A stretch of 37,284 nt of DNA from Bacteroidales bacterium (lineage in GTDB: Bacteria; Bacteroidota; Bacteroidia; Bacteroidales; F082): contig JAGCPJ010000056.1 in assembly GCA_017965765.1 (NCBI GenBank), positions 1 through 37,284 of the forward strand, written 5' to 3'. Within the stretch, counting starts at the first letter, position 1; every line of letters begins with the position of its first letter. Made by a program: the position numbers and the translations under genes. Below, piece by piece: positions 1-37,284 of the stretch. Below the pieces are notes generated by a model, which worked only from the letters and a program-made list of their open reading frames with translations, did not search any database and was not told where the DNA came from.

Positions 1-51
1 CGTCATGCCATTAAATCGGCAAAATTACAAAAATATTGTTTACCTTAAATG

Positions 52-91
52 AAAAAAGCAGGGACGCATTCGAATGCGTCCCTGCTTTTTT
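52..91. terminator. Bidirectional hairpin terminator / REP-like palindrome
   Basis: A perfect self-complementary stem (58-85) is flanked by A6 on the left and T6 on the right, so it can act as an intrinsic terminator on either strand. Its GGGACGC...GCGTCCC sequence resembles the palindrome at 37042-37075 (GAGACG...CGTCTC), so it may be a dispersed extragenic palindrome. It sits just upstream of the M23 gene promoter. Confidence 0.6.
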
Positions 92-115
92 CATTTAAGG
101 TAAACAATATTTTTG

Positions 116-123
116 TAATTTTG
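116..123 (+). promoter_or_regulatory. TAnnTTTG promoter for the M23 gene
   Basis: TAATTTTG matches the Bacteroidota -7 element TAnnTTTG. It ends 13 nt before the ATG at 137. Confidence 0.6.
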
Positions 124-136
124 CCGATTTAATGGC

Positions 137-1075
137 ATGACGATGGCTGAAGGAAAAGGCGAAAAAGACGGCAAGCGACGTTGGTGGCAACGGATTTCGT
201 TCAAGAAATTGAACCGGAAATACGTTTTCCTCATGTCACATGAGGAGACCATGGAACCCATTGTGGATTTCAGGGTCAACTTGATGAACATCATCATCAT
301 AGCCATCGCCTCCATCGTGTTTCTCATCGCCATCACCACCCTCATCATCGCCTTCACACCGCTGAGGGAATACATCCCGGGCTATACCGACACCTCCCTG
401 AAACGTGAGCTCTACACGCTCAACCGCAGGGCCGATTCCATTGAGCAAGATCTTCGTCGCAAAGACGTCTATTTCAACAACTTGAAACTCGTCATTGAAG
501 GCTATGAGCTCGACCACGACAGTATGGGGACCCATGACATCTACACGCCGATGGCAACGTTCGACATCGACACGATAGCCCTCAGGAGATCTGCCCAAGA
601 CAGCGCCCTACGCGCCGAGTTCGAACGGGACAACATGTATAACCTTCCCGAAACCGACGCTTTCATCAAAACCACGTTGCATCCCGAAGCCGCCAAGTTC
701 TTCACCCCCATCACGGGCAGGGTCATCTTGCCTTACGACCCCACCCATGGCCATTATGGCATCGACATCGCCTCCACGGAGAACCAGGTGATCAAGGCCA
801 CCTTGGACGGTACGGTCATCTATTCCTCTTGGACATTAGACTTTGGCTATACTATTGGCATTCAACATAATAACAACTATTTCTCTACCTATAAACACAA
901 TGCGACCCTGTTGAAGAAGGAAGGAGACTTTGTGAAAGCAGGCGAAGCCATTGCCATCGTCGGCGAGTCAGGCGAGCAAGTCACAGGTCAACATCTGCAC
1001 TTTGAGTTATGGCACAATGGCGTGTCAGTGAACCCACAGGAGTACATCAATTTTGAGAAGGGAGAGGGAGAGTGA
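137..1075 (+). CDS. M23 family metallopeptidase (LytM domain), membrane-anchored
   Basis: The 312-residue protein has a short cytoplasmic N-terminus, one hydrophobic membrane segment (about 51-73), a probable coiled or linker region (85-190) and a C-terminal LytM/M23 domain (190-305). The zinc-site motifs are intact: H206 and D210 in HYGID, and HLH at 286-288; the YKH around 254 matches the other conserved histidine. The family cleaves peptide cross-links in peptidoglycan, so the domain should work in the periplasm. The start could be ATG 137 (MTMAEG) or ATG 143 (MAEG); there is no ribosome-binding sequence to decide. It lies 58 bp before rseP, with a heptamer tract beginning at its stop codon. 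The family is clear; the exact substrate bond is unknown. Confidence 0.9.
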   Translation: MTMAEGKGEKDGKRRWWQRISFKKLNRKYVFLMSHEETMEPIVDFRVNLMNIIIIAIASIVFLIAITTLIIAFTPLREYIPGYTDTSLKRELYTLNRRADSIEQDLRRKDVYFNNLKLVIEGYELDHDSMGTHDIYTPMATFDIDTIALRRSAQDSALRAEFERDNMYNLPETDAFIKTTLHPEAAKFFTPITGRVILPYDPTHGHYGIDIASTENQVIKATLDGTVIYSSWTLDFGYTIGIQHNNNYFSTYKHNATLLKKEGDFVKAGEAIAIVGESGEQVTGQHLHFELWHNGVSVNPQEYINFEKGEGE

Positions 1076-1122
1076 GAAACGGAAAACGGAGAACGGAAAA
1101 CGGAAAACGGAAAACGGAAAAC
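1074..1122 (+). repeat. Heptamer tract A, (GGAAAAC)n
   Basis: There are seven consecutive 7-bp units: GAGAAAC, GGAAAAC, GGAGAAC, then four GGAAAAC. The first unit overlaps the TGA stop of the M23 gene. The tract fills most of the M23-rseP gap. It is one of nine related heptamer tracts in the window. Confidence 0.95.
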
Positions 1123-1133
1123 TAACATAATCT

Positions 1134-2609
1134 ATGGTTATATTCATTAAAGTATTACAGTTTTTTTTGGCGCTGTCCATCCTGATTTTTGTGCATGAAT
1201 TGGGGCATTTTTTAGCTGCAAAGGCGTTTAAGGTGCGGGTGGACAAATTCTATTTGTTTTTTGACTGGGGTTTTTCATTGCTGAAGGTGAAACGCGTCAA
1301 CGGCAAGCTCCGTTGGAAGTTCTTCTCCAAGCCGACCCCCGAAAAATACACCGTGGAAGAGAAGCGCAACGCAAAGGGAAAGAAGGAGATGGAGTACCAT
1401 CCCATCGATTTGAGCACCTTGCCTCCTGACGACTGGAGGCAAAGCGACTCCACGGAATACGGTATCGGATGGTTCCCGTTGGGTGGCTACAACAAGATCG
1501 CCGGCATGATCGACGAGTCGATGGACAAGGAGCAGATGAAGCAGCCCCCACAGTCTTGGGAATTCCGTTCCAAGCCCGCTTGGCAGCGTTTCATCATCAT
1601 GGTGGCCGGTGTGTTCATGAATGTGGTGCTCGCCATCACCATATACATCGGGTTACTCGCCTCCCAGGGAGAGCAATACCTGCCCACTGCGGAGGTCAAC
1701 AAATACGGTATCGCTGCCGACAGCTTGGCCAAAGAGTTCGGTTTGCGCGATGGTGACAAGATCATCAGTGTCAATGGCAAGAAGGTAGCCGATTTCCACC
1801 GGATCCAGATGGAGCTGATTTTGGAGAAAGCCTCTACCATCGAGGTGGAGCGCGACGGCCAACTGGTCGTCATCGAGTTGCCCGAAGATGCCATCAAGAA
1901 GCTGCTCCAGAAGCAGGACGCCAACTTCATCAGCTACCGCACGCCGTTCCTGGTCTCCGACTTCAGCGAGGGTTCCGTGGCGAAGAAGGCTGGCATGGAA
2001 GTGGGCGATGTCATCATTGCCATCAACGACATCCCGACGCCCTATTACCAAACCTTCGTCCAAGAGATCAAAGCCTTCAAGGATCAAGACATCACCGTCA
2101 GCGTTGTGCGCGATTTCGACACGCTGGCATTGGCCATGCACCTCCCCAAGGAAGGCGTCATTGGCGTTTATCTGGCACCTTTGAGTGAGTATTTCAACCT
2201 GGATACCAAAAACTACTCCTTCTGGCAGGCCATCCCGGCGGGGTTCTCCAAGACCTTCACCGAGATTTCCGACTACTGGAAGCAGCTGAAGCTGATTTTC
2301 AACCCCAGCACCAAGGCCTACGAAAGCGTGGGCGGATTCATCTCCATCGGCAAGATCTTCCCCGACACTTGGATCTGGAGCATGTTTTGGAGACTCACCG
2401 CCTTCCTCTCCATTGCCTTGGCCGTGATGAACATCCTGCCCATCCCCGCCTTGGACGGCGGACACATCCTGTTCCTGCTTTATGAGATCATCTTCCGGAG
2501 GAAACCCAGCGACAAGTTCATGGAGATCGCCGAATATATCGGCTTGTTCCTGGTGCTGGCGCTGGTGATCTTCGCCAACGGCAACGACATAATCAAACTT
2601 TTCAGATGA
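1134..2609 (+). CDS. rseP: RseP-type site-2 protease (M50)
   Basis: This is a membrane-embedded zinc protease that cuts transmembrane segments of substrates such as anti-sigma factors. The 491-residue protein has the HExxH site HELGH (H21, E22, H25) in its first membrane helix and NILPIPALDGGH (433-444) near the C-terminus, which supplies the third ligand D441. Two PDZ-like modules lie between them, marked by GLRDGDKIISVNG and GMEVGDVIIAIND. A hydrophilic insertion of about 90 residues follows the first helix. It starts 11 bp after heptamer tract A and is probably co-transcribed with the M23 gene. No partner anti-sigma factor is nearby, so the substrate is unknown. Confidence 0.93.
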   Translation: MVIFIKVLQFFLALSILIFVHELGHFLAAKAFKVRVDKFYLFFDWGFSLLKVKRVNGKLRWKFFSKPTPEKYTVEEKRNAKGKKEMEYHPIDLSTLPPDDWRQSDSTEYGIGWFPLGGYNKIAGMIDESMDKEQMKQPPQSWEFRSKPAWQRFIIMVAGVFMNVVLAITIYIGLLASQGEQYLPTAEVNKYGIAADSLAKEFGLRDGDKIISVNGKKVADFHRIQMELILEKASTIEVERDGQLVVIELPEDAIKKLLQKQDANFISYRTPFLVSDFSEGSVAKKAGMEVGDVIIAINDIPTPYYQTFVQEIKAFKDQDITVSVVRDFDTLALAMHLPKEGVIGVYLAPLSEYFNLDTKNYSFWQAIPAGFSKTFTEISDYWKQLKLIFNPSTKAYESVGGFISIGKIFPDTWIWSMFWRLTAFLSIALAVMNILPIPALDGGHILFLLYEIIFRRKPSDKFMEIAEYIGLFLVLALVIFANGNDIIKLFR

Positions 2610-2638
2610 TATTTTCGTTGTAGCATTCAGATTTTTTG

Positions 2639-2646
2639 TAATTTAG
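2639..2646 (+). promoter_or_regulatory. Weak TAnnTTTG-like promoter for porP
   Basis: TAATTTAG after a T-rich run is one base off the TAnnTTTG element and lies 24 nt before the porP ATG. It is the only candidate promoter seen for the por operon. Confidence 0.35.
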
Positions 2647-2670
2647 CGGCTTGTTTCATACGCACTGTCC

Positions 2671-3636
2671 ATGACCAAGAAAATACATATCCTCCTCACG
2701 GCTTTCATTCTGGTGACGACCCTCACTGGGGTGAAGGCGCAGCAGGCCCCGATATTCACCAACTACAACAATTCATACACCTACATCAACCCTGGCTTTG
2801 CCGGTTTGAGCGAAGGTGTGAACGTGTTGGGATTGTACCGGCAGCAGTGGGCGGGCGGCTTCGTTGACCAGTCGGGCAACAGCCTCTCTCCGACCACTTA
2901 CCTGTTGACGGGTGACATGCCGCTCAGGGCCTTGGGAGGAGGCATCAGTTTCTCCATCATGAACGACCAATTGGGCTTTGAGAAGAACACGAACGTCGGG
3001 TTGGGCTATGCCTATCACCTGGACTTGGGAGGTTCCACCATCGGCATAGGAGTTTCAGGCACCCTGTTGAACCGCACCCTCGACTTCAGCCAGTTGGTCT
3101 CAGGCACTCCCAACGATCCGCTGATCTCCGGATTGAACGAAGAGAGTGGCATGTTGGTGGACCTGAGTGCCGGCATTTTCTGGCAGATTCCCGATTCGTT
3201 CTATCTCGGTGTCTCGGCCATCAACCTGTTCAACAGCACCACCCGTGCCCTTGGAGAGGAAGGCTCCGGAGCCAGTTTCACCACCGACAGGACGTTCTAT
3301 CTGGTGGCCGGTTATCCTTTCATGTTTGAAACGATGCCGACCTTCAAGTTCATCCCCTCCGTCAACTTCATGACGGACATCGCCTCTTGGCAAGTCAACG
3401 CCGGCATGAAAGTGGTCTATAACGACCTCTTCTCCCTGGGGGTCAACTACAGGCCCCAGGAATCCATCGGTTTGACGGTGGGACTTGCCATCAAGGACTT
3501 CGTGTTAGGGTATGCTTACGACATCAACACGATGGGATACCACATCCCCGGGTCGCACGAGATCGCCCTCAGCTATTGTTTCAAATTGGATTTGGACCGC
3601 ACTCCGAGAGACTATCGTAGTGTCAGATACTTGTAA
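2671..3636 (+). CDS. porP: PorP/SprF family T9SS outer-membrane protein
   Basis: The 321-residue protein has a clear signal peptide (about 1-23, cut after GVKA) followed by QQAPIFTNYNNSYTYINPGFAG, the typical start of PorP/SprF proteins. The rest alternates amphipathic strands with Gly/aromatic turns, as expected for an outer-membrane beta-barrel. The family is needed for type IX secretion and, in gliding species, adhesin secretion; PorP/SprF-like proteins associate with T9SS components and some client proteins. Its place directly before porKLMN matches the Porphyromonas gingivalis porPKLMN order and makes this the core-operon copy rather than a stray paralogue. The stop is about 100 bp from the preferred porK start. 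Confidence 0.9.
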   Translation: MTKKIHILLTAFILVTTLTGVKAQQAPIFTNYNNSYTYINPGFAGLSEGVNVLGLYRQQWAGGFVDQSGNSLSPTTYLLTGDMPLRALGGGISFSIMNDQLGFEKNTNVGLGYAYHLDLGGSTIGIGVSGTLLNRTLDFSQLVSGTPNDPLISGLNEESGMLVDLSAGIFWQIPDSFYLGVSAINLFNSTTRALGEEGSGASFTTDRTFYLVAGYPFMFETMPTFKFIPSVNFMTDIASWQVNAGMKVVYNDLFSLGVNYRPQESIGLTVGLAIKDFVLGYAYDINTMGYHIPGSHEIALSYCFKLDLDRTPRDYRSVRYL

Positions 3637-3741
3637 AAAGATGAAAAAATATCCATTTCATACAATAAATTTCGCTTTTATTGGTTATTTGGAAAGGACT
3701 TGAACATTTTGAAGATATACAACTATATGATTATCAAGAAG

Positions 3742-5151
3742 ATGAAAAAATTACTGTTTGTTTTTTCCGTAGCAATCCTGCTGGCATCCTGTGGCCGTGG
3801 CAATCAAGGAGAGTTGGTTGGTGTACGCAAGTCGAAGACCAACTTCAGCCAACCAGACCCATACGGCATGGTATTCATCCCGATGGGCAGCTATACCATG
3901 GGTGTGGGAGGTGAAGACATCAACTCCTCCATGCTTTACGAGCCCAAGACCGTTTCGGTGTCAGCTTTTTATATGGATGAGACGGAAATCACCAATAACG
4001 AGTACAGGCAGTTCGTTTATTGGGTAAGGGACTCCATTGCGAGAAGGTATTTGGCCGAGATCAACCCGGACGATTATGCCATTTCGGAGACCAAGAAGGG
4101 TGAACCTTTGGATCCGCCGATGTTGAACTGGAAGAAGAAGATCGACTGGAACAGCAAGGATCAGGATGTCAGGGAGGCCTTGGAGCCCATGTACCTGCAA
4201 GAGCACGAGCGATATTTCCGCGCCAAGGAGATCGACACCAGAAAGTTGTACTATTCCTACTACTGGGTTGACCTGAAGGCTGCGGCCAAGAAGGAATATG
4301 AAGGCGAAGACCTGACCCCGAACGACTATTCTTTGGGCGAGGCCGACAACGGCATCACTGCCAACAGGAAGGGTGCTTGGGCCAACCGTAAGCAAGGCTA
4401 TACCGACCGTTCCGTGTATGTCCGTCAGGAGGCCATCAACGTGTATCCCGACACCTTGTGCTGGATTCACGACTACGCCTATTCCTTCAATGACCCGATG
4501 ACCGAGAAGTATTTCTGGCATCAGGCCTACGACAACTACCCGGTGGTGGGTGTCACTTGGCAGCAGGCCAGGGCATTCTGCACTTGGAGAACCCAGCTGA
4601 AGAACTCTTTCCTGAAGTCTAAGAAAGACGCTCTGGTTTCCGAGTACAGGCTCCCCACCGAAACCGAATGGGAATGGGCTGCCCGTGGTGGCGACCGTCT
4701 GAACCCCTATCCTTGGGGCGGTCCCAACACCAGAAACGTGAAGGGTTGCTTCCTGGCCAACTTCAAGCCTTTGAGAGGCAACTACTTGGCTGATGGTGGT
4801 TTGACGACACTCATCGTGGGCTGCTATCCGCCCAACCACTATGGTCTGTACGACATGGCCGGCAACGTGGCAGAGTGGACCAACAGTGCCTTCGACCCGA
4901 CTTCCTACAACTTCACTTGGGATATGAACCCCGACTACACCTACAACGCCAATGACGACGATCCGCCCGTCATGAAGCGCAAGGTCATCCGCGGCGGTTC
5001 ATGGAAGGACATCGCCTACTACATCCAGGTGACCACCCGCGACTACGAGTACCAGGACACTGCCAGAAGCTACATCGGCTTCCGCACCGTGCAGCCTTTC
5101 ATGGGCCGCAACAAGGGCGACAACCGCAAGATGTCGAGAGTCTATAGATAA
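3742..5151 (+). CDS. porK: PorK/GldK T9SS ring lipoprotein
   Basis: PorK and PorN form the large periplasmic ring under the outer membrane in T9SS. I chose ATG 3742 (MKKLLFVFSVAILLASCG) because it gives a compact lipoprotein signal with lipidated Cys17; in-frame ATGs at 3700 and 3727 would add a non-signal-like extension. The 469-residue protein has a sulfatase-modifying-factor (FGE-like) fold, seen in GMVFIPMGSYTMG (42-54), VTWQQARAFC (271-280), RLPTETEWEWAARGG (303-317), YGLYDMAGNVAEWT (367-380), VIRGGSW (415-421) and the terminal GFRTV. This domain is used as a structural scaffold here. A heptamer tract follows the stop directly, then porL. Confidence 0.93.
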   Translation: MKKLLFVFSVAILLASCGRGNQGELVGVRKSKTNFSQPDPYGMVFIPMGSYTMGVGGEDINSSMLYEPKTVSVSAFYMDETEITNNEYRQFVYWVRDSIARRYLAEINPDDYAISETKKGEPLDPPMLNWKKKIDWNSKDQDVREALEPMYLQEHERYFRAKEIDTRKLYYSYYWVDLKAAAKKEYEGEDLTPNDYSLGEADNGITANRKGAWANRKQGYTDRSVYVRQEAINVYPDTLCWIHDYAYSFNDPMTEKYFWHQAYDNYPVVGVTWQQARAFCTWRTQLKNSFLKSKKDALVSEYRLPTETEWEWAARGGDRLNPYPWGGPNTRNVKGCFLANFKPLRGNYLADGGLTTLIVGCYPPNHYGLYDMAGNVAEWTNSAFDPTSYNFTWDMNPDYTYNANDDDPPVMKRKVIRGGSWKDIAYYIQVTTRDYEYQDTARSYIGFRTVQPFMGRNKGDNRKMSRVYR

Positions 5152-5179
5152 ATGCGGAATGCGGAATTAAGAATTAATC
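5152..5179 (+). repeat. Heptamer tract H, ATGCGGA/ATTAAGA units
   Basis: Starting at the base after the porK TAA are ATGCGGA, ATGCGGA, ATTAAGA and ATTAATC. This is a short, decayed member of the window's 7-bp repeat class, at the porK-porL junction. Confidence 0.6.
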
Positions 5180-5225
5180 GATTAATAAAATAACTAGAAA
5201 ACATTCATTTTAGAACATTTTTGTC

Positions 5226-5987
5226 ATGGCAAAAAAACAAGAAAATCTTTCAGGATTTAAAAAATTTCAGGCTCTTACCCAGACCAAGAATTACAAGACC
5301 TTCATGGGTTATGTTTACGGTTTCGGTGCATCCATCGTGATGATTGGTGCATATTTCAAATTGACGCACATCCCTGGCGCCGACTTCATGTTGGGTCTCG
5401 GTTTGGGTGTGGAAGCTTTGATTTTCTTCCTGTCAGCTTTTGAACCGCAACATTTGGAATACCAGTGGGACAATGTCTTCGTTGAGCTTGAGGAGGACTG
5501 GGACGGTGAGACCCGCACCAAGTTCGGCACCACCAGCCAGGCTGTCGGAGGCAACTTCAACACTCCCGAGATGAACGAGGCCATGTCTAATGCCATGGCA
5601 GCCACCAACGGCTATGTCAAGGCCATGGAGCATGCTACAAAGAGCATCAGCGATTTCGCCAACAACTACACCAAGACCAATGAAGAGCTGAGCGCTTCGC
5701 TCAACAGGCTTGACTTCAGCGCCCTCGACACCAGCACCTTGAAGAAAGTCGCCACCAGCATGCAGTCGCTGAACTCCATCTACGAGATCCAACTCCAAAG
5801 CATGGAACAGACCTCCACTGCCTCCAGCAAGCTCGCAGCCACCATGACCAGCTATATGGACAACCTCAACGCTTCCGCCAACAACGCCAACGAACTCAAC
5901 AAGCAACTGACCCAGCTTTCGAACCGTTTGAGCGCCTTGAACAACGTCTATGGCGGCATGTTGTCAGCCATGAACATCAAGGCATAA
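5226..5987 (+). CDS. porL: PorL/GldL T9SS motor protein
   Basis: PorL is the inner-membrane stator-like subunit that, with PorM, converts proton flow into mechanical work for type IX secretion. The 253-residue protein has two membrane helices (about 27-46 and 53-72). The second carries E63 in GVEALIFF, the position of the functionally important membrane glutamate described for GldL, and E73 in SAFEP ten residues later. A long cytoplasmic C-terminus (80-253), rich in Ser/Asn/Ala and coiled-coil-like, follows. It lies between porK and porM in the usual order. Confidence 0.93.
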   Translation: MAKKQENLSGFKKFQALTQTKNYKTFMGYVYGFGASIVMIGAYFKLTHIPGADFMLGLGLGVEALIFFLSAFEPQHLEYQWDNVFVELEEDWDGETRTKFGTTSQAVGGNFNTPEMNEAMSNAMAATNGYVKAMEHATKSISDFANNYTKTNEELSASLNRLDFSALDTSTLKKVATSMQSLNSIYEIQLQSMEQTSTASSKLAATMTSYMDNLNASANNANELNKQLTQLSNRLSALNNVYGGMLSAMNIKA

Positions 5988-6027
5988 ATCGACTCAATTC
6001 AATCACTAAGGAAAGGAGTACGAAACC

Positions 6028-7758
6028 ATGGCAGGAGCAAAAGAAACCCCGAGACAGAAAATGATCGGCATGATGTACCTCGTGTACACAGCCCTTCTCG
6101 CCATGAATGTCTCGAAAGACATCCTCGATGCATTCGACACCGTGAATACTGGTGTACAGGATACCAACATCACCCTGATGCAGCAGATTTCACAGAAATA
6201 TGCCACCTTCGAGGAACAATATGCGTTGGACCAAGAGAAAGTGGGACCCTATTGGGAGCAAGCCCAAGAGCTGAGAACCAAGTCCACCGACCTCATCAAC
6301 TACCTTGAAGCGTTGAAATGGGACCTGGTGTCGTCCATCGAGAACAAAGACTATGCTAAAGCTATTGATGAAGGATTGTTGAAAAACAAGGATACCCTCC
6401 AATACAACGGCCGTCTGCTGTATAACATCAACACCTCGAAGATCAAGTCGAGAGACAACTACAACAAGCCCACCGCTTATATGATGGGCGACCCGGAAGG
6501 TCCGGGCAACGGAGGCAAAGCCTACGAGCTTTCCGAGAAGATCCGGGAATATCGCGGCGAGATTGTCGGCATCATGGGTCCAGAACACATCCATGAACTG
6601 GGACTTATCACCGACAGCATCTACGGCTCGAAAGACTACGTCATGCAGCAAACCGGACATAGCGAAAGCAGCTTGAAGAAACTTCCTTTGGAAGGCGAGT
6701 ATTACGGTGCCAAGATCAGCTATTATCCTGGGGTTACCGACCCGGTGCAGGACAGTTGGGAGTATCGTAACTTCCATCATACCGTGTTGATTGCCGACGT
6801 CACCTTGCTCAACAAGATCATCTCCGAGGTGGAGACCGCCGAGTTGAACGCCGTGACCCATCTGGCCCAATCCGTCCACGCCGAAGACTTCACCTTCGAC
6901 GAGGTTGGCGCCAAGGTGTTTGCCGAGAGCAGCTACATCCTCTCCGGCCAGAAATACCGCGCTCAGGCCATGGTGACCGCTTGGCAAAACACGCAAACCA
7001 CCGCCCGGGTCCGTTTTGACGGCGGTCCGGAAAAGGAATACGCCAGCAACAGCCAGGGCGTGATCGACCTGGAATACAACGTGGGCGTGGGTACACACAG
7101 ATACACTGGTGTCATCCCGATGCTCAACCCCAAGACCAACGAGATCGAGGACTACCCGTTTGAGGGTTCCTTCACCGTGGCACCTCCAGCGGTGAGCGTG
7201 GCGGCCACCAAGATGAACGTAGTGTATGCCGGTATCGACAACCCGATCGCCATTGGCGGCGGCGTGGGCGGCGAGATTTCCGCCACAGCCACAGGCGCCA
7301 CCCTATCGCGTACAGGTAACGGCACGTATAACCTCCGCGTCAACGGCGGAGCCAACGAAGTAGTGGTCCACGTCAGCTCACAAGGCAGTTCGATGGGTAG
7401 CATGAAGTTCCGTGTGAAGGAACTGCCCAAGCCGACTGCCAAGATCGATAACGTAAGTTCTGACGGCAAAGTCACCAAGGGCGCCCTGCTCGCTGCCAAC
7501 ATGGTGAGAGCTGAGATGAAAGACTTCGACTTCGAAGGTGTCCACTACGATGTGACCGGCTATACCGTGAAATACAGGACCAAGGCTGGCACCACGAAAG
7601 AAGAGAAGGTCACCGGTTCGAGGTTCAACGAGACCTTGAAGAGCGTGTTCAACTCCGCTAACGCAGGCGACATCTACGTGTTCACCGCCATCCGCGTGCG
7701 AGGCAACGACAACAAGGAGAAAGTACTTGATTCGCAAATCGCTGTAGAAATCAAATAA
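6028..7758 (+). CDS. porM: PorM/GldM T9SS motor and periplasmic shaft protein
   Basis: PorM has one N-terminal membrane helix that packs against PorL and a long periplasmic arm reaching the PorK/N ring. The conserved GldM start is present: RQKMIGMMYLVYTALLAMNVSKDILDAF (about 9-36). A helical domain (40-270) and beta-rich Ig-like domains rich in Gly, Val and Pro (275-576) follow. At 576 residues it appears somewhat longer than the roughly 515-residue forms I know from P. gingivalis and Flavobacterium, and the extra length is not localised here. The start at 6028 is 40 bp after porL. Confidence 0.93.
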   Translation: MAGAKETPRQKMIGMMYLVYTALLAMNVSKDILDAFDTVNTGVQDTNITLMQQISQKYATFEEQYALDQEKVGPYWEQAQELRTKSTDLINYLEALKWDLVSSIENKDYAKAIDEGLLKNKDTLQYNGRLLYNINTSKIKSRDNYNKPTAYMMGDPEGPGNGGKAYELSEKIREYRGEIVGIMGPEHIHELGLITDSIYGSKDYVMQQTGHSESSLKKLPLEGEYYGAKISYYPGVTDPVQDSWEYRNFHHTVLIADVTLLNKIISEVETAELNAVTHLAQSVHAEDFTFDEVGAKVFAESSYILSGQKYRAQAMVTAWQNTQTTARVRFDGGPEKEYASNSQGVIDLEYNVGVGTHRYTGVIPMLNPKTNEIEDYPFEGSFTVAPPAVSVAATKMNVVYAGIDNPIAIGGGVGGEISATATGATLSRTGNGTYNLRVNGGANEVVVHVSSQGSSMGSMKFRVKELPKPTAKIDNVSSDGKVTKGALLAANMVRAEMKDFDFEGVHYDVTGYTVKYRTKAGTTKEEKVTGSRFNETLKSVFNSANAGDIYVFTAIRVRGNDNKEKVLDSQIAVEIK

Positions 7759-7782
7759 GACAACAACTAAATACCATAGAAG

Positions 7783-8628
7783 ATGAAAAAAACGCTTGTT
7801 TCAACATTGGCAACCGCAATGCTCTTCGGCATGGTGCTGAGCGTGAGTGCCCAGACCACCGAGGCAAAGCCGCCCAAGAACGGCATCCTTTCGAAGCGTC
7901 AGGAGATCCAGGTCGAGAAGAAACTCTCGCCCCTTCCGGAAATTCGTGAGGAATATGTAATGTGGAAGAAGACCATCATCCGCGAGATAGACTTCCGTCA
8001 GAAGATCAACCAAGTGTTCTACTACCCTGTCAACCCCACCGAAGACTGGCGCAACCTCGCCACTGTGCTGTATGACGGCATCTTGAGTGGTGACATCACT
8101 GCGTATCGTGTGGAGAACAACATCGACGACATGGTCACGCCTTTGACGAGGGATGACTTCGAGAAGGAGAACACCAAGATCGGAGACCCGCCGGTCATCA
8201 TGAGAGACGGCGTGGAAGTCGCCAACGAGATCTCTTTCAAGGACCGTATGGTCAACGTCTCCCGTCTGAGAATCAAGGAAGACTGGTACTTCGACAACCA
8301 CCTGTCGCAGTTCCTGGTGCGCATCATCGCCTTGGGACCCATCATCGTCGATGAGGACGGTCTTTCGCAGGCCTGCTGGATTCCTTACGACGACCAGACC
8401 CGCAAGGTGCTTTCCGAGGCTTTTGTAGCCAACCGCAAGAACGGTGCTGAACGCCGCACCTACGAGGAGATCCTCACCAAGCGTGTGTTCGACAGCTACA
8501 TCGTCAAGGAAGAGAACATGTACGACCGCTACATCAACTCCTATGCTTTGAACATCGACGCCCTCTTTGAGTCGGAGCGCATCAAGAACGAGATGTTCGA
8601 CTATGAGCAGAGTTTGTGGGAGTATTAA
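7783..8628 (+). CDS. porN: PorN/GldN T9SS ring protein
   Basis: PorN is the periplasmic partner of the PorK lipoprotein. The 281-residue protein starts with a cleavable signal peptide (about 1-23, ending VSA) and continues into the GldN family region, with recognisable DVMWKKTIIREIDFRQKINQ-like text (around 60-78 here as EEYVMWKKTIIREIDFR), NWRNLATVLYDGI-like sequence and the acidic C-terminus ending YEQSLWEY. It is 24 bp after porM and is the last gene of the operon: a heptamer tract and a terminator hairpin follow. Confidence 0.92.
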   Translation: MKKTLVSTLATAMLFGMVLSVSAQTTEAKPPKNGILSKRQEIQVEKKLSPLPEIREEYVMWKKTIIREIDFRQKINQVFYYPVNPTEDWRNLATVLYDGILSGDITAYRVENNIDDMVTPLTRDDFEKENTKIGDPPVIMRDGVEVANEISFKDRMVNVSRLRIKEDWYFDNHLSQFLVRIIALGPIIVDEDGLSQACWIPYDDQTRKVLSEAFVANRKNGAERRTYEEILTKRVFDSYIVKEENMYDRYINSYALNIDALFESERIKNEMFDYEQSLWEY

Positions 8629-8632
8629 AATA

Positions 8633-8674
8633 AGAAGTCAGAAGACAGAAGAAAGAAGAAAGAAGAAAGAATCC
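8633..8674 (+). repeat. Heptamer tract G, (AGAAGAN)n
   Basis: The units are AGAAGTC, AGAAGAC, three AGAAGAA and AGAATCC. They begin 4 nt after the porN TAA and run into the first arm of the terminator stem. Confidence 0.9.
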
Positions 8675-8698
8675 CGTCAGCGATGGCGGGATTTTTTT
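8672..8698 (+). terminator. Intrinsic terminator of the por operon
   Basis: Stem TCCCGTC (8672-8678) pairs with GGCGGGA (8685-8691) through one G-U wobble, with a 6-nt loop. Seven T residues (8692-8698) follow. The last T is also the first base of the promoter element for the next gene. Confidence 0.8.
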
Positions 8699-8705
8699 AT
8701 CTTTG
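8698..8705 (+). promoter_or_regulatory. TAnnTTTG promoter of the EamA transporter
   Basis: TATCTTTG ends 5 nt before ATG 8711, so the transcript should be leaderless or nearly so. Confidence 0.7.
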
Positions 8706-8710
8706 CGCCC

Positions 8711-9622
8711 ATGAAAAACCGTTCGAAACTGATAGGGCACCTCAGCGTATTCTTTGCCTACACCATCTTCGGATTCAACATTATCATCTGCAAAGAGCTG
8801 ACCAACGCACATCTGGTCAGCTCTTTGGGTTTGTTTTGCTTCCGGTCGGTGGGGGCCTGTCTCCTGTTTTGGCTCATCTCGCTGTTTCTCCCCAAGGAGA
8901 AGGTGCCGTTCAAGGACCTCTGCGGCATCTTCATCGCTTCCATGCTGGGTTTCTTCCTCACCCAACTCTCCTATCTCGAATCCAGCAAGTTCACCACACC
9001 CCTCGACACCTCCATCATCACCTCCACCACCCCTATCTTCACCATGTTTATCGCCGCCATCGCCCTCAAGGAACCCATCACCTTGAAGAAAGCTGGAGGC
9101 GTAACCCTCAGCTTTGCAGGTGTCATCCTTCTGGTTCTCAACACCATCGGCGTCAACGGCAACGGCATCACCCAGTCCAAACCCATCGGCATCCTGCTGA
9201 TGATCGGCAACTGCCTGTTCTTCGCCTCCTACCTTGGCATCTTCAGGCCGCTTATCTCTAAATACCATGTGGTCACCTTCATGAAGTGGATCTTCCTCTT
9301 CTCCACCCTTGTGGCCGTGCCGCTCGACATCAAGGAATTGACGCATTTGCCCTTGGCAGAGATGAGCACCAGCTATTGGCTGCAACTGGGCTACATCATC
9401 GTCTTCGCCACCTTCATCGCCTATTTCCTGCTTCCCATCGGACAGAAACAGCTCCGTCCCACCGTGGTCAGCCTTTACACCTACGTACAGCCTTTGATCG
9501 GCATGGTAACCGCTATTGTTTTAGGTATGGACCGGTTGACCTGGCAGAAGATTTTAGCTGCAATTATGGTATTCACGGGCGCTTTCCTTGTCAACAAAAG
9601 CCGTAGCCGTCAAGGGCAGTAG
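8711..9622 (+). CDS. EamA/DMT family inner-membrane transporter
   Basis: The 303-residue protein is almost entirely hydrophobic, with about ten membrane helices in two similar halves. It starts with SVFFAYTIFGFNIIICK, contains SSKFTTPLDTSIITSTTPIFTMFIAAI and KKAGGVTLSFAGVILL in the first half, and ends with the second-half signature LRPTVVSLYTYVQPLIGMVTAIVLG. This is the drug/metabolite transporter superfamily, which exports or imports small metabolites; the substrate cannot be read from sequence. The open frame extends to 8567, but that would overlap porN and cross the terminator; ATG 8711 sits right behind a good promoter and gives the normal family length. Confidence 0.88.
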   Translation: MKNRSKLIGHLSVFFAYTIFGFNIIICKELTNAHLVSSLGLFCFRSVGACLLFWLISLFLPKEKVPFKDLCGIFIASMLGFFLTQLSYLESSKFTTPLDTSIITSTTPIFTMFIAAIALKEPITLKKAGGVTLSFAGVILLVLNTIGVNGNGITQSKPIGILLMIGNCLFFASYLGIFRPLISKYHVVTFMKWIFLFSTLVAVPLDIKELTHLPLAEMSTSYWLQLGYIIVFATFIAYFLLPIGQKQLRPTVVSLYTYVQPLIGMVTAIVLGMDRLTWQKILAAIMVFTGAFLVNKSRSRQGQ

Positions 9623-9690
9623 CATCCGAAGGATGCTAGCTCTGTAACCAGGACTCTTGTTACAGAGCTATCATCCGCCTTTGGCGGATG
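9621..9690. repeat. Three adjacent hairpins (extragenic palindromes)
   Basis: Hairpin 1 is AGCATCC/GGATGCT (9621-9637). Hairpin 2 has a perfect 12-bp stem, TAGCTCTGTAAC (9637-9648) with GTTACAGAGCTA (9659-9670). Hairpin 3 is CATCCGCC/GGCGGATG (9672-9690) with a TTT loop. The first overlaps the transporter stop codon. They probably end or protect the transporter mRNA; no strong U-run follows until 9713. Confidence 0.7.
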
Positions 9691-9737
9691 TCCTGTCCGT
9701 TACTACACAATCACTTTTTTCACGTCACTTTTTTTAC

Positions 9738-9745
9738 TATCTTTG
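9738..9745 (+). promoter_or_regulatory. TAnnTTTG promoter of recG
   Basis: TATCTTTG ends 5 nt before ATG 9751, implying a leaderless or near-leaderless recG mRNA. Confidence 0.7.
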
Positions 9746-9750
9746 CGGGG

Positions 9751-11856
9751 ATGGAAGTCAACTTGTTGCATACCAACATCAGCTACCTGAAAGGCGTTGG
9801 GCCGAAGAAGGCAGAGATCCTGGGCAAAGAGCTCAAGGTGTTCACCTTCATGGACATGCTCAACCAGTTCCCTTTTCGGTATATCGACAAAAGCCAGATC
9901 CACAAGGTGGCGCAAGTGAACGACGACTTGGTGTATTACCAACTCATCGGTACCATTGGCGATGTGCAACTTGTAGGGGCACCAAGAGCCAGCCGGGCCA
10001 CCGCCAGGTTCACTGACGAAACAGGCTCCATCGAACTCGTGTTTTTCCGTGGCCTAAAATGGATCAAGGATCGCTTCAAGCCTGGCAAACGGTATGTGCT
10101 TTTCGGCAAGGCCAGCGAGTTCAACCACAACTACAACTTCGTCCATCCCGAGATCGAGGAATACAACCCCAACGACCCCCTCATCGGAGAGGGGCTGCAA
10201 GGCGTGTATAACACCACTGAAAAGATGAAGGACCACGGTCTAGGTACCCGACAGATTGCCAAGATGCAACGTCAAATCCTCCAGCAGGTGATGGATTATA
10301 TCCCAGAGACCCTACCACAGGAGCTGATGCATCGGGAGAACCTCATCCCTCGGAAATACGCCTACTACCAGATCCATATCCCCTCCAACAATATCGAGAT
10401 ACAGCAGGCCACGCGACGCTTGAAATACGAGGAGCATCTCTTTTTCCAGCTCAAGCTGCTGCGTGCCAAGAAACGCCGCGAGAGCCTCAACCAAGGCTAT
10501 GTGTTCAGCCAGGTGGGCGACTATTTCAACACGTTTTATAAGGAGCACCTACCCTTCCCGCTCACCAATGCCCAAAAGCGTGTCATCCGTGAAATCCGTA
10601 TCGACCTCGGCAGTGGGCACCAGATGAACCGCCTGCTACAAGGCGACGTGGGCAGCTGCAAGACCATCGTTGCCCTTATGGTGATGCTGCTGGCCTTGGA
10701 TAACGGCTACCAGGCCTGCTTGATGGCCCCTACGGAGATCTTGGCCACCCAGCACTTTGCCACGCTCAAGGAACAGCTCAAGGACTTGCCTGTGAAGTTC
10801 GCCCTGCTCACCGGTTCCACCAAGACCAAGGAACGCCGCGAGATCTATAGCGGACTGGAGGACGGCACCATGCAGATCATCGTGGGTACCCACGCCCTCA
10901 TCGAGGAAAAGGTGGTTTTCAAGAAACTGGGACTGGCCATCATCGATGAACAGCACCGCTTCGGCGTGGCGCAACGCTCCAAGTTCTGGGAAAAGACCGA
11001 CCGCCCACCGCACACACTGGTGATGACGGCCACCCCCATCCCCCGCACCTTGGCCATGACCCAATACGGTGACCTCGACGTGTCGAAAATCGACGAGTTG
11101 CCTCCTGGCAGAAAACCCGTGGAGACCTACCACGTTTATGATGACGACCGCTACCGCATCATGATGTTCATGAAGCAGCAGATCGCCAAAGGACGACAGA
11201 TCTACGTGGTCTATCCCTTGATCAAGGAATCGGAGAAAACCGACATGATCGCCTTGCAAGAGGGTTATGAGGCATTGCTGAGGGACTTCCCCGAGCCGGA
11301 ATACAAGATCTCCGTATGTCACGGCCAGCTGAAGCCCGAGGACAAGGACTTCGAGATGCAACGTTTCATCACCAAGAACACCCAGATCATGGTAGCCACC
11401 ACCGTCATCGAGGTGGGGGTGAACGTACCCAATGCCAGCGTGATGATCATCGAGAACGCCAACAGGTTCGGCCTCTCGCAGCTACACCAGCTGCGAGGCC
11501 GTGTTGGACGCGGCGCCGACCAGTCCTATTGCATCCTGGTCACCGACCACAAGCTCACCGCCGACGGCAAGACCCGCATGAAGACCATGTGCAGCACCAG
11601 CGACGGCTTTCAGATCGCCGAAGTGGATCTGGAACTCCGTGGTCCTGGCGAGACGGGCGGCCTCAGACAGTCAGGGCAAATCGAGATGCTCATCGGCGAT
11701 TTGCAAAAAGACGGGACTCTGATTCCCCAGGTGCGCGATGCCGCCATCCGTATTTTGAACGACGACCCAAAACTCATCAAACCGGAGAACAGGATGCTCC
11801 GAGAACACTATAAGGAGCTGTTTGCTCAGACGTTCGACTGGAGCCAGATCGGGTAG
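9751..11856 (+). CDS. recG: ATP-dependent DNA helicase RecG
   Basis: RecG remodels stalled replication forks and recombination junctions. The 701-residue protein has the N-terminal wedge/OB region (1-270), with YLKGVGPKKAEIL at the start, then helicase motifs: motif I GDVGSCKT (298-305), APTEILATQH, DEQH (399-402), TATPIPRTLAM, and C-terminal LRGRVGRGADQSYC. Motif I has Cys303 (codon TGC at 10657-10659) where the Walker A consensus has Gly. The rest of the protein is full length and well conserved, so this is unlikely to be a decayed gene. ATG 9751 was chosen over the upstream ATG 9688 because the promoter lies between them and the family N-terminus begins at MEVNLLHT. Confidence 0.95.
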   Translation: MEVNLLHTNISYLKGVGPKKAEILGKELKVFTFMDMLNQFPFRYIDKSQIHKVAQVNDDLVYYQLIGTIGDVQLVGAPRASRATARFTDETGSIELVFFRGLKWIKDRFKPGKRYVLFGKASEFNHNYNFVHPEIEEYNPNDPLIGEGLQGVYNTTEKMKDHGLGTRQIAKMQRQILQQVMDYIPETLPQELMHRENLIPRKYAYYQIHIPSNNIEIQQATRRLKYEEHLFFQLKLLRAKKRRESLNQGYVFSQVGDYFNTFYKEHLPFPLTNAQKRVIREIRIDLGSGHQMNRLLQGDVGSCKTIVALMVMLLALDNGYQACLMAPTEILATQHFATLKEQLKDLPVKFALLTGSTKTKERREIYSGLEDGTMQIIVGTHALIEEKVVFKKLGLAIIDEQHRFGVAQRSKFWEKTDRPPHTLVMTATPIPRTLAMTQYGDLDVSKIDELPPGRKPVETYHVYDDDRYRIMMFMKQQIAKGRQIYVVYPLIKESEKTDMIALQEGYEALLRDFPEPEYKISVCHGQLKPEDKDFEMQRFITKNTQIMVATTVIEVGVNVPNASVMIIENANRFGLSQLHQLRGRVGRGADQSYCILVTDHKLTADGKTRMKTMCSTSDGFQIAEVDLELRGPGETGGLRQSGQIEMLIGDLQKDGTLIPQVRDAAIRILNDDPKLIKPENRMLREHYKELFAQTFDWSQIG

Positions 11857-11866
11857 AAATGAAATA

Positions 11867-11911
11867 ATTTTATTTCAAATAGTTTTATTTCAAATAATTT
11901 TATTACATTTG
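11867..11911 (+). repeat. Three copies of a 15-bp AT-rich repeat
   Basis: ATTTTATTTCAAATA (11867-11881), GTTTTATTTCAAATA (11882-11896) and a diverged copy, ATTTTATTACATTTG (11897-11911). The third copy ends in the promoter element TACATTTG. Confidence 0.9.
11904..11911 (+). promoter_or_regulatory. TAnnTTTG promoter of the AAA ATPase gene
   Basis: TACATTTG lies in the third copy of the 15-bp repeat and ends 14 nt before ATG 11926. Confidence 0.6.
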
Positions 11912-11925
11912 CAAAAAACTGTGAT

Positions 11926-13068
11926 ATGAACATTCCATTTACCTACGGCAAAATTGTCGATGAGCTTGATTTTACTGATAGATTGGAAGAAACCGCACAT
12001 TTGGTTTCCTGTTTCCAATCGCTAACCAACACGGCCATCATCTCCCCAAGACGTTGGGGAAAGTCCTCGTTGGTGGCAAAAGCCGTAAAGGAAACCGAAC
12101 ACAAACAGAAAGATATTTTGTTCGTTCGCATGAACATTTTCAAATGCGAAAACCCACAGGAGTTCTATGAGCTCTATGCCAAAAGAATTATGGAAGAGGT
12201 CTCTTCGTCGGCTGAATCCCTGCTAGCAAACGCCAAGGAGTTCATTTCCCGATTACTTCCCAAGCTTTCTCTTTCAGACCCTTTGGGACAATACGAAATC
12301 GCTTTGGGAGTAAATGTCAAAGACAATCCAATCGAAGAGGACATTCTGGATTTGCCACAGCAAATTGCCGCCAAGAAAAAAAAGAAAGTTGTCGTTTGCA
12401 TCGATGAGTTTCAACAAATCGGAGAATTCCCTGACACTGTAAAATTTCAAAAAATCCTAAGAAACCATTGGCAGGAGCACAAAGATGTCGCTTATATTCT
12501 TTATGGCAGCAAAAAACACATGATGCTGAATATTTTCGGAAAAAACAGCAGCCCGTTCTATCGGTTTGGCGATATGATGTCTATCGAGAAGATCACCAAT
12601 GAAGAATGGAAAAAATTCATTGTTACCCGATTCAAGGACACTGGGAAAACCATCACGGCGGAAACAGCTGGATACTTAGCCGAACAAGTTGAGAATCATC
12701 CCTATTATGTTCAGCAACTCGCCCAATATGCTTGGCTTCGCACCAAGAAAACTTGTACAGAAGAGATTGTGGACAATGCTTTGCTGGCCATGTTGTATTC
12801 TCTTAATCTCCAGTTTGTCAACCTCATGGACTCGCTCACTGAAAAGCAACGAAATTTCCTTTGTGCCATTAGTGAAGGGGTTAAAAACTTGACCTCCGGG
12901 AAAACGCTTCATCAATACCGAATGGGAACCAGCGCAAACATTCGCATCATCAAAAACGCCTTACTGAAACGCGACCTCATCGATGTCACGGGAAAAAACA
13001 TCCAGATACAAGATCCTCTTTTGAAACGGTGGATTATTGAAGAGTATTCTAGAATAGATAAAAGTTAA
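11926..13068 (+). CDS. AAA/STAND-like ATPase of the archaeal-type ATPase family
   Basis: The 380-residue protein opens with [22 protein letters not shown], typical of PF01637-type ATPases. Walker A is SPRRWGKSS (40-48) and Walker B is VVVCIDEF (155-162). [11 protein letters not shown] follows as a sensor region, and the C-terminal third looks like a winged helix ([19 protein letters not shown] onward). These soluble ATPases are widespread in Bacteroidota and archaea and mostly uncharacterised; some act in stress or defence settings. It is visibly more AT-rich than its neighbours and has its own promoter, which suggests later acquisition. Its stop overlaps the stop of the converging rfaE2-like gene, and its last codons lie in a heptamer tract. 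Confidence 0.82.
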
Positions 13069-13090
13069 GAGATAAAAGACAAAAGTTTGG
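13056..13090. repeat. Heptamer tract I across two converging stop codons
   Basis: The units are AGATAAA, AGTTAAG, AGATAAA, AGACAAA and AGTTTGG. The second unit contains both stop codons, TAA of the ATPase (13066-13068) and the reverse-strand TAA of the rfaE2-like gene (13065-13067). The repeat therefore encodes the last residues of both proteins. Confidence 0.65.
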
Positions 13091-13574
13091 TCGTGGAATA
13101 ACCCTCCACCAGAGGCACCGTCTCCACTTTGCCGCCGTAGGAGGTGACGATGTCGTAACCGACAATTTCTTCGACTTTGTAATCGGCACCTTTGACCAAG
13201 ACATCGGGATGGACGGCCTTGATCAGTTCGTAGGGCGTGTCCTCATCAAACAGCACCACGGCATCCACAAAGCTTAGCGAGGCGAGCACCAAGGCACGGG
13301 CTTCCTCGTTATTCACAGGTCGCCCCTCCCCTTTCAACCTTCTCACAGACGCATCGGTGTTCAATCCCACCACCAACACATCACCCATATCGGCAGCTTT
13401 CGCGAGGTATTCGATGTGGCCGCGATGAAGAATGTCGAAACAGCCGTTGGTGAAAACCACCTTTAACCCTTGGGAGTGGAAAACGGAAAGTGGAAAACGG
13501 AAAGTTTTCTGTTCTCCGTTTTCCGTTCTCCGTTCATAATAGATTTTATTCTTGATCAGCTGAAGGTTGTCCAT
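13065..13574 (-). CDS. rfaE2: RfaE2-like heptose-1-phosphate adenylyltransferase
   Basis: The 169-residue nucleotidyltransferase has [15 protein letters not shown] (39-53) with the HxGH site H50/G52/H53, then [19 protein letters not shown] and the late [10 protein letters not shown]. This matches the adenylyltransferase half of HldE/RfaE, which makes ADP-D-glycero-beta-D-manno-heptose for LPS inner core or other glycans. Residues about 14-35 are not family sequence: they are the translation of heptamer tract B ([21 protein letters not shown]) in place of the usual N-terminal helix linker. The gene overlaps the gtrA-like stop by 29 bp and ends the long minus-strand operon. The family also contains other cytidylyl/adenylyltransferases, so the substrate is inferred. 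Confidence 0.85.
13476..13535. repeat. Heptamer tract B, inverted pair, inside rfaE2
   Basis: On the plus strand, GGAAAAC/GGAAAGT units run to about 13505 and are followed by their reverse complement (CTCCGTT/TTCCGTT units) to 13535. The tract can fold into an imperfect hairpin. It is read in frame as residues about 14-33 of the rfaE2-like protein. Confidence 0.9.
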
Positions 13575-14091
13575 GGTCGGTTTTGTTTTTCTTGAAAGCG
13601 TAGAACTTGTTTGTTAAATAACTGAAAGTCACACAGATAATGGATATGATGACATAGGAAACCGTCGGCCACCAATGGAAGATCTCCACAAAGAGCTTCA
13701 GACCTAGGTAGTTGATCACGATGTTACCGATGGTGACCAGCAGATAGCGCACGATTTGGGTCCTTCCCCGCAAGGTGGAACCTGCAAAGCTGATATGCCG
13801 TGCCATCCAGAAACCCGTCAGGAAGGTGATGGGGAACTTGAAGACAAAAGCGGCGATATGCGGCGTGAAAGCAATGAATCCCAGGTCGAAGATCCTAGCA
13901 TGGAAGACGAAGTGGTAGAACACATAGTAAAGCACCCATTCCAAGGCCAGGTTCAGTCCACCGCAGCAGCCATAGCGGAACAATTCCAAAGGCATGATCT
14001 TCCGGAAGGGAGGATAGAAGAAGTCGATGACCTTGATCAACAGGCGTTCTATACGGTATTCTATGTGGCGAATGGCTCTTTTCACACCCAA
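13546..14091 (-). CDS. GtrA family membrane protein
   Basis: The 181-residue protein has about four membrane helices. [22 protein letters not shown] starts the GtrA core, [15 protein letters not shown] lies in the middle, and [12 protein letters not shown] is the family's typical C-terminal text. GtrA-like proteins are thought to flip or help move polyprenyl-linked sugars across the inner membrane. The gene overlaps the mevalonate kinase stop by 10 bp and the rfaE2-like start by 29 bp, so the three are probably one transcript. A polyprenyl-glycan role would fit its place beside isoprenoid genes and a heptose-type nucleotidyltransferase, but that is inference. Confidence 0.82.
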
Positions 14092-14969
14092 ATCAATTGA
14101 TAATCATTCATAAATTCCGTGGCTTTAGCGACATCGTCGGTGAAGCCGAGCACATAGCCACCGCCTCCCGAACCCGAGATCTTGAATCCGATGTTGAAAT
14201 CAGGCTTTTCAAGGAAGAGGTCGATGCTGTTGTCGGTAATCATCGGGCGGAGGAATCGCAGCTGTCCCTCAGTAAGCTGGCGAAGCGAGGCGAAAAACGC
14301 CGTCTTCTCCCCTTCCAACAGTTGCCTGATGCAGTTGCTCACGCAAGGCACATAATCCGTCTGGAAGGCCTTGAGATAGTCGGGGTCCTCCCGTTTATTC
14401 CTGAAATACTGCACCAAGGGCTTGGTGTTGCTTTTGATGCCTGTATCTGCCAGAAAAACATGGATGTCCGTCGGCATGAAATCTTCAGGCAGGAGCGTCA
14501 ACCTCTGGGAGGTAATCCGGAAGGGTTGGTTCAGGTAGCATTGCAAGGGGTCGATGCCCGAGCTGCTACCGTGGAAGCAGCTTTCCATCCGGCCCAAGAT
14601 ACGTTTCAACTCAAGTGCCTCTTCAACGGTGACGGTAGCATAGCGGCTAAAGACGGCAGCGGTCAAGGTGCCAGAGCTGCCCAGTCCATAGCCTGTAGGC
14701 ACGTTGGCATCGAAATAGAGACCCGCCTCCAGATCTGCTTGGAAACGGTTGAAATCAAAGAAAGATGAGAGTTCGGCATCCGACTGGAGGTATTGGCAGA
14801 ACTTCCTAACACTTTTGTTGGAATAGGCAGCACCGGGCGACGTCAACGCAGGATCCATCCGCCATTCCCCCTGGTATTTCCTAAAAGGAATCATTAAGGC
14901 GGTGGCGTCGAATATCATCGAATACTCGCCGAAAAGGATGATCTTGCTATAGAACGTCTTTCTCATCAT
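14082..14969 (-). CDS. mvk: Mevalonate kinase (GHMP superfamily)
   Basis: Phosphorylates mevalonate to 5-phosphomevalonate. The 295-residue protein has YSKIILFGEYSMI (7-19), the GHMP phosphate loop GYGLGSSGTLTAAV (93-106), E129 followed by FHGSSSGIDP (132-141) with candidate catalytic Asp140, and the C-terminal glycine-rich SGSGGGGYVLGF. The HGxxSGxD pattern separates mevalonate kinase from the other two GHMP enzymes in this operon. It follows mvaD by 3 bp and overlaps the gtrA-like gene by 10 bp. The family assignment is strong; the precise substrate rests on motif and context. Confidence 0.85.
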   Translation of the reverse strand: MMRKTFYSKIILFGEYSMIFDATALMIPFRKYQGEWRMDPALTSPGAAYSNKSVRKFCQYLQSDAELSSFFDFNRFQADLEAGLYFDANVPTGYGLGSSGTLTAAVFSRYATVTVEEALELKRILGRMESCFHGSSSGIDPLQCYLNQPFRITSQRLTLLPEDFMPTDIHVFLADTGIKSNTKPLVQYFRNKREDPDYLKAFQTDYVPCVSNCIRQLLEGEKTAFFASLRQLTEGQLRFLRPMITDNSIDLFLEKPDFNIGFKISGSGGGGYVLGFTDDVAKATEFMNDYQLIWV

Positions 14970-14972
14970 CGT

Positions 14973-16043
14973 TTATAATCTTGAAGCACCGTCACCGACA
15001 CCGTCAGCAATCCATAGTCCGCCCGTGCAATACGTCTCCAGTTCATCCATGATGAAACGTTCCACCATCTCCGCATATTGTGCCGGATAGAGGATATGCA
15101 CATTGGGACCGGCATCGAGGGTGAAGCAGACCGGGATGTCCATTTCCCTACGGAAGCTCCTCAGGGACTCTATGATCTTCAGGGTATCAGGTTTCATCAA
15201 GATGAAGGAAGGTTCGGAGCACATCATGAGGGCATGAAGTTGCATGGCTTCCGATTCAGTGATGCGGATGAACGTCTCCAGATCGCCCGTCCGCAAAGCG
15301 TCCAACAGCAGGGAGACATTTTGTTTTGCCGTGGCGTATCGTGAAGCCGCGTAGGGGTTGGTATCCATCAAGGTGTGGCCGGCACGGCTGGAGACCGTTT
15401 TCTGGGCATCGCTGACAATCAAGATGCTGTCGCGGAAGTCTCTGAACACCGGAGCGATCTCATTTTCCAACGAAACGGCATAGTCATCGGAGCTGTCGTT
15501 CATCGCTGGTGTTGTCCCCCACAGGGCCATCTTGGGGAAGACGGAACGGCAGGCGCTTCCCGAGGCCAGGCGTGAGAAATAGGAAGCTTTGGTGCGATCG
15601 ATGGCATTCGTACCCTTAGCCGCGCTTTCGATGTCAAGCAGGCAAAGCACCAGGGCGCTCATCGAAGACGCCGACGAGGCGATGCCGGAGGAGTGCGGGA
15701 AGGTGTTACGGCTTTGGATCCGAAGATCCAGTTGGTCGATAAAGGGGAAAAACTCGCGCTGTTCCAGCAAAAACTGCTCGATCTTCGCCCGGAAGGCCTC
15801 ATTGGGTTTCCCTTCAAAGCTGAAGTCCAAGCTGAATTTGTCCGATTTCTCATAGAAGACGGAGGTCTCTGTACGGCATTGACTCAAGGTGAAGCTGATG
15901 GAAGGGTTTTGCGGGAGTTGCTTTCCTTTCTTGCCCCAATACTTCACCAAGGCGATGTTCGACGGGCTCTGCCATCGGGTCCCGCCGTGGAAATCGTCAG
16001 GCAGTTCGTTGCGATACGCTTCTTTAATCCAACGTTGCTCCAT
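14973..16043 (-). CDS. mvaD: Diphosphomevalonate decarboxylase
   Basis: Converts 5-diphosphomevalonate to isopentenyl diphosphate with ATP. The 356-residue protein shows SPSNIALVKYWGKK (26-39), PSISFTLS (47-54), the phosphate loop HSSGIASSASSMSAL (117-131), RLASGSACRS (158-167) and FTLDAGPNVHIL, whose Asp is the expected catalytic residue. This combination is specific to MvaD among GHMP proteins. It lies 12 bp after the GYDIA kinase and 3 bp before mevalonate kinase, so these genes are transcribed together. Confidence 0.93.
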   Translation of the reverse strand: MEQRWIKEAYRNELPDDFHGGTRWQSPSNIALVKYWGKKGKQLPQNPSISFTLSQCRTETSVFYEKSDKFSLDFSFEGKPNEAFRAKIEQFLLEQREFFPFIDQLDLRIQSRNTFPHSSGIASSASSMSALVLCLLDIESAAKGTNAIDRTKASYFSRLASGSACRSVFPKMALWGTTPAMNDSSDDYAVSLENEIAPVFRDFRDSILIVSDAQKTVSSRAGHTLMDTNPYAASRYATAKQNVSLLLDALRTGDLETFIRITESEAMQLHALMMCSEPSFILMKPDTLKIIESLRSFRREMDIPVCFTLDAGPNVHILYPAQYAEMVERFIMDELETYCTGGLWIADGVGDGASRL

Positions 16044-16055
16044 GATAAATATCTG

Positions 16056-17054
16056 TTACACAATAAGTTCGTTATAGTTGAATATCGTATCCAGTCCTTT
16101 GGAATGGAAATAGGCTTTCAAGGTTTCGGTGGGCCATGGTGTGGCGGCGAGGAGGAAGTCCCCGCCCCAGGCGCCGAGGGATTTCAGGCATCCTTCGAAA
16201 TCGGGGTAATAGGTTTTAAGTGTTGGCCTGTTGAGGCAGCGGGAGAGGATGTCTTCGTGCACTTGCAGGAGGGTACAGAAATCCTCGAAATAGGTGACGG
16301 TAGGCAGGGCGGTACTCAGCTCCGAGACGGTTTGTATCTCCATGCGGAGGTCATCCTGTTTCCAGTGGCTATTAAAGGCTTTCACTTCGTCGGAGGAGTG
16401 TTGTTTTTTGCCTTGATAGACGAAGAAGAGGTGGTCGGCGAAAGGAGGTTTGAATTCGATGGGTTTTACCAGGGGCTGGTCGTTGTCCAGTCTGTAGAGG
16501 ATCGCCGAGTTGGCGGTGGCGCATGCGATGTCGTAGCCCGAGCCGCCGAGGGTCATTTGCAGCAGTTTGTAGGGATCCACTTCGGCCCATCGTGCCAAGT
16601 TGCTGAGCAGTGTAGAGCTGCTGCCGAGGCCCCATTGGGGGTTGAAGTCGAGATGGGTCTCGAAGTGGAGGCCTGGTTGGAAGGCGTTGGGGTTGAGTTC
16701 GCGAACGGCTTTAAGGATATGCGACAGCTTTTCTGCCTTGGACGGGTCGTCGGTTTCCACGATCTCCAAAGTGTCAGGGGTCAAGGTGGCGGAGAACCAG
16801 GGACCATCGGGTTTATGGGCGGACCAACGGATCAAGTTCGGGTAGTATTGGATTGCCACGTCGCTCCGCTCCTCGCAATGACAACTATCGGACGAGGGTT
16901 TGACCCCAAGAGCGTACTCCGAAACCGACAGGGAGTGGTCTGCTACCGCAAAGGATTGACCAAGTCTGGTAGGAAGCGCCAAGGCCACGGCGCCTTTCAG
17001 GACGAGGTATTCGCCTGTAAGCAGCAGTTTTCCGTTGGCGGTATAGGTCTTCAT
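16056..17054 (-). CDS. GYDIA family GHMP kinase, probable phosphomevalonate kinase
   Basis: The 332-residue GHMP kinase has NGKLLLTGEYLVL (7-19), the phosphate loop WGLGSSSTLLS (141-151) and the namesake GGSGYDIA (170-177). Position between HMG-CoA reductase and mvaD, with mevalonate kinase also present, makes phosphomevalonate kinase the missing and most likely activity; this is inferred from context. Residues 58-69 (CHCEERSDVAIQ) are not family sequence but the translation of a 33-bp repetitive element (16850-16882) inserted in frame in a loop region. The start ATG overlaps the HMG-CoA reductase stop by 4 bp. Confidence 0.85.
   Translation of the reverse strand: MKTYTANGKLLLTGEYLVLKGAVALALPTRLGQSFAVADHSLSVSEYALGVKPSSDSCHCEERSDVAIQYYPNLIRWSAHKPDGPWFSATLTPDTLEIVETDDPSKAEKLSHILKAVRELNPNAFQPGLHFETHLDFNPQWGLGSSSTLLSNLARWAEVDPYKLLQMTLGGSGYDIACATANSAILYRLDNDQPLVKPIEFKPPFADHLFFVYQGKKQHSSDEVKAFNSHWKQDDLRMEIQTVSELSTALPTVTYFEDFCTLLQVHEDILSRCLNRPTLKTYYPDFEGCLKSLGAWGGDFLLAATPWPTETLKAYFHSKGLDTIFNYNELIV
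16850..16882 (-). repeat. In-frame dispersed palindromic element inside the GYDIA kinase gene
   Basis: This 33-bp sequence, which reads CHCEERSDVAIQ on the minus strand, is a widely seen bacterial dispersed repeat with TTGC/GCAA ends. Its length is a multiple of three, so the kinase frame is kept (residues 58-69). Confidence 0.75.
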
Positions 17055-18376
17055 TTGTTGAGCGATGCCAGGTATTGTTCCACTGCGGCGTAGGAGACGG
17101 TCTTGTCCTTGAAGTACTCACGCGCTTTGCGTTTGTCGTCTTCCGAGGCCTGCAGCTGGTTGAGGATGTTGTTGAGGTGCATCTTCATGTGTCCTGCCTG
17201 AATGCCTTTGGTGGTGAGGGAGCGCACGGCGGAGAAGTTGTTGGCGAGACCCATGGTGGCGGCGATCATCATGAGTTCGGGAGCGGTGGGGTTACCCAGC
17301 AGCTCGAGTGATTTCTTGGCCAGAGGGTGAAGGCTGGTGAGGCCGCCCACGGTACCCAGGGCCATCGGCACTTCCAGCTCGAAGTGGAAGATATCGTCTT
17401 TGATGATGACCGTAGAGAGGCTCTCGTAGTGGCCATTGCGGGAGGCGTAGGTATGACCGGCGGCCTCCACGGCGCGGAAGTCGTTACCTGTGGCGATGAC
17501 CACGGCGTCGATGCCGTTATAGATCCCTTTGTTATGGGTGGTGGCGCGATCGGTGTCGATATGGGCGATATCGACCGCTTTCTTGAACTTCAAGGCATAT
17601 TCGGCACCAGAGAGATGTTCGTCGATGCCGTCAAGTTGTTCCACCGGGCATTCCACCCACACCTTCACCCGGCAGTCGGGGGTGTTGTTGGAGAGGATGG
17701 TCATGATGATCTCGCATTTGCGGAGTTCCTCCGGAAGGTCGAGGTGTTCTGCGAAGAAGTCTTGCAAGCTATGGCCGAACTGTTCCAGCACGGTGTTGAT
17801 GAAGTTGGCCCCCATGGAATCGCAGGTGTTGAACTCCACGCGCAGCTGGTAGTAATCGGCAATCTTGTCGGTATAGTCGATCAGTTGGATGTCGAGGATG
17901 CCGCCGCCGCGTTTCTTCATGTTGGCGGTGAAGGTATCGGTATCATGAAGGAGCCGTTCCTTGATTTCGGGAAACAGCTGTTGGAGTTGTTCCAGTGAGC
18001 CTTTCCATCCGAAGTGCACCTGTCCCACCTTGCGGACGTCGGGGACTTCGGCATGGAAGCCGCCACGGTCGCCCCAGAACTTGGCTGCGGCAGAGGCAGC
18101 AGCCACCACCGAGCTCTCCTCGATGACCATGGGGACGATGTAGTTCTTGCCATTGATCATCACATTGGGAGAAATGCCATACGGCATGATGTAGTTGGTG
18201 ATGGTGTTCTCGCTGAACTCATCGAAGAGCTTCTGTTGTTTCGAGTCGGAATGCCAATAGCTCTTCAGCAAGTTGATGACCTCGCCAGGATTCTCAAAAT
18301 AATTGGCTATCGTTTTCAACTTCTCTTCCTTGAGAAGTTTGGAAAAGCCTTTTTTGATACTGTTGCGTGAGCCCAT
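17051..18376 (-). CDS. mvaA: Class II hydroxymethylglutaryl-CoA reductase
   Basis: Interconverts HMG-CoA and mevalonate with NAD(P)H. The 441-residue, soluble protein has the class II layout: VPMVIEESSVVAAAS (81-95) with the catalytic Glu, DSMGANFINTVLE, NKGIYNGIDAV with the expected Lys, GNDFRAVEA with the Asp, GTVGGLTSLHPLAK, and AGHMKMH with the C-terminal His. There is no membrane domain. Class II enzymes are sometimes called degradative, but here it heads a run of GHMP genes, so it most likely makes mevalonate. The gap to the upstream lipoprotein gene is 36 bp and is filled by heptamer tract E; no promoter was seen there. Confidence 0.95.
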   Translation of the reverse strand: MGSRNSIKKGFSKLLKEEKLKTIANYFENPGEVINLLKSYWHSDSKQQKLFDEFSENTITNYIMPYGISPNVMINGKNYIVPMVIEESSVVAAASAAAKFWGDRGGFHAEVPDVRKVGQVHFGWKGSLEQLQQLFPEIKERLLHDTDTFTANMKKRGGGILDIQLIDYTDKIADYYQLRVEFNTCDSMGANFINTVLEQFGHSLQDFFAEHLDLPEELRKCEIIMTILSNNTPDCRVKVWVECPVEQLDGIDEHLSGAEYALKFKKAVDIAHIDTDRATTHNKGIYNGIDAVVIATGNDFRAVEAAGHTYASRNGHYESLSTVIIKDDIFHFELEVPMALGTVGGLTSLHPLAKKSLELLGNPTAPELMMIAATMGLANNFSAVRSLTTKGIQAGHMKMHLNNILNQLQASEDDKRKAREYFKDKTVSYAAVEQYLASLNK

Positions 18377-18381
18377 GGTTT

Positions 18382-18412
18382 AAGTTGAAAGTTGAAAGAT
18401 GAAAACTGAAAG
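18382..18412. repeat. Heptamer tract E, (AAGTTGA)n
   Basis: On the plus strand the units are AAGTTGA, AAGTTGA, AAGATGA and AAACTGA, followed by AAGTTA, whose TTA is the reverse-strand stop of the DUF2807 gene. The tract fills the gap between that stop and the HMG-CoA reductase ATG. Confidence 0.85.
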
Positions 18413-19264
18413 TTATTCTGGGTTGGGGTATTCGACGGCTTGAAGGATGGAGGTTTCGTCGCAATCGACGTTGAAGGTGGGATTGCCCGAGTAATATAGT
18501 TTAGAGACCTCGGAAACCGAGCCCTCGAGGGATTCCACGACGTTGACCGTGGCTTCAGAGAGGGCGTTGATGTCGATATGCATGCGGTTGATCCAACTGG
18601 TCGCCATGTTGAGGTGGCTATTCTCGGAGACTTTCGCCACGGCATGGTTGATTTCGCCAAAGTACTCTGTCATATAGGAAGCGTCATGGATATCCAAGTG
18701 CAGGTCGCCACTGACGTTCAGGCAGCCTTTGAAGATCGAGGCGTCAGCAAGTTCGAGCTGGCAGTCCGTTCCTTCAAAATAGAACTCGACACAGGTGGAA
18801 GCATCGCTCAGCTTGATGTCGGCGGTACCTTGGAAATGCCCGCCCCGGCATGAGGCAGCATCGTCAAGTTCCAGGGTCAACGCAGTTTCCATGTTCAGGT
18901 TGTCCAAGGCGGCAAAGGCGGCGTCCGAAAAACGAAGTGTGCGAACCATCGGGGTGTGCACGGTAGCGTTGATCACCGTGTTGTTCGGCAGGTTGTATTT
19001 CTTGTCAAGTCCAATGCTCAGCTTGGTTCCCGTCAGGTTCACGTCGAGATAATCCTCCAGGAAGGCGGAATATTCCAGCTCCACATACGATTTTTCTGCA
19101 TCCTGCAAAACCGTGACGCACCATGCGTCTTCCGCGGTAATCTCATCGTACTCCATCCCTTCAAACAGGACGGTTTGCCTCAGGGTCATGTCGAGGTCCT
19201 TGTCACGGCAGCCAGCGAGCACCAGCAATCCCAAGCAAACCCCAAAAACCAAATACTTCTTCAT
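18413..19264 (-). CDS. DUF2807 (head GIN domain) lipoprotein
   Basis: The 283-residue protein has a lipoprotein signal ending LVLAGC with Cys at about 19. The body is a run of short beta strands with recurring D-A-S/A turns (SDASTCVEFYFEG, ADASIFKG, HDASYMTE), typical of DUF2807, a right-handed beta-solenoid family of surface or periplasmic proteins with no firm function. It sits between rlmH and the HMG-CoA reductase gene with heptamer tracts on both sides. Its presence in the operon may be passive. Confidence 0.8.
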   Translation of the reverse strand: MKKYLVFGVCLGLLVLAGCRDKDLDMTLRQTVLFEGMEYDEITAEDAWCVTVLQDAEKSYVELEYSAFLEDYLDVNLTGTKLSIGLDKKYNLPNNTVINATVHTPMVRTLRFSDAAFAALDNLNMETALTLELDDAASCRGGHFQGTADIKLSDASTCVEFYFEGTDCQLELADASIFKGCLNVSGDLHLDIHDASYMTEYFGEINHAVAKVSENSHLNMATSWINRMHIDINALSEATVNVVESLEGSVSEVSKLYYSGNPTFNVDCDETSILQAVEYPNPE

Positions 19265-19289
19265 ATTCTGTCTTCTATCTTCTGTCTTC
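19265..19289 (-). repeat. Heptamer tract F, (GAAGACA)n
   Basis: On the minus strand GAAGACA, GAAGATA and GAAGACA follow directly after the rlmH TAA and lead into the DUF2807 ATG. They form the whole 25-bp gap. Confidence 0.85.
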
Positions 19290-19763
19290 TTAATTATGGT
19301 GATACGGCTCCCCTTTCAAAATGGTAAATGCCCGATACAATTGCTCCACGAAGATCAGCCGCACCATCTGATGCGAGAAGGTCATCGGAGAGAGCGACAT
19401 CTGAGCATCGGCACGGTCATAGACCTCCTGGGCAAAGCCGTAAGGACCTCCGATCACAAACACGATACGTTTCGCTCCCGAAGCGGTCCACTTTTCGATT
19501 ACTTCTGAAAATTCAACAGAAGTGTATTGTTTTCCTCTTTCATCCAACAAGACCACTTGGTCGCCAGACTGCAGTTGTTGGAGCAGCAGGAAGCTCTCGG
19601 CTTTCTTTTGTTGGTCTTCGCTCAGCGTCTTGCGGTTGCGTATGTCGGGGATCTCCTTCATCTCGAACGAGGCATAATGTCCCAATCGCCCGACATATTT
19701 CTTGATGCCGGTGATGAGGTAGTCCTCATCGGTTTTTCCTATGACGAGGAGGACGATTTTCAT
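19290..19763 (-). CDS. rlmH: RlmH, 23S rRNA pseudouridine-1915 N3-methyltransferase
   Basis: This SPOUT-class enzyme methylates pseudouridine 1915 in helix 69 of 23S rRNA. The 157-residue protein is the normal length and shows VLLDERGKQYTSVEFSEVI, the SAM-knot motif FVIGGPYGF, and the C-terminal LSPMTFSHQMVRLIFVEQLYRAFTILKGEPYHH. Its ATG overlaps the DUF4340 stop by 4 bp, so it is translated from the same message. Confidence 0.95.
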   Translation of the reverse strand: MKIVLLVIGKTDEDYLITGIKKYVGRLGHYASFEMKEIPDIRNRKTLSEDQQKKAESFLLLQQLQSGDQVVLLDERGKQYTSVEFSEVIEKWTASGAKRIVFVIGGPYGFAQEVYDRADAQMSLSPMTFSHQMVRLIFVEQLYRAFTILKGEPYHHN

Positions 19764-20842
19764 TCCACTTGGAAACGCTCAATCTGGTATTGGATCGGGT
19801 TACCCGCTTCGTAATAGGAAAGGCCTTTCAGCACTTTGTCGAAGATGAAATACTGCACCAGCACCAGGTCGTTGCCCACTTGGCCGTACATGCGGTCGTT
19901 GTCGTCGATATATTCTTCTTCGGGGATGTCGAAGACCGATTCGATCTTTTTGTTGAAGGTCTTCAATTCCTCGACTTTGCCGTTTTTGTTGACCAGGGTG
20001 ATATGGTGCAGGAAGGGCGAGTTGACGATGGAGTCGAGGCGATGTTGTTTCATGCCGTGGGTCATGAGGGCCTCGTAGCGGAGGTCGCTGAAGGCGGAGA
20101 GGAGGTTGATCACCTTGAGGGTGTCGAAGGGCACGCTGGTCTGGTCGGCGAGGCGGGTGAGCGTGTATTGGTGCTTACCCGTATTTTCGACACGGAAGCC
20201 CTCTTGAGGTTCCCTGCCGAATTCGATGGTCACCGACTGGATGTCGGCCAGCGACTCATTGAAGATGGTATGGTCGCGCCATTCATCCGGATTGGCGGCG
20301 TAACGGGTGGAAATATAGCCTCTGAAGCCAGGGATATAGACGATATAGGCTTGGTCGGCGCCCTCTTTCAGCATGAAGGTACCGCTGCTGTCCTTGGTGG
20401 CATCGCCCACGTAGAACACCTTGGTGCGTTTTTCATGGTAGAAAAGCCTGATTTTGTTGAACAGGTTGATGCGGGGGACGTACTGATACACTTCCACCTT
20501 GGTGCTTCTGCTGGCCATCTGGGTGATGATATTGTCGTGGCTGGCCTTGGAGACGGGCATTCTGACACGCACACGATAAATCGTATAGAGCAGTTGGTTG
20601 ACGGTTTCGGTGTTGGCCTTATAGTCCTTGTTGATCGTCCACCCTTTCCCCTGGCGTTCCAGTAGCGACTCATGGTCCATGCGGTCGGCGAGATAGATCT
20701 TGGTGATGGAGGCCGTATCCCAGACCATGAACTCGGCGTCGGTGCCACGGATGGTGGTAAGGAATCTGTTGTTCCAGATCAGCAGGGCGGCGATGACGAT
20801 CAGGATGAGGGTCAGGATGAGGGCTAGTCTATTCTTTTTCAT
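19760..20842 (-). CDS. DUF4340 domain protein, GldG-associated
   Basis: The 360-residue protein has one N-terminal membrane anchor (about 5-25) and a large extracytoplasmic part with the DUF4340 pattern: LLERQGKGWTINKDYKANTETVNQLLYTIYRVRVRMPV and a later YVGDATKDSSGTFML. DUF4340 proteins often follow gldG-like ABC-2 auxiliary proteins, as here (16 bp gap), and probably work with that transporter at the membrane. The molecular role is unknown. Confidence 0.85.
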   Translation of the reverse strand: MKKNRLALILTLILIVIAALLIWNNRFLTTIRGTDAEFMVWDTASITKIYLADRMDHESLLERQGKGWTINKDYKANTETVNQLLYTIYRVRVRMPVSKASHDNIITQMASRSTKVEVYQYVPRINLFNKIRLFYHEKRTKVFYVGDATKDSSGTFMLKEGADQAYIVYIPGFRGYISTRYAANPDEWRDHTIFNESLADIQSVTIEFGREPQEGFRVENTGKHQYTLTRLADQTSVPFDTLKVINLLSAFSDLRYEALMTHGMKQHRLDSIVNSPFLHHITLVNKNGKVEELKTFNKKIESVFDIPEEEYIDDNDRMYGQVGNDLVLVQYFIFDKVLKGLSYYEAGNPIQYQIERFQVE

Positions 20843-20858
20843 GATGGTTGTATTGTGC

Positions 20859-22604
20859 TTAGGCGTTTTTCTTTTTTCTGATGGCGGCCAAGATCAGGCC
20901 AAGGATGACGACCAGTCCCGTAGGCACCAAGATGTTCACCAGTTGCCATCTGAGTCGTTGGTTGACGATCTTGTCGGGATCGAGGAGGCGGACCTTGAAC
21001 TCGCGGGAGCGAATGTCAATAAGTCCCTCTCCGTCAACGAGATAGCTAATAGCGTTTTCGATGAATTCCTTGTTGCCGTAGGTGTTTTGGGTATATTGGT
21101 CGTACCCCAGCGGCAGCGGCTTCCGGGTCCTGATGTCGATTTGGTTACGGATGATGTCGCCGTCGGCCACCACGATCATGGCGGTAGGCTTGCTTTCGGA
21201 GAGGAATTTCATCTCTTTGCTTTCCTCGATTTCGGCGGTGATGCGGTTGGCATAGAGTGATGGGAAGGTACCTTTCAGCAGGTAGGCCACGTTTTGTCCT
21301 TTGGAGGGGAACATCCGTTTGTCGGGGTTCTGTTTGAGCATGGCGAGGCTGATGAACACGGGGGCTCCGGAGATCTTGGTATAGTCGGACGTCTTGAGCA
21401 GTGGGGTCTTGACGATGTTGCCTTCGGAGGTGGTGGCGTCGATAGAACTGACGAAGTCGAGTTTGATGGAGTTCATGTTGCGCACCATCGGATGGTTGGA
21501 GGCAGCTTGTACCAGTGGGAAGTAGAACCAGCGGTAGAACTCCAGCTGAGCTTGTCCGGCCACCTGTCCCGTCTTGATGGGCAAGGCGGCGCAATTCAGG
21601 TCAAGCAACAGGTTCCTGTTGAGTCTGACGCCGTATTTGAACAGCATATCGTCGAGATTCAGGTCTTGGTCCACGCCGATGGTGGATTCCTGAGCGGTGA
21701 GGCTATCCATGGTGGCCATGACGGGTTCGACAAGCCAGAGGACCTTACCGCCGTGCATGATGTATTGGTCGATGAGGAACTTGTCCTTTTCGTCGAAAGG
21801 CTCGGTAGGTTTGGCGATCACGATGGCATCGTAGTTGAGGGAGGTCTTGATTTCGCCTTTTGCGTCTGGCTCGGAGCGGTGCATGAGGGCATCCACTTTG
21901 CCGGCAATCTCACCTCGGGTGACGTGGTAGTTGCGTTTCAAGGTCTGGGTGATGTCATAGACCTCGTTTTCCGTCAGTTCGCCATGGCCTTCGATGAAGG
22001 CAATCTGTGGTTTCTGCTGGCGGGTGACCTTCTTGATGGCATCGAGGAGTTTGAACTCCAGGTTCTGCATGGAGGCGTTCAAGGCCGCTTCCGATGATTG
22101 TCCCAGCTGGCTTTCCAACAAGTCGATGGCGATCTCGGTATCGTTGCGGTAGCTCACCAGGGCGCCCGGCCAGATGATCATCTGCTTGACGCTACCGTCG
22201 GAGTTTTGGACGGTCAGGTCGGTGGGGTTCAGGCCCGACTGGTAGAGGAGTTTGTATTGTTCATTGAGTTCTGTCCGGTCGTTGCTGGCCGAGGGGTTGA
22301 TGAATTCGTAGTCGATGTATTTCGAGTAGGCACGGAATTCGTCGAGCATCTCTTTGGTCTCGCGGCGGAGTTTCTTGAACCCGGCGGGGAAGTCACCTTC
22401 GAGATAGACTTTGAAATAGACATAGTCGTCGAGGTTACGCAGGGCCTCCTTGGTCGTATTGGAGAGCGTGTAGCGTTTCTCGCTGGTAAGGTCGAAGCGG
22501 GTAAACAGGTAGGAGCCGATCACGTTGATCACCACGATGAGCACCAAGGTGATGAAGAATGAAACCAACTGACTCTTTTTCAGGTTTTTGCGTTTATTTT
22601 CCAT
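20859..22604 (-). CDS. gldG: GldG, ABC-transporter-associated gliding/T9SS protein
   Basis: GldG partners the permease GldF; the pair (with ATPase GldA) is needed for gliding in Flavobacterium but is also found in non-gliders. The 581-residue protein has an N-terminal membrane helix (FFITLVLIVVINVIGSYL), a large periplasmic part of the ABC-2 auxiliary family (IAFIEGHGELTENEVYDITQTL, VLWLVEPV), and a C-terminal helix (ILVPTGLVVILGLILAAI) before a Lys-rich end. I chose ATG 22604 (MENKRKNLKK) over ATG 22622 because an AGGAGG ribosome-binding sequence sits about 8 nt upstream of it. No gldA is in the window. Confidence 0.88.
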   Translation of the reverse strand: MENKRKNLKKSQLVSFFITLVLIVVINVIGSYLFTRFDLTSEKRYTLSNTTKEALRNLDDYVYFKVYLEGDFPAGFKKLRRETKEMLDEFRAYSKYIDYEFINPSASNDRTELNEQYKLLYQSGLNPTDLTVQNSDGSVKQMIIWPGALVSYRNDTEIAIDLLESQLGQSSEAALNASMQNLEFKLLDAIKKVTRQQKPQIAFIEGHGELTENEVYDITQTLKRNYHVTRGEIAGKVDALMHRSEPDAKGEIKTSLNYDAIVIAKPTEPFDEKDKFLIDQYIMHGGKVLWLVEPVMATMDSLTAQESTIGVDQDLNLDDMLFKYGVRLNRNLLLDLNCAALPIKTGQVAGQAQLEFYRWFYFPLVQAASNHPMVRNMNSIKLDFVSSIDATTSEGNIVKTPLLKTSDYTKISGAPVFISLAMLKQNPDKRMFPSKGQNVAYLLKGTFPSLYANRITAEIEESKEMKFLSESKPTAMIVVADGDIIRNQIDIRTRKPLPLGYDQYTQNTYGNKEFIENAISYLVDGEGLIDIRSREFKVRLLDPDKIVNQRLRWQLVNILVPTGLVVILGLILAAIRKKKNA

Positions 22605-22622
22605 AGACTTCCCTCCTACCAT
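22605..22622 (-). promoter_or_regulatory. AGGAGG ribosome-binding site deciding the gldG start
   Basis: On the minus strand GGTAGGAGGGAAGTCT precedes ATG 22604. Strong Shine-Dalgarno sequences are rare in Bacteroidota, so this one is notable. It overlaps the gldF stop codon. Confidence 0.5.
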
Positions 22623-23347
22623 TTGCGGCTCGCAAGAACCAGTTTCGTCATACTTAGGAAGAGCGCCATCACGCTCAGGAAATACAGGATGTCGCGGGTG
22701 TCGATGACGCCGCGGCTGATGGAGCTGTAGTGGGCCGACATACCCAAGCGCTGGATGAACAGGTCAATGGGACCGAACAGCGACAGGGAGAAGATGAACT
22801 CGAATCCGATATAGATGAATCCGCAGAGGAACACCGACAGGATGAAGGCGAGGATCTGGTTGTTGGTGACGGAGGAGCAGAAGATGCCGATGGAGACGAA
22901 GCTCGAGCTCAGCAGGAAGAGGCCAATATAGGAGCCCAGGATGCCACCTTTGTCGAGGTTACCCATGGGGAATCCGAGGCGATAAACTGAAAAGTAATAG
23001 ACGGCGGTGGGGATCAAGGCGAGGAGCACCAGCACGACGCTGGCGAGGAACTTGGCCAAAATGATCTGCCAGTCCGACAGGGGTTTGGTGAGCAGCATCT
23101 CGATGGTGCCGGTGCGGTTTTCTTCGGCGAAGCTTCGCATGGTAACGGCGGGGACGAGGAAGAGGAAGACCCAAGGGGCGAGGATGAACAGGCCGTCGAG
23201 GTTGGCGTAGCCATAGGAAAGCAAGTTGAAGTCGCTTTGGAACACCCACAGAAACAGACCTGTGATCAGCAGGAACACCACGATGACCATGATGCCGATC
23301 AGGGAGCTCAAGAAGTTGCTGATTTCTTTCTTAAAAAGCGCGTACAT
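22616..23347 (-). CDS. gldF: GldF, ABC-2 type permease
   Basis: The 243-residue permease has about six membrane helices (for example IGIMVIVVFLLITGLFLWVF and ILAFILSVFLCGFIYIGF) and the ABC-2 signature EENRTGTIEMLLTKPLSDWQIILAKFLA. It forms the membrane part of the Gld ABC complex with GldG. ATG 23347 (MYALFKKEI) is the start: the open frame to 23380 begins at a TTG and overlaps the promoter. It heads the long minus-strand gene run. Confidence 0.9.
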   Translation of the reverse strand: MYALFKKEISNFLSSLIGIMVIVVFLLITGLFLWVFQSDFNLLSYGYANLDGLFILAPWVFLFLVPAVTMRSFAEENRTGTIEMLLTKPLSDWQIILAKFLASVVLVLLALIPTAVYYFSVYRLGFPMGNLDKGGILGSYIGLFLLSSSFVSIGIFCSSVTNNQILAFILSVFLCGFIYIGFEFIFSLSLFGPIDLFIQRLGMSAHYSSISRGVIDTRDILYFLSVMALFLSMTKLVLASRKW

Positions 23348-23369
23348 TCCTTTACTGGGATTAAACCTG

Positions 23370-23377
23370 CAAAGATA
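23370..23377 (-). promoter_or_regulatory. TAnnTTTG promoter of the gldF operon
   Basis: TATCTTTG on the minus strand ends 22 nt before the gldF ATG and lies just downstream of the 926-residue protein's stop (23381-23383). It is the only such element I noticed in the gaps between here and 13065. Confidence 0.7.
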
Positions 23378-23380
23378 CAA

Positions 23381-26161
23381 TTAATTCTTGATAAATCGTC
23401 TTGTCAGTACGGTATTATCCGTAGTCAAGCGAATCAGATAGGTCCCCATCGGAAGGTATTTGACATTGATTTCCAATTTCTTTTCGCAGAGATTTGAAAC
23501 ACCATAGATGCGTGTACCGTCAATACTATACACTTCATACTGGCGTATTGGATCTGCCACTTCCACGGTAAGCTTATCATTCACAGGATTGGGATAGACG
23601 TTGACATAACCTTCTTCCCATTGCTCCACTGCTTCAACAAAGTCCAAATTGGCTGTCAACTGGTGGTTTTCTGTCACCAAGAACGAGTATGAGGATTCCG
23701 TTGACACTTCAGTGCCGTAATCCGTCCAGTTTAACAATACGTAGTTTTGGTTCGGCGTCACAGTCACCGTTGCTGTTGAACCATACGTATAGGTACCGGC
23801 GCCACTCACCACACCACCTTCGGAGGGGCTGGCATTCACACCGACCGTGAAGGTTTGCATTTCGAAATGAGCTACATAGTCTGCATTCTCCATCACATTG
23901 AAGCTAAATGAGGGACTGGCTGAAACGACATTGCCATTCTTGGTCCAATTGACGAAATTGTAGCCTGTATTAGGCACGGCTGACAAAGTACAGATGTTGC
24001 CTGCATTAAAGGTACCACCCCCTAAAACCACACCACCTTCAATGGGATCCGCCATAACAGTAATAACATAGTTCTCAATTATTTCATCAAAAACAGCTAC
24101 AAAATGAGCATTTTCGACAACACTAAAACTGAATGTAGGGTTAGACGACACTGCCCCTCCGTCTTGGTGCCAGACAAAGAAACCATATCCGGCATTAGGA
24201 GTGGCGGTCAAAGTACAAACCTCACCAGTGTGAAATGAGCCGCCTCCTGTAACCACACCGCCTTCGGCAGGAAGGGCCGATGCTGTGATCGTAAATATTT
24301 GATCTGAAAAATGAGCTACAAAAGAAGCATCTTCGGTGGCGATAAAGCTAAATTCAGGATTTGTTGAGACAATGTTGCCGTTTTTGGTCCAGGAATCAAA
24401 GAGGTATCCTTCGTTAGGCATGGCACTCAATGTACAAGTGTTTCCGGAATAATATGTACCACCTCCGGAAACGACACCCGCATTGGCAGGATCCGCAGCA
24501 ACGGTAATGGTGTATTGCGGAGTTGGACCCGAGCTGAACAAATCATCGATATCAAACACAAAACCCTGATAATGGTTGTCGCTACCATCAGCATCCTCGG
24601 ACTGAAAATAGGAGCCCGTCTGTCCATCGACCTGAGAGGCAACAATCAATTTTCGACCAACCACAGCCGCCTGGTTATATACAAATTCATTATAGTTCCA
24701 CATTAAATCGCTGGTCAAATGAACCATAGGTGACCAAGTAACACCGCCATCACCAGAATATCTGGCAAAGAGCTTGTAATAGTAATTGCCGTTCTCATCT
24801 GTATGGTTTTCGTCCAAGGCACTCCAAAGCGCCACCATCTCATCCGTATCCGGAACCACACATAGCACTGGGAATGCGCAAACACCACTGTTATAATTAC
24901 CATGAAGGCTGCAGTCATCAATGTTGAAAGACGTCGGATTGTAAGGGTCTTCGGGATACCCACTATCGGTCAACGGAGTGAGGTAACCCACATATTCCGG
25001 CCACATTTCGTGAGATGCTTCCGGCCACTGCCACCATGAAGCGTAAATATCCTGACGCAGATAAGCAGAGTCCATCACGAAAGGCTGTCCTGGAATCAAG
25101 TTTCCCGAAATGGCACTCTGCGTGTTTCCTTGGATATTATAGGGCATCGTCTCGTTCCAATAGGCCACTCCGCCAATAGAAAGATGGTAGGATCCCAAAC
25201 CAGGTTCACCTGAAGTGGCCATGAACTCATAAAGCACATGCAGATGATGCTGGCTGTCCCATTGACAAGAAGTCCACCGGGGATAGAAGTACAATTCATA
25301 CGTGAAATCACTGTGAGGATTGGGATGCTGGAAGAACACTTTTCTTTCCCAAGTCTCACCATCATCATAGCTGTAGAGCACCATACCGTCTGACCAGGAA
25401 TTGTTCACGACGAGTGCGAGGCAGTTGTCCTCGGTAGTTTCCATCCAATAGCAGCAGTTGGAGCTGAAGTACTCACCGTATTCAGAGGTCATGTATGGAA
25501 GGATTTCATTCTGCTTGTCCCAGGTAGCACCACCATCCTGCGAACGGTAGTAATACATCATATAGTCGTTTAAACCCGTTGCAATGACATGAATGATGTT
25601 TCGGTTGGGTCCGGAAGTCATCACATTTGGCCAAGTTGGGACTTTGGTGTTATCCAAAGTGCCAGCCCTGGCTATGGTGCCCGGCGTATAGTTGTCCTTG
25701 TCGGGGATGATATAAACACCACAATCATTAGCAGTGTGGGCGGCCACAACAAGACCATTGGTTCCGTATTGTGCGATGCTACCGAAGCCGGTCTTCTCAT
25801 TCTCAACACGGCCACCCGAAGGAATCCATGTGTCATTGGCAAAATCGTATGTACCTATGGCGGTACCACGGTCTGAAAAATCAGACAGCGTAGCGCAGGT
25901 GTATGCAAAATTAACCTTTCCGTCGGGCCAGACATGGGTCCAGGTACGGGCACCCGCGTTACTTTGCCAGTCATAATAGGTGTAGTCAAGCTCACCATAC
26001 CCAACACTATCACAAACGAAAGCATGACCTATTTGACCCATCCCCTCATTGCCGCTATAATGAACTGGACGGCTGGTGCGGGCTAGGTTAACTTCCACAG
26101 GATTGGCTTGTACCAAGAATCCCAGTGTTACGAACAAAACAATAAGTGAAAGCCGTTTCAT
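23381..26161 (-). CDS. Secreted T9SS client protein: sialidase-like propeller, four InlB-type repeats, type A sorting domain
   Basis: The 926-residue protein starts with a signal peptide (about 1-19, ending VQA). Residues about 30-545 look like a beta-propeller: three Asp-box motifs are visible (SQDGGATW, SYDDGETW, SGDGGVTW), as in sialidases and BNR proteins, but no catalytic set was identified. Four divergent InlB B-repeats of 73-82 residues follow (550-842), each with GGVV.GGGT, a C/T-TLSA-P-GY core and a final VAHF-like strand. The last 74 residues (VNVYPNPVNDKL ... GTYLIRLTTDNTVLTRRFIKN) form a T9SS type A C-terminal sorting domain, so it should be exported by the Por system encoded at 2671-8628 and attached to the surface or released. 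It is more AT-rich than neighbouring housekeeping genes. Confidence 0.88.
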   Translation of the reverse strand: MKRLSLIVLFVTLGFLVQANPVEVNLARTSRPVHYSGNEGMGQIGHAFVCDSVGYGELDYTYYDWQSNAGARTWTHVWPDGKVNFAYTCATLSDFSDRGTAIGTYDFANDTWIPSGGRVENEKTGFGSIAQYGTNGLVVAAHTANDCGVYIIPDKDNYTPGTIARAGTLDNTKVPTWPNVMTSGPNRNIIHVIATGLNDYMMYYYRSQDGGATWDKQNEILPYMTSEYGEYFSSNCCYWMETTEDNCLALVVNNSWSDGMVLYSYDDGETWERKVFFQHPNPHSDFTYELYFYPRWTSCQWDSQHHLHVLYEFMATSGEPGLGSYHLSIGGVAYWNETMPYNIQGNTQSAISGNLIPGQPFVMDSAYLRQDIYASWWQWPEASHEMWPEYVGYLTPLTDSGYPEDPYNPTSFNIDDCSLHGNYNSGVCAFPVLCVVPDTDEMVALWSALDENHTDENGNYYYKLFARYSGDGGVTWSPMVHLTSDLMWNYNEFVYNQAAVVGRKLIVASQVDGQTGSYFQSEDADGSDNHYQGFVFDIDDLFSSGPTPQYTITVAADPANAGVVSGGGTYYSGNTCTLSAMPNEGYLFDSWTKNGNIVSTNPEFSFIATEDASFVAHFSDQIFTITASALPAEGGVVTGGGSFHTGEVCTLTATPNAGYGFFVWHQDGGAVSSNPTFSFSVVENAHFVAVFDEIIENYVITVMADPIEGGVVLGGGTFNAGNICTLSAVPNTGYNFVNWTKNGNVVSASPSFSFNVMENADYVAHFEMQTFTVGVNASPSEGGVVSGAGTYTYGSTATVTVTPNQNYVLLNWTDYGTEVSTESSYSFLVTENHQLTANLDFVEAVEQWEEGYVNVYPNPVNDKLTVEVADPIRQYEVYSIDGTRIYGVSNLCEKKLEINVKYLPMGTYLIRLTTDNTVLTRRFIKN
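23636..24514 (-). repeat. Four divergent InlB B-repeats in the T9SS client protein
   Basis: Repeats start at residues 550 (73 aa), 623 (75 aa), 698 (73 aa) and 771 (about 72 aa core). They share ITV.A.P..GGVV.GGGT, C-TLSA.PN.GY and a W/G-NG-V turn. They are protein-level repeats with diverged DNA. Confidence 0.85.
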
Positions 26162-26199
26162 GGTATAACAAATTAACTCACAATTCTTATTAATAACTG

Positions 26200-26207
26200 C
26201 AAAGTTA
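26200..26207 (-). promoter_or_regulatory. TAnnTTTG promoter of the T9SS client gene
   Basis: TAACTTTG on the minus strand ends 38 nt before the ATG at 26161, within an AT-rich gap. Confidence 0.65.
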
Positions 26208-26222
26208 ATAAAAATAAAAAAA

Positions 26223-27392
26223 TCAACAAAAGAATGTTTTGTGCGTCTTTACAACAATCAACTTTTCATTTGAAAGTGTTGTGGCAAAAAGAAACACTTG
26301 GTCGCCCTCGGCGATTTTCCAAGTCTTGCGCAGTTCGGCCACAGAAAGCGGGAAGTTGCGGGTGGCGATGCTGGCTTTCTCAACCCCAGTCAGGAGGGTT
26401 TGCTTGATTCTTTTGTTGAACGGTGCCCAGCCTTCTACTTGGAAGACACGGCCTGGGAAGTCAGGAATCCGGTGCTCCGAGGTATAGAGATGGCTGTTGG
26501 GGTGCAGTTGGTACAAGTTGTAGCGTTGGGTCAACAACTTAAAACACCCTCCTTTCATGAGGGCGGCGTTGGGTTCGTAAAGGTATTGCGAGACTTCGCT
26601 GGCGAGACACAGGGCTGAGTCTCGTTCTTCTTGCTGAGTGAATAAAACCGCAGGCTGTTCAGAAGAGAGGTTCACACAGGTGAACAAGGGGGATCCGGCA
26701 TAATCCGGCTCAAGGACGAACAGCAGTTCCTTGCATTCGTTGGCGACGGCTACCACGTGGATTTCCTTGACGTGACGCAGTTCCAGCAAGGCCTTGTTGA
26801 TGTCGAGCATGGGTGACAGTTTCAGCATCACGCGACGGGCTTTTTGGAGCAAGCGGTCTTGTAGGTCAAGGATGTTGGGGGTGCAGTCGGCGATGGAGAC
26901 GGTCTTGCGGCCGCAGGCATCACGCCGGGCGGGATCTAAAAAAATACAATCTATTGTTTTACAGGTATTTAAATAATTCTCAGCCGTATCGTTATGGACC
27001 TGAATCGGGGTGTTCAATGACGCAAAGTTATGTTTAGCCAAGGCGCAGAGTTCTTGGTTCTGTTCCACGTAGTCGGCCTGTGGGAAGTGTTGGGCAATGA
27101 AGAAGCAATCCACGCCCAGGCCGCCGGTGAGGTCGGCGAAGCTGTTGCCCTGAAGCAGCGAAGCTTTATATTGGGCGGTGGCTTCCGAGGAACATTGTTC
27201 GATGGAGAGGTGGGGAGGAAACAGCAGTTCGTCGTTGGCGCTCCACGAAGGCACTTTTTTTTGCAGGAGTTGCCGTGCCTCTATTTGACGCAATGCCAAG
27301 GCCATATCGACCTTGGCATTGTCATGGTATTTCAAAGCCAACTCACGGACATCGTCAAAGAGATGATCCTTTATGAATTGCTTGGTGTCCAT
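26223..27392 (-). CDS. Class I SAM methyltransferase with THUMP-like domain (PG_1098 family)
   Basis: The 389-residue protein has an N-terminal helical/ferredoxin-like part (1-80), a Rossmann methyltransferase core with motif I ADLTGGLGVDCFFIA (86-100) and IFLDPARRD (150-158), and a C-terminal THUMP-like module ending KLIVVKTHKT. The family is common in Bacteroidota and presumed to modify RNA; the target is not known. Its ATG shares one base with the pseudouridine synthase stop (TGATG), so the two are co-translated, which supports an RNA-modification role. Confidence 0.82.
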   Translation of the reverse strand: MDTKQFIKDHLFDDVRELALKYHDNAKVDMALALRQIEARQLLQKKVPSWSANDELLFPPHLSIEQCSSEATAQYKASLLQGNSFADLTGGLGVDCFFIAQHFPQADYVEQNQELCALAKHNFASLNTPIQVHNDTAENYLNTCKTIDCIFLDPARRDACGRKTVSIADCTPNILDLQDRLLQKARRVMLKLSPMLDINKALLELRHVKEIHVVAVANECKELLFVLEPDYAGSPLFTCVNLSSEQPAVLFTQQEERDSALCLASEVSQYLYEPNAALMKGGCFKLLTQRYNLYQLHPNSHLYTSEHRIPDFPGRVFQVEGWAPFNKRIKQTLLTGVEKASIATRNFPLSVAELRKTWKIAEGDQVFLFATTLSNEKLIVVKTHKTFFC

Positions 27393-28768
27393 CAGAGTTT
27401 TTTGAGCATGGCCACTTCCTTATCGGTGAGGAAGCGCCATTCGCCGCGCGGCAGTTTGTATTTGTCGAGGCCGGCGAACATCACGCGGTCGAGCTTGACG
27501 ATGTCGTAGCCGAGGTGTTCGAAGATACGGCGGACGATGCGGTTACGGCCGGAGTGGAGTTGGATGCCGATGCTTTTCTTGCTGTCGTCGTCGGCATCGT
27601 AGGCGATTTCGTCGGCGGAGATGAATCCGTCGTCGAGTTCGATACCTTCGGAGATCCGGAGCATGTCGTTTCTGGTGAGCGGCTTGTCGAGCACCACGTG
27701 GTAGAGTTTCGACACTTCGCTACTCGGGTGGGTCAATTTCTTGGCCAGGTCGCCATCGTTGGTCAGGAGGAGCAGGCCGGTGGTGGCTTTGTCGAGACGG
27801 CCCACGGGGAAGATCCTTTCGGGGCAGGCGTCTCTAACCAGTTCCATCACGGTTTCGCGGCCTTCCGGGTCGTCGGCGGTGGTGATGAAGCCTTTGGGTT
27901 TGTTGAGCAGGATGTAGCGGAGTTTCTCACGGTTGAGGGTCTGGCCACCATACATCACTTTATCGTTGGTTTTCACCTTATAGCCCATGGTGGTGATGAC
28001 TTCGCCATTGACGGTAACGCAGCCCGCCTTGATCAGGTCGTCGGCTTCGCGGCGTGAGCAGACGCCACAGTCGGCGAGGTATTTGTTCAGACGGATCTCT
28101 CCGGTAGCGGCCGGGCGGTCATACATGGGGTCTTTTTCCCTGACATAGCCCTTGCGGCCTCTCTTCGGGGCTTCTTCCTCTTCGTGGTCCTCGAAGCGGC
28201 GGCCTCTGCGTGGCCTATCGTCATCGTTGAATTTACGACGGGGACGGTCATCGTTGTCGTTGAAACGGCGACGCGGTCTTTCGTCATCGTTGAACTTACG
28301 GCGCGGTCTTTCCTCGTCATTGAACTTACGGCGTGGACGCTCTTCGTCATCATTGAACCGACGGCGTGGGCGTTCGTCGTTGTCGTTGAAGCGGCGACGC
28401 GGTTTGTCATCATCGTTGAACTTACGGCGTGGCCTTTCCTCGTCATTGAACTTACGGCGCGGACGCTCTTCGTCATCATTGAACCGACGGCGTGGGCGTT
28501 CGTCGTTGTCGTTGAAGCGGCGACGGGGTTTGTCGTCATCGTTGAACTTACGACGGGGTCTTTCTTCGTCATTGAACTTACGGCGGGGCCTCTCGTCGTC
28601 ATGGAATCGGCGCTCACCTCTCGTGGCACCGAACTTTCTCTCTTTCCTGTCCTCTTCGTCACCGTCACGGTGGGAAATCTTGAAGGACTTGTGCTGCAGA
28701 AACTCTTCTTTGTGTTCCACAGTCTTTCTGGTACGCGGACGCTTACCAGTGTTTTCGTTCTCAGTCAT
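27392..28768 (-). CDS. RsuA/RluB family pseudouridine synthase with Arg/Asp repeat N-terminus
   Basis: The 458-residue protein has a disordered N-terminus (1-224), an S4 RNA-binding domain (225-275: IRLNKYLADCGVCSRREADDLI) and an RsuA/RluB-type catalytic domain with GRLDKATTGLLLLTNDGD (323-340), catalytic Asp326. The family makes pseudouridine in rRNA. The N-terminus carries about 12 copies of PRR(K/R)FND spaced 10-11 residues (61-182); four units make a 42-residue (126-bp) higher-order repeat present twice plus a partial copy. Arg/Asp-rich tails are common on Bacteroidota RNA enzymes and probably bind RNA; this one is unusually regular. The promoter is 22 nt upstream. Confidence 0.9.
   Translation of the reverse strand: MTENENTGKRPRTRKTVEHKEEFLQHKSFKISHRDGDEEDRKERKFGATRGERRFHDDERPRRKFNDEERPRRKFNDDDKPRRRFNDNDERPRRRFNDDEERPRRKFNDEERPRRKFNDDDKPRRRFNDNDERPRRRFNDDEERPRRKFNDEERPRRKFNDDERPRRRFNDNDDRPRRKFNDDDRPRRGRRFEDHEEEEAPKRGRKGYVREKDPMYDRPAATGEIRLNKYLADCGVCSRREADDLIKAGCVTVNGEVITTMGYKVKTNDKVMYGGQTLNREKLRYILLNKPKGFITTADDPEGRETVMELVRDACPERIFPVGRLDKATTGLLLLTNDGDLAKKLTHPSSEVSKLYHVVLDKPLTRNDMLRISEGIELDDGFISADEIAYDADDDSKKSIGIQLHSGRNRIVRRIFEHLGYDIVKLDRVMFAGLDKYKLPRGEWRFLTDKEVAMLKKL
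28223..28588 (-). repeat. Coding tandem repeat, 30-33-bp units in a 126-bp higher-order array
   Basis: About twelve units encode PRR(K/R)FND plus 3-4 acidic residues. Unit spacings run 10, 10, 11, 11 residues and then repeat, and long stretches are nearly identical at DNA level, indicating recent expansion. Confidence 0.9.
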
Positions 28769-28790
28769 TATGTTATTTTAAATTGGGCTG

Positions 28791-28798
28791 CAAAAGTA
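28791..28798 (-). promoter_or_regulatory. TAnnTTTG promoter of the pseudouridine synthase gene
   Basis: TACTTTTG on the minus strand ends 22 nt before the ATG at 28768. Confidence 0.65.
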
Positions 28799-28851
28799 CG
28801 AATTTCTTTGTAAAAAAACGGTTTAGCCGCTTGATATATCAAAAAAAATGT

Positions 28852-28859
28852 TAATTTTG
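28852..28859 (+). promoter_or_regulatory. TAnnTTTG promoter with no downstream gene
   Basis: TAATTTTG on the plus strand has TTG at 28831-28833 as a possible -33 box, 18 nt upstream. No plus-strand gene follows; it points into the structured gap at 28860-29117. Confidence 0.55.
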
Positions 28860-28863
28860 CATC

Positions 28864-29115
28864 CACATAGTGTGACTCCATCCGTATTTTCGGATCGTCG
28901 GTATGACATTTTGCTATTATTCACGTTGGAAAAAGCCTGGGAAACTATTTTCTAAGATACCTTGGAAATAGCAAATTGCAAGCAACCGTTTGTTGCAAAA
29001 AGCACCGTAATAGACATTGTGTCCCACATAGAAATAGGTGTGGATGCTTTGTCGCAGGTGCTTTTGGGTATTCTCAGGTTCCCTCCAACGTGATGCGATT
29101 TAGATCCACACCTTA
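28864..29115 (+). ncRNA. Candidate structured non-coding RNA
   Basis: This lies in the only gene-free stretch over 300 bp (28769-29117). Behind a good promoter are several perfect pairings: ATCCG/CGGAT (28880/28891), TTTGCTATT/AATAGCAAA (28910/28967), GCAAC/GTTGC (28982/28992), AAAAGCACC/GGTGCTTTT (28998/29057) and AGGTGTGGAT/ATCCACACCT (29036/29104). TGTGGATGC (29039-29047) could instead pair with GCATCCACA at 28859-28867, giving competing or pseudoknotted folds. There is no tmRNA, RNase P or SRP signature; a 6S-like or new RNA is possible. The 3' end lacks a T-run and the extent is a guess. Confidence 0.35.
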
Positions 29116-29117
29116 CT

Positions 29118-30017
29118 TTAACGATGACTGTTTTGATGACGCTCTTTCTGCATCATCTGGAAACTGTTGTATAGGTTCTGCCAGATGACATAGAGCGTGG
29201 GAACGATACTGCACAAAGGATTGAGATAGTTTTGAGCCATCCATATTGCCAAGACGGTGTTCTTTTGGCCCAACGATTGTCCCCCCGCCACGTAGTCACC
29301 GTAGTGCTTTCCGATACGGTGCCCCACAAAAAACTGCAGGAAACAGAGGAACAGCGAGACCAACACCATCCATAAAAACAAGATCTTATTTTCTTGAAAC
29401 TGATTCATCAACAAGCCGATAGCCCGTGAAATCACCACAGTCAGCGACACCGACCACAGGTAAAACGAAATGCTCTTGTGACGGTTGATATAGTCGTTGG
29501 CCTTGGGAAACAGCCATCGGGTAAGCATCGCCAGCACAAAAGGAGCGATCAGCAAGGGAAACACCCGACTCAAGATCGTCAAAAACGAACTCCAGAAGGA
29601 GATGTCGGGAGAAGCTCCAATCCATGTGAACGACAAAGGAGCCACCACGGCAACCATCAAGTTGCAAAGGATCAGATAGGTGCTCATCATGCTGACATTG
29701 GCACCCAAGATGAGCGACACCGCAATGGCCGCCGCTGCCGTGGGAGCCAACACCGTGACAAAAGCACCTTGAGCCACCACTTCATCGAAAGGTCGCAGCA
29801 ACAGATATACCGCCGTTGAGACCACCAGCTGGAACAACAAAAGCCAAAAATCAAACATGCTAAAGCGCATCTTCCTGACATCCAAGGAGTTGAACGAGAA
29901 AAACAACATGGCGGCAATCAGGTAGGGCAACGCAGGCGACAAGATCACGATATGCTCGTGAAAAAAGATGCCCAAGACAATGGCAATCGGCAAGATCCAA
30001 CTTTTATAGCGCTGCAT
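29118..30017 (-). CDS. Bile-acid:sodium symporter family-like membrane protein
   Basis: The 299-residue protein has about nine or ten membrane helices. It starts MQRYKSWILPIAIVLGIFFHEHI; VLAPTAAAAIAVSLILGANVSMMSTYLILCNLMVAVVAP and the late AGGQSLGQKNTVLAIWMAQNYLNPLCSIVP match the BASS/SBF pattern (family members carry a similar G-x-x-x-x-N-T crossover). The substrate is unknown. The frame is open back to 30167, but ATG 30017 is 20 nt behind a promoter and gives the normal length. It is transcribed away from the TatD gene. Confidence 0.78.
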   Translation of the reverse strand: MQRYKSWILPIAIVLGIFFHEHIVILSPALPYLIAAMLFFSFNSLDVRKMRFSMFDFWLLLFQLVVSTAVYLLLRPFDEVVAQGAFVTVLAPTAAAAIAVSLILGANVSMMSTYLILCNLMVAVVAPLSFTWIGASPDISFWSSFLTILSRVFPLLIAPFVLAMLTRWLFPKANDYINRHKSISFYLWSVSLTVVISRAIGLLMNQFQENKILFLWMVLVSLFLCFLQFFVGHRIGKHYGDYVAGGQSLGQKNTVLAIWMAQNYLNPLCSIVPTLYVIWQNLYNSFQMMQKERHQNSHR

Positions 30018-30037
30018 TATCCATTTGATTTTGAATG

Positions 30038-30045
30038 CAAAAATA
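30038..30045 (-). promoter_or_regulatory. TAnnTTTG promoter of the symporter gene
   Basis: TATTTTTG on the minus strand ends 20 nt before ATG 30017. It lies only 2 bp from the oppositely directed tatD promoter. Confidence 0.6.
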
Positions 30046-30047
30046 AA

Positions 30048-30055
30048 TAATTTTG
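30048..30055 (+). promoter_or_regulatory. TAnnTTTG promoter of the TatD gene
   Basis: TAATTTTG ends 4 nt before ATG 30060, so the mRNA is probably leaderless. Confidence 0.65.
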
Positions 30056-30059
30056 CCGG

Positions 30060-30752
30060 ATGATTCAAGAGGATTTCCCCTTTATTGATATTCATACGCA
30101 CCGACAAGTGGGCTGCTTCACCAGCTATGGCATCCATCCTTGGTGGTTCGACGATCCCGCATACCATCCGGACAACGACCTGCGGCTGCTGGAACGGCTG
30201 CTGCGCGAGGACAAGCTAGCCGCCATCGGGGAAACGGGGATCGACAAGCTACACCCCGAGACCTTAGCACTACAAATCGAAAGTTTCGAAAAACACATCG
30301 CCCTTTCCGAGACCTATCAAAAACCCTTGATCCTCCATAACGTGAAAGGCACCGAGACGCTGCTTCAGCTCCACAAGAAGCACAAGCCCGGCCAAGCCTG
30401 GATCATCCATGGCTTCAACGGCAACGAAAACGAGGTCCGACAGCTGGTCTCCCAAGGCTTTTACCTCTCCGTCGGGGCCTCCCTATTGTATGAAAATAGG
30501 AAAATCACTAAATCCATAAAATCCATCCCTTTGGATTATCTGTTCTTCGAGACCGACACCGCCGGGAACAGCATTGGGGAGATCTATCAAAAGGCGGCAA
30601 TGCTATTGGACTTGCCGTTGGCCCAACTGAAAGAAAGGATCTTCGCTAACTTTGCACGATTACAACTTACGACCTGGAAGCCTGGAACGGACGTACCCGA
30701 TGGCTCCTCGGGGACCATGGCGTTGAGCAACCGTGAAAGGATCACGTTCTAA
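30060..30752 (+). CDS. TatD family metal-dependent hydrolase
   Basis: The 230-residue protein is a compact TatD-type TIM-barrel hydrolase. The metal-site residues are all visible: HTH (H12, H14), E58 in AIGETGID, H93 in LILHN, H117 in WIIHGFNG and D166 in FFETDTAG. TatD enzymes are 3'-5' DNases or general phosphodiesterases; this shorter Bacteroidota form starts at FIDIHTHR and has no extra domains. It faces the DUF5060 gene tail to tail with a 6-bp gap and no visible terminator. Confidence 0.9.
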   Translation: MIQEDFPFIDIHTHRQVGCFTSYGIHPWWFDDPAYHPDNDLRLLERLLREDKLAAIGETGIDKLHPETLALQIESFEKHIALSETYQKPLILHNVKGTETLLQLHKKHKPGQAWIIHGFNGNENEVRQLVSQGFYLSVGASLLYENRKITKSIKSIPLDYLFFETDTAGNSIGEIYQKAAMLLDLPLAQLKERIFANFARLQLTTWKPGTDVPDGSSGTMALSNRERITF

Positions 30753-30758
30753 GGGTGT

Positions 30759-32837
30759 TTAACCTTTGATTTTGTACACCAGGAACACCGCATCGCCGAA
30801 AGTGTTGTTGATGCGGCCATTCTTCACATCCCTGACAGACTCGGGGAATGGCAGGGCAAGATGGCGTTTCCTTTTCAAGATGTTTTTCACGGTGACCGTC
30901 GTGGCAGCCGACGTGATCTCCTTCCCTGTCTCCGCATCGAACCACCGCACCCGATATTGCGTTCCCCGACGCTGGTTTCTCATCGGGATGACGATGTCAT
31001 TGCTTTTCGAGCTAGGACGCGGCTTCTTGGCAGGATCCAACGTATAGACATATCCCTTGGGGTCGTTGATGGCATGGTCCACGAAGTGCCCGTTGTCGCC
31101 CACCTCGTCGGTCAAACGTCGCAGAGCCTGATAGGTGAAAGCTTCGTCTTGGGCCCATCCCAAGAGTGTATCTTCTGCGGCGTTCATCATATAGTAAGTC
31201 TCCAGTCCGTTGGGGAACACCATGGCCGAGCCTTGCGCCTCTCCGGTGGTCATGGCGGTGAAAGTCTCCGACAGCACCGGCAGGGACTTGCAGAAGGTCA
31301 GCATCGGACGGAAGTAGCGGAACAGGTCTTTTTCGTCGAGATACGACCAACGCCAGTACGAGGCGGGACCTGCGGTACCAGAAAACAGCGACGACCAAAG
31401 GGCATTGTGAAGGTCAACGCCCCGCGGATCCATCGTGTTGACCTCGATACGGTTGGCATTGCTGCCGAAGCCGAATTCACCAAAGAAAGTGAGTTTTGAA
31501 GGATAGGCGTCGGACATCACCCCGCTGAGATCCATGAGCCGTTGCGAGACTTGTTCTTTCGACTTCGCCTTTTGGATGTTCTGGTAATAGTGCCTTTGGA
31601 CAAGATCCAGGTGGTTGAAGATCTTTTTTTCGAAATCCTCCCACCCTTTCAACGAAGCCGTTGAGGTGGTCAGCAGATGATGGTAGGGATCCTGTTCGGC
31701 AAACAGTGCCGCCATAGTGGCATGCCAATCAAGGACCGCCTGTTTCTCAGTGGCGTTAGAAGACTCGCCGTAGAAGACATTGTCCACCTCATTCCAGAGT
31801 TCCCAGCAGAGGATGTTGGTGGCATAGCCCCATCGGGCGATGATGTAACGGAGCAAGTTCTTCGTGATCCGGATGGCCTCCTTGTCGGTAAAGAACTCCA
31901 AGGGACGTTGTAGCCCGAGCACAGTATGAAAGGGGTTGTATTTCCACCCACTGGGCATGCTGTTGTACTGCTCGCATTTGTTCAAGGCTTCGCTATCGTT
32001 CCTGAAATCGGCGGGATTGAAGACACAAGGCATCAAGGTGATCCCGTGCTCCGCGGCATAGCTCACGATGTAATCCAGCTCCGCAGCGTCTTTCTGGTTG
32101 ATCTCCGTATCGAAATACACCCTCGGCCTTCCACTGTTACGCAGCACATTTTCCGGACCGTAGAGCGACAGGTACTGGTAGCGATTCAGCCAAATCCTCA
32201 TGTAGTTGGCATTGCCCGCCAGCGAATCGATATAGCGTTGGTATTCGTAGATCCCATAGGGTTTCTTGAATGCATAGTAATCTGCGGTGGAATACCAGGC
32301 GACGTTGGGTCCGACAGGATAAAACGAGCGATATTTCCTCTTGCCGTTGACGAAGGCTTCCCGTTTCAGATACCGGGTGTTGGCCTTCCTGATGAAGCCT
32401 TGGGCGTCGCCAGCGACACAGTCGAAAGCCAAAGGCGTGCCTTTGTAAGCCGAGAGTTGCGCTGCCCCGGAACGGTCCATTGCGTGAACCTCGTAGGTCC
32501 ACCGGCCCACGGCATCGGGGGTGAAGCGGATCTTCCATCCGTCGTTGTCACCATTGCGGGCGGCGACTTCGATGTTGTCTTTCTGCATGAGATGATAGGC
32601 CTCATAATAGAACCCATTCACACGGAAGGTCTTCCCTTCGGGGCTACGGAAGACGGCATACACGTCGATGACCTCCGGGTCGTAGGGGTTGGCATAGCCT
32701 CCAAGGTTGAAGGAGAACTCATAAAGACTGTAAACCGCCACCTCCTTGGGGAAAGACACCCTTGAAATCTTGGGTTGTGCTTGGCTAACGGTGACGAGGG
32801 CGAGCAGGCAGAGGAAGATAACAGTCTTCTTCATCAT
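30759..32837 (-). CDS. DUF5060 glycoside hydrolase, secreted
   Basis: The 692-residue protein has a signal peptide (about 1-20, ending SQA), an N-terminal DUF5060 beta-sandwich (25-140, including GWKIRFTPDAVGRWTYEV) and a GH-A type barrel (165-560). Likely acid/base is E350 in ILCWELWNEVD and likely nucleophile is E454 in TFFGEFGFGSN. These enzymes act on plant, algal or host polysaccharides; the substrate is not readable here. No SusC/SusD genes are nearby, so it is not in a typical polysaccharide locus. The first ATG overlaps the L,D-transpeptidase stop by 4 bp; a second ATG follows at once. Confidence 0.85.
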   Translation of the reverse strand: MMKKTVIFLCLLALVTVSQAQPKISRVSFPKEVAVYSLYEFSFNLGGYANPYDPEVIDVYAVFRSPEGKTFRVNGFYYEAYHLMQKDNIEVAARNGDNDGWKIRFTPDAVGRWTYEVHAMDRSGAAQLSAYKGTPLAFDCVAGDAQGFIRKANTRYLKREAFVNGKRKYRSFYPVGPNVAWYSTADYYAFKKPYGIYEYQRYIDSLAGNANYMRIWLNRYQYLSLYGPENVLRNSGRPRVYFDTEINQKDAAELDYIVSYAAEHGITLMPCVFNPADFRNDSEALNKCEQYNSMPSGWKYNPFHTVLGLQRPLEFFTDKEAIRITKNLLRYIIARWGYATNILCWELWNEVDNVFYGESSNATEKQAVLDWHATMAALFAEQDPYHHLLTTSTASLKGWEDFEKKIFNHLDLVQRHYYQNIQKAKSKEQVSQRLMDLSGVMSDAYPSKLTFFGEFGFGSNANRIEVNTMDPRGVDLHNALWSSLFSGTAGPASYWRWSYLDEKDLFRYFRPMLTFCKSLPVLSETFTAMTTGEAQGSAMVFPNGLETYYMMNAAEDTLLGWAQDEAFTYQALRRLTDEVGDNGHFVDHAINDPKGYVYTLDPAKKPRPSSKSNDIVIPMRNQRRGTQYRVRWFDAETGKEITSAATTVTVKNILKRKRHLALPFPESVRDVKNGRINNTFGDAVFLVYKIKG

Positions 32838-33418
32838 TGCTCGTCTTTCAAGATGACCACTTTCATGCCCACGAAGGCATACTGGTTTTTCAGTTCATCC
32901 AGGTCGGCATCGCGGAGGCGGATACAGCCCTCGCTGCCACGTCCCGGCACAGAACTCTCGTTGTTGGTGCTGCCGTGGATGCCAATGCCGTTGAACCCGG
33001 TCTTCAAGCGCATGAACCAGTTGCCGTAAGCCAGGATGCTGCCACGGCCGTCGCCAAAGTCATGGACCCAATTAGAGGCCGGCTGTATCTGCGTGATGGT
33101 GAAAGGATTCTCGAAGGTACACTCCGGTGTCTTCATGTCGCCCGACTTGGTCTTAGGACCGTAGTTCTTGCCCACGCAGACCGGATAACGCGCCAGCAAC
33201 ACCGTGTCGCCTTCCTGGTTCTCATAGACGCTGAGATACAGTTCCGGCTTGGAGATCACGATGAAACAATTGTCGCGGTTGACCAAGGTTCCCAACACCA
33301 GCGGCTTTTCCTCCGGGATGGTGTCCTTGGGCATCGACCCGTCTTTCACATTGTTGGCTTTTCCGCCGCATGCGGTTAACAACACCAACCCTAAAACAAA
33401 TAATACGATTCTTTTCAT
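32834..33418 (-). CDS. L,D-transpeptidase (YkuD) lipoprotein
   Basis: The 194-residue protein has a lipobox LLTACG with Cys17 and a YkuD domain (50-192). The catalytic motif is intact: IHGST with H148, and GSEGCIRLRD with Cys165 and Arg167. Such enzymes make 3-3 cross-links in peptidoglycan or attach proteins to it, in the periplasm. The stop overlaps the DUF5060 start, so the two are co-translated; the functional link is unclear. Heptamer tract C lies just upstream. Confidence 0.9.
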   Translation of the reverse strand: MKRIVLFVLGLVLLTACGGKANNVKDGSMPKDTIPEEKPLVLGTLVNRDNCFIVISKPELYLSVYENQEGDTVLLARYPVCVGKNYGPKTKSGDMKTPECTFENPFTITQIQPASNWVHDFGDGRGSILAYGNWFMRLKTGFNGIGIHGSTNNESSVPGRGSEGCIRLRDADLDELKNQYAFVGMKVVILKDEQ

Positions 33419-33446
33419 GCTACCGAGCTTTATTTCCTAACAGGCA

Positions 33447-33475
33447 TTTTTCCGTTTTCCGTTCTCCGTTTTCCG
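33447..33475 (-). repeat. Heptamer tract C, (GGAAAAC)n
   Basis: On the minus strand CGGAAAA and CGGAGAA units follow directly after the TAA (33476-33478) of the Zn-ribbon gene and end 28 bp before the L,D-transpeptidase ATG. It repeats the layout of tract A. Confidence 0.9.
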
Positions 33476-34216
33476 TTACCCCGTCACCATGAACACCCTC
33501 GAATCCTTCCACTTGGAGTGGTAGAGAAGCTCGCTGGTGAAATGGGTACGACTTGTTTTCTGTTCAAGGATCGCCTTGGTCTTGTCAAACTGCCGCAGCT
33601 CACGGTAAATCTCCGGGAGTTCCATGTCGATCTGTTCCTCGGGATGCTTTTCAAGCAGCGTGAGAAGGCGTTGAAGGTTTTCGGTAAAATCCTTGTTGCT
33701 CTTGAGGAAAATCTTCTCCCCCTCAATCAACATCCGTCGATAGGCGGACCACACGCCATAGCTCATGAATCCGTTGAGGAAATACTTCCATCGGATATAC
33801 TGGAAGTTACGGTGCAGGTCGTTGTAGGCCCACCACAGCAGACGACGTAGATAAATCTCCTTCTTAGGCTCATAGTGCGTCTTGGCCAGGAACTGCCGAT
33901 AATGCTGGATCAGCGCTTGTTTTCCCTTGTTGTCCGAGAAGCTGATGCCGAAGAAGCGCCAAGTGTTCCAAGAATAGACTGCTGCGTTGGGTTTTTCCAC
34001 GGTGATGAACGGCTCCACAGGCTCTTCCACCCAGAAGGCATGTCCGCAAGAGGGACAGAGGATCATCTTCTGACGGGTGGTGATGTAGTTGTCGTACAAC
34101 ACCTTGCCATCCGAATACAAGATAGCCTCGTTGACAAACTCCGACTTGAGGTTTCTTCCTTCAAGCCAGGCCTGACAGCAGGGGCATTGGAAATAATATG
34201 AGTCGTATTTCAGCAT
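33476..34216 (-). CDS. Zn-ribbon protein of unknown function
   Basis: I do not recognise a named family with certainty. The 246-residue soluble protein has CPCC (11-14) and CPSC (54-57), which could bind one zinc ion, then an aromatic- and Arg-rich helical region (WWAYNDLHRNFQYIRWKYFLNGF) and a TPR-like C-terminus (LLTLLEKHPEEQIDMELPEIYRELRQFDKTKAIL). It resembles the DUF2225-like type of cytosolic sensor or scaffold protein. ATG 34216 is used; the open frame to 34231 starts at a TTG. It is the first gene of the operon with the L,D-transpeptidase and DUF5060 hydrolase. Confidence 0.65.
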   Translation of the reverse strand: MLKYDSYYFQCPCCQAWLEGRNLKSEFVNEAILYSDGKVLYDNYITTRQKMILCPSCGHAFWVEEPVEPFITVEKPNAAVYSWNTWRFFGISFSDNKGKQALIQHYRQFLAKTHYEPKKEIYLRRLLWWAYNDLHRNFQYIRWKYFLNGFMSYGVWSAYRRMLIEGEKIFLKSNKDFTENLQRLLTLLEKHPEEQIDMELPEIYRELRQFDKTKAILEQKTSRTHFTSELLYHSKWKDSRVFMVTG

Positions 34217-34245
34217 GGTCGGTTTTCTCAACGAGCAGCAACTCG

Positions 34246-34253
34246 CAAAGATA
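34246..34253 (-). promoter_or_regulatory. TAnnTTTG promoter of the Zn-ribbon/L,D-transpeptidase/DUF5060 operon
   Basis: TATCTTTG on the minus strand ends 29 nt before ATG 34216 and lies just after the RNase H stop (34262). Confidence 0.65.
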
Positions 34254-34261
34254 ACATTTTT

Positions 34262-34939
34262 TCATTTCCTACCATAATCTGCAGGAATTTCTCCCCAGAT
34301 TTCGGTTTTCCACTTCAACACGGGAATGGTGTTGGCATTGTCGCGCATCCACTGTTCGTTTTCATGGAGCCATTTCTCGGCACGGGCAATCAATTCAAAG
34401 AGGTATTCGTTTTTTTCGTTTTGCTGGAGTTTGGTCTTGCATTTCTTCTCCCGCACCCACTTCTGTGCATTGACGGAGTCGCTGTAGATCGGTATTTGTG
34501 TCCGTTTCTGTTTCTGCCAAGCCAAAGCGTGGACGATGGCCAAGAATTCTCCGATGTTGTTGGTCCCATATTCGAAGACGGGACTTTTGAACAGGTCGGT
34601 CACCATTGTCGGCTCGGATTCCGTGCCCAGCACCACATACTTTCCTTGATACTCCATCTTTCCAGGATTGCCCGAACAGGCGGCATCCACAGCGATGAAA
34701 GTGGAAAACGGACAGTGGGAAGTGGATAGTTTTTTATTTTCCGTTCTCCGTTCTCCGTTTTCCGTTTTCCACTCCACACTCCCTGGTCCCTGCTCAAAGG
34801 CCTTCTCGGCACTTTCTTTATCAGGGAATCCTTTATACAACGCCCCCTGGAAGCCTTCCACTTCCTTTTTACAGGCTTCCCAGTTATCATAGATGCCTGG
34901 GGTACGGCCTTTCCATACGACGTAATACTTGTTCTTCAT
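34262..34939 (-). CDS. Ribonuclease H with viroplasmin-like N-terminal domain
   Basis: The enzyme cuts the RNA strand of RNA-DNA hybrids. The 225-residue protein has the caulimovirus-viroplasmin domain (1-53: KYYVVWKGRTPGIYDNWEAC) and an RNase H domain (80-225) with acidic residues D85 (AVDAACSGNPG), E131 (NNIGEFLAIVHAL) and D154 (PIYSDSVNA). The linker (about 55-80, including EWKTENGERRTENKK) is the in-frame translation of heptamer tract D. It lies between the 32-bp tandem repeat block and the Zn-ribbon promoter; no promoter of its own was seen. Confidence 0.9.
   Translation of the reverse strand: MKNKYYVVWKGRTPGIYDNWEACKKEVEGFQGALYKGFPDKESAEKAFEQGPGSVEWKTENGERRTENKKLSTSHCPFSTFIAVDAACSGNPGKMEYQGKYVVLGTESEPTMVTDLFKSPVFEYGTNNIGEFLAIVHALAWQKQKRTQIPIYSDSVNAQKWVREKKCKTKLQQNEKNEYLFELIARAEKWLHENEQWMRDNANTIPVLKWKTEIWGEIPADYGRK
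34700..34776. repeat. Heptamer tract D, inverted pair, inside the RNase H gene
   Basis: On the plus strand GTGGAAAAC-type units (GGACAGT, GGGAAGT, GGATAGT) are followed by a T-rich centre and then the reverse-complement units (CTCCGTT, TTCCGTT) up to 34776. This is the same inverted layout as tract B. It is read in frame as the linker between the two RNase H domains. Confidence 0.9.
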
Positions 34940-34948
34940 ATAAGGTTT

Positions 34949-35131
34949 AACGGCGAATTTTACGAATTTTACGAAATTAGTTTAATTCGTTTAATTCGCC
35001 GTTAAAAATTCGTTTAATTAGTTTAATTCGCCGTTAAAAATTCGTTTAATTAGTTTAATTCGCCGTTAAAAATTCGTTTAATTCGTTTAATTCGCCGTTA
35101 AGAATTCATTTTATTCGTAAAATTCGCCGTT
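34949..35131. repeat. 32-bp tandem repeats framed by an 18-bp inverted repeat
   Basis: Four units of exactly 32 bp start with TTCGCCGTTA at 34995, 35027, 35059 and 35091, with a fifth partial at 35123. Units 1 and 2 are identical; unit 4 is the most diverged. AACGGCGAATTTTACGAA (34949-34966) and its exact reverse complement (35114-35131) bracket the block. It fills the gap between the pfkA stop and the RNase H start. There are no spacers, so it is not CRISPR. Confidence 0.95.
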
Positions 35132-35137
35132 CCTTTA

Positions 35138-36232
35138 TCAGATACCTAAAGATATATCAAGCCCTCTCGCGGTGCTGACTAAGTCGCTGTCGATGGTGAC
35201 CAGGTTGGGCTTGGCGATGGCCTCGGCGAGCGGAACCGCTACCAGGTTGGGATGATGGTAAGCCACCATCTGGCCGAACTGTCCGTTGAGCACCATCTCG
35301 AAGGCTTTCACACCGAACTCCGAAGAAAGCACACGGTCGTAGGCGATCGGCACGCCACCGCGCTGCAGGTGACCCAGGATGGTCTCACGCAGGTCGTGCT
35401 TGAAGCCCGCCGCCTTCAGCTGGCTGATGAGGGCGTGTCCGATGCCGCCCAGCTTCTTGTTCTCGTAACCCACCTCGGTGCTGATCTCGAAGATCTGCTG
35501 TCCGTCTTTCGGACGGGCGCCTTCGGAGGCCACGATGACGGCGAAGCCACGGTCGTGGTCGAAGCGTTTCTCCAGGCGTTCCTTCACCACGTTAATGTCA
35601 TAAGGGAACTCCGGCAAGAGGCAGACCTCCGCACCACCGGCGATAGCCGAGTGCAGGGCGATCCATCCGGCGTCGCGGCCCATCACCTCGAGGATGAAGA
35701 CACGGTTGTGTGAAGCCGCCGTGGTGACCAGCTTATCGACGGCCTCAGTGGCGATCTGCACAGCGGTCTGGAAACCGAAGGTACATTCCGTCATGGAGAG
35801 GTCGTTGTCGATGGTCTTGGGCACACCTATAATATTCAAACCCTTCTCATAGAGCTTCTGCGAGATGCGTTGCGAGCCGTCGCCGCCGATGCTGATGACC
35901 GCGTCGATGCCCATGTATTGCAGCTTGCGGAGCATCTCGTCGGAGCGATCCACGGTGGTCCAAGTACCGTCGTTGTTCTTTACGGGCCAGCTGAACGGAC
36001 CGCCCTTGTTGGTGGTCTCGATGATGGTGCCGCCGCGGAAGTGGATGCCACGCACCGTCTCCGGCGTCAGCCTGACGACCTCGGTGGGTTCCCACAGGAT
36101 GCCGTTATAGGCTTGTATGCTGCCGAGCACTTCCCAGTCTTTCTCTTGGGCGGCTCGCTTGACGATGGCGCGAATGACTGCATTTAATCCGGGACAGTCA
36201 CCACCGCCAGTGAGGACAAGTAGTCTTTTCAT
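35138..36232 (-). CDS. pfkA: 6-phosphofructokinase (long-type, probably ATP-dependent)
   Basis: Phosphorylates fructose 6-phosphate in glycolysis. The 364-residue protein has GGGDCPGLNAVIRA (9-22), GGDGS (116-120), VPKTIDND (137-144) with catalytic Asp142, EVMGRDAGW and LGHLQRGG. The residue equivalent to E. coli Gly104 is Gly119, as in ATP enzymes, while the Gly124 position is Lys139, usual in the PPi-linked/group III branch. G/K forms characterised in actinobacteria use ATP, so ATP is favoured by inference. ATG 36232 gives the family N-terminus MKRLLVLTGGGDCPG. It follows the DUF4919 gene by 23 bp. Confidence 0.92.
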   Translation of the reverse strand: MKRLLVLTGGGDCPGLNAVIRAIVKRAAQEKDWEVLGSIQAYNGILWEPTEVVRLTPETVRGIHFRGGTIIETTNKGGPFSWPVKNNDGTWTTVDRSDEMLRKLQYMGIDAVISIGGDGSQRISQKLYEKGLNIIGVPKTIDNDLSMTECTFGFQTAVQIATEAVDKLVTTAASHNRVFILEVMGRDAGWIALHSAIAGGAEVCLLPEFPYDINVVKERLEKRFDHDRGFAVIVASEGARPKDGQQIFEISTEVGYENKKLGGIGHALISQLKAAGFKHDLRETILGHLQRGGVPIAYDRVLSSEFGVKAFEMVLNGQFGQMVAYHHPNLVAVPLAEAIAKPNLVTIDSDLVSTARGLDISLGI

Positions 36233-36255
36233 ATTATAGGTGTTATTTTTAAAAC

Positions 36256-37011
36256 TCAAAAACCAAAAATCTTGTTCGTTGTTTCCATGCTAACAGTAAT
36301 ATTGAAGTACATGGATTTCAATCCATATTCATTCTCCTTCAAATCCATCACATCGTATGATTGGCCTTTGTCCTTCACCAACGATTGCATCGTGGGCGAC
36401 AAACCACAAATATCCATTATACCATACTCATCTGCGACGTTTATCACATGAAACGCCGTTTCTTTCGAGCGCCCGTCACCGGTGGAGGTCACCGCCGATA
36501 GAAGCATCACAACCTGATTATAGGCATCAGCGGTCTTTTCTGAATCTGGACCATACAAGTTACTATAGATAATTTGTTTATACCAGTGAAACCTGATATT
36601 CGTCGGGTCTGTTTCCAACTCCTTATCAATTTCCTTGGCAGCTTTTTCCCAATCTTCCTTACTAGGGGTATCCTTTTCAAAGGCTTCGCGCAAAGCATCG
36701 ATTTTGGCCCTCTTATAGGGGTCATAATCCGAACGTGTGGCGGTCCCATAATAAAAATGGCGTAATTGCTCAAGACTCAATGTGGTATCCGCCGCTTGGA
36801 AGCGTCTCAACAATTCGGGATAATAGAATTCGCTTTCTTTTGTGTTGATTTCTTTCTTGATCCTCTTATAGTCAGGAGCGTTTGCGGTAATGCTCGCCTC
36901 ACCTTTTAGCGTGGTTGTCTTTTTGCTTGTGGAACATGACCCCATTACAAACAAGGCAACCATCGACAGAAATGCTACCGTTACAATGGATTTCAAATAT
37001 CTCATTTTCAT
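36256..37011 (-). CDS. DUF4919 lipoprotein
   Basis: The 251-residue protein has a lipoprotein signal ending FVMGSC, so it should be anchored in a membrane facing the periplasm. The rest is helical with APDYKRIKKEI, FYYPELLRRF, RHFYYGTATRSDYDPYK and a C-terminal YGLKSMYFNITVSMETTNKIFGF, which matches DUF4919 as I know it; no function is established. Start ATG 37011 (MKMRYLKSIV) is preferred over 37059, which lies inside the palindrome; ATG 37005 is also possible. It is probably co-transcribed with pfkA and perhaps aspS. Confidence 0.75.
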   Translation of the reverse strand: MKMRYLKSIVTVAFLSMVALFVMGSCSTSKKTTTLKGEASITANAPDYKRIKKEINTKESEFYYPELLRRFQAADTTLSLEQLRHFYYGTATRSDYDPYKRAKIDALREAFEKDTPSKEDWEKAAKEIDKELETDPTNIRFHWYKQIIYSNLYGPDSEKTADAYNQVVMLLSAVTSTGDGRSKETAFHVINVADEYGIMDICGLSPTMQSLVKDKGQSYDVMDLKENEYGLKSMYFNITVSMETTNKIFGF

Positions 37012-37041
37012 ATTATTATTTTTTGAAGGTCCATTATTGAA

Positions 37042-37075
37042 TTTGTAGAGACGCGCCATGGCACGTCTCTACAAA
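37042..37075. repeat. 34-bp near-perfect palindrome (REP-like)
   Basis: TTTGTAGAGACG (37042-37053) pairs with CGTCTCTACAAA (37064-37075) around GCCATGGC, with one mismatched pair (37054/37063). It lies between the aspS stop and the DUF4919 start and may terminate or stabilise aspS mRNA. The core resembles the palindrome at 52-91. Confidence 0.9.
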
Positions 37076-37086
37076 CGTTTACAATT

Positions 37087-37284
37087 CTATTTCAAATTCA
37101 GCGCAATCTGCAACTCATCCAGTTGTTCTTGTGCGATGGGAGCAGGGCTGCCGCTCATCACATCACGGCCGGCGTTGTTCTTCGGGAAGGCGATGAAGTC
37201 GCGGATGCTGTCGGCGCCACCGAAGAGCGAGCAGAGACGGTCGAAGCCGAAGGCCAGACCAGCGTGAGGCGGAGCGCCATACTC
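37087..37284 (-). CDS. aspS: Aspartyl-tRNA synthetase, C-terminal fragment
   Basis: The window cuts this gene, leaving the last 65 residues. [17 protein letters not shown] contains class II motif 3 with its Arg, and [26 protein letters not shown] is the typical AspRS C-terminus. The enzyme charges tRNA-Asp. The stop codon is TAG at 37087-37089. The rest lies beyond 37284; there is no sign of a broken gene. Confidence 0.93.

Follow-up and report, generated by a model that had tools for sequence, protein, structure and literature searches.

The stretch of DNA analysed here, hereafter the window, is 37,284 nt long and constitutes contig 54 of a genome of 2.0 Mb in 78 contigs, 76% complete. Inspection of its sequence recovered all nine 7-bp tracts reported in a preliminary description, each where it had been placed. 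Eight of the nine were also in the list returned for the window by TRF, from which the degenerate tract 13056-13090 was absent, and for 5151-5167 TRF gave merely 2.4 exact copies. The tracts had been described as variants of one unit, NGAARRY; the shared period of 7 bp was upheld, whereas the single unit proved too simple, as at least five unit types occur within the window (GGARAAC, AGAAGNC, AATGCGG, AGATAAA/AGTTAAG and TTGAAAG-like). The tie to stop codons noted at the same time was confirmed: eight of the nine tracts contain, touch or lie no more than 10 bp from the stop of an ORF, and the ninth, 34700-34776, is intragenic. Seven of the eight stop-linked tracts are purine-rich in the sense of their gene.

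On the plus strand, a purine-sense GGARAAC array (1074-1122) contains the TGA stop of an M23 peptidase gene (137-1075). A short AATGCGG array (5152-5179), also on the plus strand, lies immediately 3' of the stop of ORF 3700-5151, which we take to be GldK-like, and a plus-strand array of AGAAGNC/AGAAGAA units (8633-8674) begins 4 bp past the stop of ORF 7783-8628, presumably GldN-like. The degenerate AGATAAA/AGTTAAG array (13056-13090, plus strand, with an arm at 13066-13085) contains the stop of ORF 11926-13068 and has convergent genes on either side. The feature at 13476-13535 is a purine-then-pyrimidine pair with GGARAAC/GGAAAGT arms, and was assigned to neither strand. It lies 10 bp past the stop of the minus-strand ORF 13546-14091 and also within the N-terminal part of a cytidylyltransferase-like minus-strand ORF (13065-13574), the true start of which is uncertain.

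The TTGAAAG-like array at 18382-18412 (plus strand) is flanked by two minus-strand genes and touches the stop of ORF 18413-19264. It is the exception among the stop-linked tracts, being pyrimidine-rich in the sense of these genes, contrary to the rule seen genome-wide. Two purine-sense arrays are on the minus strand: an AGAAGAC array (19265-19289) occupies the entire gap from the stop of ORF 19290-19763 to the start of ORF 18413-19264, and a GGARAAC array (33447-33477) stands immediately 3' of the stop of ORF 33476-34231. The intragenic tract, 34700-34776, is another purine-then-pyrimidine pair, again without an assigned strand, with GGARAAC/GGAAGTG-like arms, and lies inside a minus-strand RNase H1 gene (34262-34939). 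The encoded protein matches Pfam Cauli_VI at residues 4-46 and RNase_H at residues 81-184, with the array in the linker between the two domains.

Period-7 excess and placement at stop codons

Tandem tracts were counted by period in 437,284 bp, comprising the window and 20 stretches of 20 kb from the same genome. With thresholds for tracts and arms that were our own choice, 51 period-7 tracts reached a score of at least 14 and 20 a score of at least 20, compared with none in one order-3 Markov shuffle, showing, in line with the preliminary description, that the tracts are not chance repeats. The other periods from 2 to 30 gave 0 to 6 tracts each, apart from the multiples 14 (35), 21 (8) and 28 (3). 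Arms numbered 90 in the real 437 kb and 6 in the shuffle, again a single one. GGARAAC was the unit of 33 out of 53 tracts in 400 kb, and the remainder had AGAAGNC, GGAGTKA, GGAATNC, AAAAGNT and other units. A search for GGARAACx3 gave 84 + 75 matches in the window's genome and no match for the same letters read backwards; the backwards unit is present in some other Bacteroidota genomes, with 8 + 19 matches in one.

Matches to GGARAACx3 were found in 6 of 80 relatives, the window's own genome counted, all six within the genus, and in 3 of 395 Bacteroidota genomes, again with its own genome counted, the remaining two having one match each. Period-7 density across the sampled genus members ranged from 0 to 18 tracts per 100 kb, and some members had few or none in 40 kb; apart from the window's own, the genus genomes were represented by sampled stretches, in part picked around matches or synteny. 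A unit consensus confined to the window, named in the preliminary description as speaking against its proposal, was not what we found, as unit families exist beyond it. The tracts of the window are members of a real, genome-wide heptamer family, carried by a group of Bacteroidia.

Placement was analysed in stretches of eight genus genomes, with genes called by a simple script (codon score and ORF length) whose stops are more reliable than its starts. Of 107 intergenic arms, 54 started at a stop (within -12 to +10 bp) with the purine strand in the gene sense. When arms were placed and oriented at random within these gaps the expectation was 15.7 ± 3.3, and the observed number was reached in 0 of 5000 placements. 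Stop-anchored arms of the opposite, pyrimidine sense numbered 8. The median distance to the stop was 1.5 bp for the purine 5' edge (n = 94) and 75 bp for the purine 3' edge (n = 47), whereas the distances at starts, which are uncertain as called, differed weakly (medians 42 and 61.5 bp, p = 0.045). An even spread over intergenic DNA, the other outcome named beforehand as contrary, did not occur, since arms exceed random placement at stops.

Arrays abutted stops at 7 of 170 convergent 3' ends and 47 of 548 tandem 3' ends, and the distance from an array to the next start ranged from approximately 0 to more than 1000 bp. Among 37 arm pairs within 60 bp of each other in the eight genus genomes, 23 were purine-pyrimidine, 14 same-strand and none pyrimidine-purine. 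Genes lacking an array had no purine excess past their stops, the purine fraction being 0.51-0.53 in the first 30 bases, and purine-rich 3' flanks were rejected as seeds on this ground.

Orthologous junctions and protein loops

Orthologous gene ends were compared between the window's genome and seven relatives. The relative had a purine-sense array at 22 of the 56 ends where the window's genome has one, compared with 9 of the 181 where it has none; at the other 34 of the 56 junctions the relative had no array. We then compared the units of all 73 purine-sense stop arrays, taking units as alike if they had at most one mismatch in any rotation. The share of like units was 0.376 between different junctions within one species (604 pairs) and 0.164 where two species were compared at one junction (55 pairs), with a background of 0.144 from 1969 pairs that differed in both junction and species. 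The genome effect was matched in 0 of 2000 permutations and the junction effect had p = 0.76; the unit class was identical in 4 of the 55 same-junction pairs between species. Thus places are re-used between species, and units belong to the genome and not to the junction, which is evidence against an origin of the units by local slippage and favours concerted turnover or supply in trans. Together with the excess and the strand polarity at stops, this re-use with unit likeness at background level supports the earlier suggestion of a process that makes or inserts arrays at gene ends. Array carriers were longer than empty orthologues by a median of 16.5 bp, which is below the median array of 29.5 bp and does not establish pure insertion, with scatter so wide over the 86 pairs that the comparison is too noisy to tell insertion from replacement.

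The junctions of the window illustrate the change of units. Where the window's genome has the array at 1074-1122, relatives G022 and G004 have GAATTAA-type and GTGAAAG-type units respectively, and the array is absent from the orthologous junctions of G009 and G019. The gene end of ORF 3700-5151 carries GGAAAAC in G022, AGAAGAC in G009, TTGAGAG in G019 and TTAAAAG-like units in G091, and no array at the orthologous junctions of G004, G012 and G085. Different units are present at the junction of 8633-8674 in G022, G004, G019, G009 and G091, with sub-threshold GAGTGAG/GAGTTAA repeats in G012 and no array at the orthologous junction of G085. Where the window has the pair at 13476-13535, G022 has a single GGARAAC array. 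G019 shows a purine-then-pyrimidine sequence at this junction, and the arrays of G004 and G091 are of pyrimidine sense.

Arrays also lie inside proteins: 25 of the 70 loci of the window's genome (G000) are within called genes, in a few cases at the end of the gene. An early impression of a purine-sense bias inside genes failed over eight genomes (38 vs 32). In a loop of a DcuC-type carrier, the window's genome has GGARAAC arms, G022 has GGAAAAC and G004 has AGAAGAC, and G091 combines an AGAAGTC-like arm with one of CTCCTCA. In a U32 peptidase, loop a is formed by GGAGTTA in G000 and G091 and by ordinary sequence in G022 and G004, whereas loops b and c have a unit common to G000 and G022, with GTGAAAG in G004 at one of them. 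G022 also uses GGARAAC genome-wide. The loop at L043 14889 has a unit common to G000 and G012. As some loops share their unit between species and others do not, the loops show re-use of places, and change of units just in part.

Origin of the arrays

Our preferred explanation, put forward tentatively and at somewhat below even confidence, is a dispersed family of 7-bp arrays at tolerated places (past stops and in protein loops), whose units come from a source in trans and whose purine strand is laid on free 3' ends. The units would be supplied by other arrays copied during repair, or by a templating enzyme, and the purine strand would be added onto a free DNA 3' end. Extension of a single end would give one array directed away from the gene, and extension of two ends that are then joined would give a purine-pyrimidine pair with unlike arms. 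Arrays would be replaced or rewritten in time, every genome drifting toward its own units, and a benefit to the host would not be required. Exact GGARAAC runs do not end evenly over the phases of the unit at their 3' side: phases 5-7 were found in 30 of 41 runs in the window's genome, 21 of 27 in G022 and 39 of 54 at other Bacteroidota loci (approximately 48% expected), whereas Kiritimatiellaeota runs had these phases in just 9 of 25 and preferred others. The unevenness may reflect a templated stop, and other causes are possible.

Slippage has been proposed as the cause of heptamer repeats by Mrazek et al. (2007), as that work is cited in PMC4679880 and PMC4692102. Applied here, the polymerase would slip from a local seed beside the stop, with 7 bp as the favoured slip length, and the products would be retained as 3' flanks are free. 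We regard this as possible, but unlikely. The prominence of period 7 and the tandem order of the units suit it, as does the fact that the first unit often includes the stop codon (e.g. TGAAAGG or TAARAGN), and a trace of 7-bp self-similarity is detectable past the stops of genes without called arrays (0.298-0.299 at lag 7, compared with 0.286-0.296 at lags 6 and 8). However, the unit tracks the genome and not the locus, and a single unit family dominates the 400 kb. Slippage accounts for the period, but for none of three further features: the choice of unit across a genome, the polarity of the strands and the constant order in which inverted arms occur. We favour a source in trans.

The weakest point of a source in trans is why arrays should begin at the stop itself and not further along the free spacer. 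Several observations count against it: no enzyme or template was found, sense is unbiased inside genes, and some junctions and loops share a unit between species. Inverted pairs of the opposite order occur at loci from other phyla, and the Kiritimatiellaeota phases differ. The model rests on stretches of each genome.

Selection for a role at mRNA 3' ends or in translational coupling, the second possibility raised in the preliminary description, appears improbable. Purine-rich RNA with a 7-nt period past the stop would bind a protein, guard the 3' end or aid translation of the next gene, with period, sense and place under selection and units free to change. The predominance of purine sense at stops and the re-use of junctions with changed units are in line with such a role, and coupling is still conceivable given that tandem 3' ends carry arrays more often than convergent ones. 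However, the data do not support the role, since arrays are found in protein loops and next to the stops of convergent genes as well. The intragenic arrays have no sense bias, distances to the next start vary from near contact to beyond a kilobase, most of the orthologous junctions compared lack an array in the relative, and some genus members have few arrays or none.

A more specific and rather speculative version of supply in trans would be a 'heptamer writer', an enzyme that uses one or more short templates, or existing arrays, to add purine-strand 7-mers to free 3' ends while breaks or gaps are repaired. Sites that tolerate arrays would be repeatedly rewritten in the current units. A process of this sort would also have produced the arrays of Xanthomonas and Anabaena, whose potential to form G-quadruplexes would be incidental. 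One candidate is a resident UG26-type reverse transcriptase that would write heptamers with its upstream RNA, like telomerase or like DRT10, for which telomerase-like tandem-repeat synthesis is described (PMC12632851). It looked promising at first. The enzyme (PADLOC model, E = 6.2e-161) was found in 24 of the 99 genus genomes listed and in five of six tested GGARAAC carriers; an RVT_1 match was present in 7 of 12 genomes, again including five of the six carriers. The RNA upstream is conserved and covarying, with two-sided changes in 10 of 23 pairs (12 sequences). However, no heptamer template was seen in this RNA by eye, one genome holds several unrelated units, and the enzyme is missing from the array-rich G009 (84% complete). 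Of 18 sampled genomes, six were array-rich (more than 8 tracts per 100 kb), five of them with the enzyme, and twelve were array-poor, six of them with it. With no tie to array density and no template seen, we consider this enzyme a very improbable writer.

We give equally little credence to a movement of REP-like elements by Y1 (HUH) transposases, of which the heptamers would be parts or remains. Y1 transposase genes were present in 12 of 13 tested genomes and a REP-like palindrome is fused to some arrays, but a heptamer arm was near just 3 of 10 transposase loci (17, 17 and 44 bp), the gene also occurs in the array-poor G008, G010 and G012, and many arrays are single and without a hairpin; Y1 was rejected as the mover on the first two of these grounds. 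Fold-back copying as the origin of the palindromes is unlikely, since the arms of the inverted pairs inspected are not mirror copies and carry different GGAAAAC/GGAGAAC series.

Relation to other heptamer repeats

Intergenic heptamer arrays are known from heterocystous cyanobacteria too, in the form of STRR (short tandemly repeated repetitive) sequences. Rickettsia palindromic elements are likewise palindromic repeats tolerated in frame in proteins, but are longer, defined and without heptamer structure. We scanned other genomes for GGARAACx4 and obtained at least 115 loci, of which 108 were examined and 7 of RUG14679 left out; having been picked by unit, these loci give no measure of prevalence, and they may include members of the window's genus as well as mis-binned contigs. 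Among the matches listed (108 loci), stop-anchored arms were of purine sense in 46 cases and of the opposite sense in 11, and inverted pairs were purine-pyrimidine in 20 cases and of the opposite order in 5, 3 of the latter in Endozoicomonas and Planctomycetota.

The closest description is that of Rehm et al. (2015; PMC4692102), who report GGGAATC arrays in Xanthomonas and GGGGA(C/T)T arrays in Anabaena and discuss G-quadruplexes; in the passages cited, function and origin are left open. In their account, as here, heptamers are dispersed and lie on the coding strand close 3' of stops, which some of them overlap. Inverted pairs are convergent (70 and 75 cases there; 23 vs 0 here), and many places are common to related species. 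In contrast with those arrays, our main units GGAAAAC and GGAGAAC have no GGG, as judged from the sequence, and hence lack a G-tract from which G-quadruplexes could form. Intragenic loci are a third of the total here, compared with the 7-11% given by the same authors (89-93% intergenic), and several unit families coexist in one genome. Moreover, the unit at one place changes between species, whereas in the part of their work cited both species were searched for one and the same repeat, which was retained at 83% of places. As the main unit lacks G-tracts and the arrays are often intragenic, we class the family with heptamer arrays broadly defined, rather than with the GGGAATC type.

MacGregor (2015; PMC4679880) describes TAACTGA direct repeats in Beggiatoaceae, Cyanobacteria and some Bacteroidetes. 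As described there, these too are intergenic, patchy heptamer arrays, with other heptamers nearby in some Bacteroidetes, but they consist of one unit found, in the main genome, mostly just 5' of starts, whereas the present family has many units mostly just 3' of stops. The heptanucleotide long simple sequence repeats of Mrazek et al. (2007), as represented in PMC4679880 and PMC4692102, are likewise tandem 7-mers far above expectation, and to that count the present analysis adds place, polarity and turnover of units. The repeat family is thus real, well-structured and of a kind already described. We found no report of re-used places with units set by the genome in the literature searched, which took in few subscription papers.

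For heptamer arrays at the ends of genes, which are known from distant bacteria, slippage or G-quadruplexes have been offered as causes. The present family has a like architecture with a main unit free of G-tracts, its units tracking the genome and its places tracking the gene. Heptamer repeats that fill protein loops in frame are a simple route to species-specific linkers, and arrays rewritten by a heptamer writer, if one exists, would resemble a telomere repeat at internal sites. Since units follow the genome and places follow the gene, the origin of the arrays becomes testable as the question of what in a genome dictates its unit.

Motif and array downstream of the GldK-like gene

The spacer downstream of the GldK-like gene (ORF 3700–5151) carries the motif TTAATCGATTAAT at positions 5174–5186. 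Of the eight species compared at this spacer, five have the motif, either whole or lacking only its first letter. Where an array of heptamers (tandem 7-bp units) is also present, the motif was located 3' of the array. TTAATCGATTAAT is possibly a regulatory site.

Other dispersed and tandem repeats

Three further tandem repeats were identified in the window. The 32-bp repeat AAATTCGTTTAATTCGTTTAATTCGCCGTTAA (34954–35131; ~4.9 copies with 9-bp sub-units) lies upstream of ORF 35138–36259, and a closely similar copy was found downstream of a different gene in locus L032, just after position 9305; this repeat is a second dispersed family. The 15-bp repeat AAATAATTTTATTTC (11862–11904; 2.9 copies) is located downstream of ORF 9688–11856. 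A resembling sequence occupies the equivalent place in two genomes of the same genus, G019 and G085, and the 15-bp repeat is thus more conserved than the heptamers. Within ORF 27392–28768, a 126-bp repeat (28218–28602; 3.1 copies, sub-periods of 63 and 30 bp) encodes repeats of the RRRFND/RRKFND type.

REP-like pieces, which occupy the same kind of tolerated places as the heptamer arrays, were observed in L032 (17961), in locus L033 (1958, 2844 and 6123) and, in the congeneric genome G022, at the junction matching window position 19265. Within MBOAT-like genes, a REP-like piece with the end ATGGGAGGTAAAAC passes directly into GGARAAC units, and another, containing CACCCCATCGGGGTGCCACATCGG, is present repeatedly in G022.

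RNA-like block upstream of the UG26 gene

A conserved RNA-like block precedes the UG26-type reverse transcriptase gene in 24 of the 99 genus genomes (L221, G000:C67:30004–33627 in the window's own genome, and L227–L250), with the closing ends AAAAGGGGAUGC ... UCCCCUUUUU. The alignment comprised 23 loci, approximately one-third contributing the 3' part only; two-sided changes were found at 10 of the 23 predicted pairs (12 sequences).

Heptamer arrays in other lineages

Among the matches listed, at least two Kiritimatiellaeota MAGs contained many GGARAAC arrays (L082, L089–L091, L093, L098, L102, L115 and others), with nearly fixed array ends and mostly the GGAGAAC form; CGCCCC/GGGGCG palindromes adjoin some of them. 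The reversed control of three tandem GGARAAC copies (unit CAARAGG) matched some other Bacteroidota (G451, G466, G365 and G172), with a maximum of 8+19 matches in G451; other lineages thus possess heptamer families of their own.
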